Notes under the pieces: generated by a model
What the model saw: the letters and a program-made list of their open reading frames with translations, nothing else
Database searches by the model: none
Told to the model about the DNA's origin: nothing
DNA from: an uncultured Bacteroidales bacterium
Lineage (GTDB): Bacteria; Bacteroidota; Bacteroidia; Bacteroidales; UBA932
NCBI GenBank assembly: GCA_944323505.1
Contig: CALUST010000015.1
Span: 62,001 to 126,000 of the forward strand
Direction of reading: 5' to 3'
Length of the DNA: 64,000 nt
In this document: positions 1 through 64,000 of the stretch, one piece after another
Layout: each line of letters opens with the position of its first letter
Position numbering within the stretch: position 1 is the first letter of the stretch
Program-made: the position numbers and the translations under genes

Positions 1-1567
1 AGTTGCCCTTCTCAAACCCTTCATTGATCTTGCGGAAAAGGAAGTTCTTCCTGGCGTTCGGGTCATGGGGCTTCAGGAGCCTTGAACACATGACAGGGCT
101 GAGGGTGAGGGCTACGACTGTCGAAATGATGACAGATACGGCAATGGTGACGGTGAACTGCCTGAACAGCTGGCCGGTGATGCCGGAAAGGAAACTGACA
201 GGGATGAACACGGCACAGAGCACGAGAGACATTGCGATAAGAGCACTCCCGATGCCGCTCATTGCCTTTTTCGTCGCTTCGTATGGAGGCAGATGCTCCT
301 CCGCCATTATCCTGTCCACATTCTCCACCACGACAATGGCGTCATCCACCACTATACCGATGGCGAGAATGAGTCCGAGCAGGGTCATCATGTTGAGCGA
401 GAATCCGAATATCAGCATCACCCCGAATGTTCCCACGAGGGAGATAGGGACTGCTATCGCAGGGATTATCGTCGCCCTCCAGCTCTGCAGGGAGAGGAAC
501 ACGACAAGAATCACGAGAAACAGCGCCTCGAACAGGGTCTTGTACACATGATGTATGGACTCTGATATGTAGGTGGTCATGTCGAACGGGATGTCATAGG
601 TGATGCCGTCCGGGAAATTCCTGCTGATTTCTTCCATCGTGGCCTTCACTTCCTCGGCGACTTTCATGGCATTTGCCCCCGGCAGGGTGTACACGTACAT
701 CACTGCGGCATTGCCTCCGTTGATTCCGCTCTCGGTGTTGTAGGACTGGGCTTCAAGAGACACCCTTGCCACATCCTTTATCCTTATGATGGCCCCGTCA
801 TCACCTGTCCTCACGACGATGTTCTCAAACTGGCTTACGGAAGACAGCCGGCCTGTGGCCGTGATAGGGATTGTGATATCGACTCCGCTTATCGGCTGCT
901 GTCCGAGGACTCCGGCAGCAGATTCCCTGTTCTGGTCCTCAAGTGCGCTTCTCAGGTCATCCACAGTCAGCCCGAGGCTGGCAAGCTTGTCCGGCTGCAC
1001 CCATATCTGCATCCCGTAGTAGCGGCTTCCCACATTTGACACGCGGCCTACTCCCGGGACTCGGCGCAGCATGTCCAGCACATTCAGAGTGGTGTAGTAG
1101 CTGAGGTATATCTCGTCGAATTTCGGGTCATCTGAAAGGACCGTGATGGTCATAAGCCTGCTGGCGGCCTCCTTTTCCACAGAGATACCGTTCTGTACGA
1201 CCTCTGCAGGAAGTCTGGACTCTGCAAGTTTTACCCTGTTCTGCACTTCGACTGCCGCGAGATCAGGGTCACTGGAAATGTCGAATGTCAATGTTGCCGA
1301 GAAACTTCCGGAGTTGGTGTTGGTGGACTCCATGTAGAGCATTCCCGGAGTCCCGTTCAGCTCCTGTTCGATAGGTGTTGCCACGGCCTGTGCCACGGTC
1401 TGCGCGCTCGCTCCCGGATAGGATGCCGAGATTTTCACCACCGGCGGCACTATCTGGGGATATTGGTCGACAGGCAGCATCACCAGCCCGATAAGACCCA
1501 CGAGCACGATTATTATCGATATAACTATCGAGAATACGGGCCTGTCTATGAAGAAATCGGATTTCAT
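1..1567 (-). CDS. RND multidrug efflux permease (AcrB/MexB type), partial
   Basis: This is the inner-membrane proton-driven pump of a tripartite drug efflux system. The ATG is at 1567 on the minus strand and the frame stays open to the window edge, so about the first 522 residues (half of a roughly 1040-residue protein) are present. The start reads MKSDFFIDRPVFSIVISI, the typical HAE1-family N-terminus, followed by TM1 and the porter-domain motif DQYPQIVPP. TM segments near residues 340-500 carry LAIGIVVDDAIVVVENVDR, including the Asp pair of the proton relay. It lies 17 nt downstream of the adaptor gene, so the two form an operon. The outer membrane channel is probably beyond the left edge. 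The family is certain; the substrate cannot be told. Confidence 0.93.
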   Translation of the reverse strand, partial: MKSDFFIDRPVFSIVISIIIVLVGLIGLVMLPVDQYPQIVPPVVKISASYPGASAQTVAQAVATPIEQELNGTPGMLYMESTNTNSGSFSATLTFDISSDPDLAAVEVQNRVKLAESRLPAEVVQNGISVEKEAASRLMTITVLSDDPKFDEIYLSYYTTLNVLDMLRRVPGVGRVSNVGSRYYGMQIWVQPDKLASLGLTVDDLRSALEDQNRESAAGVLGQQPISGVDITIPITATGRLSSVSQFENIVVRTGDDGAIIRIKDVARVSLEAQSYNTESGINGGNAAVMYVYTLPGANAMKVAEEVKATMEEISRNFPDGITYDIPFDMTTYISESIHHVYKTLFEALFLVILVVFLSLQSWRATIIPAIAVPISLVGTFGVMLIFGFSLNMMTLLGLILAIGIVVDDAIVVVENVDRIMAEEHLPPYEATKKAMSGIGSALIAMSLVLCAVFIPVSFLSGITGQLFRQFTVTIAVSVIISTVVALTLSPVMCSRLLKPHDPNARKNFLFRKINEGFEKGN

Positions 1568-1584
1568 CTCTACCTTTTTTAGTT

Positions 1585-2808
1585 TTAATTAGCCGGCTGC
1601 AGCTGGTCTGCACGTCTTGCCTTCATCCCGTGGGACAACTTGTGGAATCCTTCGGTCACAATCTGCTCTCCTGGCAGGAGTCCTCTTTCCACCACGACCT
1701 TGTTGCCGGTCTCCGGTCCCAGTTCGATGAATCTCCTCTCCACCACATTGTCATTTCTCAGGACGAAGATATATGAGCCGTCTTTTTCTATTTCCACCGC
1801 CTTGGTCGGCACTACGACAGCATCTTCCCTGACATCAAGGAGCAGCGTGACGTTGGTGAACTGTCCCGGCAGGAGTTCCCTGTCCGGATTCGGTATGTCC
1901 GCATGGACGGAGAATGTCCCGGACTTCGAATCCACCTGGGGATCGGCGAAGTCCACGAGTCCGCGGTATTTGTAGATTGATTTGTCAGCGAGGGTGATGG
2001 TGACATACGGATCCCATTTTCTCAGGGAATCTTTCTGCCCGATGTTCACGTTACGGGCCTTGCTGACCTGGTAGTCAAGGTCGGTCATCTTGAACTCCAC
2101 TGTCACGGTGTCGCTCTTTACGATTGTCGCGAGCAGCGACTGCCCGCCCGGTCCGACAAGGGAGCCTATATCCACGTATCTCTCACTGATATATCCGCTT
2201 ATAGGAGACCTTACAGTCGTGTAGCTCAGTGCAAGTTCATCCTGCCTGAGGTCTGCCTCGCTCATCTGGACCTCCGCTTTTGCGCTCTCGTATGATGCGA
2301 TGGCGTTGTCAAGGTCGAGCTGGCTGGCCGCTTTCTGGTCATATAGCGGGCGGATACGCTCAAGATCCTGCTCTGCCTTGAGTTCCATTGCCTTGTTCTT
2401 GGCCAGGAGAGCCTTGGCCCTGTCCACGGTGGCCTTGTATTGCCGTGGATCTATGATGAACAGCACCTGGTTTTTCTTTACATACGTACCCTCTTCAAAA
2501 AGCATCTGTTCCAGGTAGCCTTCCACTCTGGCGCGCACCTCGACAAACTGCTGCGCCCTGACGCTTCCTGGATATTCCCCATAGATCTCGACATCTTCGG
2601 TGGATACGGTCTCCGTGCTTACAACAGGGATGATTTCTGCCACAGGCTCCGGTCTCGTCGCCCATATTACCAATGCAACGACCGCCACGACGGCAATCCC
2701 GATTGCGAGCCATTGTCTCCAGTTGAACTTCTTGATTTTGACGACAACATACTGGGAGCCTTTGTCCAGGCTGTTGTATGTGTTCCTGAGAAACTGTCTA
2801 CCTTTCAT
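1585..2808 (-). CDS. RND efflux periplasmic adaptor (AcrA/MexA type)
   Basis: Membrane fusion protein that links the RND pump to the outer membrane channel. I take the ATG at 2808 (407 aa); a longer frame to 2886 adds a Cys-rich segment that looks non-coding. After about 25 polar residues comes one hydrophobic helix (WLAIGIAVVAVVALVIWA), an uncleaved anchor rather than a lipobox. Then follow the biotinyl-lipoyl half-motif around YPGSVRAQQFVEVRARVEGY, an alpha-helical hairpin (about residues 100-170), the second lipoyl half (TTVRSPISGYISERYVDIGSLV) and the beta-barrel and membrane-proximal domains. It is the first gene of a minus-strand operon with the pump. The gap to the Fur-family gene on the other strand is 154 nt and must hold both promoters. 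No dedicated regulator is seen for this pump. Confidence 0.92.
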   Translation of the reverse strand: MKGRQFLRNTYNSLDKGSQYVVVKIKKFNWRQWLAIGIAVVAVVALVIWATRPEPVAEIIPVVSTETVSTEDVEIYGEYPGSVRAQQFVEVRARVEGYLEQMLFEEGTYVKKNQVLFIIDPRQYKATVDRAKALLAKNKAMELKAEQDLERIRPLYDQKAASQLDLDNAIASYESAKAEVQMSEADLRQDELALSYTTVRSPISGYISERYVDIGSLVGPGGQSLLATIVKSDTVTVEFKMTDLDYQVSKARNVNIGQKDSLRKWDPYVTITLADKSIYKYRGLVDFADPQVDSKSGTFSVHADIPNPDRELLPGQFTNVTLLLDVREDAVVVPTKAVEIEKDGSYIFVLRNDNVVERRFIELGPETGNKVVVERGLLPGEQIVTEGFHKLSHGMKARRADQLQPAN

Positions 2809-2921
2809 ACGATTCGTGTTAGCCGCTTGCGCGCAGCAAAATATATGCCCGCAACCCGTTTCTGTGCCGGGTACGCGGTATTCCAACCAGCAAAGTTAAA
2901 TATATTCTCCGAGTTTTTTTG

Positions 2922-2929
2922 TAATTTTG
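2922..2929 (+). promoter_or_regulatory. Candidate -7 element of the Fur-family gene
   Basis: TAATTTTG matches the Bacteroidota -7 consensus TAnnTTTG and ends 33 nt before the chosen ATG. No clear TTG is found at the usual -33 distance, so the assignment rests on the -7 box and its position in the divergent gap. Confidence 0.4.
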
Positions 2930-2962
2930 CGGAGAAACAGTGATTTTGGCAGGAGAATGGCG

Positions 2963-3388
2963 ATGGACAGCCGGAAAATAGAGGAAATACTTGAGAAGAA
3001 AGGAGTCAGGGTGACTTCCATAAGGATTCTTGTCATGGACGCCCTCATGTCGGCCTCAAGACCGATGTCTCTTTCTGATCTGGAGACAGTACTGGATACA
3101 GTTGACAAGTCCAGCATTTTCAGGACATTGGAAGTCTTTGAAAAACATCATGCAGTACATTCGATTGATGACGGTACAGGCTCGGTCAAATTTGAGGTGT
3201 GCGAAGGAGAGGAAGAATGCACAGTCTCCGACATGCACGCTCATTTCTACTGCGAAAAATGTCACAAGACCTTCTGTCTTAAAGAAATAAATGCTCCGGT
3301 AGTGGACTTGCCCGAAGGCTTTGAGATGCATTCCGTCAATTATATCGTAAAGGGCGTCTGCCGGAGTTGCAGCAGGAAGATGGCCTGA
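2963..3388 (+). CDS. Fur-family metal-responsive transcriptional regulator
   Basis: 141-aa DNA-binding repressor of the Fur/Zur/PerR superfamily. The start was chosen because AGGAG at 2951-2955 lies 7 nt before ATG 2963, but only 1 nt before ATG 2957. The N-terminal winged helix (about residues 1-80) includes TSIFRTLEVF-type recognition-helix sequence (here KSSIFRTLEVFEKHHAV). The C-terminal dimerisation domain carries the metal motif HAHFYCEKCHKTFCL (HxHFxCxxC) and a final CRSCS, giving the two CxxC pairs of a structural zinc site. Sequence alone does not separate Fur from Zur. It sits just upstream of a heavy-metal efflux operon and 6 kb from feoAB, so it may control either; that is inference. 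It is shorter than many Fur proteins but complete. Confidence 0.9.
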   Translation: MDSRKIEEILEKKGVRVTSIRILVMDALMSASRPMSLSDLETVLDTVDKSSIFRTLEVFEKHHAVHSIDDGTGSVKFEVCEGEEECTVSDMHAHFYCEKCHKTFCLKEINAPVVDLPEGFEMHSVNYIVKGVCRSCSRKMA

Positions 3389-3466
3389 CACTCCTGTCTC
3401 TCGGCAAGCATTTTCCCTGTTTATGCCAAAATGATGAATTGCAACCGGGTTGCGGCAGCCCGGAAA

Positions 3467-3474
3467 TATCTTTG
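3467..3474 (+). promoter_or_regulatory. Candidate -7 element of the metal-efflux operon
   Basis: TATCTTTG fits TAnnTTTG exactly and lies 24 nt before the czcB-type ATG. Just upstream, 3445-3463 can form a CCGGG/CCCGG hairpin that might be the end of the regulator transcript or an operator. No well-placed TTG at -33 was found. Confidence 0.45.
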
Positions 3475-3498
3475 CACCCGTTCAAAAGGTACAGAGAT

Positions 3499-4704
3499 AT
3501 GAAAAGACTTGTCCTGTTGGCAGGAATTGCCTCCATGCTCCTTCTCGGGTCCTGCGGGGCCGGGCATAATCACGAGGAGCATCATGAATCCGAAGAATAT
3601 GTTGACGGTCACGGCCATGAGGCGGATCCCCATGACCATGATGCCGTGCACGGCAGTGGCGATATGTCCGCAAAAAGCCATGCGGATGAGATAGTTATCT
3701 CTCCTGAAAAGGCTGCTGCGGCAGGGATTGCGACCGAGACAGTGGCGCCGGGGTCGTTTGCCGGAATCATCAGGACCGGAGGCAGGGTGATGCTGTCAAA
3801 AAGTGACGAGAGGACCGTGGTCGCATCCACGGACGGGATAGTGTCATTCAACGGGAATTATTTTGAAGGGGCGTCAGTCGAAGAAGGGCAGCCTCTCTTC
3901 TCCGTGATATCGGGCGCCATCCAGGACGGCAACAGGATAGGGAAGGCCAGAATTGCCTATGAGACCGCCAAGGCTGAATACGAGAGGGCGTCCGCCCTTG
4001 TTGACAGCAAGATAGTCTCCAAAAAGGAATTCGTCAGGATAAAAGAGGACTATGAGAATGCCCGTCTTGCATACGAGGCCCTCCGGCCGAATGCGGACGG
4101 AACCGGTGTCGTCATCACAGCCCCATTCCGCGGATATGTCGAAAGCATCTTCGTCAAGGACGGTGACTATGTGCAGATGGGGGCGCCGCTTGCCTGCATC
4201 ACCATGAATACTGACCTGGTATTGCAGGCGGATGTCTCACAGCGGTATTGTGACAGGCTTCAAGATATCGTTTCGGCCAACTTCATGACACCTTCAATGG
4301 CTTCGGTACAGAATGTCTCCGACCTCGGAGGCAGGCTGCTGTCCATCGGCCGCAGTTCTGCCGGGTCGTCCTATTACATCCCTGTGACATTCTCGTTTGC
4401 CAACAACGGCAAGATTGTCCCTGGGACATTTGCAGAGGTCTGGCTCATGACGAGGGCGCGGGACAATGTGCTGTCCCTTCCTGTCTCCGCAATAACTGAG
4501 GAGCAGGGGCTGTACTTCGTATACCTCAGACTTGATGACAGCTGCTACAAGAAGCAGGAGGTGACTCTCGGCGAAAGTGACGGACAGAGGACAGAAATAC
4601 TGTCAGGTATCAGACCCGGGGACAATGTGGTGGTCAGAGGGGCATATAACGTCAGACTCGCCTCAGCCTCCAATATAATACCGGCACATACGCATAACCA
4701 TTAA
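3499..4704 (+). CDS. Heavy-metal efflux periplasmic adaptor lipoprotein (CzcB/CusB type)
   Basis: 401-aa adaptor of an HME-RND metal exporter. The ATG at 3499 begins MKRLVLLAGIASMLLLGSCG, a lipoprotein signal with Cys at about residue 18. Directly after it is a His/Asp/Glu-rich stretch (about residues 21-60, with repeated HNH, HGH and HDHD groups) typical of periplasmic metal-handling adaptors and able to bind Zn, Cu, Co or Ni. Then come the lipoyl halves (VVASTDGIVSFNGNYFEG and VVITAPFRGYVESIFVKDGD), a short helical hairpin near residues 150-190, and the beta-barrel. The gene is 10 nt before the pump gene. The C-terminus is again His-rich (ends HTHNH). A cation specificity cannot be read from the sequence. 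Confidence 0.9.
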   Translation: MKRLVLLAGIASMLLLGSCGAGHNHEEHHESEEYVDGHGHEADPHDHDAVHGSGDMSAKSHADEIVISPEKAAAAGIATETVAPGSFAGIIRTGGRVMLSKSDERTVVASTDGIVSFNGNYFEGASVEEGQPLFSVISGAIQDGNRIGKARIAYETAKAEYERASALVDSKIVSKKEFVRIKEDYENARLAYEALRPNADGTGVVITAPFRGYVESIFVKDGDYVQMGAPLACITMNTDLVLQADVSQRYCDRLQDIVSANFMTPSMASVQNVSDLGGRLLSIGRSSAGSSYYIPVTFSFANNGKIVPGTFAEVWLMTRARDNVLSLPVSAITEEQGLYFVYLRLDDSCYKKQEVTLGESDGQRTEILSGIRPGDNVVVRGAYNVRLASASNIIPAHTHNH

Positions 4705-4714
4705 AAATACGGCC

Positions 4715-7700
4715 ATGCTGAACAGGATAATACATTTTTCACTCAGCAACAGGTTGCTGGTGCTTGTCGCGGCGGTATTGCTGATGGTGGCCGGGGCCTA
4801 TGTGATGAACCGGACGGAAGTGGATGTGTTCCCGGACCTGAACGCCCCGACCGTAGTGGTCATGACAGAAGCCGGAGGGATGGCTGCTGAAGAGGTCGAG
4901 ATGCTGGTCACATTCCCGATAGAGACGGCCGTGAACGGGGCTACCGGGGTCAGGCGGGTACGTTCTTCCTCCACGACAGGCTTTTCTGTCGTATGGGTGG
5001 AATTCGACTGGGACATGGACATCTATCTTGCCCGTCAGATAGTGTCGGAGAAGATTGCGATGGCGGCGGAAGAGTTGCCGGACAATGTCGGCAATCCCAC
5101 CCTCGGGCCGCAATCGTCGATTCTCGGCGAACTTCTCATAGTGGGGATGACAGCGGACACGACGTCCATGCTTGACCTGAGGACCATCGCAGACTGGACC
5201 ATAAGGCCGAGGCTGCTTTCCACGGGAGGTGTCGCCCAGGTGGCCGTCCTCGGAGGGGACATCAAGGAATATCAGGTGCTCATCCATCCTGACAGGATGA
5301 AATACTACGGTGTCACTCTCGGGGAAGTGATGGCTGTCACGCGAGACATGAACAGGAACACGAACGGAGGAGTGATCTACGAATACGGGAATGAATATAT
5401 AGTCAGAGGCGTAATCTCGACGGAAGATGTGCGTGAGATGGCACGGTCCGTCATCAAGACCGTGAACGGCGCCCCGGTCACCCTTGAGGATGTCGCCGAC
5501 GTGCAGATCGGGGCGCAGCAGCCACGGCTCGGTGTCGCATCGGAGAAAGGAAAGCCGGCAGTGCTGGTGACTGTCACCAAGCAGCCGGAGACGGGGACGT
5601 TGGAACTGACGGCAAAATTGGAGGAGGCGTTGAAGGATGTGCAGAAGAACCTGCCTCCTGATGTGAAGATATCCACGGACACGTTCCGCCAGGCGAGATT
5701 CATAGAAAGTTCCATCAGCAATGTGAAATCGTCCCTTTATGAGGGGGCCTTTTTCGTGGTCATTGTGCTGATTCTCTTCCTTGCGAATGCCAGGACGACA
5801 ATCATCTCGCTCATAACCCTGCCGCTGTCGGTTCTCATCTCGATACTCACATTGAACTGGATGGGCATGACCATCAATACGATGAGTCTCGGCGGTCTCG
5901 CGATTGCCATAGGCTCTCTTGTCGATGATGCCATAGTGGATGTCGAGAATGTCTGGAAGCATATCAGAGCAAATAAGGCTCTCCCGGCCGCAGAGAGGCG
6001 TCCTATATTGGATGTCGTATTCGAGGCATCGAAAGAGGTCAGGATGCCTATCCTGAACTCGACACTCATAATAATAGTCAGTTTCGTGCCTCTTTTCTTC
6101 CTGTCCGGAATGGAAGGAAGGATGCTTGCCCCTCTCGGGGTGGCATTCATAACGGCTTTGCTCGCCTCCACTCTTGTCGCCCTGACGCTTACGCCGGTCC
6201 TGTGCAGTTATATGCTTGACTACAAAGTGAAAGGGGACGGCGTGCCGAAAGAGGCCTTCCTTGCGGTATGGCTCAAGAAATACTATAGGATGGCCCTGGA
6301 ATGGGTGATGAGGCATAAGATAAGTGTCGTGGGCGCGACAATGGCCCTGTTCTGTGCCGCACTCGGACTCTTCTTCACACTCGGGCACAGTTTCCTGCCG
6401 GCGTTCAATGAAGGGTCGTTCACAATCAATGTGAGTTCTCTTCCCGGCATCTCTCTCGAAGAGTCCGACAAGATAGGCAGACAGGCAGAGGAACTGCTGC
6501 TTTCCATCCCTGAGATACAGACAGTCGCGAGAAAGACGGGCCGCGCCGAACTCGACGAGCATGCCCTCGGAGTGAATGTCTCTGAAATAGAGGCACCGTT
6601 CGAACTCGGGGGCCGGTCCCATGCCGAACTCCTTGCCGACGTCCGTGCAAAACTCTCGACCATATCGGGAGCCAACATAGAGATAGGGCAGCCTATCAGC
6701 CACAGGATAGACGCCATGTTGAGCGGCACACAGGCGAGCATCGCCATCAAACTGTTCGGGGATGACCTCAACAGGATGTTTGCGATAGGCAATCAGATCA
6801 AGGACAGGATAAGCGGGGTGGAGGGCATTGCCGACCTCAATGTGGAGCAGCAGATAGAGAGACCGGAAATCAAGATTGTCCCCAACAGGGAGATGCTTGC
6901 CAAGTACGGCATATCAATGCCGGCGTTCAGCGAATTCGTGACAGTGAATATGGCAGGAGAGACTGTGTCGCAGGTCTATGAGCAGGGGAAGACATTCGAT
7001 CTGGTGGTGCGTGCGGCGGAGTCGGACAGGGGCTCGGCAGAGAGTATCCGCAATCTGATGATAGACGATGCGTCAGGCAACAAGCTGCCTCTTTCATACG
7101 TCGCTGATGTCGTGTCTTCGACAGGCCCGAATGCCATCAACAGGGAGAATGTGAAAAGAAAAGTCGTGATTTCGGCCAATGCCGCCGGAAGGGACCTCGG
7201 AAGCGTGGTGGATGACATAAGGGAGATAGTGGATTCAGAGATATCATTGCCTGAGGGCTACCATATAGAATACGGGGGACAGTTCGAGAGTGAAAAGGAG
7301 GCGAGCCGGGTGCTTCTGCTGACATCCATGATGAGCATCATCGTGATTTTCCTGCTGCTGTACATGCAGTTCAAGAGTGCCGCGCAGAGCGGGGTTGTGC
7401 TGCTCAACCTGCCTCTTGCCCTCATCGGAGGCGTATTTGCCCTGCTTCTGACAACAGGCGAGCTGAGCATTCCTGCCATCATCGGATTCATATCCCTGTT
7501 CGGCATAGCCACGAGGAACGGCATGCTGCTCATCAGCCATTACAATTTGTTGCGCGAGCAGGGGTACTCGCTGTACGACAGCATCATACAAGGCTCTCTT
7601 GACAGACTGAACCCTATCCTGATGACGGCCCTGTCATCCGCCCTGGCACTCATCCCTCTTGCAGTGAAGGGAGACCTGCCGGGCAACGAGATTCAGAGCC

Positions 7701-7852
7701 CTATGGCGAAGGTGATTCTCGGAGGACTGCTCACTTCCACATTCCTCAACGGCTTCATCGTGCCTGTGATGTACTGGTGGCTGCACCGCAAGGACAAATG
7801 TCCTGAGACAATGGGACCCATCTCAGAAAAGAATAATAATGACGGAATATGA
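4715..7852 (+). CDS. Heavy-metal RND efflux pump (CzcA/CusA family)
   Basis: 1045-aa inner-membrane cation/proton antiporter that takes metal ions from the periplasm or cytoplasm and drives them through the adaptor and the outer membrane channel. N-terminal TM1 is followed by EVDVFPDLNAPTVVV, a family hallmark. The TM4 signature IGSLVDDAIVDVENVWKH has Asp404/Asp405 as the proton relay. Twelve TM helices and two large periplasmic loops are readable, and the length is normal for the family. It is 10 nt after the adaptor gene and overlaps the outer membrane factor gene by 4 nt (ATGA), so translation is probably coupled. Close homologues export Co/Zn/Cd or Cu/Ag; I cannot pick one. Confidence 0.93.
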   Translation: MLNRIIHFSLSNRLLVLVAAVLLMVAGAYVMNRTEVDVFPDLNAPTVVVMTEAGGMAAEEVEMLVTFPIETAVNGATGVRRVRSSSTTGFSVVWVEFDWDMDIYLARQIVSEKIAMAAEELPDNVGNPTLGPQSSILGELLIVGMTADTTSMLDLRTIADWTIRPRLLSTGGVAQVAVLGGDIKEYQVLIHPDRMKYYGVTLGEVMAVTRDMNRNTNGGVIYEYGNEYIVRGVISTEDVREMARSVIKTVNGAPVTLEDVADVQIGAQQPRLGVASEKGKPAVLVTVTKQPETGTLELTAKLEEALKDVQKNLPPDVKISTDTFRQARFIESSISNVKSSLYEGAFFVVIVLILFLANARTTIISLITLPLSVLISILTLNWMGMTINTMSLGGLAIAIGSLVDDAIVDVENVWKHIRANKALPAAERRPILDVVFEASKEVRMPILNSTLIIIVSFVPLFFLSGMEGRMLAPLGVAFITALLASTLVALTLTPVLCSYMLDYKVKGDGVPKEAFLAVWLKKYYRMALEWVMRHKISVVGATMALFCAALGLFFTLGHSFLPAFNEGSFTINVSSLPGISLEESDKIGRQAEELLLSIPEIQTVARKTGRAELDEHALGVNVSEIEAPFELGGRSHAELLADVRAKLSTISGANIEIGQPISHRIDAMLSGTQASIAIKLFGDDLNRMFAIGNQIKDRISGVEGIADLNVEQQIERPEIKIVPNREMLAKYGISMPAFSEFVTVNMAGETVSQVYEQGKTFDLVVRAAESDRGSAESIRNLMIDDASGNKLPLSYVADVVSSTGPNAINRENVKRKVVISANAAGRDLGSVVDDIREIVDSEISLPEGYHIEYGGQFESEKEASRVLLLTSMMSIIVIFLLLYMQFKSAAQSGVVLLNLPLALIGGVFALLLTTGELSIPAIIGFISLFGIATRNGMLLISHYNLLREQGYSLYDSIIQGSLDRLNPILMTALSSALALIPLAVKGDLPGNEIQSPMAKVILGGLLTSTFLNGFIVPVMYWWLHRKDKCPETMGPISEKNNNDGI

Positions 7853-9144
7853 AATCAAGGAAAATATATTTGACAGCCATGTCCGCTGTCCTGTCTGCAG
7901 GATTTGTTGCCGACGGGACTGAGGCATGTGCCGCAGCCATGGATGTGCCTGCCGTCGCGGCTGCGGACTCTGCGGAGGTCGCCATGGGGAGCGGCAATGC
8001 CGGAGAAAGTGCTGTTGTCCTCAGGACAGGCAATATTGAGGAGGTGCTGCTCTCTGTGCAGGACAACAATCCGGAACTGATTGCCCTTGGCAAGGATGCC
8101 GAGGCGCAGATGCTCCAGATGAAAGGGGAGAATATCCCGGAAGACCCGTCGGTCGAATACAGTTCGTTCTACAGTAGCGGGGTGTCAGGACAGTCAGGCT
8201 CCGAACTGGTCGTGTCGCAGGGCTTTGATTTCCCGACCCTGTATGCGGCAAGGCACAAAAGAAATGAACTTGCGCAGGCTGCCCTTGACAAGGGCCTGGA
8301 GAGCGAACGGCGCAGGATACTCCTTGACGCACGCAATCTGTGCTATGACATCATCATGTACAGACAGACCGGCTCCTTGCTCGCAATGCAGTCAGAGATA
8401 GCAGGCAGGCTTCTCTCCCTTTATGGGCAGAGGCTTGAGACAGGAGATGCTTCCGTCTTGGAGGTCAATAAGATAAAGGTCGAACTCATGGGAGTCGCGA
8501 CTGCGGTTGCGGCCAACGATGCCGCGCTTGATGCAGCCTGCCGTGCACTTGACGCCATGAACGGGGGAAATGTCATTGAGTTCGAGGCGGATTTCTATCC
8601 GCTGGTCGAGGAAATCCGCGACAGGGAGGCATTCATAGAAGAATATCTTGGCTCGGATGCCTCGGTCGCTGCCGCAGAGAATGCCGCAGACGCTGCGGCG
8701 AAGGAGGTCTCGGTCAACCGTCAGGGATGGATCCCGAAGTTTGAGATAGGCTACCGCCGCAATACGGCAATCCGGGAGGCGGAGCATGGCTTTCTTGTCG
8801 GAGGATCGATACCGCTTTTCTCCAATCACCGCAAGGTGGCCATGGCCAAGGCCCGCTCCGCTTCCGCGCACAGCACGCTCAACTCGGTAAGGCTGCAGGC
8901 GGAGTCCGAAGTCAGGGCATTATTGAATGAGATGGAGCAGACTGAAAATGCAATCAGGGCATACGATGAGCCACTGATGAGGGAGACCCTCGAACTGCTC
9001 GGCAAAGCCGTTGAGGGAGGCGAGATATCGCTGATAGACTATTTCGTGGAGGCATCCACAATATATGACAACCTTTCGGCCTGTATCTCGCTGAAGAACA
9101 ATTATTACAAACTCCTCGCCCGTCTCTGCAAAAACCGGCAGTGA
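7849..9144 (+). CDS. TolC-family outer membrane factor of metal efflux (CzcC type)
   Basis: 431-aa outer membrane channel that completes the tripartite metal exporter. The N-terminus (about 35 residues) is a Sec signal followed by an Ala-rich stretch. It contains the two OEP repeats with long amphipathic helices (for example around ARHKRNELAQAALDKGLESE and near the C-terminus around LNEMEQTENAIRAYDE) and the typical VQDNNPEL motif near residue 73. The start overlaps the pump stop by 4 nt. The gene order adaptor, pump, channel is common in Bacteroidota. No terminator is obvious after the stop at 9144. Confidence 0.88.
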   Translation: MKSRKIYLTAMSAVLSAGFVADGTEACAAAMDVPAVAAADSAEVAMGSGNAGESAVVLRTGNIEEVLLSVQDNNPELIALGKDAEAQMLQMKGENIPEDPSVEYSSFYSSGVSGQSGSELVVSQGFDFPTLYAARHKRNELAQAALDKGLESERRRILLDARNLCYDIIMYRQTGSLLAMQSEIAGRLLSLYGQRLETGDASVLEVNKIKVELMGVATAVAANDAALDAACRALDAMNGGNVIEFEADFYPLVEEIRDREAFIEEYLGSDASVAAAENAADAAAKEVSVNRQGWIPKFEIGYRRNTAIREAEHGFLVGGSIPLFSNHRKVAMAKARSASAHSTLNSVRLQAESEVRALLNEMEQTENAIRAYDEPLMRETLELLGKAVEGGEISLIDYFVEASTIYDNLSACISLKNNYYKLLARLCKNRQ

Positions 9145-9301
9145 CCTGTGCCGGGGCTTTGGGACAAGGTCATCATTAGTGGTGACAAGAAGACGGGGGA
9201 GTCATCATAAATGTGTATTATTGACCTATTTTGCAGGTATGCCGATATGTGGTGACGTCATTTTTTGTATCTTCGGGCCGGATTTTCATGCATAGCGATA
9301 C

Positions 9302-9320
9302 CGGCAGGGCAAGCCTGCCG
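9302..9320 (+). other. Stem-loop in the feoAB leader
   Basis: CGGCAGG (9302-9308) and CCTGCCG (9314-9320) form a perfect 7-bp stem with a 5-nt loop, ending 19 nt before the feoAB start codon. There is no T-run, so it is not a terminator; it may affect translation or be an operator. A near-match to the -7 box (TATCTTCG, 9268-9275) lies upstream of it. The rest of the 9145-9339 gap shows nothing I recognise. Confidence 0.4.
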
Positions 9321-9339
9321 CAAGAGAAAAGGAATACAG

Positions 9340-11847
9340 ATGAAACTGTCAGAACTCAGGACCGGAGAGAAAGCGGTCATCGTCAAAGTGAACGGCCACG
9401 GGAGTTTCCGGAAAAGGATAATAGAAATGGGCTTCGTGAGAGGCAAACTTGTGAAAGTCGTGCTTAATGCCCCTCTCAAGGACCCGATAGAATACGAAAT
9501 CATCGGCTATAAAATCTCACTCAGGAGGGAGGAGGCCGACAAGATAGAGGTGCTGAGCGAATCCGAGGCAAAGGAGGTGATGGCTGCGCAGGAGCCGGTT
9601 CCCCCTATAGAGGCAGATGAATGTGAGGATGTCTCCGGCGGGACTCGTCCCGAAACCGAAGGATCTCTCCGGGGCGGCAGGCAAGACGGAGGTCGGGATG
9701 AATCCGCCCTCGAAAAAGAGATGGTGCATCTGGCGGCCGAGAGACGGAAGATGATAAGAGTGGCTCTCGTCGGCAACCCGAACTGCGGCAAGACATCATT
9801 GTTCAACATCGCCTCAGGCAGCCACGAGCACGTGGGCAACTACAGCGGAGTGACAGTTGACGCCAAAGAAGGCAACTTCGAGTACGGGGGCTACAAGTTC
9901 ACCCTCGTGGATCTGCCCGGGACATATTCTCTGTCGGCATACAGCCCTGAGGAACTGTATGTCCGCCGCAACCTGATAGAAGATATGCCTGATGTGGTGA
10001 TCAATGTCGTGGACGCCTCCAATCTGGAACGCAACCTTTACCTCACCACCCAGCTCATCGATATGAACCTCAGGACCGTGATGGCTCTCAACATGTTCGA
10101 TGAACTCAAGGCAAAGAAGGACGAACTGGACATCAGGACGCTCGGGCATCTGCTCGGACTGCCGATAGTGCCGACGGTCAGCCGCAGCGGAGAGGGGATA
10201 TCGGATCTGTTCGACACCGTGATAAGGATATACGAAAGGAATACTCCCCAGTTGAGCCGTCACATCCACATCAACCACGGTGCGGAGATAGAGAAGAGCA
10301 TCGACAGGATAAAGCTCCTCATACAGAAGAACGAAGAGATCAGGTTCAAATACTCTACAAGATACCTTGCCATCAAATACCTTGAAAATGACAAAGACAT
10401 CGAGAACGTCATCGAAGGCCTCCCGAACAGGGACGAGATAATCGCGGCAAGGTTCGAGGAGCAGAAAAGGATAGACGGACTCCTGCAGACAACCACCGAG
10501 TCGGCCATAGTCGATGCCAAGTATGCCTTCATCCAGGGTGCTCTGGCTGAGACCTGGCATCCTTACAAGGGACAGAGACGCAAGAATACCGTCACGGACA
10601 AGATAGACGCCGTGGTGACAAACAAGTGGATGGCATTCCCGATATTCTTCCTGCTCCTATATATAGTGTTCGAGTGCACATTTGTCATCGGGGACTATCC
10701 GATGCAATGGATAGAGTGGCTGGTGGAGAAGTTCGGGGACTTCACAGCGGCATACATGAAGGACGGGGCCGTCAAGGATCTCATAGTAGACGGCATCATA
10801 GGCGGAGACGGCAGCGTCCTTGTGTTCCTGCCGAACATCCTGCTGCTGTACCTGTTCATTTCCCTGCTTGAAGACTCGGGGTATATGGCCAGGGCGGCGT
10901 TCATCATGGACAAACTGATGCATAAGATGGGACTTCACGGCAAGTCGTTCATCCCTATGATAATGGGCTTTGGCTGCAACGTGCCGGCAATCATGGCCAC
11001 CAGGACCATAGAGAGCCGCAAGAGCAGGCTCATCACCATCCTTGTCATCCCCCTGATGTCCTGTGCCGGACGCCTTCCTATATATATACTTCTTGTGGGA
11101 GCGTTCTTCCCTCGTCACGGAGGGCTGGTCATGCTCGGCCTGTGTGCCTTGGGGATAGTCCTGGCTGTGCTCTCAGCCAAGGTCATGAGCCGGTTCATCA
11201 AGGACGATGACCTCCCTTTCGTCATGGAACTGCCCCCGTACAGGGTGCCGACCGCCAAGTCCGTCTTCCGCCACACCTGGGAGAAAGGCAAGCAGTATCT
11301 GCACAAGATGGCCGGCATCATCCTCATCTGCTCCATCATCATCTGGTTCCTCGGATACTTCCCGAACCACAAGGCTTACGACACTGTCGCCGAGCAGCAG
11401 GAGAATTCCTATATCGGCTACATAGGCAAGGCCATAGAACCTGTGCTTGAGCCTCTCGGCTTTGACTGGAGGATGGGCGTCGGCATACTTTCGGGTATCG
11501 GGGCAAAGGAACTGGTGGTGAGTTCGCTCGGAGTGATGTACAGTGCGGATGAGGAGGAATACGAGTCCATGTCGGCAGCAGCTGCCGGAGATGCCGCGTC
11601 AGAAAGCCCTGCTCCCGTTCCTGACGGGGACACCATGCTCCAGAGGGCATTGCAGCGGCACATGACCCCTGCCTCCGCCCTTGCATTCATGGTCTTCGTG
11701 CTTCTTTACTTCCCGTGCATAGCCACATTCGTGGCGATAAAGCAGGAAGCCGGGGGCTGGAAATGGGCCATAGGCTCTGCCGTATACACCGTCGTCCTCG
11801 CATGGGTCATGGCCTTTGCGGTCTACAGGATAGCCCTGCTGTTCTGA
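9340..11847 (+). CDS. feoB: FeoA-FeoB fusion, ferrous iron transporter
   Basis: 835-aa inner-membrane Fe(II) uptake GTPase with FeoA fused in front. I use ATG 9340 (MKLSELRTGEKAVIVKV); an upstream extension is not conserved-looking. Residues 1-73 are the SH3-like FeoA domain. Residues about 74-140 form an acidic and Gly/Arg-rich linker. The G-domain starts with GNPNCGKTS (residues 145-153), then VDLPGTYSLSAYSPEE (G3) and NMFDE (G4). The membrane part includes MGFGCNVPAIMATRTIESRK, the conserved Cys-containing gate segment, and ends with hydrophobic helices. Fusions of this kind are common in Bacteroidales. An Ala/Ser/Pro-rich insert lies near residues 745-765 before the last helices. A single-gene unit is likely; iron regulation is expected for Feo but no operator was identified. 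Confidence 0.94.
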   Translation: MKLSELRTGEKAVIVKVNGHGSFRKRIIEMGFVRGKLVKVVLNAPLKDPIEYEIIGYKISLRREEADKIEVLSESEAKEVMAAQEPVPPIEADECEDVSGGTRPETEGSLRGGRQDGGRDESALEKEMVHLAAERRKMIRVALVGNPNCGKTSLFNIASGSHEHVGNYSGVTVDAKEGNFEYGGYKFTLVDLPGTYSLSAYSPEELYVRRNLIEDMPDVVINVVDASNLERNLYLTTQLIDMNLRTVMALNMFDELKAKKDELDIRTLGHLLGLPIVPTVSRSGEGISDLFDTVIRIYERNTPQLSRHIHINHGAEIEKSIDRIKLLIQKNEEIRFKYSTRYLAIKYLENDKDIENVIEGLPNRDEIIAARFEEQKRIDGLLQTTTESAIVDAKYAFIQGALAETWHPYKGQRRKNTVTDKIDAVVTNKWMAFPIFFLLLYIVFECTFVIGDYPMQWIEWLVEKFGDFTAAYMKDGAVKDLIVDGIIGGDGSVLVFLPNILLLYLFISLLEDSGYMARAAFIMDKLMHKMGLHGKSFIPMIMGFGCNVPAIMATRTIESRKSRLITILVIPLMSCAGRLPIYILLVGAFFPRHGGLVMLGLCALGIVLAVLSAKVMSRFIKDDDLPFVMELPPYRVPTAKSVFRHTWEKGKQYLHKMAGIILICSIIIWFLGYFPNHKAYDTVAEQQENSYIGYIGKAIEPVLEPLGFDWRMGVGILSGIGAKELVVSSLGVMYSADEEEYESMSAAAAGDAASESPAPVPDGDTMLQRALQRHMTPASALAFMVFVLLYFPCIATFVAIKQEAGGWKWAIGSAVYTVVLAWVMAFAVYRIALLF

Positions 11848-11975
11848 CGCTGCCGGCTGCCATCTCTCTCTTGCAGACTCTCTTATCGTCATGTGCGTAT
11901 GCTGTGGCTGCCCCGCCGGCCATTGCGTAAGACGCGTTGTGCACGTCGGAAATCTACATTTTGTCAGTGTAAATA

Positions 11976-12005
11976 TTGCATTAATAAAAATAATATGTAA
12001 TTTTG
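11976..12005 (+). promoter_or_regulatory. Promoter of the SusCD operon
   Basis: TTG at 11976-11978, a 19-nt spacer, then TAATTTTG at 11998-12005 give a full match to the Bacteroidota sigma-70 promoter. Initiation would be near 12012, giving a leader of about 275 nt before the SusC start. The 11848-12285 gap holds no gene that I can support. Confidence 0.6.
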
Positions 12006-12203
12006 CACCTGATTGTGTTCGTGCACACAATGCACAAAACCACATTACCGCACTATATGACCGCAACAGATTTCAATAGCACAGTATCTTACAGGAGTTT
12101 CTTCCTGTCAGGCAGAGACATGTCTGTTGCGTTGCCGTGCGGCAGTCTGAACAGGGGGGGGAACTGTAACCCGTATCATCTGACCGATGAAATATTCTTA
12201 GCG

Positions 12204-12236
12204 AGCCTGCGGAAGGTCTGTGACCTTCTGCAGGCT
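12204..12236 (+). other. Strong stem-loop in the SusC leader, possible attenuator
   Basis: Bases 12204-12218 pair with 12222-12236 over 15 positions (one G-U) around a 3-nt loop. The stem begins AGCCTGC and ends GCAGGCT. The downstream sequence TTTCTGCGTCTT is only weakly T-rich, so it could be an attenuator, an RNA-stability element or a protein-binding site rather than a full terminator. It ends 49 nt before the SusC ATG. Confidence 0.55.
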
Positions 12237-12285
12237 TTCTGCGTCTTCCCCCGTCACATATCATCCCTATCGCACATACAACTAA

Positions 12286-15200
12286 ATGACAGCAGATATG
12301 ATATGTAACCCCATTATTAAATCAGTGTCGAGCAAGATTGCGGTGCTGGCAGCATTGAGCCTGCTTGTGCCGTACTCGGCAGATGCCAGACCGGGCCGGA
12401 AAGCCGACCCTGTCATGATGGAGACCAGCGCGCTGCAGGACGAGACCCCGCAGGACAGCCAGGACTCCAAGGCAATCAATGTCATAGGAAACGTCGCAGA
12501 CGAGAACGGGGAGCCGCTTCCGGGAGCGACAGTCATCCTGAAAGGGAATACGGAAGTCCATGCCATCACGGACATCGACGGAAACTATCAGATCACCGTC
12601 CCTGACAGGTGGGCCATATTGACCTACAGCTACATCGGGTTCCTGTCGCAGGACATCCAGGTCGGGAACCGCAGGGTTGTGAACGTGACGATGACTGAGG
12701 ACATCGGCCAGCTGCAGGACGCAGTGGTCGTGGCGTACGGCCAGCAGAGGAAAGAGTCGGTGGTGGCATCCATCGCTGCCATCGAGCCTGAGAAACTCAA
12801 GGTCGGCACATCCCGCTCCATCAGTAACAACCTTGCAGGTACGGTATCCGGCGTGCTTGCCGTACAGCGTTCAGGTGAGCCGGGATACGACAACTCCACA
12901 TTCTGGATCAGGGGTATCTCCACGTTCCAGAGCGCGGGTGGCGACCCTCTCGTACTGGTGGACGGTATCGAGCGAGACATCAACAACATCGACCCGGAGG
13001 AGATCGAGTCATTCTCGGTGCTGAAGGATGCGGCGGCGAGTGCGGTGTACGGAGTACGCGGTGCGAACGGAGTCATCCTCATCAACACCAAACGAGGCTC
13101 AATAGGCAAGCCTCAGGTGACCATCAAGGCCGAGTTTGCCATGACAGAGCCTGTCAAGCTCCCTGAGTATATAGGAGCGGCAGACTATATGCAGCTTCTC
13201 GATGACACCCGTATCGACAACGGTCTCAGTCCTCAGTACACGGACAGGATTGCAAAGACACGTGCAGGCTATGACCCTGACCTCTATCCTGATGTGAACT
13301 GGATTGACGCCGTCACCAAGGACTGGGCATCCAACCAGCGTGTGACTGCGGAGGTGTCGGGAGGTAACAATGTCCTCACCTACTCTCTCGTGGCTGCGTT
13401 CTACAACGAGCAGGGTATCCTCACCAGGGACCCGAGCCGTGAGTGGGACCCTTCCATCAAACTCCAGAGATACAATGTCCGTTCAAACGTGGACATCAAC
13501 ATCACCAAGACGACCAAGTTCCGTGTCAACATCGGAGGCTATCTCCAGGACAGGAACTCTTCGACCCAGAGCACTGACCTCATCTTCAGCAGGGCGTTCC
13601 GTTCCGTGCCGTTCGATTTCCCGGTACGTTACTCTTCAGGAGAGATTCCTGCCGGAGCAGAGGGCAACGTATGGGCAATGGCCACACAGTACGGATACAA
13701 GACTACAACTGCTTCAAAGATAGAGACCCTCTTCTCGCTTGACCAGGATCTCAAATTCATCACTCCGGGACTGAAGATCAAAGGAACATTCTCATTTGAC
13801 CGCTATTCTACAGGAGAAGTTTCCCGCTCCACCTCTCCGGACCTCTACAATCCGACAAGGCAGAGGAATGAGGACGGTACCCTTGTCCTCGAAAGGTCTT
13901 CAGCAGGCAGCAACACTCTCGGACACAGCGTGTCAGGCAACTACGGCAATAAGAGGCTCTATCTGGAAGTGGCTGTAAACTACGACAGGACATTCGCGGA
14001 GAAGCACTCCGTGTCAGGACTCCTCCTTTTCAACAGGAGCAATTATGACAACGGCGACAAACTTCCTTACCGTAACCAGGGTATGGCCGGAAGGGCTGCC
14101 TATACCTATGACAACAGGTATGTGGCGGAGTTCAACTTCGGCTACAACGGCTCCGAGAATTTCGCTCCGGGCAAGCGTTACGGATTCTTCCCTTCCGGAG
14201 CCATCGGATGGGTCATCTCAGAAGAGCCGTTCATGGCACGCGCAAAGCACGTCCTGAGCAACCTCAAGATACGCGCTTCCTACGGACAGACCGGTAACGC
14301 CACTCTGAGCGGCCGCCGTTTCGCATATCTTTCTACAGTGACCGATGATTATGGCACCCTTGACATGTACAAATGGGGAGTCGAGTCAAAATACGGCATC
14401 ACAGGTATGGCAGAAGGTGACTTCGGAGTCCCTGACCTGACTTGGGAGAAGGTCAACAAGGCCAATATCGGTTTCGAGTTGGGGCTCTTCAACGGCGTGT
14501 TCGATCTCTCGGTCGATGTCTTCGACGAGAGGAGAAACAACATCTTCATGGAGCGTACATCCATCCCTCTCACGGCCGGATTCATCAAGTCCCCATGGCA
14601 GAACTTCGGTAAGGTGAAGAACCAGGGTGCGGAAGTCTCCATCAACTTCAGGAAACAGTTCGGCAAGGATTTCTTCCTGAGTTTCATGGGTACCTTCACA
14701 TACGCGCACAACACTGTCATAGAGATGGACGAGCCGCTTTCAGTCATCGGCACCAACAGGTCCCACACCGGCTATCCTGTAGGACAGCTCTTCGGATATA
14801 TCGATGAGGGTCTGTACACTGCAGAAGATTTCGTCTTCAATCCCGAGACAGGCAAAGACGAACTGAGGGACGGGCTTCCTGCTTGTGGTCTCTCTACTAC
14901 AGTGCGTCCGGGAGACATCAAATACAAGGATGTGAACAACGACGGCAAGATAGACGTCAATGACCAGTCCCCTATAGGCGGGACGGAAGACCCTGAGATT
15001 GTCTACGGTTTCGGACTCAATCTCGCATACAAGGGCTTTGATTTCGGCGTCCTCTTCCAGGGGACAGGCAAGATGTGGAGAATCCTTTCTTCCAACATCC
15101 TTCCGGGCCAGAACGCCGGAGGATACTACAACGTCTTCTCCAACTATGAGGACCGCTGGACAGTGGACAACCCGAGCCAGGATGTGTTCTACCCTCGTCT

Positions 15201-15474
15201 GACTTACGGACCTAACAACATCAACGCCCAGCCGTCCACATGGTGGCTCAAGAACATGAGCTATCTGAGGCTGAAGAATATCGAACTCGGCTATTCCCTC
15301 CCTCAGAGGCTTGCCGACAGGTCATTCCTTTCAGGAGCCAGGATATTCCTCAGAGGTACAAATGTGCTGACATTCTCTGATTTCAAACTCTGGGATCCGG
15401 AACTCGACTCCGCTGACGGAGGTCAGTATCCTCTCATGAGATCGTTTTCAGCAGGTGTAGAATTCAAGTTCTAA
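12286..15474 (+). CDS. SusC/RagA-family TonB-dependent outer membrane transporter
   Basis: 1062-aa outer membrane channel that imports oligosaccharides with its SusD partner, powered by TonB. A signal peptide ends near residue 35 (LVPYSADA). A carboxypeptidase-regulatory-like domain (about residues 65-145; NVADENGEPLPGATVILKG) precedes the plug, which shows VLVDGIERDINNIDPEEIE and the SusC signature SAVYGVRGANGVILINTKRG near residues 245-265. The remainder is a 22-strand barrel ending in an aromatic strand (FSAGVEFKF). It is 19 nt from SusD and is the first gene of the PUL. The N-terminus shows no extra STN domain for anti-sigma signalling, which agrees with the lack of an ECF pair nearby. 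Confidence 0.96.
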   Translation: MTADMICNPIIKSVSSKIAVLAALSLLVPYSADARPGRKADPVMMETSALQDETPQDSQDSKAINVIGNVADENGEPLPGATVILKGNTEVHAITDIDGNYQITVPDRWAILTYSYIGFLSQDIQVGNRRVVNVTMTEDIGQLQDAVVVAYGQQRKESVVASIAAIEPEKLKVGTSRSISNNLAGTVSGVLAVQRSGEPGYDNSTFWIRGISTFQSAGGDPLVLVDGIERDINNIDPEEIESFSVLKDAAASAVYGVRGANGVILINTKRGSIGKPQVTIKAEFAMTEPVKLPEYIGAADYMQLLDDTRIDNGLSPQYTDRIAKTRAGYDPDLYPDVNWIDAVTKDWASNQRVTAEVSGGNNVLTYSLVAAFYNEQGILTRDPSREWDPSIKLQRYNVRSNVDINITKTTKFRVNIGGYLQDRNSSTQSTDLIFSRAFRSVPFDFPVRYSSGEIPAGAEGNVWAMATQYGYKTTTASKIETLFSLDQDLKFITPGLKIKGTFSFDRYSTGEVSRSTSPDLYNPTRQRNEDGTLVLERSSAGSNTLGHSVSGNYGNKRLYLEVAVNYDRTFAEKHSVSGLLLFNRSNYDNGDKLPYRNQGMAGRAAYTYDNRYVAEFNFGYNGSENFAPGKRYGFFPSGAIGWVISEEPFMARAKHVLSNLKIRASYGQTGNATLSGRRFAYLSTVTDDYGTLDMYKWGVESKYGITGMAEGDFGVPDLTWEKVNKANIGFELGLFNGVFDLSVDVFDERRNNIFMERTSIPLTAGFIKSPWQNFGKVKNQGAEVSINFRKQFGKDFFLSFMGTFTYAHNTVIEMDEPLSVIGTNRSHTGYPVGQLFGYIDEGLYTAEDFVFNPETGKDELRDGLPACGLSTTVRPGDIKYKDVNNDGKIDVNDQSPIGGTEDPEIVYGFGLNLAYKGFDFGVLFQGTGKMWRILSSNILPGQNAGGYYNVFSNYEDRWTVDNPSQDVFYPRLTYGPNNINAQPSTWWLKNMSYLRLKNIELGYSLPQRLADRSFLSGARIFLRGTNVLTFSDFKLWDPELDSADGGQYPLMRSFSAGVEFKF

Positions 15475-15493
15475 ACAACAGATAAGCAACGAT

Positions 15494-17422
15494 ATGAAAA
15501 AAATAATATTTCTTGTTTTGATCGCGGTTCTTCCGGTCTTCTCATCCTGCTCAGACTACCTCGACAAGAGGCCTGATGACCAGCTCGATGTGGATTCCGC
15601 TTTCGAGAACAGCAAGAACCTCGACAGATGGCTTGCCTACATTTATGACGGCATCCCGGCCTATTATGCCGACTCCAACTGGGACATGATTGCTGACGAT
15701 GCGGCCACTCCTGCCGAGTGGATTGCAGTGGGCAACAAGGTGTGTCTCTACCAGGAAGGCTCATGGACTGCAAGTGACGGCCAGATCATCAATTTCTGGT
15801 CAGACCTCCCGAAACGCATACGTTCAGCCTATATCTTCATCGAGAAGGCTCATCCTCTTACGGATGTCACACAGAAGGACATCGATATCATGAAGGCGGA
15901 GTGCCGTTTCTTCATCGCATATTTCCACTCTCTTCTGGTCATGACATACGGTTCGGTGCCGCTTATCACAGAAGCAGCCCCTACTACCAATGCCGAGGAC
16001 CTCATGCTGAAGCAGGAGCCGTTCTATGACGTGGTGACATGGTGCGCCAACGAACTGGAGGAAGTCTCAAAGCAGCTCCCTCTGACATATACGGACCAGG
16101 CAAACGACTACGGCCGTGCCACATCCCTCTGGGCGCTCGCAATGCGTGCCCGCCTCCTCACTTTCGCGGCAAGTCCGCTCGTGAACGGCAACCCGGATCT
16201 CGCCGGTATAGTCAATTGCGACGGCGAGCAGATATTCTCGACCACCTATGACCCGTCATGGTGGAGGACTGCCGCACAGGCCAACAAGGACCTCATCGAT
16301 GCGGCAGAAGAGAATGGATACGAACTCTATGAGGCCGATCCTGTGGACGGTGAGTCCGATCCTTATATGAGTTACTTCGGGGCAGTCATGCTCCGCAGGA
16401 ACCAGGGCAACTATGAGATCATCATGCCTCGTACCGAGGACGGTCCGGGCTGGATGGATATGAAAGCCGCTCCGCGCAGCATACAGGGGCAGGCCGGTGT
16501 CGTAGGTGTGACACAGAATCTTGTTGACGCCTTCTTCATGGCAAACGGCAAGGTGGCCATCACAGGCTACGGGGCGAACGGCCAGCCTATCATCAATCCT
16601 GATTCGGGCTATAATGAGGAAGGGTTCTCTACAGCCGATGTGACAGCCAAGACGAGATATTTCTACAACGACCCTGCTGGTGTTGACGGGCGTCAGGAGA
16701 ATGTCATCACACAGAAGAACACCTTCAATATGTATTGCGGACGCGAGCCTCGTTTCTATGTCTCGGTCATGTACAACGAGTCATTCAACTGGGCTAAGAC
16801 GCACAAGGATCAGGCCGCATCCAACCCTCCTGCCAAGTATGTCAACTTCTTCTTTGGAAAGGAAGACGGCAAGGACGGTACGGACTATCCTACGGCAGGC
16901 TACCTGATGAAGAAAAGGATAGCCCCGGACTATCTCGGAAGTTCTTCAGGCGGAGAGTTCAGCGGTCGTCACGGGGTTGTCTACCGTCTGGCAGAGGCCT
17001 ACCTGAGTTATGCCGAATGTCTCTATGAGTACAGCGTGTCATCAGGGGAATACAGTGCTAACAAGGACGAGATATTCAAGTACATCAACAAGATACGCAA
17101 GAGAGCCGGTATCCCTGAATACCGTTCCGCTGAACTTCCTGAGCCTTCCGAGGCTGAAATGAGAGACCTCATCCACAGGGAGAGAAGAATCGAGATGAAC
17201 TGTGAGGCCGGTCTCCGCTGGAACGACCTACGCCGTTGGAAAGAGGCAGAGGATGTCCTCGACGGGGAATTCTACGGGATGGATATGGCAAGCGGCACAG
17301 ACAGGGCGTCATTCTACAAGAGGACCAGATATCAGACCCGCGTCTTCAGATCTTACTGGTGGCCTATACCTCAGGATGACATCGACCGCAACCCGAACCT
17401 CAGACAGCTTCCTGGATGGTAA
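15494..17422 (+). CDS. SusD/RagB-family glycan-binding lipoprotein
   Basis: 642-aa surface lipoprotein that caps the SusC channel and binds the glycan. The signal MKKIIFLVLIAVLPVFSSC ends at the lipid-bearing Cys, followed by SDYLDKRPDDQLD, the usual SusD opening with acidic residues that fit a surface-export signal. TPR-like helices run through the protein (residues about 50-250). The C-terminal SusD domain is marked by RLAEAYLSYAECLYEY and LIHRERRIEMNCEAGLRWND. It is somewhat longer than a typical SusD (500-600 aa). It sits between SusC and a SusE-like gene with gaps of about 20 nt, so they are cotranscribed. Confidence 0.95.
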   Translation: MKKIIFLVLIAVLPVFSSCSDYLDKRPDDQLDVDSAFENSKNLDRWLAYIYDGIPAYYADSNWDMIADDAATPAEWIAVGNKVCLYQEGSWTASDGQIINFWSDLPKRIRSAYIFIEKAHPLTDVTQKDIDIMKAECRFFIAYFHSLLVMTYGSVPLITEAAPTTNAEDLMLKQEPFYDVVTWCANELEEVSKQLPLTYTDQANDYGRATSLWALAMRARLLTFAASPLVNGNPDLAGIVNCDGEQIFSTTYDPSWWRTAAQANKDLIDAAEENGYELYEADPVDGESDPYMSYFGAVMLRRNQGNYEIIMPRTEDGPGWMDMKAAPRSIQGQAGVVGVTQNLVDAFFMANGKVAITGYGANGQPIINPDSGYNEEGFSTADVTAKTRYFYNDPAGVDGRQENVITQKNTFNMYCGREPRFYVSVMYNESFNWAKTHKDQAASNPPAKYVNFFFGKEDGKDGTDYPTAGYLMKKRIAPDYLGSSSGGEFSGRHGVVYRLAEAYLSYAECLYEYSVSSGEYSANKDEIFKYINKIRKRAGIPEYRSAELPEPSEAEMRDLIHRERRIEMNCEAGLRWNDLRRWKEAEDVLDGEFYGMDMASGTDRASFYKRTRYQTRVFRSYWWPIPQDDIDRNPNLRQLPGW

Positions 17423-17446
17423 CAGTCAAATTAAATTGATTTCAGT

Positions 17447-18865
17447 ATGAAAAAGACATTAATATACAGTGGTGTTATCGCCGTCATTGCGGCAGGCCTT
17501 GTCTCCTGCGCAAATGACTATGAGAAATACGACAATTCGTATCTGCTTGACAATCCCGAGACCATGACCCTCCAGGCGTCATCGTCTGTGCTGGAACTGT
17601 TCGAGGATACTCCTGCCGACGAGGCTGTCCTGACATTCACCTGGACACCGGCACGCGAGATGTCCGATGAATACGATCTCAAGTATATCACATATCTTGA
17701 CTTGAAAGTCAACGGATTCGACGAGAATTCCGCACTCAGGACCGTGGAGAACCCGGGTGTGTTCGAGAAGTCCTATACCACGGAGCAGCTGCAGAACTAT
17801 ATCACCGAGAACTGGGGACAGTCTGTGTCCGAAGAGACCACCCTGTCATTCAAGGTGGTTGCCACATGGGAGGGCGGCACCAAGTACATCATGCCGGAAG
17901 TCCGTACAGTGGATGTTGACGTGCAGCCTTACAAGCCTCTCGTGTTTGACGCGGACGTGGTATATGTGTCAGGTTCTGCCAAGACAGGACTCGCAAAAGA
18001 GACTGTGGCAAGGACTCTTGAAAATGAATACCGCTATGCCAAGGTCGTCACACTCCAGCAGGGAGAACTTACGATTCCTACTGAGTATGACGGGGTGGTG
18101 CAGTATATTGCTCCGGAAGTCCCTGCGGACTTTGTGGACGGAGAGCCTGTACCTGCCAGGATGCTGCCTGAGAATCCTGATGAGACCGCTCCGGAAGAGG
18201 CAGGGTGGACCATCCCGGGAAGCGGAGACTACAGGGTGGTCGTGGATATGGAAAAGAAGACAGTCACCATCTATTCTCCGGACAACGAATTCAATAATCC
18301 GTTTACAGTAGAGTGGTATCCGAACTGCAACTTGTCATATAAGCCATACACGACCACGGTGACACAGCTGTGGATAAGGGGCGACGGTGCCATAAAGCCG
18401 GACGGAGGTACTTGGTATGAACTCGGAAACCCTCTGAATGTGAAACAGAGCGAGGCTGATCCGCAGATATTGGTGTATGACGGAGCGGCGTTGAAGTCTG
18501 GCAGAAATTCCTTTGCCATCATATCTCAATTGGAATATGATGCAAACGGAGACGGAACGAAAGAGACATTCGACTGCAACAACTCGTATGTCTTTGCCCC
18601 GACAAGGGTGGACTCCGACGGAAACGGCTATCATGACGGCCAGGGAGTCGACATCAACGGCAACGGGATACCTTCGGACAAGGGCGACGAGGAGGACGGT
18701 GTGTATACTAAAGATGCCAATCACGACGAGTCCGTGACTCTGGGTGTCTGGATGGACATGGACGGAGGCCCGGATATCCGAGGCAACTATTTCAAGACAC
18801 CTTCAGGATTGAACTTCATAGTGTTCGACCTCAGGAACATGAAAGTCAAGTTCGAGGTACGATAG
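17447..18865 (+). CDS. SusE-like surface glycan-binding lipoprotein
   Basis: 472-aa lipoprotein (lipobox ending at Cys21, GLVSCANDYEKYD). Residues about 38-165 form an Ig-like module with the SusE-type pattern: AVLTFTWTPAREMSDEYDLKY, then YTTEQLQNYITENWGQ, then LSFKVVATWEGG. The middle (about 170-290) is beta-rich. The C-terminal part (about 290-472) contains Asp/Asn-rich segments such as DANGDGTKETFDCN and DSDGNGYHDGQGVDINGNG, which resemble calcium-binding dockerin-like loops, and ends FIVFDLRNMKVKFEVR. That ending closely matches the second SusE-like protein at 24091, so the two are paralogues in both terminal parts. Position right after SusD supports a glycan-binding role. The specificity is unknown. 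Confidence 0.8.
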   Translation: MKKTLIYSGVIAVIAAGLVSCANDYEKYDNSYLLDNPETMTLQASSSVLELFEDTPADEAVLTFTWTPAREMSDEYDLKYITYLDLKVNGFDENSALRTVENPGVFEKSYTTEQLQNYITENWGQSVSEETTLSFKVVATWEGGTKYIMPEVRTVDVDVQPYKPLVFDADVVYVSGSAKTGLAKETVARTLENEYRYAKVVTLQQGELTIPTEYDGVVQYIAPEVPADFVDGEPVPARMLPENPDETAPEEAGWTIPGSGDYRVVVDMEKKTVTIYSPDNEFNNPFTVEWYPNCNLSYKPYTTTVTQLWIRGDGAIKPDGGTWYELGNPLNVKQSEADPQILVYDGAALKSGRNSFAIISQLEYDANGDGTKETFDCNNSYVFAPTRVDSDGNGYHDGQGVDINGNGIPSDKGDEEDGVYTKDANHDESVTLGVWMDMDGGPDIRGNYFKTPSGLNFIVFDLRNMKVKFEVR

Positions 18866-18878
18866 TGTTTTGTGAACC

Positions 18879-18925
18879 GGATTTGCGGACGGTCATTGCC
18901 CATCGGCAGCGACCGTCCCCAATCC
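18879..18925 (+). other. Intercistronic hairpin after the SusE-like gene
   Basis: GGATT (18879-18883) pairs with AATCC (18921-18925), and GGACGGTC (18887-18894) with GACCGTCC (18911-18918), giving 13 bp with a small internal loop and a 16-nt apical loop. No T-run follows, so it is more likely an mRNA-processing or stability element than a terminator. It may separate expression of susCDE from the enzyme genes downstream. Confidence 0.45.
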
Positions 18926-18957
18926 GTCAAAGACAAGGATAATTTTAAAGGGTTTTT

Positions 18958-20673
18958 ATGTTGAGAAAAGCATTTTTCATACTTCTTTCTACGGCAGTGA
19001 TGGTTTCCTGTACGGAGAAGGAGCCGGATAACGGCGGTGGCGGCAGTTCCTGGGGAACAGACATCCCTGAGGGCAATGTCGAAGTGACTGTGCTTGCCGA
19101 CCGTCAGTCCCTTCTTCAGAATCCTCTGAGCGGGTGGGTCATCTACGTGCCGTTGATAGACGATGTCGCCAGATTCTGGAACGAGTACGAGAATTTCCAG
19201 TCTTCCGAAGGCACGGTGAATGTCTTTGACTACGGCAATGTCATCTATCTGCGCGGCTCATGGACTGACTTCAATCCTGAGGAGGGCGTATATATCTGGC
19301 AGGACGGAGTTGACGAGAACAAATATCCGCTGGCAAAAAGTCTCAGACTCTTCGAGGAGGGGGCGAAGGAGCGCGGACTGAAACTTGCTTTCACACTGAA
19401 GACAGACAGCCGCGACGCCAATGCCAACTGTACCCCGGACTTCGTCAAGCAGAAGATGGATGCCAAGTACGGTGCTGATGCCGCCGGAAATCTGACACCG
19501 GACGGGAAGACCCATACTCCGGGAAGAGGGTATTTCAATTTCACCCTTGGTTCGGAGCCGCGTCATTACTGGTCCCCGTATCCTGACGACCCTATCTTCC
19601 AGGAAGAGTATGAAAAATTCATCAATGCGCTTGCCGATGAATATGACGACCCTGAGAAGACCATGTTCATCAGCGGTCTCGGCATGGGCAAATGGGGAGA
19701 GTATCACACTTGTGTATATTCAACGGGTGACGCTTCCCCGAAGATAGATGTCTTCAACTGGGTGACTGACACTTATATCAACGCGTTCGAATATGTCCCT
19801 TGCTTCACGAACTACCACAAGATGGTGGGTACCATAGAGGGAGAAGGCACAGGTGATCCGGATTCTGCAGGAATGCTTGAGGGTGCAATCAACAAGGGAT
19901 TCTGCATGAGACACGATGCCTTCGGCATGAGGGCAGAGACATTCGGCTATGCCTCATGGGAGAAGAAGTTCATTGCTCCTTGGAAATTCAAGGTGCCGGT
20001 AGCCGGCGAAGGCGGATGGATTGTCACACAGGGCTATGTTGACGAAAACGGGAAGCACAACTATCTGACACAGTATGACACTCCTCGCGCCCTGCGCATC
20101 GGCGAGTATGAGGATATGAACAGTGCATACGTCAACATGATGGATCTCCGATATGACAAGTCATATACTGCGGGAGAGACATGGTCGTGGTTCAACGATG
20201 CCTTTGACTATGTGAAGAAGTTCGTCCAGGAGGACTGCTACAGGCTCTATCCTGACAAACTCACCATCCCGTCCAAGATTGTCAACGGCAAGACATACAC
20301 CATCCAGCACCGCTGGGCAAATATCGGCCATGCCTATTGTCCGACCAACATCAAGCAGTTCAAGGACCGTTTCAAGGTCGCATTTGCAGTGATGACTACC
20401 GAGGGGAAGATTGTCGGGGACAACATCTTCTTTGCCGAGGACGCGCATCCTCATGAGTGGACGAGCGAGAGCGGTAAGAAGAGTTATGAACTTGAGATAA
20501 CCCCTGACGACATACCTGCAGGCCCGTACAAACTTGCCGTAGGCATAGTTGACCTCGCTCTCGGCGACCCTGACAGCGGGGATTACAGGATAGGAATCAA
20601 TCTCGGTGCGCAGGGAGACTTCACTGAAGGCGGCTGGTTGCTGCTCGGAGATGTGGCTGTAGCCGATGAATAG
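18958..20673 (+). CDS. DUF4874/DUF4832-type lipoprotein, putative glycan-active enzyme (copy 1)
   Basis: 571-aa surface lipoprotein (lipobox VMVSC, Cys18, then acidic residues and a GGGG linker). The start region LLQNPLSGWVIYV and the segment VIYLRGSWTDFNPEEGVYIW (about residues 95-115) resemble the opening strands of a TIM-barrel glycosidase of the GH42/GH2 clan. Two Glu motifs are shared by all three copies in this window: GMGKWGE (Glu248) and GEGGWI (Glu351), in places where the acid/base and nucleophile of a retaining glycosidase would sit; NMMDLR follows. The C-terminal third (about 450-571) is a beta-sandwich. I assign it to the DUF4874 plus DUF4832 families from memory; the activity is unknown and the catalytic reading is inference. 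It has extra loops (about residues 160-195) compared with the others. Confidence 0.7.
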   Translation: MLRKAFFILLSTAVMVSCTEKEPDNGGGGSSWGTDIPEGNVEVTVLADRQSLLQNPLSGWVIYVPLIDDVARFWNEYENFQSSEGTVNVFDYGNVIYLRGSWTDFNPEEGVYIWQDGVDENKYPLAKSLRLFEEGAKERGLKLAFTLKTDSRDANANCTPDFVKQKMDAKYGADAAGNLTPDGKTHTPGRGYFNFTLGSEPRHYWSPYPDDPIFQEEYEKFINALADEYDDPEKTMFISGLGMGKWGEYHTCVYSTGDASPKIDVFNWVTDTYINAFEYVPCFTNYHKMVGTIEGEGTGDPDSAGMLEGAINKGFCMRHDAFGMRAETFGYASWEKKFIAPWKFKVPVAGEGGWIVTQGYVDENGKHNYLTQYDTPRALRIGEYEDMNSAYVNMMDLRYDKSYTAGETWSWFNDAFDYVKKFVQEDCYRLYPDKLTIPSKIVNGKTYTIQHRWANIGHAYCPTNIKQFKDRFKVAFAVMTTEGKIVGDNIFFAEDAHPHEWTSESGKKSYELEITPDDIPAGPYKLAVGIVDLALGDPDSGDYRIGINLGAQGDFTEGGWLLLGDVAVADE

Positions 20674-20689
20674 TCATGACTGACAAAAG

Positions 20690-22297
20690 ATGATGCTTAT
20701 GAGACTTTATAGAATTTTTTTACCCGCAGTCGCTGTTGCCTTGGTCCTGTCATGCTCGGCCAAGGCGGAGACTGATGCCGATGGAGGAGGGTCTTCGAAC
20801 GTGCCTCAGGGTAATGTGGAATTGAAGCCGACCGTGGACAGGACATCCGTCCTGAAGAACCCTATGACAGGATGGGTGATGTATGTCTCGGGCAGTTCCG
20901 ACCCGTCGTATTTCGATACGGAGTTCTATGTCCCGTCCCTCGGCAAGAATGTGCTGGTGAGGGACTATGCCTCCTGCTTCTATGTGAGGACCGGCTGGAA
21001 GACATTCAACCCGGAAGAAGGGAAATACTTCTGGCAGGATCCGGACAATGCCCTGTACAAACTGTACAAGAGGGCGCAGGAACTCGAGCTGCCGATGGCA
21101 TTCCGTGTGGTGGTCGACGGCAGGGACCAGAGGGAGAACACTCCTCAGTGGGTGTTTGACAAAGGCGCCCAGTACTGGCTTTCTGATAAGAATTATCCTG
21201 ACAGGAAGACACCTCTTGCCATAGATGAGACATGGAGAAAATGCTATGAGAAGTTCATAGAGGATTTCGCCGCAGAATTCAACGACCCTGACAAGCTGGC
21301 GTTCATAGATGCCTACGGACTCGGCAAGTGGGGCGAGGGCCACAATGTCTGCTATGAGCAGAACAATGCGGAGACTGCCATGACCGAGACATATAAGGAG
21401 GATACCATGAGATGGATTACCGGCCTGTATTCCAGATGTTTCACCAAGGTGCCTCTGGTCATCAACTACCATCGTCAGATAGGGTGTCCTGTCAGCGAGG
21501 GCAAGGAAGCCAATCCGAACAGCGAGAAGGTGCTCCAGATAGCCTTGGACAACGGCTATTGCCTCAGGGCAGACTCTTTCGGCATGACCAACCAGGACTG
21601 GGGGTACAATGACTGGGAGAGAGGCTATGTCGAGCAGTGGAAATACAAGGTGCCCATCATCATGGAGGGCGGCTACATTGTAAATCAGCATTCATACTGG
21701 AATGACCCTAAGGGATACCGGCAGGGTCATCCTGAGGATGTCCGCAAAGGAGAGTTCGAAGAGTCTCAGGGCGCGTGCGTGAACATGATGGATTTCCGTG
21801 TCGGCGACGAGACCAAATCATGGTTCGAGGATGCATTTACCTATGTGCAGCGGTTCATCGAGGAGGGAGGCTACCGCCTTTATCCTGAGAAAGTCTCTGT
21901 CCCTCAGAATGTGGGGGCTGGAGAGGATGCCGTTGTGACTTCCACATGGAGAAATCTCGGCTGGGGCTATTGTCCGACCAATCTCAAGCAGTGGGACCAG
22001 AAATACAAGGTCGCCTTTGCCCTGCTGGACATGCAGACAGGCGAGCCTGTATATGAATACATTGACGAGAAGACCGACCTGTCCAAATGGCTCAACGGGA
22101 ACCCGGCAAAGTATGAGTTCGAGATTCCGTTCAAAGGTGTGGCAGTAGGGGCCTACACATGGGCCGTGGGCATCGTAGACAAGACCAAGGCGGACGGGAA
22201 CGGCATCCACGAGATAGGTATCCGCCTTGCAGTCAGCAAGGACAGCCAGACTGATGACGGCTGGGTCCGCCTGACAAATGTGACAGTACAGAAATAG
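20690..22297 (+). CDS. DUF4874/DUF4832-type lipoprotein, putative glycan-active enzyme (copy 2)
   Basis: 535-aa paralogue of the preceding gene and its immediate neighbour (16 nt). Three ATGs lie close together (20690, 20693, 20699). The signal ends ALVLSC, then a Ser/Gly linker. Shared features are VLKNPMTGWVMYV, FYVRTGWKTFNPEEGKYFW, MAFRVVVDGRDQRENTPQW, GLGKWGE with Glu216, IMEGGYI with Glu326, and NMMDFRVGDETKSWFED. The C-terminal beta-sandwich begins around VSVPQNVGAGEDAVVTSTWRN, where the phrase GWGYCPTNLKQWDQKYKVAFALLD is nearly the same as in copy 3. Copies 2 and 3 are clearly closer to each other than to copy 1, so at least two duplications have occurred. The function is not known; I infer a surface glycosidase or lyase. 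Confidence 0.7.
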   Translation: MMLMRLYRIFLPAVAVALVLSCSAKAETDADGGGSSNVPQGNVELKPTVDRTSVLKNPMTGWVMYVSGSSDPSYFDTEFYVPSLGKNVLVRDYASCFYVRTGWKTFNPEEGKYFWQDPDNALYKLYKRAQELELPMAFRVVVDGRDQRENTPQWVFDKGAQYWLSDKNYPDRKTPLAIDETWRKCYEKFIEDFAAEFNDPDKLAFIDAYGLGKWGEGHNVCYEQNNAETAMTETYKEDTMRWITGLYSRCFTKVPLVINYHRQIGCPVSEGKEANPNSEKVLQIALDNGYCLRADSFGMTNQDWGYNDWERGYVEQWKYKVPIIMEGGYIVNQHSYWNDPKGYRQGHPEDVRKGEFEESQGACVNMMDFRVGDETKSWFEDAFTYVQRFIEEGGYRLYPEKVSVPQNVGAGEDAVVTSTWRNLGWGYCPTNLKQWDQKYKVAFALLDMQTGEPVYEYIDEKTDLSKWLNGNPAKYEFEIPFKGVAVGAYTWAVGIVDKTKADGNGIHEIGIRLAVSKDSQTDDGWVRLTNVTVQK

Positions 22298-22330
22298 ACA
22301 ACGTTTAACTAATAACTAACTGGACGTAAT

Positions 22331-24091
22331 ATGAAAAAGTATTTCTTTTATGCAGCGGCAGCGTTTGCGATAGCAAGTCTTGCCGGTTGTAAGAATGACA
22401 ACCTTGAGGAAGAGACTCCGCAAGGTCCGGAAATCAATGGTGAAGCCACCATGACACTTGAGACTCCGAAGGATGTGGTCCTTGACAAGACCAAACCGAC
22501 AGAGGCAGCACTCACATTTGCGTGGACTGCAGCCCGCGAGCTTCCGGAAGAGTATGTGCTTACCTATACTGCAGAACTCAATCTGGCTTCAAGCAAGGAC
22601 TGGTCTGCGGCAGACAAGAAAGAACTTGATGCGGATGTGCTCACACTTTCCTATACCAACGCAGATCTTCAGAAACTCCTTGTGGAGACATGGAAGCAGA
22701 CAGCCGGCACGGCAGTTGAACTCCAGTTCCGTGTGACTGCCTCCTGGACAGGCGGAGCAGAGAAGGCTGAGCCTGAGGTGCAGACTGTGAAAGTGAAGGT
22801 GACTCCGTATGCTGAAGAAGGGACAGACCCTGAGCCTGAGGAGCCTGAGACAACCATCACCATCACTCCGAGTGCTAACAATGTGACTCTTGAAGAGGCC
22901 AAGGATGAAGAGGTAGCCCTCTCATTCACTTGGGCCATTGACACAGAGACTCCTGAGGGATACACTCTCACCTACACGGCAGAACTTACAAAGGCATCCG
23001 ATGCAGAATTTGCGGAGGCAAAGAAGATTGAGAATATCTCTGCCGATGCAGCCAAGGCGGAATACTTCACAAAAGACCTGCAGCAGTGGATTACTGAAGT
23101 GTGGCTGGTGAGCGGAACAGCCGAACTTGCTTTCCGCGTTACTGCCAACTATGCAGGCGAGGGTGAGGCTATCGAGCCTGTCACAGCCGTTGCCAAGGTG
23201 AAAGTGACAACCTACACTCCTGCCCCTGAAAACGTGGAACTCACAGACTTCACAGTGGCAGGCGCTACATTTAACGGAGCCGGCATCTCCAATGTCGCCG
23301 CTACCCAGGCTTATGAGAACGAGGCATTGTATGCAGCCCTCCAGACTCTCACTACGGGCGAACTCACAATCGCCGTGACAGACGGAGCTGGCAGGAACGG
23401 TTATCTCGCCCCTGCTGAGGGAGAAGGCGCTTTCTCTGACGGTACAGCCGTGCCATACAAGGTGATGTCGCAGCCTTTTGCATGGGGATTCTCTGAGAAT
23501 GACGAGAACCGCCTCATAATCAACACTACAGACAAGACCCTGACTATCTACGCCTCTAAAAATGAGTTCAACAAGCCGTATTATGTTGAGTTTAATTATG
23601 CAAAACGGGAGACAAACGGATGGACTCTTGCCAGGACCTGTACTTCAGGGAATTATTATATGAGGTCGAATGATTCCGGGGATTCCTGGGCAGGTAAACC
23701 ATATAATTTCACTCAATCTTTGGCTGATCCTCAAGTGCTTGTATGCACAGACAAAGTTTCATTCGGCTCAGCAAAGTTCCATATTAAATTAGGCATTACC
23801 ATCTCAGACTATGTTATTGTCACACAGGGGACAGAAGGAGATAATCCGACTACTGACGGTAAGGCAAATTTTTCTGGAAGAAGTTATGGATTTGCTCCGC
23901 TTAAGGCAACGAACAGTATCGGAGGAAGAGATATGGGATGTCCATACGTATCCGGAGAATGGATGTCTATGGAAGAGGGAGTGTCAATAAACAGTAAATG
24001 GTGGACTTTCCCGAATGATACAAAAGTGGATCTCAGCATGGTGATCATTGACCTCAGGAACATGAGAGCAAAATTCGTGAGTGCAGAATAA
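22331..24091 (+). CDS. SusE-like lipoprotein with two tandem Ig modules
   Basis: 586-aa lipoprotein (IASLAGC, Cys20, followed by KNDNLEEE). It carries two SusE-type modules in a row: residues about 38-163 (AALTFAWTAARELPEEYVLTY and LQFRVTASWTGG) and about 175-300 (VALSFTWAIDTETPEGYTLTY and LAFRVTANYAGEG), joined by an acidic Pro/Glu linker EEGTDPEPEEPE. The C-terminal half (about 310-586) is a probable glycan-binding domain ending SMVIIDLRNMRAKF, like the other SusE-like protein. DNA around 23580-23960 is more AT-rich and less biased in codon use than the flanks, as if the binding domain had a different history. It is probably a second surface glycan-binding protein, analogous in place to SusF. 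Confidence 0.78.
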   Translation: MKKYFFYAAAAFAIASLAGCKNDNLEEETPQGPEINGEATMTLETPKDVVLDKTKPTEAALTFAWTAARELPEEYVLTYTAELNLASSKDWSAADKKELDADVLTLSYTNADLQKLLVETWKQTAGTAVELQFRVTASWTGGAEKAEPEVQTVKVKVTPYAEEGTDPEPEEPETTITITPSANNVTLEEAKDEEVALSFTWAIDTETPEGYTLTYTAELTKASDAEFAEAKKIENISADAAKAEYFTKDLQQWITEVWLVSGTAELAFRVTANYAGEGEAIEPVTAVAKVKVTTYTPAPENVELTDFTVAGATFNGAGISNVAATQAYENEALYAALQTLTTGELTIAVTDGAGRNGYLAPAEGEGAFSDGTAVPYKVMSQPFAWGFSENDENRLIINTTDKTLTIYASKNEFNKPYYVEFNYAKRETNGWTLARTCTSGNYYMRSNDSGDSWAGKPYNFTQSLADPQVLVCTDKVSFGSAKFHIKLGITISDYVIVTQGTEGDNPTTDGKANFSGRSYGFAPLKATNSIGGRDMGCPYVSGEWMSMEEGVSINSKWWTFPNDTKVDLSMVIIDLRNMRAKFVSAE

Positions 24092-24122
24092 CACATATCT
24101 TTTTTAGGTAGTTTTTTGTGCG

Positions 24123-24159
24123 GGAGAGTGCGGGCACAGGTTCCGTGCTCTCCTTTTTT
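24123..24159 (+). terminator. Rho-independent terminator inside the PUL
   Basis: Arms 24123-24133 (GGAGAGTGCGG) and 24143-24153 (CCGTGCTCTCC) pair over 11 bp with two G-U pairs, with a 9-nt loop and six T directly after (24154-24159). It lies 13 nt before the DUF4886 start codon, so that gene must depend on readthrough or on a promoter I could not find. Confidence 0.75.
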
Positions 24160-24172
24160 CAAATCAGCGAAA

Positions 24173-25345
24173 ATGAAGAAGACAGCAAATATTTTCAGGA
24201 CATTGGTGATGTCCTTGGCGGCAGCCGTCATGTTCGCCGGCTGCTCCGAGAAGAAAGATATCGTGCCTCTGAGCGACAAATGGATGCTGGTGGAGACGAA
24301 CTGGAGCATAGGCGAGGAGGATGAGATCGTGATAACCCCTACATTCAGCAGCGAGGAGGTTCGCCAGCTGGATTATGTGTGGACATCCTCCGACCCTGAC
24401 ATCGTGGAGATCATAGAGGACAACAACTCCAGCATAACGATACTGGGTGTGAGCGCCGGCAACACACAGATTACTGTCGAATGCCCGGGCGAGACCAAGA
24501 GGCTCTCTGCCACTCTCAATGTGTCGGTGTCAGCCGCCCCGCTCAGGATATTGGCCATAGGCAACAGCTTCTCCCAGGATGCCATTGAGCAGTATCTGTG
24601 GAATATGTTCAATGCCGTGGGTGTCGAAGCCGTGATAGGCAATATGTACATCGGAGGGTGCTCCCTTGAAAGACACTGGTCCAACGCCGAGTCCGGCGAT
24701 GCCGCATACGAGTACCGCAAGGTGGTCAAAGGCGAGAAGACCAATTCAAAGAATGTGGCCCTTGAGACCGCTCTCGCCGATGAGAACTGGGACTATATCA
24801 GCGTACAGCAGGCCAGCGACTATTCCGGCATGTATGACGAGTACGAGCCGTACCTTACCGACCTTGTCGGCTATGTCAGGTCAAAGGCTACCAACAAGAA
24901 CGTGAAGATACTTTTCCACCAGACCTGGGCGTATTCCAAGGATTCCAATCACCAGTCCTTCCCTAACTATGACAAGGACCAGATGAAGATGTACAACGGG
25001 ATTGTGGATGCCGCCAAAAAGGTCATGGAGAAAGGCAACATTGATATTCTCATCCCGAGCGGGACAGCCATCCAGAACGGCAGGACATCCTACATCGGGG
25101 ACGAGTTCGACAGGGACGGCTACCATCTCAACGAGCAGTACGGCCGATTCACGGCTGCCTGCACATGGTACCAGTCTCTCATCGGCTATGAGAATATCAC
25201 GGTAAGTGCCCTCGACAACACATTTGTACCGGCGAGTGTCGATGACAGCCAGGCATCAGTGGCAAGGAATGCCGCAGTCTATGCCGTCCAGAAACCGTAT
25301 GAAGTGACAGACATGTCATCATTCACCGCCCCTTCTGAAGAGTAG
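24173..25345 (+). CDS. DUF4886 SGNH-hydrolase-like lipoprotein with N-terminal Big2-like domain
   Basis: 390-aa lipoprotein, start ATG 24173 (an upstream frame to 24116 runs through the terminator and is rejected). Lipobox AVMFAGC (Cys21). Residues about 30-118 look like a bacterial Ig-like Big2 domain (LDYVWTSSDPDIVEI, VSAGNTQITVEC). Residues about 122-370 are the DUF4886 domain: block I ILAIGNSFSQDA with Ser132 as nucleophile, IGGCSLERHW, YISVQQASDYSG, HQTWAY, and a block-V-like DRDGYHLN with the Asp and His expected of an SGNH triad. This suggests an esterase that removes acyl groups from glycans. The same domain recurs fused to GH3 at 40191. It ends before a strong terminator, closing the first PUL unit. 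Confidence 0.8.
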   Translation: MKKTANIFRTLVMSLAAAVMFAGCSEKKDIVPLSDKWMLVETNWSIGEEDEIVITPTFSSEEVRQLDYVWTSSDPDIVEIIEDNNSSITILGVSAGNTQITVECPGETKRLSATLNVSVSAAPLRILAIGNSFSQDAIEQYLWNMFNAVGVEAVIGNMYIGGCSLERHWSNAESGDAAYEYRKVVKGEKTNSKNVALETALADENWDYISVQQASDYSGMYDEYEPYLTDLVGYVRSKATNKNVKILFHQTWAYSKDSNHQSFPNYDKDQMKMYNGIVDAAKKVMEKGNIDILIPSGTAIQNGRTSYIGDEFDRDGYHLNEQYGRFTAACTWYQSLIGYENITVSALDNTFVPASVDDSQASVARNAAVYAVQKPYEVTDMSSFTAPSEE

Positions 25346-25375
25346 ACGGGTCCGGTCTTTTGAAGAAAGACGTTT

Positions 25376-25419
25376 GAGAGGGCGGGTCAAAATCAGACCC
25401 GTCCTCTCTTACCTTTTTT
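25376..25419 (+). terminator. Rho-independent terminator closing the first PUL unit
   Basis: Arms 25376-25388 and 25396-25408 form a 13-bp stem (one G-U; GAGAGG outer, GGGTC inner) with a 7-nt loop, followed by TTACCTTTTTT ending at 25419. Confidence 0.88.
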
Positions 25420-25487
25420 GTCCCTATTCCGTACAAAGATATAAAACAAAACGCAATTTGATATTGTCTTTTGATAGTGCCAATTAG

Positions 25488-25518
25488 TTGCAGCATTAGG
25501 GAAAATTGTTTACATTTG
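25488..25518 (+). promoter_or_regulatory. Promoter of the second PUL unit
   Basis: TTG at 25488-25490, a 20-nt spacer and TACATTTG at 25511-25518 form a full Bacteroidota promoter, directly downstream of the terminator and about 60 nt before the GH3 start. Confidence 0.65.
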
Positions 25519-25579
25519 TCCGCGATTGTGTACGAACACAGTCAGGACTGCATATTAACATTGAAACAATTTTCATACT

Positions 25580-28126
25580 ATGACCGTAAGACGAATCCTG
25601 CTGCCGGTTCTGGCAATTTCTGGGATTATCCTCAGCACAAATGCGTTTTCACAGGAAACAGGGACTGACATCCCGGAAGATGTGGCAAAAGTTGTCATCA
25701 CAAGGGAGGACAGCCTGAGGGCTGCCGAACTCGTGTCGAAGATGACGCTTGAAGAGAAAATCAGTTACATCGCGGCCGAAAGGTCTTTCTATCTCCGCCC
25801 TATCGAGAGGCTCGGAATACCTGCAATAAGGATTGCTGACGGGCCTGTCGGCATCAGAAACAACACCAGAAGCACGCTCTATCCGTGCGGGACATTGACC
25901 GCATCCACATGGAACAAGGACCTGGCATTGCGGCTTGGACACGGTCTCGGGCAGGACGCCAAGGCACGCGGTGTGCACATCCTCCTCGGTCCGGGAGTCA
26001 ACATCTACCGTGCCCCGATGCTCGGAAGGAACTATGAATACTTCGGAGAGGACCCTTACCTCACTTCCGAGACAGCCAAGCAGTATATCCTCGGAGTCCA
26101 GGATGAGGGCGTCATGGCCGTGGTGAAGCATTTCGTGGCCAACAACCAGTTGGAGCCGTCCCGCCACAGCGTAAGCTCCGACGTGGACGAGAGGACTCTC
26201 CATGAGATATATTTCCCTGCATTCAGAAAGGCCGTCCAGGAGGCCGGAGTCGGCTCTGTCATGGACAGCTACAACCTTGTGTGGGGACTGCATTCCACTG
26301 AACATCCGTGGCTTAACATAGAGATTCTCCGCAACATGTGGGGATTCGACGGTATCGTCATGTCCGACTGGACTTCTGTCTACTCCACTTCCGGCGCAGC
26401 CAACGGCGGTCTTGACCTTGAATGTCCGAAGGCGGTGTATTTCACTCCTGAAAGGATACTTCCGCTCATCGAGTCCGGAGTGATCGAGGAGCGTGTCATC
26501 GACGAGAAAGTGCAGCATCTTCTGCAGACATTCTCGGCATTCGGATTCCTTGATGCCCCGATTCTCGACACTTCCATCCCTGAGAACAACCCTGCATCTC
26601 GTCAGACGGCCCTCGACATCGCACGTGAGGGCATAGTGCTCCTCAAAAACGGTGAGGCAGACGGCAAGAGCCCGCTTCCTCTGCGCAAGGGACGCATCCT
26701 TGTGCTCGGTCCGAACGCCGACATCATCCCTACTGGAGGCGGCAGCGGCTTCGTGACCCCTATCTCAACTGTGTCCGTATATCAGGGACTCAAGAATGCA
26801 AGAGGAGAGAAGAATGTGGAGCTGCTTTCTGATGCGGCTCTCTACAAGGATATAATCCCTGAGATCAGGACTGCTGCCGAGGGCGGCGAACAGGGATTCA
26901 CTGTCCGCTACTACAATAACGTGCGTCCTGAGGGAGAGGTCTTCCACGAGGGCAGGGAGACAGTCATCGACCATTCATGGGGCTACGGCTCCCCTATGGA
27001 AGGAATGCCGGATGACAAGTTCTCGGCTGCATGGAGAGGTTATTATACGGCCAAGACAGACGGAACGGTCCGCTTTGAGATGGCAGGTGACGACGGCTAC
27101 AGGGTGAGCGTCGACGGCAAGGTGCTCGGCGGTGACTGGGGCAACCACTCCTATTCCACCAGGACGGCGTTCCTTGATGTGGAGGCAGGCAAGACATACG
27201 ACATACTTTTCCAGTTCTTCGACAATGCAGGCGAGGCCAAGACTTCCTTCAAGGCCGGTCTGATGGACAAGACCCTGCTTGAGGCAGCCCTTGACAAGGC
27301 ATCCTCAGTGGTGTTCTGTGCCGGATTCAACAGCAATACAGAGGGCGAGGGCTGGGACAGGCCGTTTGCCCTGCCTAAGGCACAGACCGACCTTATCCGC
27401 CAGATAGCAGCCATGCACGACAATGTGACTGTGGTCATCAATGCCGGAGGCGGAGTCGATTTCCGTGGCTGGACAGATGACGTGGGGGCAGTCCTGATGG
27501 CATGGTATCCAGGTCAGGAGGGAGGTACGGCTGTGGCCGACATCCTCACCGGCAAGGTCTGCCCGAGCGGCAAGCTTCCTGTTTCCATCGAATGCAGTTG
27601 GGAGGACAATCCTGTCCACGACAGCTACTATGACGTGAAGAAGCGCGTCACCTACACCGAAGGCGTGTTCGTCGGCTATCGCGGACATGACAGGAAGGCA
27701 GATGCCGAAGAGGTGTGGAATACCGGCAAATGCTGGCCGGAAGGGGTGTACTATCCGTTCGGATACGGACTGAGCTATACTTCATTTGAATATTCGGGAC
27801 TCGCTCTGCGCAAGATTTCCGACACGCAGGTTGAGGTAAGTTTCGACATCACCAACACTGGAAAGACGGACGGCAGTGAGTCCGCCCAAATCTATGTGGG
27901 GGACGTCGAGTCTTCGGTCAGGAGGCCTCTTATGGAACTGAAAGGCTATGAAAAGGTGTTCGTGAGGAAAGGCGAGACTGTCCGTGTCACGACAGTCCTC
28001 GACGAGGAGGCATTCTCATTCTTCGACATCGCCTCTAAGAAATTCGTGGTCGAGCCTGGCACATTCAGGATATATGTCGGGCCGTCATCTGCAGAACTCC
28101 CTCTGAGGCAGGAAATTGAATTGTAA
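25580..28126 (+). CDS. GH3 beta-glucosidase-type glycoside hydrolase with PA14 insert
   Basis: 848-aa secreted exo-beta-glycosidase. The signal peptide ends near residue 26 (STNAFSQ). The GH3 N-terminal barrel includes RIADGPVGIR, KHFVANNQLEPSRHSV (substrate-binding Lys-His) and GFDGIVMSDWTS with Asp263 as nucleophile. A PA14 domain (about residues 436-570; FTVRYYNN, FEMAGDDGYRVSVDG) is inserted in the C-terminal sandwich, as in many beta-glucosidases where it shapes access for short substrates. The sandwich resumes at SSVVFCAGFNSNTEGEGWDRP, and a fibronectin-III-like domain closes the protein (YPFGYGLSYTSFEY). The protein is typical in size. It is the first gene of a unit that runs to 33895 with gaps under 25 nt. 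Confidence 0.93.
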   Translation: MTVRRILLPVLAISGIILSTNAFSQETGTDIPEDVAKVVITREDSLRAAELVSKMTLEEKISYIAAERSFYLRPIERLGIPAIRIADGPVGIRNNTRSTLYPCGTLTASTWNKDLALRLGHGLGQDAKARGVHILLGPGVNIYRAPMLGRNYEYFGEDPYLTSETAKQYILGVQDEGVMAVVKHFVANNQLEPSRHSVSSDVDERTLHEIYFPAFRKAVQEAGVGSVMDSYNLVWGLHSTEHPWLNIEILRNMWGFDGIVMSDWTSVYSTSGAANGGLDLECPKAVYFTPERILPLIESGVIEERVIDEKVQHLLQTFSAFGFLDAPILDTSIPENNPASRQTALDIAREGIVLLKNGEADGKSPLPLRKGRILVLGPNADIIPTGGGSGFVTPISTVSVYQGLKNARGEKNVELLSDAALYKDIIPEIRTAAEGGEQGFTVRYYNNVRPEGEVFHEGRETVIDHSWGYGSPMEGMPDDKFSAAWRGYYTAKTDGTVRFEMAGDDGYRVSVDGKVLGGDWGNHSYSTRTAFLDVEAGKTYDILFQFFDNAGEAKTSFKAGLMDKTLLEAALDKASSVVFCAGFNSNTEGEGWDRPFALPKAQTDLIRQIAAMHDNVTVVINAGGGVDFRGWTDDVGAVLMAWYPGQEGGTAVADILTGKVCPSGKLPVSIECSWEDNPVHDSYYDVKKRVTYTEGVFVGYRGHDRKADAEEVWNTGKCWPEGVYYPFGYGLSYTSFEYSGLALRKISDTQVEVSFDITNTGKTDGSESAQIYVGDVESSVRRPLMELKGYEKVFVRKGETVRVTTVLDEEAFSFFDIASKKFVVEPGTFRIYVGPSSAELPLRQEIEL

Positions 28127-28149
28127 GTCAAACCAAAGGAACCATATTG

Positions 28150-29673
28150 ATGAAAAAGACTGTATTGATGGTCGCCGCAGCCATTCTTCTTTGCGGGATG
28201 ATGTCTTCTTGCTCCACATCATCAAGGTCAATGACCGATGTCACACTCCAGCCGGACACGACAACAGTGCTCCGCAACCCTCTCAACGGCTGGGCCATGT
28301 ATCTCGGCCGCAACTGGGACGAGAACTTCTGGAAGACGCAGCATTATGACAGCATGCCGACTTCCGAAGGTACCGAGGTCCGTGTCTCCGACTATGCCTC
28401 GGCAGCATACATCCGCACGAGCTGGGCTTCTCTTGAGCCGCAGGAGGGGGTCTACACATGGCGCGACACCACATCGAGAATCTACCGTCTGTTCAAGTCA
28501 TGTACTGACAGGGGGCTCAGGCTGGCATTCCGCATCGTGGTTGACGGACGTGACCAGGGACAGAACACCCCGATGTATGTGATAGACGCAGGGGCGGAAT
28601 ACTATACTTCCGGCAACGGGCGTCACAAGTCCCCTTATCCTGACGATCCTGTCTTCCAGGAGAAATACGCGAAGTTCATCAAGGCTCTTGCCGAGGACTT
28701 CAATGACAGGGACAAGGTCGATTTCATTGATGCGTTCGGTCTCGGGAAATGGGGCGAGTCGCATGCCATGATATACAAGGATCCTGCAAACAAGATAAAG
28801 ACATTTGACTGGATCACATCCCTCTACTCGGAGACATTCACTGAGGTGCCTCTGATTGTGCACTATCACAGGCTTCTTGCCGACATGAACAAGGACAGTT
28901 GGGGACCAGTGTCTCCGGATACCGACACCCTGCTCCAGATGGCTATCGACAGGGGATATTCCTTGCGTCATGACGCCTTCGGCATGACCGGATATTATCA
29001 GGACTGGGAGAAAGAGTTCGCGAAGAAATGGAACTACAGGCTCCCGATCATCTTTGAAGGCGGGTGGATCACGGCCGCTCACCACAGGTATTGGATTGAC
29101 CCGAGCGGGAAATACCGTCAGGGGCACTCCGAGGATGTGCGCAGAGGTGAATTCGAGGCTGCTGCCGAGACACATGTGAATATGATGGACCTCCGTGTCA
29201 ATGACGAGACAAAGTCATGGTTCGGGGACTGCTTCGATCTCGTCAAGAGGTTCGTGGCTGAGGGCGGGTACCGTCTCTATCCGGACTTGGTGTCTGTCCC
29301 TGCGGAAGTGAAATCCGGCGAGACCGTCAAGGTCAGCCACAGATGGAACAATCTCGGCTGGGGCTATTGCCCGAACAACATCAAGCAGTGGAACTACAGG
29401 TACAAGGTGGCATTTGCCCTGCTGGATGCCGACGGCAATGTGGTGACGGAGTATGTCGACACCGAGTCCGAGCCGTCAGAGTGGATCAAAGGCACTCCGG
29501 TATCGTATGATTTCAGATTCAGGCTTGGCAATGTGCCTGCAGGCGAATATACGTGGGCTATCGGTCTCGTGGACACCACAAAAGACAATAATATCGGCCT
29601 TGAGACGGCGGTGTCACGCGACAGGGTCACCCTTGAAGGATGGTGCACTGTCCTCCCTGTCACAGTAAAATGA
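28150..29673 (+). CDS. DUF4874/DUF4832-type lipoprotein, putative glycan-active enzyme (copy 3)
   Basis: 507-aa lipoprotein; ATG 28150 begins MKKTVLMVAAAILLCGMMSSC (Cys21). It is the third member of the paralogous set and lacks the Gly-rich linker. Motifs: VLRNPLNGWAMYLG, AYIRTSWASLEPQEGVYTW, LAFRIVVDGRDQGQNTPMY, GLGKWGE with Glu203, IFEGGWI with Glu303, GHSEDVRRGEFE and NMMDLRVNDETKSWFGD. The C-terminal sandwich has GWGYCPNNIKQWNYRYKVAFALLD. It is encoded between GH3 and GH88, inside the enzyme unit rather than next to SusCD, which supports an enzymatic role. The fold and catalytic pair are inferred by motif placement only. Confidence 0.7.
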   Translation: MKKTVLMVAAAILLCGMMSSCSTSSRSMTDVTLQPDTTTVLRNPLNGWAMYLGRNWDENFWKTQHYDSMPTSEGTEVRVSDYASAAYIRTSWASLEPQEGVYTWRDTTSRIYRLFKSCTDRGLRLAFRIVVDGRDQGQNTPMYVIDAGAEYYTSGNGRHKSPYPDDPVFQEKYAKFIKALAEDFNDRDKVDFIDAFGLGKWGESHAMIYKDPANKIKTFDWITSLYSETFTEVPLIVHYHRLLADMNKDSWGPVSPDTDTLLQMAIDRGYSLRHDAFGMTGYYQDWEKEFAKKWNYRLPIIFEGGWITAAHHRYWIDPSGKYRQGHSEDVRRGEFEAAAETHVNMMDLRVNDETKSWFGDCFDLVKRFVAEGGYRLYPDLVSVPAEVKSGETVKVSHRWNNLGWGYCPNNIKQWNYRYKVAFALLDADGNVVTEYVDTESEPSEWIKGTPVSYDFRFRLGNVPAGEYTWAIGLVDTTKDNNIGLETAVSRDRVTLEGWCTVLPVTVK

Positions 29674-29686
29674 TTGTTTTGGAGAT

Positions 29687-30892
29687 ATGAAAAGAATATG
29701 TCTTGCCTTCGCGGCATTGTCGGTACTTGCCGTATCATGCTGCCGCACCGAATCCATGGAGGAACTGACCGGGAGGGTCTTTGACCGTGCTGCGGAACAG
29801 TATGCCCTGCTGGATGCCAATCTTGATGCTGCCAGACCGGCTGAAGGTGTCACTGTATGTCCGAGATATGCCGGACAGGACGGGCAGCTGGTCACTTCAA
29901 ATATATGGTGGTGGTGCTCCGGGTTCTATCCCGGCTCCCTCTGGCTCGTCTATGAATATACGGGAGATGACCATTTCCGCGAGATGGCAGTCAGGCGCAC
30001 TGAGGTGCTGGATTCGCTCAGGTTCAGGACCAATGACCACGATGTCGGCTTCCAGTTGAACTGCAGTTACGGCAACGGGCTGAGATTGACCGGCAACGAC
30101 GCATACAAGGATGTCCTCTGTGACGGGGCGCATTCCCTTGCCACAAGGTTCAATCCGGCTGTCGGCTGTGTCAGGAGCTGGGATCCTGCCCCTGACCATA
30201 TCGCCGCATGGAAATTCCCTGTCATCATAGACAATATGATGAATCTCGAACTGCTCCTCAAGGCCTCTGAACTGTGCGGGGATGCAAGCCTCAGGGAGGT
30301 GGCCGAGAGCCATGCGATGACCACCATGAAGAACCATTACAGACCGGACGGGAGCAGTTTCCATCTCGTGGACTACAATCCTGAGACCGGCGAGGTGCTG
30401 GTGCAGCAGACAGTGCAGGGCTTTGCCGACTGGTCCGCATGGTCCCGCGGCCAGGCATGGGGACTGTATGGGTTTACCATGATGTATCAGTATACCGGGG
30501 AGCAGAAGTATCTTGACCATGCGGCAAAGATTGCCGACTATCTCATACCGAGGCTCCCGGAGGACGGGGTGCCGTATTGGGACTATGATTCCGACCTGGT
30601 ACCGGATGATCTGAGGGACGCATCGGCAGGTGCCATCATGGCCAGCGCGCTTGTTCAGTTGAGTACGTATGTCGCCGAGGACAAGTCGGAGGAATATCTT
30701 TCTGTCGCAGAGCGGATTATCCGTACTCTCGCCTCGGATGAGTACCTTGCGGCCCCGGGAGAGGAATGCGGTTTCCTCCTGAAGCACTGTGTCGGCAACA
30801 AGCCGGGCGGAGTGGAAGTCGATGTCCCTCTTACATACGCAGACTATTATTTCCTTGAAGCCCTTCTGAGGTACAAGGCTTTGTCAGAATAG
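29687..30892 (+). CDS. GH88 unsaturated glucuronyl hydrolase
   Basis: 401-aa lipoprotein (signal ending VLAVSC). GH88 enzymes hydrate the C4-C5 double bond of an unsaturated uronic acid at the non-reducing end, releasing it as a keto acid. An (alpha/alpha)6 barrel is expected across the whole length. Key motifs: WWWCSGFYPGSLWLVYEYTGD, TNDHDVGFQLNCSYGN with Asp119, and PVIIDNMMNLELL with Asp182; these match the two essential Asp residues of the family. Other conserved stretches are WSRGQAWGLYGFTMMYQYTG and RDASAGAIMASALVQLS. GGAG 3 nt before the ATG may act as a weak ribosome site. The substrate normally comes from a polysaccharide lyase, and none is recognisable in this locus. GH105 is the main alternative, but the motifs fit GH88 better. 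Confidence 0.9.
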   Translation: MKRICLAFAALSVLAVSCCRTESMEELTGRVFDRAAEQYALLDANLDAARPAEGVTVCPRYAGQDGQLVTSNIWWWCSGFYPGSLWLVYEYTGDDHFREMAVRRTEVLDSLRFRTNDHDVGFQLNCSYGNGLRLTGNDAYKDVLCDGAHSLATRFNPAVGCVRSWDPAPDHIAAWKFPVIIDNMMNLELLLKASELCGDASLREVAESHAMTTMKNHYRPDGSSFHLVDYNPETGEVLVQQTVQGFADWSAWSRGQAWGLYGFTMMYQYTGEQKYLDHAAKIADYLIPRLPEDGVPYWDYDSDLVPDDLRDASAGAIMASALVQLSTYVAEDKSEEYLSVAERIIRTLASDEYLAAPGEECGFLLKHCVGNKPGGVEVDVPLTYADYYFLEALLRYKALSE

Positions 30893-30907
30893 AAGATCAG
30901 TATTATT

Positions 30908-33895
30908 ATGAGGTATCTGTATTTGTCTTTTGTCATTTTTCTTTCCGCGTCGCTCTGTGTCCTGGCAAAAGATGCCGACAGGGAGATGGACAGGTTCATC
31001 GACAGTCTCATGTCGCAGATGACCATTGAGGAGAAGGCCGGGCAGACCAGCCTTGTCACATGGGACAGGAAATATATGACCGGGGATGCGCTGAGCAGCG
31101 GCGTGGCGCAGAAAATTGTCAGCGGTCAGGTGGGCGGAGTGTTCAATGTCCGTACCCCCGAAGAGAAAAAGATGATACAGCAGCTGGCCGTGGAGAAGTC
31201 GCGGCTCGGGATACCTCTGCTGTTCGGTCTTGATGTCGTGCATGGCTACAGGACCATCTGGCCCATCCCGCTTGCCCTGTCCTGCAGCTGGGACATGGAC
31301 CTGATTGAAAGGACTGCCCGTGCCGCAGCGGATGAGGCTACTTCCGAAGGCATAGACTGGACATTCTCCCCGATGGTCGACATAGTCCGCGACCCGAGAT
31401 GGGGACGTGTGGCTGAGAGTTCCGGGGAAGACCCGTATCTCGGTTCATGCGTTGCCGAATCCATGGTCAGGGGCTATCAGGGAGACAACCTTGCCGACCC
31501 GGTGTCAATCATGGCCTGCGTGAAGCATTTCGCATTGTACGGGGCAGCCGAGGGCGGCAGGGACTATGATTCCGTGGACATGAGTCTGGAGAAGATGTAC
31601 CAGACCTATCTGCCGCCGTACAAGGCTGCCGTGGATGCAGGGGCGGGCAGTGTGATGACCTCGTTCAACGACATCAACAATGTCCCTGCGACAGCAAACA
31701 GGTGGCTGCTTACCGACCTCCTCAGGGACGAGTGGGGATTTGACGGATTCACAGTCAGCGACTATACCTCTGTCGGGGAACTTGTGGCCCACGGTCTTGG
31801 CGACCTGGCTCAGGTCTCTTCCCGTGCATTGAAGGCCGGTCTCGACATGGATATGGTGTCAGAAGGGGTAATCGGGAATCTTGACGAGTGCCTGGAGAAA
31901 GGATATGTCACGGAGAAGGATATTGATGCCGCCTGCAGGCGTGTGCTTGAGGCGAAGTACAGGCTCGGACTCTTCGATGACCCGTATCTGAGGATGGGAC
32001 GTGACCCTGTGGCGCGGGATACATATCGCGGGCTTGCTCTGGAGGCTGCGAGGAAGTCGATAGTCCTCCTGAAGAATGAAAATGATGTCCTGCCTCTGGC
32101 AAAAGATACCAGGGTGGCTCTGATAGGCCCTCTCACTGACACAAAGTGGGAACTTATGGGCACATGGGCCGGGGCGGCGGCAAGGGCCGATGAAGGAGTG
32201 TCAATAAGAAGCGGCATATCCCGTTACACGTCATCTGTCTTGCAGGCGGTCGGCGCACCTGTCACTGACAACCGCGACCTTGCGAGGATGATAGAATACA
32301 ATGTCGACAGGGTGGGGAATCCAGACAGTCTGATAGCGGAGGCGGTGGATGTCGCCATGCAGGCTGATGTGGTGGTCGCAGTCCTCGGGGAGACGGCAAA
32401 GATGTCAGGAGAGTCTTCGAGCATGACATACATCGGGCTCCAGCCGACTCAGAAAAGGCTGCTGGAGGCTCTTGTGGACACAGGCAAGGATGTGGTCCTC
32501 GTGCTGCTGAACGGCAGACCGATGACCCTCGAATGGGAGAATGAGCATTGCGAGGCCATTGTGGATGCCTGGGCTCCAGGTCTGCAGGGGGGCAATGCTG
32601 TCGCGGATGTGCTTTTCGGAGAGTACAACCCTTCCGGCCGTCTGACGATGACGTTCCCGAGGAATGTCGGTCAGATACCGGTACATTATGACATGAAGAC
32701 TACAGGACGGCCTCATATCCCGTTCAGAAGATACCGCACAGGCTATATCGACTGCAGCATCGAGCCGCTTTATCCGTTCGGATACGGGTTGAGTTACTCG
32801 AAAGTGGAATATTCCGACCTCAAGGTAGAAGCTCATTCAGCATCGGACATCATTGTGTCCGTGACTGTCCGCAATACCGGCGGGATGCAGACCGAAGAGA
32901 CGGTGCAGGTATATGTCGGCGACCCCGTAGCATCCGTCACCAGACCTGTCAAGGAACTCAAGGCATTCAGGAAAGTGAGTCTCGCACCGGATGAGACGGT
33001 GACGGCCTCTTTCCGTCTGGACGAGGATGACCTGAAGTTCTGGAACAGCAGTCTTGAATATGTCTGGGAGCCGGGCACGTTCGTCATCGAAGCCGGTCCG
33101 GACTCGAAGAATACCCTTAGGGCTGAAATATACCTTGACAAGTCTCCGAAGTATGATGTCTATCTGTGTATCGGACAGTCCAATATGGCCGGCCGGGGAG
33201 AAATGCTGCCTGCGGACGCCGGTCTTATTGACGGGGTCCGGATTCTCGATGCCCGGGACAGCATAGTGCCCGCAGCGGCACCGCTCAACAGATATTCGAC
33301 TGTCAGAAAGAATCTTTCCATGCAGGGAATTAATCCGGCATGGTCTTTTGCCAAGGACGTTTACGAGGCTAATGGCCGGCCGGTCCTGCTTGTGGTAAAT
33401 GCAAGAGGCGGCTCGTCTCTTGACGAATGGATGAAATCCTATGAGGAAGAATACCGGTTCAGCGAGAAGATGGCTGATGACCCTGAGAGAGAAGGGCAGA
33501 AGATGCCATCGATGTATCAGGAGGCTGTCCGCAGATGTCGCGAGGCCATGAGACATGGGGAATTGAGGGCAATTCTATGGCATCAGGGGGAAAGCGATTC
33601 GTCTCCTGAAAAGGCTGCGGACTATGCCGACCGTCTGAAAGCGTTTGTCACAGACCTGAGAAATGACCTCGGAGCCCCGGATGTCCCTTTCATCATCGGG
33701 GAGGTAAGCAGAAATTACTCGGATGCCGCGAGAATCAACAAGAAACTTCATCGCGCAGCGAAGATTATCCCGAGCTGTTATTGTGTGTCCAGCGAGGGAT
33801 GCGGGACCAATGCTGACAATGTGCATTTTTCCCGTGACGGACAGATTCTCCTCGGGCAGCGTTATGCGCGTCAGGTCCTTGATTGTCAGCAGTGA
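30908..33895 (+). CDS. GH3 glycoside hydrolase fused to a SASA-type (SGNH) carbohydrate esterase
   Basis: 995-aa secreted bifunctional enzyme. A short signal peptide ends near LCVLAK (residue 19). The GH3 part covers residues about 20-640: GLDVVHGYRTIWPIPLALS, RDPRWGRVAESSGEDPYL, CVKHFALYGAAEGGRDYDSV, and GFTVSDYTS with Asp285 as nucleophile. A fibronectin-III-like domain follows (about 645-735). Residues about 745-995 are a sialate-O-acetylesterase/SASA domain: VYLCIGQSNMAGRGE with Ser758, AILWHQGESDSSPEKAADYA, and a final ADNVHFSRDG with the catalytic Asp/His pair. Such fusions couple deacetylation with removal of a beta-linked sugar. The natural end of the esterase fits the stop at 33895. 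The coding sequence is continuous with no frameshift. Confidence 0.9.
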   Translation: MRYLYLSFVIFLSASLCVLAKDADREMDRFIDSLMSQMTIEEKAGQTSLVTWDRKYMTGDALSSGVAQKIVSGQVGGVFNVRTPEEKKMIQQLAVEKSRLGIPLLFGLDVVHGYRTIWPIPLALSCSWDMDLIERTARAAADEATSEGIDWTFSPMVDIVRDPRWGRVAESSGEDPYLGSCVAESMVRGYQGDNLADPVSIMACVKHFALYGAAEGGRDYDSVDMSLEKMYQTYLPPYKAAVDAGAGSVMTSFNDINNVPATANRWLLTDLLRDEWGFDGFTVSDYTSVGELVAHGLGDLAQVSSRALKAGLDMDMVSEGVIGNLDECLEKGYVTEKDIDAACRRVLEAKYRLGLFDDPYLRMGRDPVARDTYRGLALEAARKSIVLLKNENDVLPLAKDTRVALIGPLTDTKWELMGTWAGAAARADEGVSIRSGISRYTSSVLQAVGAPVTDNRDLARMIEYNVDRVGNPDSLIAEAVDVAMQADVVVAVLGETAKMSGESSSMTYIGLQPTQKRLLEALVDTGKDVVLVLLNGRPMTLEWENEHCEAIVDAWAPGLQGGNAVADVLFGEYNPSGRLTMTFPRNVGQIPVHYDMKTTGRPHIPFRRYRTGYIDCSIEPLYPFGYGLSYSKVEYSDLKVEAHSASDIIVSVTVRNTGGMQTEETVQVYVGDPVASVTRPVKELKAFRKVSLAPDETVTASFRLDEDDLKFWNSSLEYVWEPGTFVIEAGPDSKNTLRAEIYLDKSPKYDVYLCIGQSNMAGRGEMLPADAGLIDGVRILDARDSIVPAAAPLNRYSTVRKNLSMQGINPAWSFAKDVYEANGRPVLLVVNARGGSSLDEWMKSYEEEYRFSEKMADDPEREGQKMPSMYQEAVRRCREAMRHGELRAILWHQGESDSSPEKAADYADRLKAFVTDLRNDLGAPDVPFIIGEVSRNYSDAARINKKLHRAAKIIPSCYCVSSEGCGTNADNVHFSRDGQILLGQRYARQVLDCQQ

Positions 33896-34046
33896 CGGGG
33901 CCGGCCGGATGACAAACTCGGAGTTTGTCGGTGTGACACCTGATGCTGAAGGCAGGATTTATCTTGACGCGACTGCCGTAGATGCCGGACATGAGACTGT
34001 TGTCGAAGGTCATCTTAACGGAATGGTCATCACTCCGGAAAATTAG
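33894..34046 (+). pseudogene. Possible C-terminal remnant of a malectin-like domain
   Basis: In the frame ending at the stop 34044-34046, 50 codons read FVGVTPDAEGRIYLDA followed by EGHLNGMVI near the end. This resembles the last strands of a malectin/di-glucose-binding domain, as found at the C-terminus of some GH2 enzymes. It has no start of its own and begins where the GH3-esterase gene stops. It may be a leftover of a decayed gene, or a frameshifted tail. The resemblance is from pattern memory only. Confidence 0.35.
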
Positions 34047-34079
34047 AACCCATAAAAATTATTCTGTCTTTGAATAAGT

Positions 34080-34120
34080 CCCCGGCGGCCATTGGGACAT
34101 CCTCTGGCGGCCGGGGTATT
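34080..34120 (+). terminator. Weak terminator candidate of the second PUL unit
   Basis: CCCCGGC (34080-34086) pairs with GCCGGGG (34110-34116) around a 23-nt loop and is followed by TATTTC. The stem is GC-rich but the T-tract is poor. The rest of 33896-34285 holds the remnant described above and a candidate promoter. Confidence 0.35.
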
Positions 34121-34225
34121 TCAATTAAAGGGGCAGAACTGGCGCCATGTTGAGTTTTTGTTGTATACGCACAGCCGCATAAGGCTTTGTAATATCAAAT
34201 CAAATACGTATATTGGCGCAATATT

Positions 34226-34258
34226 TTGAAATTTCTGTTATCGTACACAGAATTTTTG
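34226..34258 (+). promoter_or_regulatory. Candidate promoter of the third PUL unit
   Basis: TTG at 34226-34228 and AATTTTTG at 34251-34258 (one mismatch to TAnnTTTG, spacer 22 nt) lie 27 nt before the FAD-oxidoreductase start. This is weaker than the other promoters listed. Confidence 0.3.
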
Positions 34259-34285
34259 TAAGCATTTCAGAAAATTCGTGGCATT

Positions 34286-36151
34286 ATGAAAAAAATATTT
34301 ACGGTCATTCTTCTGCTCGTCCTCTGTCTTCCTGCAGGAGCAGCAGGAATCTGGGCGGAGGCGGAGAATTTCTCCGAGAAAGGAGGCTGGGTGGTCGACC
34401 AGCAGTTCATGGATCTGATGGGTTCGTCCTATCTCCTGGCACACGGGATGGGCAAGCCTGTGGATGACGCAGTCACGACTGTCAATGTCCCGTCCGACGG
34501 GCTTTGGCATGTGTATGTGAGGACTTACAACTGGACTTCCCCGTGGACTTCCGAGCCGGGACCGGGCAGGTTCCGTGTCAAGGTCGGCGGGAAGACTCTG
34601 AAGACTGACCTTGGTGTGACCGGGGACAGCTGGGAATGGCAGTATGCCGGCAAGGTCCGTCTGAAAGCCGGTGAGACGAGTCTTGCCCTCTGCGATATGA
34701 CTGGCTTCGAGGGCAGGTGCGATGCCGTGTATCTGACGGACAAGGAGGGAGATGTCCCGCCTGCAGGCGGTGATGCCCTTGCCGTGTTCCGCCGCTCGGC
34801 CCTTAATCTGCCTGAGCCTGATTCGCAGGAATATGACTTCGTTGTCGTGGGCGGGGGAGTCGCCGGGATGTGCGCTGCCGTGGCTGCAGCGAGACTTGAC
34901 TGCAAGGTGGCTCTGATAAATGACCGTCCTGTGCTCGGCGGCAACAACAGTTCTGAAGTGCGGGTGCACCTCGGCGGCTACTCCGAGGTAGGGCCTTATG
35001 AGGGGCTCGGCAGGATGATCCGCGAGTTCGGACACACGAGAGGCGGTAACGCCAAGCCTGCGGAATACTACGAGGATGAAAAGAAACAGGCATTCATCGA
35101 TTCGGAGGAGAATGTCACATTATATGCCTGCTACAGGGCTGTGGATGTGCGTATGGACGGAAGCAGGATTGCTGCCGTGCTCATCAGGCACATCGAGACC
35201 GGTGAGGAGCACTGGCTTGAGGCCCCTCTCTTTGCGGACTGTACAGGCGATGCGACCATAGGCGTGCTTGCAGGAGCCGACTGGAGGATGGGACGTGAAG
35301 GCCGCGACGAGTTCGGTGAGAGCCTTGCCCCGGAGAAGGCGGACAAACTCACTATGGGGGCATCTGTGCAATGGTATTCTGTGGATACAGGACACAGGAC
35401 ATCCTTCCCTGAGTTCGACTACGGGGTTGAATTCAACGAGGACAACTGCGAGAAGGTCACTATGGGCGAATGGACATGGGAGACAGGTATGAACTATGAC
35501 CAGATTGCGGATGCCGAGCGGGTGCGCGACTACGGGATGATGGTCATCTATTCCAACTGGAGTTTCCTCAAGAACCACAAGAAAGACAATGCCAAGTGGC
35601 AGGACCGCGACTTGGAGTGGGTGGCATATATCGCAGGCAAAAGAGAGTCCCGCCGCCTCATGGGCGACTATATCCTGAAGCAGGACGACATCGACAAGGA
35701 CGTTTTCCACGAGGATGCGTCTTTTACCACCACGTGGAGCATCGACCTGCATTTCCCGGACAAGGACAACTCGGCGAAATTCCCGGGGGCCGAGTTCAAG
35801 GCTGCAACTGTGCACAACTGGATACATCCGTATGCCGTGCCGTACAGATGTCTTTACTCCAGGAATGTGGACAATCTTCTTATGGCAGGGAGAAACATAA
35901 GCACCACTCATGTCGGGCTCGGTACCACGAGGGTGATGCGTACCACGGGCATGATGGGAGAGGTCGTCGGGATGGCTGCAGGCATCTGTACAGAGTACGG
36001 GTGTTCTCCGAGGGATGTGTATCAGGACCATCTCGACGAACTTAAGACTCTGATGAAGAAAGGTCTCGGCAAGGAGACCGGCAGCAAGGAGGAGCAGAGG
36101 TTCAACCTGCCGAACAAGTTGCTTGAAAAGCCGAAGGCATTCATTGAATAA
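34286..36151 (+). CDS. Secreted FAD-dependent oxidoreductase with N-terminal carbohydrate-binding-like domain
   Basis: 621-aa exported flavoprotein. The signal peptide ends near residue 19 (LCLPAGAAG). Residues about 20-150 form a beta-sandwich like CBM35 or golvesin-type domains (IWAEAENFSEKGGWVVDQQF, VPSDGLWHVYVRTYNW, RFRVKVGGK). The catalytic part has a classic dinucleotide-binding motif DFVVVGGGVAGMCAAVAAA (about 184-202), then VLGGNNSSEVRVHLGG, FADCTGDATIGVLAGADWRMG and NLLMAGRNISTTHVGLGTTRVMRT, matching the FAD_oxidored (PF12831) group. The reaction is unknown; oxidation of a sugar hydroxyl or of an aglycone are options. It leads a three-gene unit with an alpha-galactosidase and a beta-glucuronidase. 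A flavoenzyme as part of a PUL is unusual, and export suggests it acts in the periplasm. Confidence 0.82.
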   Translation: MKKIFTVILLLVLCLPAGAAGIWAEAENFSEKGGWVVDQQFMDLMGSSYLLAHGMGKPVDDAVTTVNVPSDGLWHVYVRTYNWTSPWTSEPGPGRFRVKVGGKTLKTDLGVTGDSWEWQYAGKVRLKAGETSLALCDMTGFEGRCDAVYLTDKEGDVPPAGGDALAVFRRSALNLPEPDSQEYDFVVVGGGVAGMCAAVAAARLDCKVALINDRPVLGGNNSSEVRVHLGGYSEVGPYEGLGRMIREFGHTRGGNAKPAEYYEDEKKQAFIDSEENVTLYACYRAVDVRMDGSRIAAVLIRHIETGEEHWLEAPLFADCTGDATIGVLAGADWRMGREGRDEFGESLAPEKADKLTMGASVQWYSVDTGHRTSFPEFDYGVEFNEDNCEKVTMGEWTWETGMNYDQIADAERVRDYGMMVIYSNWSFLKNHKKDNAKWQDRDLEWVAYIAGKRESRRLMGDYILKQDDIDKDVFHEDASFTTTWSIDLHFPDKDNSAKFPGAEFKAATVHNWIHPYAVPYRCLYSRNVDNLLMAGRNISTTHVGLGTTRVMRTTGMMGEVVGMAAGICTEYGCSPRDVYQDHLDELKTLMKKGLGKETGSKEEQRFNLPNKLLEKPKAFIE

Positions 36152-36163
36152 AGATAATTGCTG

Positions 36164-38263
36164 ATGAAAAGAATCTATGTTCTGGCCCTGTCCCTGGCTG
36201 CGGTATTTGCCGGGAACGGAGCCTCTGCGCAGGAGAGTTGTTACGGCAGGATGTCCGGAGACACTCTCATAGTCGGTAACGATCTGGTCGAACGCCGTTT
36301 CGTATGGAACGGAGGCAATCTGATGACACTCTCACTTGAAGACAAGGCCACTGGTGCTGTCCATGCCTCGGCTTCCGTAGCCCCGGATTTCGTGTTCACT
36401 TCGGACAAGGGAACGGGTGTTGACGGCAAGTTCGGGTGTGTAGACGTGCCGCAGACGGCGATAATGCCTGCCCACAAGAAGGTGACAGTCTCGTATTCTC
36501 TCGGAGGGCTTGACATCAGAAGGGAGTTCAGATTGTATGACGGATGTCCCGCGATTGCGTGCGACACCTGGCTGAGGCTGCATGATGCCGCATCATGGGA
36601 TTCCGAGGATATTCCGGGCGGGGAGTCCGGGCTGGTGGAGAATGCTGCCGACAGGAAGAACATAGAGTTCGTCGAGGACATGAAATCCAAGGCGGTGACA
36701 GGGATTCTTGACAGGATGTCCCTGAAAGGGATGCACTGGCATGCGAAGGCAGTGGAATTCTGGGATGTCACGGACTGGAACAACAACCTTGTCACAGAGC
36801 GTGACATCATATCATACAGAAAGACAGGTCTCAGGGGTAATCTTCTTTTCGTCCGCAACGGAGAGGACGGCAACGGGTTCTGGTTTCTGAAGGAATCCCC
36901 TGCCTCAAGTGTCCAGCTCGCATATAAGGGTGCGGACTTCCTTGCAGACTTCGGCACGTTCTCAGTGACAGGTCCCGGCATCGCTCCGGAAGACCTTGTA
37001 AGCGGGGACTGGACGAGGGCTTATTCTTGTGTTGTCGGGGTCTATGGTCCTGGTGAACTCGATGCACTCGTCTCGTTGAGGAACTATCAGAAGAATATCC
37101 GCCGCCACATCTCCGGCAGGGATGAGATGGTGATGATGAACACATGGGGAGACCGCAGCCAGGACACCAAGGTGAACGAGGCTTTCTGTCTTGCCGAACT
37201 CGAAAAGGCGGCCCGTCTCGGCGTGTCCCATTTCCAGATAGATGACGGCTGGCAGGTGGGCAAGAGCCCTAATTCCGCAGTGGCAAAAGGCTCTTTCAAG
37301 AATATTTGGGACAATCCGGACTACTGGAAGCCGGATCCCGTGAAATATCCGCACGGGCTGACCCCGATAGTGGAGAAGGGACGGGAACTCGGAATAGAGG
37401 TCTGCCTGTGGTTCAACCCGAGTGTGCAGAACGATTTTGCGGACTGGGAGAAGGATGCCGATGCCGTGATCTCGCTTTTCAGACAGTACGGCATCAGGAC
37501 ATTCAAGGTGGACGGGCTTGCCATCCCTACGAAACGTGCCGAGACTAATCTCCGCAGGCTTTTTGACAAGGTACTTGAAGAGACCGGAGACAGTGTTGTC
37601 TTCAATCTGGACGCGACAGCAGGCAGGAGGGGAGGGTATCACATGTTCAATGAGTACGGTAACATCTTCCTGGAGAACCGCTATACGGACTGGCAGAACT
37701 ATTATCCGTACTGGACACTGCGCAATCTGTGGCAGTTGTCGAAATATGTCCCTGCCGAGAAGATGCAGATTGAGTTCCTGAACAAGTGGCGCAACACTTC
37801 GAAATACGGGGACGATCCGTTCGCTCCTGCGGTGTATGACTTCGGCTATCTTTTCGCCATCACTATGGCGGGTCAGCCTCTCGCATGGATGGAGGCATCC
37901 AATCTCCCGGAGGAGGCATTCTCTCTCGGGGAGACGGTCAGGGGATACAGGCAGGTCAGCGAGGATTTCCATCGCGGGGTGATTCTTCCTGTTGGAGATG
38001 AGCCGTCCGGGCGTTCATGGACAGGGTTCCAGTCCATCACGGATGGACTTTCCGGCTACATGATAGTATACAGGGAGGCGGCTCCTGAGCAGAAGTCCGG
38101 TATCCGCACATGGCTTCCTGAGGGGGCAAAAGTCAGATTTGAACCGCTGCTCGGTCAGGGCCGGGCTTTCCGTGCCGAGGCAGGACATGACGGGGTGGTG
38201 GAATTCTCCCTTCCGGCGGAGAACAGTTTCGCTTTGTACAGATACACCATAGATACAAAATGA
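36164..38263 (+). CDS. GH36-like alpha-galactosidase (clan GH-D)
   Basis: 699-aa secreted alpha-glycosidase. ATG 36164 begins a signal peptide ending NGASAQ (residue 23). Residues about 25-300 form the N-terminal beta-supersandwich. The barrel shows NTWGDRSQDTKVNEAF and the clan signature FQIDDGWQ. TFKVDGLAI carries Asp450 in the nucleophile position of the KxD motif, and NRYTDWQNYYPYW has Asp509 as the likely acid/base. A C-terminal beta-sandwich follows (about 600-699). The motifs fit clan GH-D; GH36 is my best call, and alpha-N-acetylgalactosaminidase activity cannot be excluded. It starts 12 nt after the flavoenzyme and overlaps the next gene by 4 nt, so the three are coupled. Confidence 0.83.
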   Translation: MKRIYVLALSLAAVFAGNGASAQESCYGRMSGDTLIVGNDLVERRFVWNGGNLMTLSLEDKATGAVHASASVAPDFVFTSDKGTGVDGKFGCVDVPQTAIMPAHKKVTVSYSLGGLDIRREFRLYDGCPAIACDTWLRLHDAASWDSEDIPGGESGLVENAADRKNIEFVEDMKSKAVTGILDRMSLKGMHWHAKAVEFWDVTDWNNNLVTERDIISYRKTGLRGNLLFVRNGEDGNGFWFLKESPASSVQLAYKGADFLADFGTFSVTGPGIAPEDLVSGDWTRAYSCVVGVYGPGELDALVSLRNYQKNIRRHISGRDEMVMMNTWGDRSQDTKVNEAFCLAELEKAARLGVSHFQIDDGWQVGKSPNSAVAKGSFKNIWDNPDYWKPDPVKYPHGLTPIVEKGRELGIEVCLWFNPSVQNDFADWEKDADAVISLFRQYGIRTFKVDGLAIPTKRAETNLRRLFDKVLEETGDSVVFNLDATAGRRGGYHMFNEYGNIFLENRYTDWQNYYPYWTLRNLWQLSKYVPAEKMQIEFLNKWRNTSKYGDDPFAPAVYDFGYLFAITMAGQPLAWMEASNLPEEAFSLGETVRGYRQVSEDFHRGVILPVGDEPSGRSWTGFQSITDGLSGYMIVYREAAPEQKSGIRTWLPEGAKVRFEPLLGQGRAFRAEAGHDGVVEFSLPAENSFALYRYTIDTK

Positions 38264-40089
38264 TGATTATGAAATACAGATTCTTATTTGCGGCTTTTGC
38301 CTTTTTCCTGCCGCTTGTTGCAGGCGCAGAAGATGCGGCATCCTGCCCGGATGCAGGTCGTGCCCCGTTCATGACCAATGTCTACGGACGTGACTACACT
38401 CTGCTCAACGGGAAGTGGAATGCCATCGTGGACCTTTATGACCAGGGGAGGAAAATGAAGGTCTATGAGAACAGGACAGCGAAGTCGGGGGAGGAGTTCT
38501 ACGAATATTCGTTTGAGGGTGGTCTCCGTCTCAACGTCCCGGGCGACTGGAACTCCCAGACTCCAGAACTGAAATATTACGAAGGGACTGTGTGGTATGC
38601 AAGGCATTTCAATGCCGCTCCTGCCGACGGCAGAAGACAGTTCCTGTATTTCGGGGCTGTGAGCTACAGATGTCGGGTCTATCTCAACGGCGAACAGATT
38701 GCCGCTCATGAGGGAGGATTCACACCGTTTCAGGTGGAGGTGACCGACAGACTGAAGACGGGAGACAATTTTGTTGTCGTGGAGGTCAACAACAGGCGTA
38801 CCGTCGATGCCATCCCGGCCCTTGCTTTCGACTGGTGGAACTATGGCGGCATCACACGCGATGTAATGCTTGTGTCCACTCCCGAGACATTTGTCGAGGA
38901 CTATTTCATCCGTCTGGACAATAATTCGCCCGATGTCATCAATGCATCAGTGACCTTGTCCGATGCCGTATCCGCTGCGGTGCGTATAGAGATTCCCGAA
39001 CTCAAGGTGTCGCAGGAACTCATGACCGACGCTTCCGGCCGCGCATCCGCGTCTTTCAAGGTGAAGAGACTTCAGAGGTGGTCTCCGGACACCCCGAAAC
39101 TTTATGACGTGCTTGTGACTTCCGCACAGGATACCGTCCGTGAGCAGATAGGCTTCCGCAATATTTCCGTTGACGGTACACAGATTCTTGTCAACGGCAG
39201 GCCGACATTCATGAGGAGCATCTCTTTCCATGAGGAGATTCCTCAGCGGAGAGGCAGGGCGTTCTCACAGGCGGATGCCGTCATGCTGCTTTCCGAGGCC
39301 CAGGCTCTCGGGGTGAACATGGTGCGTCTTGCGCATTATCCTCAGAATGAGTACACTGTACGTCTTGCAGAGAAGATGGGTATCATCCTTTGGCAGGAAA
39401 TTCCTATATGGCAGGGCATCGATTTCGAGGATGACGGTACCAGGGCTAAGGCCCAGGGCATGCTGAGGGAGATGATTTACAGGGACAGGAACCGTTGTGC
39501 TGTCGGATTCTGGGGCGTGGCCAATGAGACCAAGCCGTCAGATGCCCGTAACGCCTTCCTGACATCCCTGCTTGAGACAGGCAAGGCAATAGACACTTCC
39601 AGACTGTATGTGGCAGCGTTCGACCTTGCCTATTTTGATGAGGAGTCGCGTCATTTCGAGATGCATGACGACTTCACGAAGAAACTTGATGTCGTGGCTG
39701 TGAACAAATATATGGGATGGTATCATCCATGGCCTGTTGATCCGACCGAAGCGGTCTGGGACGTCGCACAGGACCAGCCTCTCATCATATCCGAGTTCGG
39801 CGGCGAGGCCCTTTACGGGCAGTCCGGTGACCGGAGGATGGCAAGTTCATGGAGCGAGGACTATCAGGAGCAGCTATATCTTGACAATCTGGAGATGTTC
39901 CGCCATATCCCGAATCTGGCCGGGGTCTCTCCGTGGGTGCTCTTCGATTTCAGGTCTCCGTACCGTTTCCATCCTACCAATCAGGAGGACTGGAACCGCA
40001 AAGGACTTGTCTCGGATCAGGGCTACAGGAAGAAGGCCTGGTATATAATGCATGACTATTACCAGTCAATAAAATCATCGGGCCGTTGA
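38260..40089 (+). CDS. GH2 beta-glucuronidase
   Basis: 609-aa secreted enzyme that removes beta-linked glucuronic acid. The start at 38260 overlaps the previous stop (ATGA); ATG 38269 is an equally possible start. The signal ends LVAGAED. The domain order is jelly-roll sugar-binding domain (about 40-215), Ig-like domain (about 216-310) and TIM barrel. The acid/base is in GFWGVANE (Glu423) and the nucleophile in LIISEFGGEA (Glu512), numbered from 38260. Near the C-terminus NRKGL has Asn579 and Lys581, the NxK motif that contacts the glucuronate carboxylate in known beta-glucuronidases and is absent from beta-galactosidases. NKYMGWYHPW also agrees. With GH88 this points to a glucuronic-acid-containing substrate. 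Confidence 0.88.
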   Translation: MMIMKYRFLFAAFAFFLPLVAGAEDAASCPDAGRAPFMTNVYGRDYTLLNGKWNAIVDLYDQGRKMKVYENRTAKSGEEFYEYSFEGGLRLNVPGDWNSQTPELKYYEGTVWYARHFNAAPADGRRQFLYFGAVSYRCRVYLNGEQIAAHEGGFTPFQVEVTDRLKTGDNFVVVEVNNRRTVDAIPALAFDWWNYGGITRDVMLVSTPETFVEDYFIRLDNNSPDVINASVTLSDAVSAAVRIEIPELKVSQELMTDASGRASASFKVKRLQRWSPDTPKLYDVLVTSAQDTVREQIGFRNISVDGTQILVNGRPTFMRSISFHEEIPQRRGRAFSQADAVMLLSEAQALGVNMVRLAHYPQNEYTVRLAEKMGIILWQEIPIWQGIDFEDDGTRAKAQGMLREMIYRDRNRCAVGFWGVANETKPSDARNAFLTSLLETGKAIDTSRLYVAAFDLAYFDEESRHFEMHDDFTKKLDVVAVNKYMGWYHPWPVDPTEAVWDVAQDQPLIISEFGGEALYGQSGDRRMASSWSEDYQEQLYLDNLEMFRHIPNLAGVSPWVLFDFRSPYRFHPTNQEDWNRKGLVSDQGYRKKAWYIMHDYYQSIKSSGR

Positions 40090-40098
40090 CAGATTCTG

Positions 40099-40127
40099 AT
40101 TCCTCCCGCAAAAACGGGAGGAATTTT
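40099..40127 (+). terminator. Rho-independent terminator after the beta-glucuronidase gene
   Basis: ATTCCTCCCG (40099-40108) and CGGGAGGAAT (40115-40124) form a perfect 10-bp stem with a 6-nt loop; TTTTA follows. It closes the third PUL unit. A weak promoter-like TAAATTTA lies at 40148-40155 ahead of the next gene. Confidence 0.65.
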
Positions 40128-40190
40128 ACGGACAAGCGATTTTTATATAAATTTACAGCCGGAAAACAAAAATCGGTAAAACCACACGAA

Positions 40191-43175
40191 ATGAAACACT
40201 TTATTCTGACATCAATTTTATCCGTAGTCTTCTGCGTGGCCATGTCTGCTGCGGCACCGAAAGATACGGTCCGCATCCTTGCCATCGGCAACAGTTTCTC
40301 GCAGGATGCCGTGGAACAGAACCTTTATGAACTGGCAAAGGCAGACGGGATACCTGTGATAGTAGGCAATGCCTATATCGGAGGCTGCTCTCTGGAAAGG
40401 CATCTCGGCAACTCCCGGAACAACACTCCGGACTATGCCTACAGAAAGGTCGGCAAGAACGGCTGCGGGGAGAAGAAAGAGTACAGGGACATGACTCTCG
40501 AGAAGATTCTTGCGGATGAGCAGTGGGATTATGTAAGTTTCCAGCAGGCAAGTCCCCTTTCGGGCAAATATGATACTTTCGAGGCTTCCCTGCCTGACCT
40601 GGTCTCCTATGTGCGGGAAAGGGTGCCGGAGGACGTGAAATTCATCATGCACCAGACATGGGCGTATCAGCAGGGGACATCCCATAGCGGGTTCAAGAAT
40701 TACGGCAAGGACCAGATGACCATGTACAAGGCCATCGTTGATGCTGTGGACCGTGCTGCAAAATTGATGAAGATAAAGATTGTGGTGCCGTCGGGTACGG
40801 CTGTCCAGAATGCCAGGACATCTTTCATCGGGGACAACATGACCAGGGACGGCTATCATCTCGACCTGCTTGTAGGCCGTTACACTGCCGCCTGCGCATG
40901 GTATGAAAAACTTTTCGGCCATGTCCTTGACAATCCCTATGCCCCTCAGGGCGTGACTGCCGATCTCAAGGAAGTGGCACAGAGGTCAGCCTACGAGGCC
41001 GTAAGGCATCCTGACACAATCACTCCGATAGAAGTGGCCGAACTTCCGGTCGTGTACAAGGATGCTTCCGCTCCTGTGGAGGACAGGGTGGAGGACTTGC
41101 TTTCAAGAATGACTCTTCACGAGAAGGTCTGCCAGCTGAACCAGTATGTCCTCGGAAGAAATGACAATATCAACAACATCGGGGAGACCGTCAGCAAGAT
41201 ACCTGCCGAGATAGGCTCTCTCATCTATTTCGGGGATGACGCCGTGCTGAGGAATGCCGTGCAGCATCATGCTGTGGAGGATTCCAGGCTAGGGATACCT
41301 ATCCTCTTCGGATTTGACGTCATCCACGGATTCCGCACCATCTATCAGATTCCTCTCGGACAGGCCGCCTCATGGAATCCTGCCCTCGCAGGCGAGGCCA
41401 ACAAGGTTGCGGCACAGGAGGCATATTCGACAGGCGTCAACTGGACATTCTCGCCTATGGTGGATGTCGCCCGCGACCCGCGCTGGGGACGGGTGTCAGA
41501 GGGATATGGCGAAGACCCTTACACCAATGCCGTCTTCGGTGCGGCAGCCGTGAAGGCTTATCAGGGAGATGGCCTTTCCGCAGAGAACAATATTGCTGCC
41601 TGTCTCAAACATTATGTGGGCTACGGCGCATCAGAGGCAGGACGTGACTATGTCCCTACCGAGATTTCCCGCCAGGCTCTCTGGGACACATATCTTCCGC
41701 CGTTCGAGGCCGGTATCAAGGCCGGTGCGGCTACAGTTATGAGCTCATTCAACAATATCAGCGGCACCCCTTCTTCCGCCTGCCATTATACCATGACAGA
41801 GATTCTCAAGGAGAAATGGGGACATGACGGATTCATCGTGTCCGACTGGGATGCGATTGTGCAGCTCATCAATCAGGGTATGGCAAAGGACGGCAAGGAG
41901 GCGGCTTTCTATGCCTTCAATGCCGGACTTGAGATGGATATGGTCGATGACCTGTACATGAAATATCTTCCTGAACTCATCTCAGAGGGCAAGGTAGATA
42001 TGGCTCAGGTGGATGATGCAGTGAAGAGAGTGCTGCGTCTCAAGTTCAGGCTCGGACTGTTTGAGACCCCGTATACAGAAGAAAGGCCGGACAGCGAGCG
42101 TTTCCTCCTGCCGGAAAGTCTTGAGGTGGCCGAGCAACTCGCCCAGGAGTCAATGGTGCTGTTGAAGAATGAGGGTGTCCTCCCTCTCAAGGATGTGGCC
42201 AAGGTCGCTCTGGTGGGTCCGTTTGCCGATAACCAGGTGGATCTTCTCGGCAGCTGGGCTGCGAGAGGCCGTGCAGAGGATGTCACGAGTATCTATGATG
42301 CCCTTGTGAAAGAACTTGACGGCAAGGCTGAGGTTATCTTGGCGACAGGATGCGGATTTGACGGGGAGGATGTCTCCGGATTTGCAGAGGCGGTCAAGGC
42401 TGCCGATTCTGCCGATGTGGTCATCGTGTGCCTCGGAGAGAAACGCGGATGGAGCGGCGAGAATGCGTCCAGGTCTACAATTGCCCTCCCTGAGATACAG
42501 GAGCAGTTCCTGGAGACAGTTGCAGCGACAGGAAAGCCTGTGATACTCGTGCTGAGCAGCGGCAGGCCGCTCGATGTCACCCGCATGGAGAAACATGCAG
42601 ATGCCATGCTTGAGATCTGGCAGCCGGGCGTGTGCGCCGGCCCTGCAGTGGCAGGCATTCTCAGCGGCAGGTACAATCCGTCCGGCAGGCTCGCAATCAC
42701 ATTCCCGTACACTACAGGGCAGATTCCTATCTACTACGACAGACGCAACAGCGGCAGACGCGGTACCCAGGGACTGTATCAGGACATCCCGAGCACTCCG
42801 ATGTACGAATTCGGACATGGTCTCAGTTATACCACCTTTGAGTATGGTCCTGTGACAGTCTCTTCTGAAGAGGTGTCAAAGGATGGTACTCTCACTGCGG
42901 AAGTCGTTGTCACCAATACCGGCGATGTCGACGGCAAGGAGACTGTGCACTGGTTCATCTGCGATCCGTACAGCAGGCTCACGCGTCCTGTCAAGGAACT
43001 CAAGTTCTTCGAGAAACAGATGATAAAAGCCGGTGAGAGCCGGACATTCAGGTTTGAGATTGATCCGCTCCGCGATCTCGGATTTGTCGACGAGAACGGA
43101 AACAGATACGTCGACTCCGGGGAGTACCGCATAATTGTCAAGGATCAGACTGTGAAGATAAATGTCGTTGACTGA
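40191..43175 (+). CDS. DUF4886 (SGNH-type) esterase fused to GH3 glycoside hydrolase
   Basis: 994-aa secreted fusion. I use ATG 40191 (MKHFILTSILSVVFCVAMSAA, signal peptide); the open frame upstream to 40086 runs through the terminator. Residues about 24-285 are DUF4886: ILAIGNSFSQDAVEQ with Ser35, IGGCSLERHLGN, VSFQQASPLSG, HQTWAY, TRDGYHLD. Residues about 290-994 are GH3: FGFDVIHGFRTIYQIPLGQ, RDPRWGRVSEGYGEDPYT, CLKHYVGYGASEAGRDYV, GFIVSDWDA with Asp552 as nucleophile, and a fibronectin-III-like end (MYEFGHGLSYTTFEY). The esterase half is closely similar to the stand-alone lipoprotein at 24173, without its Big2 domain. Domain order is the reverse of the GH3-SASA fusion in the same locus. 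Confidence 0.9.
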   Translation: MKHFILTSILSVVFCVAMSAAAPKDTVRILAIGNSFSQDAVEQNLYELAKADGIPVIVGNAYIGGCSLERHLGNSRNNTPDYAYRKVGKNGCGEKKEYRDMTLEKILADEQWDYVSFQQASPLSGKYDTFEASLPDLVSYVRERVPEDVKFIMHQTWAYQQGTSHSGFKNYGKDQMTMYKAIVDAVDRAAKLMKIKIVVPSGTAVQNARTSFIGDNMTRDGYHLDLLVGRYTAACAWYEKLFGHVLDNPYAPQGVTADLKEVAQRSAYEAVRHPDTITPIEVAELPVVYKDASAPVEDRVEDLLSRMTLHEKVCQLNQYVLGRNDNINNIGETVSKIPAEIGSLIYFGDDAVLRNAVQHHAVEDSRLGIPILFGFDVIHGFRTIYQIPLGQAASWNPALAGEANKVAAQEAYSTGVNWTFSPMVDVARDPRWGRVSEGYGEDPYTNAVFGAAAVKAYQGDGLSAENNIAACLKHYVGYGASEAGRDYVPTEISRQALWDTYLPPFEAGIKAGAATVMSSFNNISGTPSSACHYTMTEILKEKWGHDGFIVSDWDAIVQLINQGMAKDGKEAAFYAFNAGLEMDMVDDLYMKYLPELISEGKVDMAQVDDAVKRVLRLKFRLGLFETPYTEERPDSERFLLPESLEVAEQLAQESMVLLKNEGVLPLKDVAKVALVGPFADNQVDLLGSWAARGRAEDVTSIYDALVKELDGKAEVILATGCGFDGEDVSGFAEAVKAADSADVVIVCLGEKRGWSGENASRSTIALPEIQEQFLETVAATGKPVILVLSSGRPLDVTRMEKHADAMLEIWQPGVCAGPAVAGILSGRYNPSGRLAITFPYTTGQIPIYYDRRNSGRRGTQGLYQDIPSTPMYEFGHGLSYTTFEYGPVTVSSEEVSKDGTLTAEVVVTNTGDVDGKETVHWFICDPYSRLTRPVKELKFFEKQMIKAGESRTFRFEIDPLRDLGFVDENGNRYVDSGEYRIIVKDQTVKINVVD

Positions 43176-43235
43176 AAATTGACGGCAGGTCTGCATCCGC
43201 GTCATGATGAACATAATTGATAACATTTTTGTATT

Positions 43236-45797
43236 ATGAAGATATTCCGTTCTGTGAGATATGTCTTGGCTTCGGCCGTCATTGCCGCATCTTTCACATT
43301 GTCGGCTTCTGCCGCATCTGCTCCGGACTCTCCGGCTGCGTCTGAACCTGTCAGAGCCGACATCCTGCTTGAAAAGGGCTGGAAGTTCCATCTCGGGGAA
43401 GTGTCTCCCGGCACGGAACAGGCGACCATAGAGGACGGCATTGCGCCTGAGGCTGCTGCCCCGGGGTTTGGCGATTCGGCCTGGGAACAGGTGAGAGTCC
43501 CTCATGACTGGGCTATAACAGGCCCGTTCGACAGGGACAATGACCTGCAGAATGTGGCTATCGTTCAGAATCTTGAGAAAAAGGCGTCTTTGAAGACGGG
43601 TCGTACAGGCGGTCTCCCTTATATCGGGACAGGATGGTACAGGACGGAGTTCTCCGTGCCAGAGGGGCGCAGGGCTACCCTGGTCTTTGACGGTGCGATG
43701 AGCGAGGCGCGGGTGTATGTCAACGGCAAGGAGGTCATCTTCTGGCCTTACGGCTACAGCACTTTCCATTGCGACATCACTGACTATCTCATTGACGGAG
43801 CCAATACCTTGGCTGTCAGGCTTGAGAACAAGCCAAACTCTTCCCGCTGGTATCCTGGTGCCGGGCTTTACCGCAATGTCCACCTGGTGCTGACATCGGA
43901 TATCCATGTGCCTGTGTGGGGTACGCAACTGACGACTCCTCATGTGGAGAAGGACTTCGCGTCCGTATGTCTCAGGACAAATATCGAGGGAGCCGGTGAC
44001 AGGGAACTGAAGGTGCAGACCGACATCATCGGCCCGTCCGGAGAGGTTGCGGCGACAAAGATTACGGAGGGCAGGATAAGCCACGGGCAGCCTGTCGTCC
44101 AGAATATGATTGTGGACAGCCCGAGCCTCTGGTCTCCGGAGTCTCCTGCACTGTACAGGGCTGTCTCCCGGATTTATTGCGACGGGGAACTGCAGGACGA
44201 GTATGAGACGGTGTTCGGAATACGTTCTGTCGAGTTCATCCCGGAGAAAGGTTTCTATCTCAACGGCGAGAGACGCAAGTTCCAGGGCGTGTGCAATCAT
44301 CATGACCTCGGTCCTCTCGGTGCGGCCATCAATGTGGCTGCGTTGAGACATCAACTCAATCGCCTGAAGAATATGGGCTGTGATGCCGTCAGGACTTCGC
44401 ACAATCTCCCGGCACCCGAACTCGTGCGTCTTTGTGACGAGATGGGACTCATGATGATGATAGAGCCGTTCGACGAGTGGGATATTGCAAAGTGCGCCAA
44501 CGGTTACCACCGCTTTTTCGATGAATGGGCTGAAAAGGATATGGTGAATATGCTTCATCAGTATCGCAACAATGCGAGTGTCGTGATGTGGAGCATCGGC
44601 AACGAGGTGCCTACCCAGTGCAGCCCTGAGGGCTACAAGGTGGCAAAATTCCTCCAGGACATCTGCCATAGGGAAGACCCTACCCGCCTTGTGACCTGTG
44701 GGATGGACCAGGTGACATGCGTTCTGGAGAACGGTTTTGCGGCGATGATTGATATTCCAGGCATCAATTACAGGACATTCAGGTATATCGAGGCATACGA
44801 AAATCTTCCTCAGGGATATATCCTCGGGTCAGAGACAGGCTCGACGGTAAGTTCCAGGGGCGTGTACAAACTCCCTGTGGAGAAGAGGTTCGGGGCAAAG
44901 GACGCCGACCATCAGTGCTCCGCATACGATCAGGATGCCTGCGGGTGGTCCAATGTCCCTGATATAGATTTCGCGCTCGCGGATGACTATGAGTGGACTC
45001 TCGGACAGTTTGTCTGGACAGGTTTCGACTATCTCGGTGAGCCGAGTCCGTATGATACGGATTCATGGCCGAACCACAGTTCGATGTTCGGCATCATAGA
45101 CCTTGCATCAATCCCGAAAGACCGCTATTGGCTTTTCAGAAGTGTATGGAACCATGACGAGCCTACCCTGCATGTGCTCCCTCACTGGAACTGGGCCGGT
45201 CACGAGGGAGAGGAGGTGCCGGTGTTCGTATACACCAGCTGGCCTGAAGCCGAATTGTTCATCAACGGGACAAGTTACGGACGGAAGAGGAAGTCGCCTG
45301 CCTCCGAGCCTACAAAAGGTGGAGTGAAGGAGAATCTGGAGCCGCGCTACAGGCTCATGTGGCACGATGCAGTATATCAGCCTGGGGAAATCAGGGTAGT
45401 GGCGTATGATGACAACGGCAATGCCGTGGATGAGAGGATTGTCCGGACGGCAGGAAAGGCGCATCATATCGAACTCGTCAGGGCTTCGTTGCCTGAGACC
45501 CTCGCTGCCGACGGCAAGGATCTGGCCTACTATACGGTCAGGATTGTGGACAAGGACGGCAATCTGTGCCCTCTCGACGGCAGGCTCGTGTCGTTTGAAG
45601 TGTCCGGAGCAGGCTCATACAAGGCTGCGGCCAACGGCGACCCTACCTGTCTTGACATCTTCCATCTGCCTCAGATGCATGCGTTCAACGGACAGCTGAC
45701 GGTCATCGTACAGGCTGCGGAAGCCCCTGGAACAATCACATTGAAAGCCAAGGCCAAAGGACTCCGTCCTGCCACCGCCGCCATCCCTGTCCTTTAG
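43236..45797 (+). CDS. GH2 beta-galactosidase-type hydrolase with C-terminal Ig-like domains
   Basis: 853-aa secreted enzyme. The signal peptide ends near LSASAASA. The GH2 sugar-binding domain spans about 45-225 (VPHDWAITGPFD, GTGWYRTEF, SSRWYPGAGLYRNV), followed by the Ig-like domain and a barrel with MWSIGNEVPTQ (Glu457, acid/base) and YILGSETGST (Glu533, nucleophile). After QFVWTGFDYLGEPSPY come a DUF4982-like domain (about 630-740) and an invasin/Big1-like domain (about 750-853). No NxK glucuronate motif is seen, so beta-galactosidase is favoured over beta-glucuronidase. A close paralogue is at 60512-63118. It is the last gene of the large PUL; no terminator is evident after it. Confidence 0.88.
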   Translation: MKIFRSVRYVLASAVIAASFTLSASAASAPDSPAASEPVRADILLEKGWKFHLGEVSPGTEQATIEDGIAPEAAAPGFGDSAWEQVRVPHDWAITGPFDRDNDLQNVAIVQNLEKKASLKTGRTGGLPYIGTGWYRTEFSVPEGRRATLVFDGAMSEARVYVNGKEVIFWPYGYSTFHCDITDYLIDGANTLAVRLENKPNSSRWYPGAGLYRNVHLVLTSDIHVPVWGTQLTTPHVEKDFASVCLRTNIEGAGDRELKVQTDIIGPSGEVAATKITEGRISHGQPVVQNMIVDSPSLWSPESPALYRAVSRIYCDGELQDEYETVFGIRSVEFIPEKGFYLNGERRKFQGVCNHHDLGPLGAAINVAALRHQLNRLKNMGCDAVRTSHNLPAPELVRLCDEMGLMMMIEPFDEWDIAKCANGYHRFFDEWAEKDMVNMLHQYRNNASVVMWSIGNEVPTQCSPEGYKVAKFLQDICHREDPTRLVTCGMDQVTCVLENGFAAMIDIPGINYRTFRYIEAYENLPQGYILGSETGSTVSSRGVYKLPVEKRFGAKDADHQCSAYDQDACGWSNVPDIDFALADDYEWTLGQFVWTGFDYLGEPSPYDTDSWPNHSSMFGIIDLASIPKDRYWLFRSVWNHDEPTLHVLPHWNWAGHEGEEVPVFVYTSWPEAELFINGTSYGRKRKSPASEPTKGGVKENLEPRYRLMWHDAVYQPGEIRVVAYDDNGNAVDERIVRTAGKAHHIELVRASLPETLAADGKDLAYYTVRIVDKDGNLCPLDGRLVSFEVSGAGSYKAAANGDPTCLDIFHLPQMHAFNGQLTVIVQAAEAPGTITLKAKAKGLRPATAAIPVL

Positions 45798-45837
45798 CGC
45801 ATCCGCCTAGTCAGGACATACTTCCCTATGCAGTGAA

Positions 45838-46020
45838 TTAAAGCAAAGGAGTCATATACAAGGGCAAGTATACAATGCCATTTTCTATTTTCACATCCTT
45901 CCCGTGGAGCACATAGGGTGTGGATAATTGTGAACTATACTTGGCGATACATTTTTTCAATGAATTTAGTGTGTAGTGTTGCCCGGACTTCACTTCTATC
46001 GGTGAGATATTGCTGATAAT
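45838..46020 (-). pseudogene. C-terminal fragment of a DUF4143 ATPase
   Basis: On the minus strand 60 codons and a stop read SPIEVKSGQHYTLNSLKK, then YVLHGKDVKIENGIVYLPLYM near the end. This is the characteristic C-terminus of the AAA plus DUF4143 ATPases found in many copies in Bacteroidales. The frame is blocked upstream by a stop at 46021-46023 and the ATPase domain is missing, so it is a dead remnant. The base composition is more AT-rich than its neighbours. Confidence 0.7.
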
Positions 46021-46199
46021 TCACGTATTCAATATTATTGCCTCATCAATATTTCACATATTCAAGATTATTATACTCGCAAAATTACACCTTTTCTTGG
46101 ATTTAAAAGAACTTCAAGATATCCAACATGGAACAGAAGAAGCGTTGCACCTTAGTTACAACTGGGTAGAGGGCGGCGAATTTTACCAATTATTGAGGA
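46021..46199. other. AT-rich stretch without a recognisable gene
   Basis: This segment lies between the ATPase remnant and the porin promoter. It is rich in ATT/AAT runs and one open frame crosses it, but the predicted peptide is low-complexity and matches nothing I know. It may be further debris of the same insertion. Confidence 0.4.
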
Positions 46200-46230
46200 T
46201 TGCCGCGATTACGGGTCTCATCTACCTTTG
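46200..46230 (+). promoter_or_regulatory. Promoter of the porin/imelysin operon
   Basis: TTG at 46200-46202, a 20-nt spacer and TACCTTTG at 46223-46230 match the Bacteroidota consensus fully. The porin ATG at 46257 would follow a leader of about 20 nt. Confidence 0.65.
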
Positions 46231-46256
46231 CATCCGTAAAAAAACTATTGCAGAAG

Positions 46257-47636
46257 ATGAGACTATCCAGAATGCTTCTTGCAATCGCCTTCTTAGCCAT
46301 CGCATTTGACTTTCAGACGTTTGCAAATGAAAAAGATGCCCCGGACGCGGCATCGCCGGTATCTGACGACCCTGTCGCGGAAGACATCTCCGCATCCGAT
46401 GAAGACAGGGATTCCGGAAAGAAAAAGAAAGGTTTCCTGAACCGCCTCACAATAGGCGGCTATGGGGAGGCTGTCATGACCTATAATATGTACAGTGACA
46501 ACTTCGGGATCTATTCCGCTCCCAAGGAATACAAGGACGACAAGGGGCACGGCAGATTTGACATCCCGCATGTCGTGCTGATGCTCGGGTACGATTTCGG
46601 CAAAGGCTGGAGTCTCGGGATGGAGATAGAGTTTGAGCATGGAGGAACCGAGGCGGCAGTGGAAAGGGAGAATGAGGAGGCCGGAGAGTTTGAGAAAGAG
46701 ATAGAGAGAGGCGGAGAGGTGGCCTTGGAGCAGTTCTGGATACAGAAGACGTTCTTCCCGCAACTGAACATCCGTGCAGGTCACATCATTGTGCCTGTAG
46801 GGCTCACCAACAATTATCATCTGCCGACGCAGTTCTTCACTGTCTACAGACCGGAAGGGGAGAATACTATCTTTCCTTGTACCTGGCACGAGACCGGAAT
46901 CAGTGTCTGGGGACGTGCAGGAGACTGGAGATATGAGGCTCTCATGGTTGCCGGGCTCAATTCCTGCTTCTTCTCCACGGCCGGATGGGTGCATGACGGC
47001 TCGGCTTCCCCGTATGAATTCAAGCCGGCAAACCATCTGGCAGGGGCATTCCGCGTGGACAATTATTCCGTCAAGGGACTCAGGCTGGGGCTTAGCGGGT
47101 ACATAGGCAACTCGTTCAATAACGACATCACCACCAACAGGGCCTCCCAGTTCGAAGGCGTAAAGGGAACTGTGATGATCGGAGCATTCGATTTCGAATA
47201 CAACGACCACAACCTTATCGCCAGAGGAAGTTTTGACTACGGCTATCTCGGGGATGTGGAATACATCAACAGACGCAATTCGACACAGAACCATACCACG
47301 TCATCCCCGTATGCGCATTCTCTTGTGGGACAGGCTGCAATGGCGGCTGGTGCCGAGGTCGGGTATGATTTCTTCGGCCTGTCTCCGAAACTCAAGGGGC
47401 AGCAGAAGTTCTATATTTTCGGGAGATATGAGTACTATGATTCATGCATTCCTGCCGAAGGTGCCACTCCCAACAACTGGACGAACAAGCATCGTATCGC
47501 GGCCGGAATAAATTATTTCCCGATACCGGAGATTGCCATAAAGGCGGAATATTCACACAGGTTTCTTCCTGCACCGTACAATCCCGAGCCGTCGGTCTCT
47601 CTCGGCATAGTCTGGTCCGGGTTCTTCAAACGTTGA
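46257..47636 (+). CDS. Outer membrane porin-like protein of an iron-related operon
   Basis: 459-aa beta-barrel protein. The start at 46257 follows from the promoter position; an earlier in-frame TTG lies upstream of the predicted transcript start. The signal peptide ends near residue 24 (FQTFANE), followed by an acidic, Ser/Asp-rich segment. From about residue 60 the sequence is alternating beta-strands (LTIGGYGEAVMTYNMY, VVLMLGYDFGKGWSLGMEIEF, INYFPIPEIAIKAEYSHRF) with an aromatic C-terminus (SLGIVWSGFFKR), like the Porin_O_P group. A Glu-rich loop lies at about 140-160 (ERENEEAGEFEKEIERGG). It is 48 nt from the imelysin gene. The solute is unknown; the neighbours suggest metal or haem uptake, which is inference. 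Confidence 0.72.
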   Translation: MRLSRMLLAIAFLAIAFDFQTFANEKDAPDAASPVSDDPVAEDISASDEDRDSGKKKKGFLNRLTIGGYGEAVMTYNMYSDNFGIYSAPKEYKDDKGHGRFDIPHVVLMLGYDFGKGWSLGMEIEFEHGGTEAAVERENEEAGEFEKEIERGGEVALEQFWIQKTFFPQLNIRAGHIIVPVGLTNNYHLPTQFFTVYRPEGENTIFPCTWHETGISVWGRAGDWRYEALMVAGLNSCFFSTAGWVHDGSASPYEFKPANHLAGAFRVDNYSVKGLRLGLSGYIGNSFNNDITTNRASQFEGVKGTVMIGAFDFEYNDHNLIARGSFDYGYLGDVEYINRRNSTQNHTTSSPYAHSLVGQAAMAAGAEVGYDFFGLSPKLKGQQKFYIFGRYEYYDSCIPAEGATPNNWTNKHRIAAGINYFPIPEIAIKAEYSHRFLPAPYNPEPSVSLGIVWSGFFKR

Positions 47637-47684
47637 CAGGGACTTCTGGAATGAGATGTATAACAAAATAAATCACACACAGAA

Positions 47685-48869
47685 ATGAGAAAATTTATTT
47701 ATCTGACGGCGGCATCGCTGGCCTTGTTCAGCCTTGCCTCCTGCGAAAAGAGCGCAAGTCCGGCAGAGACGGACGATTTGTCCGCCAGGGACGAAAGATT
47801 CATGGCCATTGCTGACCGTTTTGTCAATCACACAGTCATCCCGACCTACACGAGCCTTTCGGATTATACCGAACAGCTGGTGAAGGATCTGGAGGCATTG
47901 AAGGCTGACCGCACCCAGGCCAATCTGGACAAGGCTGCCTCTACATTCCTTACTGCACGTGCATATTGGGAGAAGACAGAGGCCTTCCTTTGGGGGGCTG
48001 CGACGGATTTCGGCATTGACCCGCACATAGACACATGGCCTCTTGACCTGACAGGTCTGAAGGAGGCTCTGACCAACAAGGCCCAGATTGACGGATTGGC
48101 CGGAGAGGATGGAGATGTGTATGCCGGAGAGAAACTCGGGCCTACGCTCCTCGGGTTCCATGGTATCGAATATGTGCTGTTCTGGGAAGGGAAGAACAGG
48201 CAGGTCTCATGGTTTGACGGGACGGATGAAGGTGTAACCTGTGCAGATTACCTTACATACGCCGTGGCTGTGGCCGGAGACCTCAGGAACAAATGCTGGC
48301 AGATGGAACTCGCATGGGCTGGCGAAGATCACAACCCGACCCGCTTCGCCAAGGTCAATGACGAACTCGAACTGCCTCTCACCCCGTCCGGCGGGATGTA
48401 TTACGGAGAGAATCTCCTGAATGCAGGCAAGGCGGGCAGTTCATGCCGCAATGCCACTGCGGCAATGCAGTGGATGATCGAGGGCTGCAATACCATCGCC
48501 GACGAGGTGGCTTCCCAGAAGATAGGCATGGTGTATTCCGGCAATGACCCGAACTATGTCGAGTCTCCGTACAGTTACAAGTCTATTGTCGATTTCGAGG
48601 ACAATATGATCAGCATCAGGAATGTCTGGAACGGAGGAATAGAGGGTGACTATGATACAGTCAATTCTCTCAGCGCATATTTCAAGGAGACGGCTCCCGA
48701 CCTTGAGAAGCAGGTGTCTGACGCCATTGACAATTCAATAGCGAAAATCCGTGCGATTCCCGAGCCGTTCATCAACAATGCGAACAATGCAGCCTGCGGA
48801 GCGGCCATTGAGGCCATCCAGCAGCTTGATAATTATCTTTCATTGGCTGTCAATGCATTAACTGAATAA
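47685..48869 (+). CDS. Imelysin-family lipoprotein (iron-associated)
   Basis: 394-aa lipoprotein (FSLASC, Cys20). Imelysin proteins such as IrpA and EfeO-like proteins are linked to iron uptake and form a helical bundle made of two homologous halves. The family motif GxHxxE is present as LGFHGIEYVLF (about residues 158-168). DPHIDTWPLDL and a C-terminal helix (AAIEAIQQLDNYLSLAVNAL) are further family features. The length is normal. It lies between the porin and the di-haem gene (6 nt), so it is cotranscribed. The biochemical role of the family in Bacteroidota is not settled: metal binding is seen for relatives, protease activity is disputed. Confidence 0.88.
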   Translation: MRKFIYLTAASLALFSLASCEKSASPAETDDLSARDERFMAIADRFVNHTVIPTYTSLSDYTEQLVKDLEALKADRTQANLDKAASTFLTARAYWEKTEAFLWGAATDFGIDPHIDTWPLDLTGLKEALTNKAQIDGLAGEDGDVYAGEKLGPTLLGFHGIEYVLFWEGKNRQVSWFDGTDEGVTCADYLTYAVAVAGDLRNKCWQMELAWAGEDHNPTRFAKVNDELELPLTPSGGMYYGENLLNAGKAGSSCRNATAAMQWMIEGCNTIADEVASQKIGMVYSGNDPNYVESPYSYKSIVDFEDNMISIRNVWNGGIEGDYDTVNSLSAYFKETAPDLEKQVSDAIDNSIAKIRAIPEPFINNANNAACGAAIEAIQQLDNYLSLAVNALTE

Positions 48870-48875
48870 ATCAAT

Positions 48876-50522
48876 ATGAAAAAATTATTTCTATCTATGG
48901 TCTTGGCATCCGGAGCCGTTGCAGTATCCTGCAATGAGGATCCGATTGCTCCCGACCAGCCGGATGTGGATACTGTCCCCGACTGGGTGGAAGTGGAGAC
49001 ATATTCCGGAGGGGAACTCGGCACCACATTCAATGTCTCTGCCTCTGCATTTGAAGACCCGACCCCGGCTGTGGAGAATGCCGGTCTGGTGCAGGACTTC
49101 AAGCACGGGGAGATGATATTCGAGCATAACTACGGGCCGACAGCAGAGCCGTTTGACGGTCTCGGCCCGCTGTATCTCAGGACATCATGCCTCATGTGCC
49201 ATCCGGGGTACGGACACGGCAAGAGGACGACATCGTACCGCTATGACGAGATGGGCAACGGCTATCTCCTTGTCCTCTATGACAAGCAGACCGATGCCTA
49301 CCTCACATCTCTCACGGGTATGCCTCAGACGCAGGCCATCGCCCCGTTCAAGGCTCCGCTTGACGAGTCGAAGATACAGATCAACTGGATGGATTATACC
49401 GACGAGTGGGGCAACAAGTTCCCTGACGGGGAGACATACAGTCTCATCTATCCGGAGGTCGTCATCCCTGCGGATGCCTATTATGTCCCTATCCAGGCCG
49501 CCCAAAACGGGGAGACTGTGACATTGGATGTCTCTGAAGTCGGTATACGCCTCGAATCCACCATCGGCATCTACGGAAGCGGGCTTCTTGACGCCATTCC
49601 CGATGATTCGCTGAAAGCGCAGTATGCAAAGACCGAGCAGATGGAGAAGAAGTTGGGCAAGAATCTCGTGAATGACGCCTTCTTTAAGGACGGCGAATGG
49701 GTGAAGCAGTATACCAATGCTGCCCTCAGTCCTGATGAAAAACATCCGTTCAGGTTCACCTATGCCCTCAGCCGCGGTGCTCTCCAGGACGGCCCCGGTG
49801 CGAATGCCATCTGGAACATCACCAATGTGACCCGTTCGGACCGCAGGTATCACTACATGACAGAGGCCTATGCCCTTACGGCATCCAAGGACGAGGACGT
49901 CAAGGCAGGATTTAAACATTTTGTGAAGACCTATTTCCCGGACATGGCTGATGAGTGGCTTACCGGGGATGTTGAGCAGGACATATATGACTTCCTGATG
50001 AACAAGGAACTCCCGGTGGAGATGAGTGACGAGGAGTACACCAATCTCATGATCTGGCACAGAGGGCTTGCGGTGCCTGCCGCCCGCAATCTGAGCGACC
50101 CGGAGATTCAGCGAGGCAGGGAACTGTTCCGCCAGATAGGCTGTGCATCATGTCACAGACCGTCGTGGACTACAGGGGACGACAACTACAATGACCCTAA
50201 CAAGTTCTTCAAGGGGACGGAACTCCCTCGCTATCCTCATCAGACGATATGGCCGTACAGCGATATGATGCAGCATCGTCTCTTCATGGTCAACGACATC
50301 CGCGGTGAATGGTGCAGGACGACTCCTCTCTGGGGTCGCGGGCTGTCTCTTGTCTGCTCGGGACATCAGGACAGGCTGCATGACTGCCGCGCCCGCAATG
50401 TCATAGAGGCCATTATGTGGCACGGGAGCAAGGACAGCGATGCTCGGGAGTCCACGGAGGCTTTCAGGGAGTTGAGCAAGTCTGACAGGGATGCCATAGT
50501 GGCATTTATCAATGCCATCTGA
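48876..50522 (+). CDS. Di-haem c-type cytochrome oxidoreductase (DHOR family)
   Basis: 548-aa exported lipoprotein (VAVSC). It has two CxxCH haem-c sites: SCLMCHPGYGHGK (Cys105, Cys108, His109) and GCASCHRPSW (Cys423, Cys426, His427). The rest fits the di-haem oxidoreductase (formerly thiol oxidoreductase, PF06537) family, including TPLWGRGLSLVC and NVIEAIMWHGSKDS near the C-terminus. This family is often encoded next to imelysins. It needs covalent haem attachment, which the next gene provides; the stop overlaps the start of that gene by 1 nt. The electron donor and substrate are unknown; Fe(III)/Fe(II) conversion is a reasonable guess. Confidence 0.87.
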   Translation: MKKLFLSMVLASGAVAVSCNEDPIAPDQPDVDTVPDWVEVETYSGGELGTTFNVSASAFEDPTPAVENAGLVQDFKHGEMIFEHNYGPTAEPFDGLGPLYLRTSCLMCHPGYGHGKRTTSYRYDEMGNGYLLVLYDKQTDAYLTSLTGMPQTQAIAPFKAPLDESKIQINWMDYTDEWGNKFPDGETYSLIYPEVVIPADAYYVPIQAAQNGETVTLDVSEVGIRLESTIGIYGSGLLDAIPDDSLKAQYAKTEQMEKKLGKNLVNDAFFKDGEWVKQYTNAALSPDEKHPFRFTYALSRGALQDGPGANAIWNITNVTRSDRRYHYMTEAYALTASKDEDVKAGFKHFVKTYFPDMADEWLTGDVEQDIYDFLMNKELPVEMSDEEYTNLMIWHRGLAVPAARNLSDPEIQRGRELFRQIGCASCHRPSWTTGDDNYNDPNKFFKGTELPRYPHQTIWPYSDMMQHRLFMVNDIRGEWCRTTPLWGRGLSLVCSGHQDRLHDCRARNVIEAIMWHGSKDSDARESTEAFRELSKSDRDAIVAFINAI

Positions 50523-52711
50523 TGACACCGATGATTTCAGACAACAGGATTTTGAAGGGCATTGCATTCGGGTGCATTGCCCTTCTTGCATGCGTCATGG
50601 CGGCGGCGACAGTATTGGAGAAAACATACGGCAGTGCGTTTGTGGCAGGACATTTCTATCATTCTCCCGTATTTTTCATAATGTGGGCGCTGGCGGCGGT
50701 GTCCGGGCTGCTGCTATTGTACAGGACTCGTTCATGGAGACGGCCTGCGACCATGATGATCCACCTTTCTTTCGTACTGATTCTCATCGGAGCCTTCGTG
50801 ACACATATATCAGGGACGACCGGGACACTTCATCTCAGGCTTGGTGACTCTCCAGCTGAGGCTTACATCGATGATGACGGCAACAGCCGGAGTCTCCCGT
50901 TCACAGTAGGTCTGGAATCATTCGACATTGAATATTATCCCGGGACTGCGGCGCCGATGGACTATATAAGCACGGTGAGACTCGGAGGACAGGACGTCAG
51001 GATATCGATGAACAGAATATGCCGCTATGAGGGTTACAGACTGTATCAGGCTGCGTATGACGAGGATGCAAAAGGCACAGTGCTGTCCGTCAGCCATGAC
51101 CCTTACGGCACAACCTTGACATATACCGGATATGCGCTCCTGCTGCTGTCCCTCATCGGCTTCTTTTTTCAGAAGAAAAGCGGATTCAGACAGGCTTTGC
51201 AGCGTCTCGCAGTTTCCTCCGTGCCAAAGACCGCGGCTCTGCTGCTGTTCATGGTAGCCTCCGTTTCTGCAGGAGCAGCATCCGGACCGGCGGCCTCAGG
51301 GAAGTCCGCCGCCCCGCTCGTCCTGCCTGATTCGGTAGCGCAGGCCTATGGGAAGATGCTGGTCTATTACAACGACAGGGTGTGCCCGATGCAGACACTG
51401 GCAAGGGATTTCACGATGAAACTCTACGGCAGCCCGTCCTGGCACGGCATGTCCGCAGAGCAGGTGCTGTCGGGATGGATATTCTTTTATGACTCATGGC
51501 GCGGGACAGTCCTGCCTCAGACGGAGGGGAGCGCGAAGCAGGTCATGAAATCCCGGCAGAGGGAGGATGTGATACAGATGGTGTGCTCCGCATCGCTTCT
51601 GAAGATTTTCCCGTATCGCAGCGGGGACTCCGTGACATGGTATTCTTCAGTGGACAGGCTTCCTGTAGATATTCCTGATGACCAGTGGATTTTCATGAGG
51701 AAGGTGATGAGCCTTGCCGGGGAGTCGGTCGCATTCAAGGATTATGGAGAGGCTGTCTCCATTTTCAGGAAAATCCGTGAATATCAGGACAAGGAAGCGG
51801 ACGGTTTCCTGCCTGCAGAGAGCAGGATACGTGCGGAGAGAATCTATAACACGGCTGACAGGCTCAAAGCCGTCTCCATGCTGTGTCTCACTGCAGGTCT
51901 GCTGCTTTTCGTCCTCTTTTCGGTCTTCCCGTCTCAGACAGCTGCGGATGGAGTGCCCGCCGGTGTCAGGGGAAGATGTATCCACAGGCTGTCCCTGGTC
52001 GTGGCTGTCATGGTGTTCGCATATCTCTCGCTCCTGTTCGGGCTGCGATGGTATGTGGCAGGCCATGCCCCTCTTGCCAACGGTTTTGAGGTGATGCTCT
52101 TCCTTGCATGGCACACGATGATGCTCAGTATCTTCATCAGCCGCAGGTTCAGGATGATTCTCCCGTTCGGATTCCTTCTGACGGGCTTCTCCCTTCTGGT
52201 GGCATCGATAGGTGAGTCGGACCCGCGCATCTCTCATCTCATGCCGGTCCTTTCCTCCCCTCTGCTTTCTGTCCATGTGATGTGCATGATGATTTCCTAT
52301 ACGCTTCTCGGGCTTGTCATGCTCAACGGCGTGATGGCTCTCGTCCGCTATGCCGTTGACAGGTGCCGCACAGGACAGGGACCGGACGGACGGTCTGCAG
52401 GGTATATTTCATATATGGCGGACTTTTCCACTGTGATTCTGTATCCTGCGGTCTTCTTCCTGACGACAGGCACATTCCTCGGCGCAGTCTGGGCAAATGT
52501 CTCATGGGGCAGATACTGGGCCTGGGACCCCAAGGAGGTATGGGCATTGATTACTCTTCTCATCTATGCTTTCGCCCTTCACGGGAGCAGTCTGAAGAGG
52601 TTCCGCGACCCTGTATTCTTCCACTGGTTCTGTGTCCTTGCGTTCCTGAGCGTCCTGATAACCTATTTCGGGGTCAACTTCATCCTCGGCGGTCTGCACA
52701 GCTATGCGTGA
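50522..52711 (+). CDS. Cytochrome c biogenesis protein, CcsB-CcsA (ResB-ResC) fusion
   Basis: 729-aa inner-membrane system II haem exporter and cytochrome c synthase. The N-terminal third is ResB/CcsB-like, with four TM helices (residues about 12-95 and 205-255) and a periplasmic loop in between (about 97-205). A middle periplasmic region spans about 260-440. The C-terminal CcsA part has at least six TM helices and the WWD-type haem-handling motif WGRYWAWDPKEVW (about 662-674). It is translationally coupled to the di-haem gene, so it most likely matures that cytochrome. It is smaller than the roughly 1000-aa CcsBA fusions of epsilonproteobacteria but common in size for Bacteroidota. Confidence 0.9.
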   Translation: MTPMISDNRILKGIAFGCIALLACVMAAATVLEKTYGSAFVAGHFYHSPVFFIMWALAAVSGLLLLYRTRSWRRPATMMIHLSFVLILIGAFVTHISGTTGTLHLRLGDSPAEAYIDDDGNSRSLPFTVGLESFDIEYYPGTAAPMDYISTVRLGGQDVRISMNRICRYEGYRLYQAAYDEDAKGTVLSVSHDPYGTTLTYTGYALLLLSLIGFFFQKKSGFRQALQRLAVSSVPKTAALLLFMVASVSAGAASGPAASGKSAAPLVLPDSVAQAYGKMLVYYNDRVCPMQTLARDFTMKLYGSPSWHGMSAEQVLSGWIFFYDSWRGTVLPQTEGSAKQVMKSRQREDVIQMVCSASLLKIFPYRSGDSVTWYSSVDRLPVDIPDDQWIFMRKVMSLAGESVAFKDYGEAVSIFRKIREYQDKEADGFLPAESRIRAERIYNTADRLKAVSMLCLTAGLLLFVLFSVFPSQTAADGVPAGVRGRCIHRLSLVVAVMVFAYLSLLFGLRWYVAGHAPLANGFEVMLFLAWHTMMLSIFISRRFRMILPFGFLLTGFSLLVASIGESDPRISHLMPVLSSPLLSVHVMCMMISYTLLGLVMLNGVMALVRYAVDRCRTGQGPDGRSAGYISYMADFSTVILYPAVFFLTTGTFLGAVWANVSWGRYWAWDPKEVWALITLLIYAFALHGSSLKRFRDPVFFHWFCVLAFLSVLITYFGVNFILGGLHSYA

Positions 52712-52730
52712 GAATACCAACAAATAGGGA

Positions 52731-52762
52731 TTGACAGGTAGTGTGGTGTCAGACTATCTTTG
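52731..52762 (+). promoter_or_regulatory. Promoter of the Xus-like operon
   Basis: TTG at 52731-52733, a 21-nt spacer and TATCTTTG at 52755-52762 fit the Bacteroidota consensus. GGAGG at 52775-52779 then lies 7 nt before ATG 52787. Confidence 0.6.
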
Positions 52763-52786
52763 CACCTCATTTCCGGAGGTATGCAA

Positions 52787-55339
52787 ATGAAAATTTACAC
52801 ACCCTTATTCTGTTCTTATTTAAGATATTGCATTTATATCGCAGTATTGTTTTTCATTACATCCTTGTTTGCCGATGCCCGCGAAAGACTGGTAGTCTCC
52901 GGGAAGGTGCTCTGCAAGGAAGAGGGCGGGACAATAAATTTCGCGACAGTATATTTCAAGGATACGCATTTCGGCAGCATGACTGCGGAAGACGGCAGCT
53001 GGACGATAGAGGCGCCTGCGGGCGACTATACGCTGGTGGTCTCGGCTGTCGGCTATCGTCAGACGGAAAGGAAGGTGCGTCTCTCGGGCGGGACAGCCGG
53101 TGACAAAGGTACGGTTCTCATCTCCGGAAGTCCCCGCAAGGGAGGAAAGGGAAGGCCGGGACAGGCGGACTATGACGAGACAGTCGTCCTGGAGGGCGGA
53201 GACTATGTCGAGGTAGACATTGTCCCTGAGAGGGAGACTCTTGACGAAGCCGTGGTGTCTGCAGCAGGAGGCGTGGGACGGGTGAAACGCTCGGCTTTCA
53301 ATGCTGTCGCAATGGATACCAAGGCTCTCCGCAATACCACCCAAAACCTCAGCGACGTACTCACCAGGATGCCCGGCATGAAACTACGCGAATCAGGAGG
53401 CGTCGGCTCGGATATGCAGCTGATGCTTGACGGGTTCAGCGGCAAGCACATCAAAGTATTCATTGACGGAGTGCCGCAGGAAGGTGTCGGCAGTTCATTC
53501 AGCCTCAACAACATTCCGGTGAATTTCGCTGAGAGGATAGAGGTGTACAAAGGCGTCGTGCCTGTCGGCTTCGGCACCGATGCTCTCGGCGGGGTCATCA
53601 ACATCGTGACCAACAGAAACCGCAGGAAATGGTTTGTGGACGCCTCCTATTCATACGGCTCTTTCAACACGCACAAGTCGTATGTCAATTTCGGACAGAC
53701 ATTCGACAACGGCATCATGTATGAGGTCAATGCCTTCCAGAACTATTCCGACAACAATTACATGGTGGATACTCCGGTCGAGCATTTCAATGAGGACGGG
53801 ACCACGACCACTGACAACTCTGTCATTGAACGCGTCAGAAGATTCAATGACACCTATCACAATGAGGCTGTCATAGGCAAATTCGGCCTCACGGGCAAGA
53901 AATTCGCTGACAGACTGGTGCTCGGGTTCACGTATTCCCGCTTCCACAAGGATATACAGACAGGGGTGAGGCAGGAAATCGTGTTCGGTCAGAAGCATCG
54001 GAAAGGCTGGTCGCTGATGCCGTCCCTGGAGTACAGCAAGAGAAATCTGTTCACGAAAGGCCTCGATGTCTCCCTTAATGCGACATACAATGACAATATC
54101 ACCCATAATGTGGACACTTCAACATTCAGATACAACTGGTTCGGGGAGAAGAAATATCTCGGCGGCTCGGTCGGGGAGCAGTCCTACCAGAACTCCGAAT
54201 TCAGGAACTCCAACTGGAATGCCACAGTGAATGTTCAGTACAGGATAAAGGATGCCCACACATTCACGGTGAATCATGTCATGAATGCCTTCCTCAGGAA
54301 GAGCCGCTCTGACATCACCTCCGTCATAACAGATTATACGATTCCCAAACAGACAATAAAGAATATATCGGGCCTGTCCTACAGGCTGTCTCTTTTCCCT
54401 GCATGGAACCTTTCCGTCTTCGGGAAATATTACAACCAGTTCTGCGAAGGCCCGGTATCCACCTCGTCCGACGGGGTCGGCAAATATGTCAATGCAGTCA
54501 GCCGGGTAAGTTCGGCCGGATACGGGGCTGCAGGCACATGGTTCATAATTGACGGGCTGCAGACCAAACTTTCATACGAAAGGGCATTGCGTCTGCCCAC
54601 AATAGACGAATTGTTCGGAGACGAGGACCTGGAGATGGGTTCCATAACTTTGCGGCCCGAAAAGAGCGACAACTTCAATTTCAACATCAGTTTCAGCCGC
54701 AGGTTCGGCAAGCACGGGGTCTATGCCGAGGCCAGCCTGATATACAGGGATACGAAAGACTATATCATGCGCCGCACTGACACCCAGAACGGGGGCAAGA
54801 CATACGCCTCTTATGAGAATCACGGCAGGGTAGGTACCAAAGGATTCAACGTCTCACTGCGTTACAGCTGGTCCCATTGGCTTAGCATCGGAGGCACATT
54901 CACCGACATGGATGTCCGCAACAATGAAAGATATGTCGCGGGCGGGACTCTGCAGGAAAGCCTTACATACAAGGCCAGAATCCCCAACCAGCCCTATCTT
55001 TTTGCCAGTTCCGATGCCGTTTTCACATGGAAGGACTGCATCTGGAAAGGCAACGACCTGTCGCTCACCTATGACAACTTCTATATGCACAGTTTCCCTC
55101 TCTATTGGGAGACAGTGGGCAGCGCATCCACCAAGAAAAGGGTGCCGACGCAGTTTTCCCACAATATCAGCCTGTCATACAGCCTGAAGAACGGCAGATT
55201 CAACATCTCCCTTGAGTGCAGGAATCTGACGGATGCGAAACTGTATGACAATTTCAGCCTTCAGAAGGCCGGAAGGGCTTTCTACGGCAAATTGCGGGTG
55301 TATCTTGAAGGCCGGGGACATAAGCACCAGGGAAAATGA
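52787..55339 (+). CDS. TonB-dependent siderophore receptor, XusA-like
   Basis: 850-aa outer membrane receptor. The start at 52787 is set by the ribosome site GGAGG (the ATG at 52781 is too close). The signal peptide ends near SLFADA. Residues about 35-105 are a carboxypeptidase-regulatory-like domain (VLCKEEGGTINFATVYFKD), followed by a Gly/Lys-rich linker (about 110-135) and the plug (LRNTTQNLSDVLTRMPGMKL, IDGVPQEGVGSS, YKGVVPVGFGTDALGGVINIVTN). The barrel ends with FYGKLRVYLEGRGHKHQGK. Together with the DUF4374 and PepSY genes downstream it matches the XusA/B/C xenosiderophore system of Bacteroides thetaiotaomicron, which takes up ferric enterobactin. The exact ligand here is inferred from that synteny. 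Confidence 0.85.
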   Translation: MKIYTPLFCSYLRYCIYIAVLFFITSLFADARERLVVSGKVLCKEEGGTINFATVYFKDTHFGSMTAEDGSWTIEAPAGDYTLVVSAVGYRQTERKVRLSGGTAGDKGTVLISGSPRKGGKGRPGQADYDETVVLEGGDYVEVDIVPERETLDEAVVSAAGGVGRVKRSAFNAVAMDTKALRNTTQNLSDVLTRMPGMKLRESGGVGSDMQLMLDGFSGKHIKVFIDGVPQEGVGSSFSLNNIPVNFAERIEVYKGVVPVGFGTDALGGVINIVTNRNRRKWFVDASYSYGSFNTHKSYVNFGQTFDNGIMYEVNAFQNYSDNNYMVDTPVEHFNEDGTTTTDNSVIERVRRFNDTYHNEAVIGKFGLTGKKFADRLVLGFTYSRFHKDIQTGVRQEIVFGQKHRKGWSLMPSLEYSKRNLFTKGLDVSLNATYNDNITHNVDTSTFRYNWFGEKKYLGGSVGEQSYQNSEFRNSNWNATVNVQYRIKDAHTFTVNHVMNAFLRKSRSDITSVITDYTIPKQTIKNISGLSYRLSLFPAWNLSVFGKYYNQFCEGPVSTSSDGVGKYVNAVSRVSSAGYGAAGTWFIIDGLQTKLSYERALRLPTIDELFGDEDLEMGSITLRPEKSDNFNFNISFSRRFGKHGVYAEASLIYRDTKDYIMRRTDTQNGGKTYASYENHGRVGTKGFNVSLRYSWSHWLSIGGTFTDMDVRNNERYVAGGTLQESLTYKARIPNQPYLFASSDAVFTWKDCIWKGNDLSLTYDNFYMHSFPLYWETVGSASTKKRVPTQFSHNISLSYSLKNGRFNISLECRNLTDAKLYDNFSLQKAGRAFYGKLRVYLEGRGHKHQGK

Positions 55340-55385
55340 CAGCACCCGGCAAGAAATATGGACAAATGACAATAATTACTGTAAT

Positions 55386-56768
55386 ATGAAAAGGATATTT
55401 ATGACTCTTGCAGCTCCGGCGATGGCCGTCTGCGCAATTTTCACTTCATGTGAAGACAACCACAGTCCTGAACTGCCTGCGACAGGCTCAGGGAACTATG
55501 TGATAACAGCCACAGTTGACAATGTGAATACGGTGCTCCAGGCGGCAGCCATCGGCAGCGGGGAGATTTCCGCCCGCAATGCAGGTGTCGAGGCCGACGG
55601 AGGTACGCAGTGGGTGTATTACAAAGACAGATATCTCTACAATCTCCAGTATAATGACGGCAATGCCGGCGGTACGACTTCCTTTGCAATGAACGCCTCA
55701 GGGCAGGTGGAGGCCCGTCCGAAGTCATACAACATCACGCGGTTCACGACATACGGGATTGTCGGGGAGCATATAATCACAGTCTCAGCAGTGGACACGG
55801 ACACAAAGGATGCTTCCGGCAATCAGGCAAAAGGTCTTGGATTCAATTATCTCGATGTCGAGGCCGAGAACAACAGGACAGCAGTGATTCCGGGCGAGAA
55901 CTTCCTCGGCAACGGGGAGTTTGTCACATTCTCAGGCTTTGTGGAGGCCAATGACAGGATATACACATCCGTCGTGTCGATGGGGATGAGCAAATACGGA
56001 GTCAGCTATGACGGCGGCTCCAGAGTGAGATACCCTGAACTTGTCTCCACCTATGCAGGAGGACAGGGGAGCGGTTCATTTGATATTGGTGTCATTCCTG
56101 TGACACAGTTCCCGGATTCCGCATGGGTCGCCATATACAAGGACGATACTTTCACGAAGCCGGTAATAGCCAGGACAGACAAGATAGGCTTTGCCGCAGG
56201 GCGTATGAAATCCCAGTATTACCAGACGATCTGGTCTGATGACGACGGGAACATCTATGTGTTCTCTCCAGGCTACGGGCGTAACCATACCGGGGATTTC
56301 AAGAAGACAGGGACTCTTCCGTCAGGGGTGATGAGAATCAATGCAGGAGAGGAGAAATTTGACGGGACTTATTACTGCAATATCGAGGACCTGTCAGGAG
56401 GCTTCGCCCTCTACAAGTGCTGGCATATCACGGACGACTGGTTCCTCCTGCAGATGTACACAGGCGGGACTGATGCCCAGGATGCCATAGGCGGCATAGG
56501 CGGAGGAACGAATGCCATAGCCGTATTCAAGGGTTCTACAAAAGAATTCAGATATGTGACAGAGGGGCTTCCTGCACAGGACAATATCACCTCCTTCGGC
56601 AATGCCCCGTATGCGGAGGACGGATGCATTTATGTCCCGGTAGTCACCAATGACGGTGCGCAGCCGGCCATATACAAGATTGACCCGGCCACGGCCAAGG
56701 CAACCAAAGGACTCGTGGTCACATCTGATTCAATCAGTTCTGTCGGCCGTCTCGTCCCTGTCATGTAG
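55386..56768 (+). CDS. DUF4374 surface lipoprotein, XusB-like siderophore-binding protein
   Basis: 460-aa lipoprotein. ATG 55386 gives a signal ending CAIFTSC, followed by EDNHSPE, which fits a surface-export signal. The body is a repeated beta-sheet pattern (for example WVYYKDRYLYNLQYNDG, DDGNIYVFSPGYG, FALYKCWHITDDWFLLQMY) compatible with a beta-propeller, as known for XusB, which binds ferric enterobactin at the cell surface and in vesicles. The C-terminus reads AIYKIDPATAKATKGLVV. The length agrees with XusB. It is encoded 46 nt after the receptor and 20 nt before the PepSY gene, the order known from Bacteroides thetaiotaomicron. Confidence 0.85.
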   Translation: MKRIFMTLAAPAMAVCAIFTSCEDNHSPELPATGSGNYVITATVDNVNTVLQAAAIGSGEISARNAGVEADGGTQWVYYKDRYLYNLQYNDGNAGGTTSFAMNASGQVEARPKSYNITRFTTYGIVGEHIITVSAVDTDTKDASGNQAKGLGFNYLDVEAENNRTAVIPGENFLGNGEFVTFSGFVEANDRIYTSVVSMGMSKYGVSYDGGSRVRYPELVSTYAGGQGSGSFDIGVIPVTQFPDSAWVAIYKDDTFTKPVIARTDKIGFAAGRMKSQYYQTIWSDDDGNIYVFSPGYGRNHTGDFKKTGTLPSGVMRINAGEEKFDGTYYCNIEDLSGGFALYKCWHITDDWFLLQMYTGGTDAQDAIGGIGGGTNAIAVFKGSTKEFRYVTEGLPAQDNITSFGNAPYAEDGCIYVPVVTNDGAQPAIYKIDPATAKATKGLVVTSDSISSVGRLVPVM

Positions 56769-56788
56769 GGCGGATGGAAGGTTCTGTC

Positions 56789-57916
56789 ATGAGAAAATTA
56801 TTCCTCAAGATACATCTGTGGTTATCAGTCCCTTTCGGGCTGGTAATCACTTTGCTTTGTTTTTCCGGGGCGATGCTCGTGTTCGAGAAGGAGGTCACGG
56901 AACTTATGCGGAGAGACATGTACTTCACTCCTTCCTCGGGAAGGGCTCCGGTCCTGACTCTTGACGGGGCCGCTGCCCTTGTCTCAGGCACTTTGCCGGA
57001 CGGGGTTGAGGTGACAGGGGTGACTGTGCATTCTGATCCGGACAGGACATGGCAGGTCAGCCTGTCCGAGCCCCGCAAGGCCTATGTCTGTGTGGACCAG
57101 TACACTGGGGAGATAAGAGGCAGGTCTGAGAGACCGGCTTTCTTTTCAGTGATGTTCAGGCTGCACCGTTGGCTGCTTGACAGTATGAGGCCGGGAGAGA
57201 CCGTGTTCTGGGGCAAGATGGTGACAGGGACAAGCACCCTGATGTTTGTCCTTGTGCTTGTGTCGGGGGTTGTGATCTGGTGGCCGCGGACGCTCAAGGC
57301 TTTGAAGGGCAGGCTCAGGCTCTCCACAGGCAAGGGGTGGGGGCGGTTCTGGCATGACTTGCATGTCGCCGGAGGCATCTATGCCCTCCTGCTTCTGTTG
57401 TCCATGGCGCTTACAGGCCTGACATGGTCATTCCAATGGTACAGGACCGGATTCTATAAGGTGTTCGGAGCGGAAGCGTCTTCCGGCAGACCGGGACATG
57501 CGGCACCTCGAGAGGCATCAGGTAGTGCTGACACAATGGACATTGGCATCTGGCAGCAAGTCTATGAAAGTCTTGCGGACGGCAATCCTGACTATGCCCG
57601 TATTTCTGTCGCAGACGGGACTGCCTCGGTCTCGTTCGACAGGCTTGGCAACCGCCGGGCATCGGACAGGTATACATTTGACAGGACTGACGGGGACATC
57701 ACGGGAGTACAGTTGTATGCGGATGCCTCCCGCGCGTCCAAGATACGGGGCTGGATATATTCTGTCCACGTCGGGAGCTGGGGCGGCATCGTGACAAGGA
57801 TTGCCGCCTTCCTGGCGGCCCTCATCGGAGCATCCCTGCCTCTTACGGGATATTGGCTGTGGTTCAGGCGGTTGTATCTTAAGAATCAGACCTGGCGCAG
57901 GACGGTACGGCAATGA
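56789..57916 (+). CDS. PepSY-associated TM protein, XusC-like reductase
   Basis: 375-aa inner-membrane protein. ATG 56789 (MRKLFLKIHLWLSVPFGLV) is preferred over 56774. It has four TM helices (about residues 10-35, 135-155, 190-215 and 335-360) and PepSY-type periplasmic modules between them (VCVDQYTGEIRGR, SDRYTFDRTDGDITGVQLY). Conserved His residues in HLWLSVPFG, FRLHRWLLD and FWHDLHVAGG are the usual haem ligands of this family of periplasmic ferric reductases. In the Xus system XusC is thought to help release iron by reduction. It is the last gene of the operon. Confidence 0.85.
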   Translation: MRKLFLKIHLWLSVPFGLVITLLCFSGAMLVFEKEVTELMRRDMYFTPSSGRAPVLTLDGAAALVSGTLPDGVEVTGVTVHSDPDRTWQVSLSEPRKAYVCVDQYTGEIRGRSERPAFFSVMFRLHRWLLDSMRPGETVFWGKMVTGTSTLMFVLVLVSGVVIWWPRTLKALKGRLRLSTGKGWGRFWHDLHVAGGIYALLLLLSMALTGLTWSFQWYRTGFYKVFGAEASSGRPGHAAPREASGSADTMDIGIWQQVYESLADGNPDYARISVADGTASVSFDRLGNRRASDRYTFDRTDGDITGVQLYADASRASKIRGWIYSVHVGSWGGIVTRIAAFLAALIGASLPLTGYWLWFRRLYLKNQTWRRTVRQ

Positions 57917-57966
57917 ATCATTATCATTGACGATGTGCCGCAGTGGATTTTCCCTATTTTTGGGGA

Positions 57967-57997
57967 TTGCCGCACATGTGTTGCCGCCGTATCTTTG
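57967..57997 (+). promoter_or_regulatory. Promoter upstream of the RIC-like gene
   Basis: TTG at 57967-57969, a 20-nt spacer and TATCTTTG at 57990-57997 form a full Bacteroidota promoter in the 298-nt gap after the Xus operon, 217 nt before the next start codon. Confidence 0.6.
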
Positions 57998-58003
57998 CAT
58001 ACG

Positions 58004-58190
58004 AAGATTGAGATTTTAGGCCATATAGTTAAAAAGTTTAGATCCTTTTAATTGTTGTAGAAAGATACTTTGAAAATCTCAGGATTTTGAGGATTCTTTC
58101 GTCACCGGTGCTGATGTGAATCACCATTGGAATGAATAGTTTTTGGAAAGGGTGCGTCCGGAAAATCTTTTGGGACTGCACCTTTTTTTT
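58004..58190 (+). ncRNA. Candidate small RNA or attenuated leader
   Basis: Between a consensus promoter (57967-57997) and a strong terminator (58147-58190) lies an AT-rich stretch of about 185 nt without a coding frame. It has several small inverted repeats, for example CTCA/TGAG near 58078-58091 and GGTG/CACC near 58107-58125. This layout is what a small RNA gene looks like; it may equally be a 5' leader whose terminator controls the RIC-like gene 25 nt further on. It matches no RNA family I know. Confidence 0.35.
58147..58190 (+). terminator. Rho-independent terminator before the RIC-like gene
   Basis: GGTGC-GTCC (58151-58159) pairs with GGAC-T-GCACC (58173-58182; one bulged T), extended by A-T pairs, followed by eight T (58183-58190). 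It stands upstream of the ATG at 58215 in the same direction. Confidence 0.75.
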
Positions 58191-58214
58191 ATTTAACTTT
58201 GAACTTTATCGGGA

Positions 58215-58964
58215 ATGGGACTTTTTCGCGAAAACACAAGACAGATGAACAGGAAAGACAAGGACGCATCCAGGATAGTGCTCTCGCCGTCGATGAAGCT
58301 GGCGGATCTGATAGAGTTGAATTACTCTCTTCTCATAGTGCTCTCCCGCCTCGGGATAGATCTCGGCTTCGGCGAGAATACAGTGGAGGAAGTGTGCCGG
58401 GACCGCAATATTGACATCAATTCATTCCTGCTGATATGCGGGATATACACGTATGATGACTATATAGCCCCGAACGAACTGCTTCGGGACGGCAATCCTC
58501 TGGACGTAGTCAGGTATCTGCACAGTTCCCATGCTTTCTACCTGGAAGATGAACTGAAGAAGCTCGAGACCTCCCTCGAAGACCTGGTGACTCCGTGTGA
58601 CGTGTCTCAGAAGAAAGTGATATTCAAGTTCTTCTCTGAATACAAGAAAGAGGTGGAGAACCATTTCGCATACGAGGAGGAGACTGTGTTCCCGTATGTC
58701 GCCGCCATGATGCAAGGAACGGTCCGCGACGGCTATTCCATAGAGCAGTTCGAGGAGAACCACAGCAACATTGACGAGAAACTCAATGACCTGAAGAACA
58801 TAGTGATGAAATACCTTCCGTCAGTATGTGACACTGTTCTCAGAAACAGCGTGCTGTATCATATCTTCTTCCTTGAGGAGGATCTTGACAAGCACACTCT
58901 CATCGAAAACAATGTTCTTGTGCCGATGGTAAACAGACTGGAAGAAAATGAAAGAAGGAAATAG
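58215..58964 (+). CDS. Hemerythrin-type di-iron protein (RIC/ScdA-like)
   Basis: 249-aa cytoplasmic protein related to the iron-sulfur cluster repair protein ScdA/YtfE. The N-terminal part (about 25-75; LADLIELNYSLLIVLSRLGIDLGFG) resembles the DUF542 domain, but the Cys-Cys motif expected after LGID is absent (LGFGE instead). The hemerythrin domain has all the expected di-iron ligands: His103/His106, His150 with Glu154 (HFAYE), His183 and His227 with Glu231 (HTLIE). A role in handling nitric oxide, oxygen or iron-sulfur damage is inferred. The stop lies inside the next gene (17-nt overlap), so the two are cotranslated. Expression may depend on the terminator just upstream. Confidence 0.8.
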   Translation: MGLFRENTRQMNRKDKDASRIVLSPSMKLADLIELNYSLLIVLSRLGIDLGFGENTVEEVCRDRNIDINSFLLICGIYTYDDYIAPNELLRDGNPLDVVRYLHSSHAFYLEDELKKLETSLEDLVTPCDVSQKKVIFKFFSEYKKEVENHFAYEEETVFPYVAAMMQGTVRDGYSIEQFEENHSNIDEKLNDLKNIVMKYLPSVCDTVLRNSVLYHIFFLEEDLDKHTLIENNVLVPMVNRLEENERRK

Positions 58965-59553
58965 CAAGAAAGTGCTTCTTATTATCCCTTCAAGAATAAT
59001 GGTCAGAGGGATTGAGGGTGTCTTCAACGACCTTGGGGAGTTCAGGGTCGAGGGCATCCTTTCCGACATATCCAGGACGAGCGAGACGAGACTGAAAAAC
59101 ATGGACGCGGATATCATCATCATTGATCCGATAGTCTTCGATTATGCCACGAGGCCGGTCGGGAGGAGCGTCATCGCCGAATATTCCGATGCGGCCGTGG
59201 TTGCCCTGCAGACCGCAGTCATGGAGGATGACCTGTGGAAACAGTATGACGAGGTGATAAATGTCTATGACTCACCCGCCACAATCATAAAGAAGATGAG
59301 GTCAGCCTTGACTTCAAGACTCGATGTCCCCAAATCCGACAGTCATGAACTTTCCACAAGGGAGAAAGAGATTCTTATATGCGTGGCCAAGGGTATGCTC
59401 AACAAGGAGATAGCGGACCTGTACAATATCTCCATCTACACGGTCATCACGCACAGGAAGAACATCACTCGCAAGACAGGGATAAAGACTGTCGCCGGAC
59501 TGACTGTCTATGCCTTGCTGAACAATCTGATAGACTCCAGTGCCGTGGAGTGA
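58948..59553 (+). CDS. LuxR-type transcriptional regulator with degenerate receiver domain
   Basis: 201-aa DNA-binding regulator. Residues about 7-120 look like a response-regulator receiver (KKVLLIIPSRIMVRGIEGVF, DADIIIIDPIVF), but the acidic pair after the first strand is missing (IIPS) and the conserved Lys near the end is not seen (INVYDSP), so normal phosphorylation is doubtful. The C-terminal helix-turn-helix (about 137-195) is canonical LuxR/GerE: LSTREKEILICVAKGMLNKEIADLYNISIYTVITHRKNI. It overlaps the di-iron protein gene by 17 nt, suggesting that the hemerythrin protein senses a signal and the regulator acts on it. It is followed directly by the DUF4491 gene. Confidence 0.85.
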   Translation: MKEGNSKKVLLIIPSRIMVRGIEGVFNDLGEFRVEGILSDISRTSETRLKNMDADIIIIDPIVFDYATRPVGRSVIAEYSDAAVVALQTAVMEDDLWKQYDEVINVYDSPATIIKKMRSALTSRLDVPKSDSHELSTREKEILICVAKGMLNKEIADLYNISIYTVITHRKNITRKTGIKTVAGLTVYALLNNLIDSSAVE

Positions 59554-59937
59554 ATGCCAATAAAGCCGGACAATATGGAAATAGAAATCGGAAATACTCT
59601 AATCAATCTGAGCGGTATAGTCGTCGGACTCGCTACATTCCTCATAATCGGATGCTGCCATCCTATCGTCATCAAGGCGGAATATTATTTCGGGAAAGGG
59701 TGCTGGTGGGCATTCCTCATAGCCGGTGTCCTGTTTACGGTATGGTCTTTTTTCATAGAGAATCTTGTCGGGGCCACGATTACCGGTGTCACGGCTTTCT
59801 CATGCTTCTGGTCCATCCTTGAACTGTTCGAGCAGGAGAAACGTGTGGAGAGGGGCTGGTTCCCGTCAAATCCGAAGAAGTCAGGCAGAAAACGTCAGGC
59901 GGCAGACACGAAAGACAATGAAGAAAAAGGAAATTGA
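59554..59937 (+). CDS. DUF4491 family membrane protein
   Basis: 127-aa small membrane protein that starts right after the stop of the regulator gene. Three hydrophobic segments: NLSGIVVGLATFLIIGC (about 16-33), WWAFLIAGVLFTVWSFF (about 50-67) and VGATITGVTAFSCFWSI (about 71-88). The phrases HPIVIKAEYYFG and ELFEQEKRVERGWFP are hallmarks of DUF4491, common in Bacteroidales. The tail is basic. The function is unknown. It overlaps the QueH gene by 20 nt. Confidence 0.85.
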   Translation: MPIKPDNMEIEIGNTLINLSGIVVGLATFLIIGCCHPIVIKAEYYFGKGCWWAFLIAGVLFTVWSFFIENLVGATITGVTAFSCFWSILELFEQEKRVERGWFPSNPKKSGRKRQAADTKDNEEKGN

Positions 59938-60523
59938 ACTTGATGTCCCGGGAGGGGAGAAGACGGTGCTTCTGCACACCTGCTGCGCGCCCTGTTCGTC
60001 AGCCATCATAGAGTGCCTGATGAACAACGGGGTGAGGCCCGTGATTTTCTATTGCAACCCCAATATCTGGCCTCATGACGAATATCTCATACGCAAGAAC
60101 GAATGCAGCCGCTATGCGTCATCCCTCGGGCTGGAGATAGTCGATGCGGACTACGACCATGACTCCTGGCTTGCCTCGGTCAAGGGGCTTGAAGGGGAGC
60201 CGGAGAGAGGCGGACGCTGTCTCCAGTGTTTCCGTCTGCGTCTGCAGAGGACGGCGCAGTATGCCCAAGAGCACGGATTCAGGGTCATCACCACCACGCT
60301 TGCCTCTTCCCGGTGGAAAAGCCTCGACCAGATAAATGAGGCCGGCCGTTATGCGGCCAGCCTCTATCCTGATGTGACCTGGTGGGACCGCAACTGGAGG
60401 AAAGGCGGGCTTCAGGAGCGCAGGCTGCAGATTATCAAGGAATACGGTTTCTACAACCAGCAGTATTGCGGCTGCGAATTCAGCCTCCGCCCTTCTTCCG
60501 ATGCGGATGCCTCAGTCCGCTGA
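59918..60523 (+). CDS. queH: Epoxyqueuosine reductase QueH
   Basis: 201-aa enzyme that carries out the last step of queuosine biosynthesis, reduction of epoxyqueuosine in tRNA, replacing the cobalamin enzyme QueG. ATG 59918 is chosen; a longer frame upstream lies in the DUF4491 gene. Metal-binding Cys motifs: LLHTCCAPCSS (Cys22, Cys23), RCLQCF (Cys101, Cys104) and QYCGCEFS (Cys184, Cys186). Also typical are VIFYCNPNIWPHDEYLIRKNE and TTLASSRWKSLDQINEAGR. The 3' end overlaps the convergent GH2 gene by 12 nt, so no intergenic terminator fits between them. Confidence 0.92.
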   Translation: MKKKEIELDVPGGEKTVLLHTCCAPCSSAIIECLMNNGVRPVIFYCNPNIWPHDEYLIRKNECSRYASSLGLEIVDADYDHDSWLASVKGLEGEPERGGRCLQCFRLRLQRTAQYAQEHGFRVITTTLASSRWKSLDQINEAGRYAASLYPDVTWWDRNWRKGGLQERRLQIIKEYGFYNQQYCGCEFSLRPSSDADASVR

Positions 60524-63118
60524 ATCCACGGCTTTTACAGTAAGAGCCAGAGTGCATTTCTTCAGACCCTTTGCTGAAGCCTCCACTATGATTTCACCGG
60601 GGTTGCCGTTGTTCTGCACGATTGCGGTCAACTGTCCTCCGAACAGGTGCATCTGAGGGATGTGGAACGGCTCAAGACAGGTAGGGTCGCCGTTGGCCAA
60701 GGCCTTGAACTTCCCGGCTCCTCTCACAGAGATTCGTACAAGCCTGTCGTCAATCGGGACAGGATTGCCCTCCTTGTCTGTCACGCTCACATTGATGTAT
60801 GCGAGGGTCTCCCCGTCGGCAGGCAGGCACATCTTCCCGGATTCCGCTTCATTGATGGTGAGTTTCAATGCGTATGGCTTCCCGGCGGTACGTACAGTCT
60901 TCTCATCTGCGGCATTGCCGTTCTCGTCGTAGGCGATGACCTTGATTTCCCCCGGTTCATATTCCACATCTTCCCACATCAGCCTGAATCTTCCGGCCAG
61001 TTCCATCCCTATCTTGTCTTTCTCGTTCCATCCGTATCCCTGTCCGTCATTTCTCGCTTCGGCAAGCAGGTCGGGCATGTATGCGTCTTCCGCGCTTTTC
61101 TTTTCTTTCCGTCCTTGGCTGATGCCGTTCACGAAAAGTTCGGCTGCAGGCCATGATGTGTAGACATAGACCGGGGTCTTCTCTCCCTCGCGTCCGTTCC
61201 AGTTCCAGTGCGGCAGGATGTGCAGAGTAGGTTCTTTGCTGTTCCATACGCTCCGATAGAGCCAGTAGCGGTCTTTCGGGATTGAAGCAAGGTCTATGAT
61301 TCCGAAGAGAGACGAATGGTTCGGCCATGCGTCCGTGTCATACGGGCTAGGCTCTCCCAGATAGTCAAATCCGGTCCATACGAATTGCCCGATGCACCAT
61401 TCGAAATCCTCGTCAGCAGCAAGGTCAAGGTCCGGCATGTTGGACCATGAGCAGTATTCCGTGTCGTATGAGGAGGACTGATGGTCATCATGAAGCCTGT
61501 CATATCCGGCAACGGCAGGGAAATGATACACTCCACGCGAACTGACAGTGGAGGCTGTCTCACTCCCGAGTATCAGATTCTGCGGCAGTTTGGAGTAGGC
61601 CTCAGGATAGCGGGACGGCTTGTAGTTGAACCCTGCCACATCCAGCAGCCCTGCAAAACCGTTGTTCACGACTGCATCGAACTGGTCCATCCCGCACGTG
61701 ACAGGACGTGTCGGGTCTTCCCTGCGGCAGATTTCCAGCAGCCAGGCGGCTGTCCTGTAGCCGTCGTCAGTCCATTGGGTAGGTATCTCATTCCCGATGC
61801 TCCACATCACTACGGACGGGTTGTTGCGGAAATGCCGCAGCATATTGACCATGTCTTTTTCAGCCCATTCATTGAAGAATCTGTGGTATCCGTTTTCGCA
61901 TTTCGGCTCATTCCACTCGTCGAACGGTTCAACCATCACCATGAGCCCCATCTCGTCACAGAGTTCCACAAGTTCTTCTGCAGGCATATTGTGTGAAGTC
62001 CGTATGGCATCACATCCCATGTCCTTCAGCATCTCCAGCTGGTGCCGTATCGCGGATTTGTTGACAGCGGCGCCAAGAGGTCCAAGGTCATGATGCAGAC
62101 AGACCCCCTTGAACTTGCGGAGGGTCCCGTTGAGGAAAAAGCCCCGCTCTGCCCTGAGTTCAACGCTCCTGATGCCGAATCTTGTCACATAAGTGTCTGA
62201 AGACTGCATCTCTGACAGGACCTTGCGGACTGTATTGACGTCAGTATTGCCTTGTACGGACGCATCATAATATATTGATGTCTCGGCAGTGTACAGATAC
62301 GGAGTCTCCGGTGACCAAAGATGCGGGTTTTCGACAGTGAGATGCTGTTCGGCGGAGATGCCGTGGCTGAGTCTTCTGATGTCGTCCTTGACGGCTCTCT
62401 CATTCCCGTCGGCATCGCGGATGACTGTACGTATCCTGATGATTGCATCATCCGGCACACCGTCAATTTCTGTCAGAAGCCGTATGGAAGCATAATCCTC
62501 TCCCACATAAGGGGTGGTGATGTATGTCCCCCAGACAGGAATATGGACGGCAGGGACGGTGAGCAGCCGTACTTTCCTGTAGAGCCCGGCTCCGGGATAC
62601 CATCTGGAGGATTGCGGTCTGTTCTCCAGGAGCACTGCAAGAGAGTTCCGTCCCTCATGGAGCACGTCTGTTATGTCGCACCAGAATGAATTGTAGCCGT
62701 AAGGCCAGAAGCAGACCGTGCTGTCATTGACTACTACCCGGGCCTCACTCATTGCCCCGTCAAACAGCAGGATGTTCCGCTGTCCGTCAGAAATCATATC
62801 CATCGGGATGTCCAGAGACCTGCGATAGCATCCTTTGCCCATATAGGGCAAGCCTCCGGAGCGGCCGGTCTTGACAGTCGCCCTGGTTTCCCCGTTCTGG
62901 TATATGGCCACTTCCTGCAGGTCGTTCTCCCTGTCGAACGGACCGTAGATGGCCCAGTCATGAGGAATTGCCACCTGGTTCCATCCGGCTTCGGACTTGT
63001 AGTCATGTCCTGAACGGAATTCCCAGTCTGTCAGCAATATGCTGCCCCGCTCCTGTGCGTTTCCGGTTGCTGCGGGCAGGGCAGCCATACATATCATCAA
63101 TGCGTATAATAGTCGCAT
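60512..63118 (-). CDS. GH2 beta-galactosidase of a galactan locus
   Basis: 868-aa secreted enzyme on the minus strand. The start is ATG 63118 (MRLLYALMICMAALPAATGNAQ, signal peptide), 1 nt after the GH53 stop; ATG 63130 is an alternative. GH2 domains: jelly roll (IPHDWAIYGPFDREND, SSRWYPGAGLYRKV), Ig-like and barrel with MWSIGNEIPTQ (Glu444) and LILGSETAST (Glu520). The 76-residue spacing is the same as in the GH2 at 43236, and much of the sequence is alike, so they are paralogues. The C-terminal DUF4982-like and Ig-like domains are also shared; an insert rich in Lys/Glu (about residues 675-705) is specific to this copy. Next to an endo-galactanase it most likely clips galactose from beta-1,4-galacto-oligosaccharides. 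Confidence 0.9.
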   Translation of the reverse strand: MRLLYALMICMAALPAATGNAQERGSILLTDWEFRSGHDYKSEAGWNQVAIPHDWAIYGPFDRENDLQEVAIYQNGETRATVKTGRSGGLPYMGKGCYRRSLDIPMDMISDGQRNILLFDGAMSEARVVVNDSTVCFWPYGYNSFWCDITDVLHEGRNSLAVLLENRPQSSRWYPGAGLYRKVRLLTVPAVHIPVWGTYITTPYVGEDYASIRLLTEIDGVPDDAIIRIRTVIRDADGNERAVKDDIRRLSHGISAEQHLTVENPHLWSPETPYLYTAETSIYYDASVQGNTDVNTVRKVLSEMQSSDTYVTRFGIRSVELRAERGFFLNGTLRKFKGVCLHHDLGPLGAAVNKSAIRHQLEMLKDMGCDAIRTSHNMPAEELVELCDEMGLMVMVEPFDEWNEPKCENGYHRFFNEWAEKDMVNMLRHFRNNPSVVMWSIGNEIPTQWTDDGYRTAAWLLEICRREDPTRPVTCGMDQFDAVVNNGFAGLLDVAGFNYKPSRYPEAYSKLPQNLILGSETASTVSSRGVYHFPAVAGYDRLHDDHQSSSYDTEYCSWSNMPDLDLAADEDFEWCIGQFVWTGFDYLGEPSPYDTDAWPNHSSLFGIIDLASIPKDRYWLYRSVWNSKEPTLHILPHWNWNGREGEKTPVYVYTSWPAAELFVNGISQGRKEKKSAEDAYMPDLLAEARNDGQGYGWNEKDKIGMELAGRFRLMWEDVEYEPGEIKVIAYDENGNAADEKTVRTAGKPYALKLTINEAESGKMCLPADGETLAYINVSVTDKEGNPVPIDDRLVRISVRGAGKFKALANGDPTCLEPFHIPQMHLFGGQLTAIVQNNGNPGEIIVEASAKGLKKCTLALTVKAVDSAD

Positions 63119-63119
63119 A

Positions 63120-64000
63120 TTATCTGTCATTTGCAGCCGCCTCAGTGAAAGCGTCCATTGCATGGGTCGGCCTGCTGTTGTCAAATGCCCCGAGGGTATA
63201 GCCGCTGCCTGCAGGAGATTCCGGCTCCCAATAGAATACTCCCAGACAATGCCCTGTGCCCTTTGAGCCTGAAATCAGGGCGCTCAGCATTTCATACGAG
63301 GCATCAGCCATATTGTATGGCATGCCTGTCTCGACTATCATCACTTCATGGCCGTATTTCTTGTGGAGAGTGCTGATGTTGCTGATGCAGGCATCCACCT
63401 CCGGTTTCCATGCCGGGTCCTCTGTCGAATACGGGTAGAGGGACAGTCCGATGATGTCATATCCGGCCTTATACTGTTCAAGTACATCGAAGACATTCTC
63501 GGCGACATAGAGCAAGTGTCCCCTGTCTACATGGACAATCACTTCCGCCTCCGGATATACGGATTTGACGGCATCATATCCCGAATTTATGAATTTTGCG
63601 AAATTCTCCGGGTGAGATGAGAGTTTCCCTCCATGTCCATAGTCTCCTGTCCCCTTATTGTTCTCGTCCACTCCTGTGTGGAACAGCATTCCAGGGGTGA
63701 CTTCATTGCCTACCTGTACCCATTCCACATCCACGTCATTGTCCTTCAGCAGAGTCAGGACCTCAGTCGTGTGGTCTGCGACGGCTTTGGCAAGACCTTC
63801 GGCATCATACTCGCGCCATGCCTCAGGAATCAGCTGTCTCCCCGGGTCGGCCCATGTGTCGCTGTAGTGGAAATCTATCATTATCCTCATCCCCAGTCTT
63901 TTCGCGCGTAGAGCCTTTACGAGGACATCGCTTTTGTTGCACCATCCGTCTTCCGGATTCACCCAGACTCTCAGACGGATTGAGTTCATCCCTATCTCTT
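63120..64000 (-). CDS. GH53 endo-beta-1,4-galactanase, partial
   Basis: The C-terminal 293 residues of an arabinogalactan endo-beta-1,4-galactanase; the N-terminus is beyond the right window edge (the frame stays open through 64000). The strands are diagnostic: NSIRLRVWVNPEDGWCNKSD, MRIMIDFHYSDTWADPG, WVQVGNEVTPGML (the Glu codon at 63702-63704 is the acid/base), DIIGLSLYPYST and VMIVETGMPY (the Glu codon at 63330-63332 is the nucleophile). LGVFYWEPE and the short C-terminus complete the barrel. It cleaves the galactan side chains of pectin (rhamnogalacturonan I). It is followed immediately by the GH2 gene, so this is the end of a separate galactan operon whose SusC/D may lie to the right. 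Confidence 0.93.
   Translation of the reverse strand, partial: EIGMNSIRLRVWVNPEDGWCNKSDVLVKALRAKRLGMRIMIDFHYSDTWADPGRQLIPEAWREYDAEGLAKAVADHTTEVLTLLKDNDVDVEWVQVGNEVTPGMLFHTGVDENNKGTGDYGHGGKLSSHPENFAKFINSGYDAVKSVYPEAEVIVHVDRGHLLYVAENVFDVLEQYKAGYDIIGLSLYPYSTEDPAWKPEVDACISNISTLHKKYGHEVMIVETGMPYNMADASYEMLSALISGSKGTGHCLGVFYWEPESPAGSGYTLGAFDNSRPTHAMDAFTEAAANDR

Follow-up and report, generated by a model that had tools for sequence, protein, structure and literature searches.

The window (the whole 64,000-nucleotide stretch of DNA analysed, from an uncultured Bacteroidales bacterium) carries a sugar-uptake locus of a gut bacterium in which three paralogous lipoproteins of a little-studied family, here called A, B and C (Table 1), very probably cut a complex carbohydrate. 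All three belong to the DUF4874-DUF4832 superfamily, to judge from sequence homology that spans barrel and tail and keeps the two residues of a glutamate pair in register. We consider it likely that they are active glycoside hydrolases with a barrel and a C-terminal beta-domain, in which the invariant Glu pair would act as acid and base/nucleophile. The account as a whole, in which active DUF4874-DUF4832 hydrolases are divided between two compartments, seems probable. If true, it would give a DUF family a likely function, account for the backbone-cutting step that a recurring locus type otherwise lacks, and connect this locus with the one DUF4832 protein that has been tested, an enzyme that disperses biofilms.

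Table 1. Genes of the window locus (positions in the window)
Product	Coordinates	Strand	Remarks
SusC-like TonB-dependent transporter	12286..15474	+	
SusD-like glycan-binding lipoprotein	15494..17422	+	
SusE-like lipoprotein 1	17447..18865	+	
Protein A, lipoprotein, 571 aa	18958..20673	+	lipobox SC|TEKEPDNG, surface-export-like
Protein B, lipoprotein, 535 aa	20690..22297	+	lipobox SC|SAKAETDA
SusE-like lipoprotein 2	22331..24091	+	
DUF4886 protein	24116..25345	+	
GH3 (PA14, Fn3-like)	25580..28126	+	relatives fused to C-type protein in five other loci
Protein C	28147..29673	+	lipobox SC|STSSRSMT, without acidic residues
GH88-like	29687..30892	+	
GH3 (BglX type, over NCBIfam cut-off) fused to SASA esterase domain	30908..33895	+	
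FAD-dependent oxidoreductase	34286..36151	+	recurs in related loci
Melibiase/GH36-like	36158..38263	+	family match weak
GH2	38260..40089	+	nearest model beta-glucuronidase, below cut-off
DUF4886-GH3 fusion	40086..43175	+	
GH2	43236..45797	+	nearest model beta-galactosidase GalB, below cut-off

A, B and C are 36.6-47.9% identical to one another and share two Glu motifs and an NMMD motif, positioned as the preliminary description had it: GMGKWGE (E248), EGGWI (E351) and NMMD at 393 in A, and GLGKWGE (E216), EGGYI (E326) and NMMD at 365 in B. Protein C, whose first-Glu motif is GLGKWGE, may start at TTG 28147 (508 aa) or ATG 28150 (507 aa); its Glu pair is E204/E304 and its NMMD lies at 345 by the TTG count, or E203/E303 and 344 by the ATG count. 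The two Glu are separated by 103, 110 and 100 residues in A, B and C, in line with the 100-110 first estimated, and by the rule applied here each protein has a lipobox Cys, as expected of the lipoproteins they were described to be. No further copy of any of the three motifs was found in the six frames of the window outside A, B and C, and a genome search found no other member in the source genome (assembly about 90% complete).

We compared 49 aligned window-type proteins, A, B and C included (set A1), with 15 sampled canonical DUF4874-DUF4832 proteins (PF16173 plus PF16116; set A2). The two Glu occur without exception in both sets (49/49 and 15/15), extending the proposed conservation to a broader DUF4832 sample, and since no aligned window-type protein departs from it the motifs are not due to chance. 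The A1 and A2 profiles align in hhalign (Prob 90, E 1.5e-6, 410 columns) with E204 on E171 and E304 on E273; in a control the profile score was 54.1, whereas 60 rounds of column shuffling gave at most 32.9. Two bridge proteins (L065 and L069) are matched by both window-type and canonical profiles. The label DUF4832-type proved right but marginal: hmmscan gave 20.0, 27.8 and 25.7 bits for A, B and C against a curated cut-off of 29.2, B reached 29.7 bits in the genome search, and with E allowed up to 10 the model matches 41 of the 49 A1 members.

Both types have a C-terminal DUF4832 domain and G-x-W-G-E, with the second Glu about 100-130 residues after the first (98-128 in A1, 102-132 in A2); an Asn near strand 8 is common to both in one comparison, but not in the hhalign alignment. 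They differ in that the DUF4874 model mostly misses the window type (weak matches in 8/49), in the E-G-G-[WY] that stands where the canonical set has G-E-[TS], and in NMMD, which is of the window type. Identity of C to four canonical rows is 13-17% in one alignment. In a MAFFT alignment of the superfamily the second Glu of L069, and probably that of L065, is out of place, and this column was therefore taken from the hhalign profile alignment; by eye, the region near strand 7 reads LEICY in L065 and L069 and SIEVG in L074 and L075. Searched against sequences of solved structures, the window type gave chance-level matches only (best E 0.032), among them a lysine hydroxylase/halogenase, an ephrin receptor and Fer kinase, and A2 gave none.

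The preliminary description suggested that the family may be unassigned. The accessible text of papers on GH14 and new families, and on Pel and barrel enzymes, places DUF4832 in no numbered family, but a publication of 2025 had already described glycosidase activity for one DUF4832 protein. According to the accessible part of that publication, the barrel-containing DUF4832 protein SIR_1591 of Streptococcus intermedius is an active hydrolase that disperses Pel aggregates; it disrupts whole aggregates, which its authors view as alpha-1,4-GalNAc-rich, and that part gives no catalytic mutant (PMC12345266). The window type sits in Sus-type loci and not beside a pel operon.

For both C (pLDDT 93.4) and A (pLDDT 87.0), AlphaFold2 predicts a (beta/alpha)8 barrel followed by a C-terminal beta-domain, in support of the barrel and the separate C-terminal domain suggested at the outset; B may be given the same fold from its homology to A and C. 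The Glu pair falls after strands 4 and 7, again as proposed. In the model of C, strand 4 (191-195) lies upstream of E204 and strand 7 (301-305) holds E304; in that of A, E248 follows strand 4 (235-239), strand 7 (348-350) directly precedes E351, and NMMD is placed at strand 8. The 50 solved structures listed by Foldseek for each model are all glycosidases by title, one being a glycosidase-containing complex; TM-scores by query length are only 0.25-0.43 among the matches listed, with rmsd >12 Å over gapped alignments. The best match for C is GH14 beta-amylase (1b90, 1btc), which does not occur among the best 50 matches of A. GH35 and GH5 enzymes are also matched, and GH35 ranks well.

Where the evidence departs from the preliminary description is in the class of glycosidase. 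The Glu pair had been taken as the mark of retaining clan GH-A, in which case A, B and C would be ordinary beta-glycosidases whose acid/base is the Glu at strand 4 and whose nucleophile is the Glu at strand 7. In that clan an Asn precedes the acid/base Glu at the end of strand 4. The predicted barrel and a Glu at strand 7 (E304 in C, E351 in A, putatively the nucleophile) are shared with the GH42 and GH35 beta-galactosidases of the clan. The GH35 and GH5 fold matches also speak for the clan, and a GH42 profile matches residues 50-232 of C, covering strands 2-4 (Prob 78.5; score 49.3 versus a maximum of 23.1 in 60 shuffles). Weak Pfam GH42 matches were seen in 10/49 A1 members (best E 0.0022). 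However, the residue before the first Glu is Gly, not Asn, in 64/64 proteins (49/49 window type, 15/15 canonical), so the Asn-Glu of GH42 and GH35 is absent, and the GH42 acid/base aligns on F197 of C, 7 residues before E204, whereas the GH14 acid Glu aligns, weakly, on E204 itself. The Gly and the offset weaken the case for clan GH-A, as does the alpha-linked target reported for SIR_1591, and we regard membership as rather unlikely; the predicted barrel, the Glu placement and the invariance stand.

The acid site looks more like that of GH14 beta-amylase than that of clan GH-A, on a weak alignment to a GH14 profile built from two sequences (Prob 5.2, E 0.0075; score 30.2 versus a shuffle maximum of 29.0). 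GH14 likewise has a Glu pair in a barrel, and its acid motif, GLGPAGE in soybean and SGGPAGE in B. cereus, aligns with GLGKWGE of C on E204; its base motif G-E-N-A is not common to the window type. GH14 enzymes are inverting and exo-acting. The GH42 scores are better than those for GH14, A2 gave no corresponding match to the GH14 profile, and a global GH14 alignment gave nothing. PF01373 (GH14) matched none of the 49 A1 members, A, B and C among them, and 0/99 phylum genomes, the source genome included. Tentatively, A, B and C may represent an unnumbered GH family whose acid site resembles that of beta-amylase and which would provide the endo-cutter for a recurring Bacteroidota locus of otherwise exo-acting enzymes, in two compartments: A and B as surface lipoproteins, and C in the periplasm, fused to GH3 in some lineages.

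At E up to 0.01, Pfam matched none of the 16 window-locus genes (12286 to 45797) to an endo-enzyme family, which at that level upholds the statement that the locus has no recognisable endo-enzyme. Neighbours in related loci were annotated from their similarity to window genes, and Pfam was run on representatives (9 of 109 unmatched ORFs, one GH2-like ORF, four DUF4832-bearing frames, nine ORFs from longer stretches and one window ORF), and the absence is therefore claimed for the window locus, not for its relatives. One of these (L033) has a GH28-like gene, and some versions of the locus may therefore possess an endo-enzyme. We infer that A and B, at the cell surface beside SusC, SusD and SusE, would make the first backbone cuts, and that C would perform a related task in the periplasm beside the exo-acting GH3, with E204 and E304 as acid and base/nucleophile. 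This division of labour together with endo action is the reading we lean towards.

Alternatively, the three may be hydrolases that act as exo-enzymes or trim side chains or oligosaccharides and cut no backbone. Beta-amylase and GH35 beta-galactosidase, the best fold matches, are exo-enzymes, and the C type adjoins GH3 and looks periplasmic; the A type, however, looks surface-exported beside SusE, the window locus has no other Pfam endo candidate and SIR_1591 is reported, in the part of its description available, to disrupt whole aggregates, which makes this alternative doubtful. Cleavage by a polysaccharide lyase, or otherwise without hydrolysis, could feed the GH88-like neighbour, an enzyme expected to depend on unsaturated uronate ends, and Pfam matched no lyase family in the window locus. 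Yet a GH88 relative is missing from 6/8 further stretches (about 20 kb each) with melibiase-like and GH2 genes, paired Glu residues after strands 4 and 7 are typical of hydrolases and SIR_1591 is described as a hydrolase in the accessible text, so that we give a lyase very little weight.

The assignment to compartments comes from the export signals, scored as acid-rich where at least two of the eight residues after the lipobox Cys are acidic. A split between A-type and C-type signals, new here, emerged from this comparison of N-termini: 10/10 A-type proteins are acid-rich versus 0/17 C-type (Fisher p 1.2e-7, the rows being treated as independent though related). Three further A-type N-termini, cut by locus ends, include two that are acid-rich (12/13 in total), and the B type is mixed (5/12). 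The tree behind the three groups gives weak support for the B set (90/54) and two C sets (83/96, 87/89). The rule misses the lipobox of the B protein of L028, acid-rich by eye, and scores the L019 fusion as having one; run apart from the main count, L033 and a partial C-like frame of L027 are without a lipobox, and L034 has a lipobox without acidic residues. Since C has no acidic residues after its lipobox Cys, it probably faces the periplasm, and we read the contrast of 12/13 with 0/17 as a surface cutter and a periplasmic cutter; a single cell seems to carry copies of the family both at its surface and within its envelope. That A, B and C are instead surface glycan-binding proteins on a dead barrel might be suggested by the C-terminal beta-domain and by the place of A and B amid SusD- and SusE-like proteins. 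We find this highly improbable, given that both candidate catalytic Glu are invariant, that C-type proteins are in some loci GH3-fused and without surface signals, and that the locus already has a SusD and two SusE.

The fusion of GH3 to C-type proteins is a new result of this analysis and was found in 5/31 loci (L012, L017, L018, L019 and L020; Pfam run on three). No full-length window-type protein turned up in any other genome when 296 from the phylum were sampled, which marks the subgroup as uncommon. A SusC or SusD relative is present in 22/31 loci. Prevotella and Dysgonomonas isolates are among the carriers of the locus, and the records that contain this locus type are assigned to Muribaculaceae, Prevotellaceae, Rikenellaceae, Dysgonomonadaceae and Chitinophagaceae.

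The three paralogous DUF4832-type lipoproteins of the window, A, B and C, most likely have hydrolase activity; they belong to an unassigned family, and one DUF4832 protein has been published as active. Their paired glutamates lie where the preliminary description had placed them (E248/E351 in A, E216/E326 in B, and E203/E303 in C from ATG 28150, or E204/E304 from TTG 28147, the numbering used below), and the NMMD motif it reported was found at residue 393 in A, 365 in B and 344 in C (counted from ATG 28150). No further copies of the motifs were detected elsewhere in the six frames of the window. Pairwise identities are 36.6-47.9%. The observation on the paralogues is real and not a product of chance. 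The sole Pfam match of each by hmmscan is DUF4832, at the C-terminus and below cut-off in all three; there was no NCBIfam match, and no additional family member was found in the window's own genome (assembly 1.93 Mb, 90% complete).

Gene order of the window locus and coordinates of features in the window
Order	Feature	Coordinates	Strand
	FeoA-FeoB frame	9265-11847	
1	SusC		
2	SusD		
3	SusE1		
4	A	18958-20673	+
5	B	20690-22297	+
6	SusE2		
7	DUF4886		
8	GH3		
9	C	28147/28150-29673	+
	D276 codon of C	about 28972	+
10	GH88-like	29687-30892	
11	GH3-SASA	30908-33895	
12	FAD-dependent oxidoreductase	34286-36151	
13	melibiase-like		
14	GH2		
15	DUF4886-GH3	40086-43175	
16	GH2		
	Iron/haem-like gene set	46200-57916	

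A scan with C as query, covering one genome per species in 84,980 species, identified 31 loci; because it used short exact peptide patterns, it reaches close relatives. All are labelled Bacteroidota save L022, labelled Clostridium sp., whose row groups within the Bacteroidota rows of the tree; this Bacteroidales-type locus probably comes from a mislabelled or mixed genome bin. We aligned 49 window-type proteins from the window and these loci (A1; some are cut by locus ends, and other search matches were omitted). In a 296-genome sample of the phylum, full-length window-type proteins occurred in the window's own genome alone, so the subgroup is not common; the related locus recurs yet is not common. 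DUF4874 was present in 13 of the 296 genomes, giving 17 canonical DUF4874-DUF4832 loci, of which 15 were aligned (A2), omitting L042 (96% identical to L040) and L046 (81% identical to L047). Conservation of both glutamates, proposed earlier as a check, held in 49/49 window-type and 15/15 canonical proteins, the latter with G-x-W-G-E as first motif, which is present also in L042 and L046. H206, H241, N345 and D348 are likewise found in all 49. Located at the end of strand 6, D276 is kept in 48 of 49, and its canonical counterpart, D239 (15/15), is aligned with it both in hhalign of A1 with A2 and in a 12-row superfamily alignment; D276 is a possible third active-site residue. A1 and A2 align over 410 columns with both glutamates in register (hhalign Prob 90, E 1.5e-6), the real score being 54.1 versus a maximum of 32.9 across 60 column shuffles. 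Two bridge proteins (L065, L069) are hits of the Pfam DUF4832 model as well as of the A1 profile. E204 is found in every row of the 12-row alignment. Glu makes up at least 90% of the E304 column, in which one or more of the bridge rows are misaligned.

The models of A (pLDDT 87.0) and C (pLDDT 93.4, pTM 0.89) both have a predicted barrel, followed in C by a beta-domain that begins at residue 377. Barrel strands in C are 48-53, 84-92, 125-131, 191-195, 236-239, 271-278, 301-305 and 346-349, and strands 235-239, 348-350 and 394-398 of A lie at corresponding places. These strand positions place the glutamates of A and C at strands 4 and 7, in agreement with the earlier proposal: in the predicted structures, the first lies in a loop nine residues past strand 4 and the second at the end of strand 7. 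Among the solved structures listed for C, a GH14 beta-amylase (1b90, E 3.6e-11) is top and GH35 follows; a GH5 endoglycoceramidase ranks 30th. The best matches of A are GH35 enzymes, endoglycoceramidases and PslG, and GH14 is absent from its best 50. TM-scores by query length among the matches listed are modest (0.25-0.43), so these matches indicate the kind of fold, not the family.

The clan GH-A label of the preliminary description finds no support at the acid site. The A1 profile matched four GH42 proteins over C residues 50-232 (Prob 78.5, E 1.7e-5), but the Asn-Glu of GH42 aligns on A196-F197, seven residues ahead of E204. Against two GH14 sequences the match is weak (Prob 5.2, E 0.0075; control, 30.2 versus a shuffle maximum of 29.0); in this weak alignment the acid Glu falls exactly on E204, the motifs being GLGPAGE in soybean GH14, SGGPAGE in B. 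cereus GH14 and GLGKWGE in C. Solved chain 1v3h has Gln at this GH14 position, which fits a mutant of the acid site. Profile alignment of the canonical set A2 gave no such GH14 match, and GH42 has the better of the two A1 scores, which argues against a strong GH14 claim. The family is therefore placed in neither clan GH-A nor GH14.

Among published relatives, SIR_1591 is a barrel and DUF4832 protein from a pel operon that disrupted preformed aggregates, as did the PelA hydrolase domain; the section on disruption describes no active-site mutant, gene deletion gave no phenotype in the authors' tests, and their structure comparison also names beta-amylases and beta-galactosidases (PMC12345266). 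DUF4832 genes adjoin pel clusters in streptococci and clostridia (PMC7112168), and a cellulosome producer has a DUF4874-DUF4832-dockerin protein (PMC7480376).

In Bacteroidota, acidic residues after the lipobox Cys are a mark of surface lipoproteins (PMC5080379, PMC6222051). We scored at least two D/E within eight residues after this Cys as a surface signal, in groups defined by tree and best matches; A forms one clade (7 rows, support 100/99; the remaining A-type proteins are not among the rows of the tree), and support for the B and C sets is weak. The signal was present in 10/10 A-type proteins (12/13 with three more N-termini, two of which pass), 6/7 of a second C-like paralogue group and 5/12 B-type proteins, and in 0/17 C-type proteins and 0/5 GH3-C fusions. 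By the same rule there was none in L033, L034 or the L027 fragment. A-type and C-type proteins share a locus in Prevotella, Muribaculaceae and other records. From these export signals we infer two separate jobs, in which one protein would cut at the surface and another in the periplasm. In two Niabella loci, SusC and a GH3 (L033) and SusC, SusD and the DUF4832 gene end (L034) are each spread over several frames, a pattern that sequencing indels or decay would give.

GH3 and the C-type protein form a single polypeptide in 5 of the 31 loci (L012, L017-L020) and are adjacent genes in the window, which together provide strong evidence that they act jointly. The fusion pattern and the two-compartment pattern are new here. 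None of the 16 window-locus genes matches a recognised endo-hydrolase or lyase family in Pfam, bearing out the earlier statement that no endo-enzyme is recognisable. SusC or SusD relatives occur inside the retrieved flank in 22/31 loci. Ten further stretches were examined, from 9 of 12 genomes searched. The melibiase-like gene and first GH2 recur in eight (L081-L085, L087-L089; 8/9 genomes), seven of which have a GH3 relative, absent from L085. L086 has few genes in common with the window locus and L090 none. The FAD oxidoreductase, which has a weak Golvesin_C match below cut-off, recurs in six stretches (L081-L085, L088) and in L028, which adjoins L087.

The window has two fusions of GH3 to putative esterase domains, with DUF4886 in front or SASA behind, which suggests an acylated substrate. 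Among related loci, L089 has a glucuronyl-esterase-like gene and L082 an AXE1 gene. For the GH88-like gene, a lyase for its usual unsaturated substrate was not matched in the locus. Adjoining the glycan locus is an iron/haem-like set of an orphan protein (46200, no Pfam match), imelysin, di-haem oxidoreductase, cytochrome c assembly, TonB receptor, DUF4374 and PepSY genes, and elsewhere in the window a single 860-aa frame carries both FeoA and FeoB domains.
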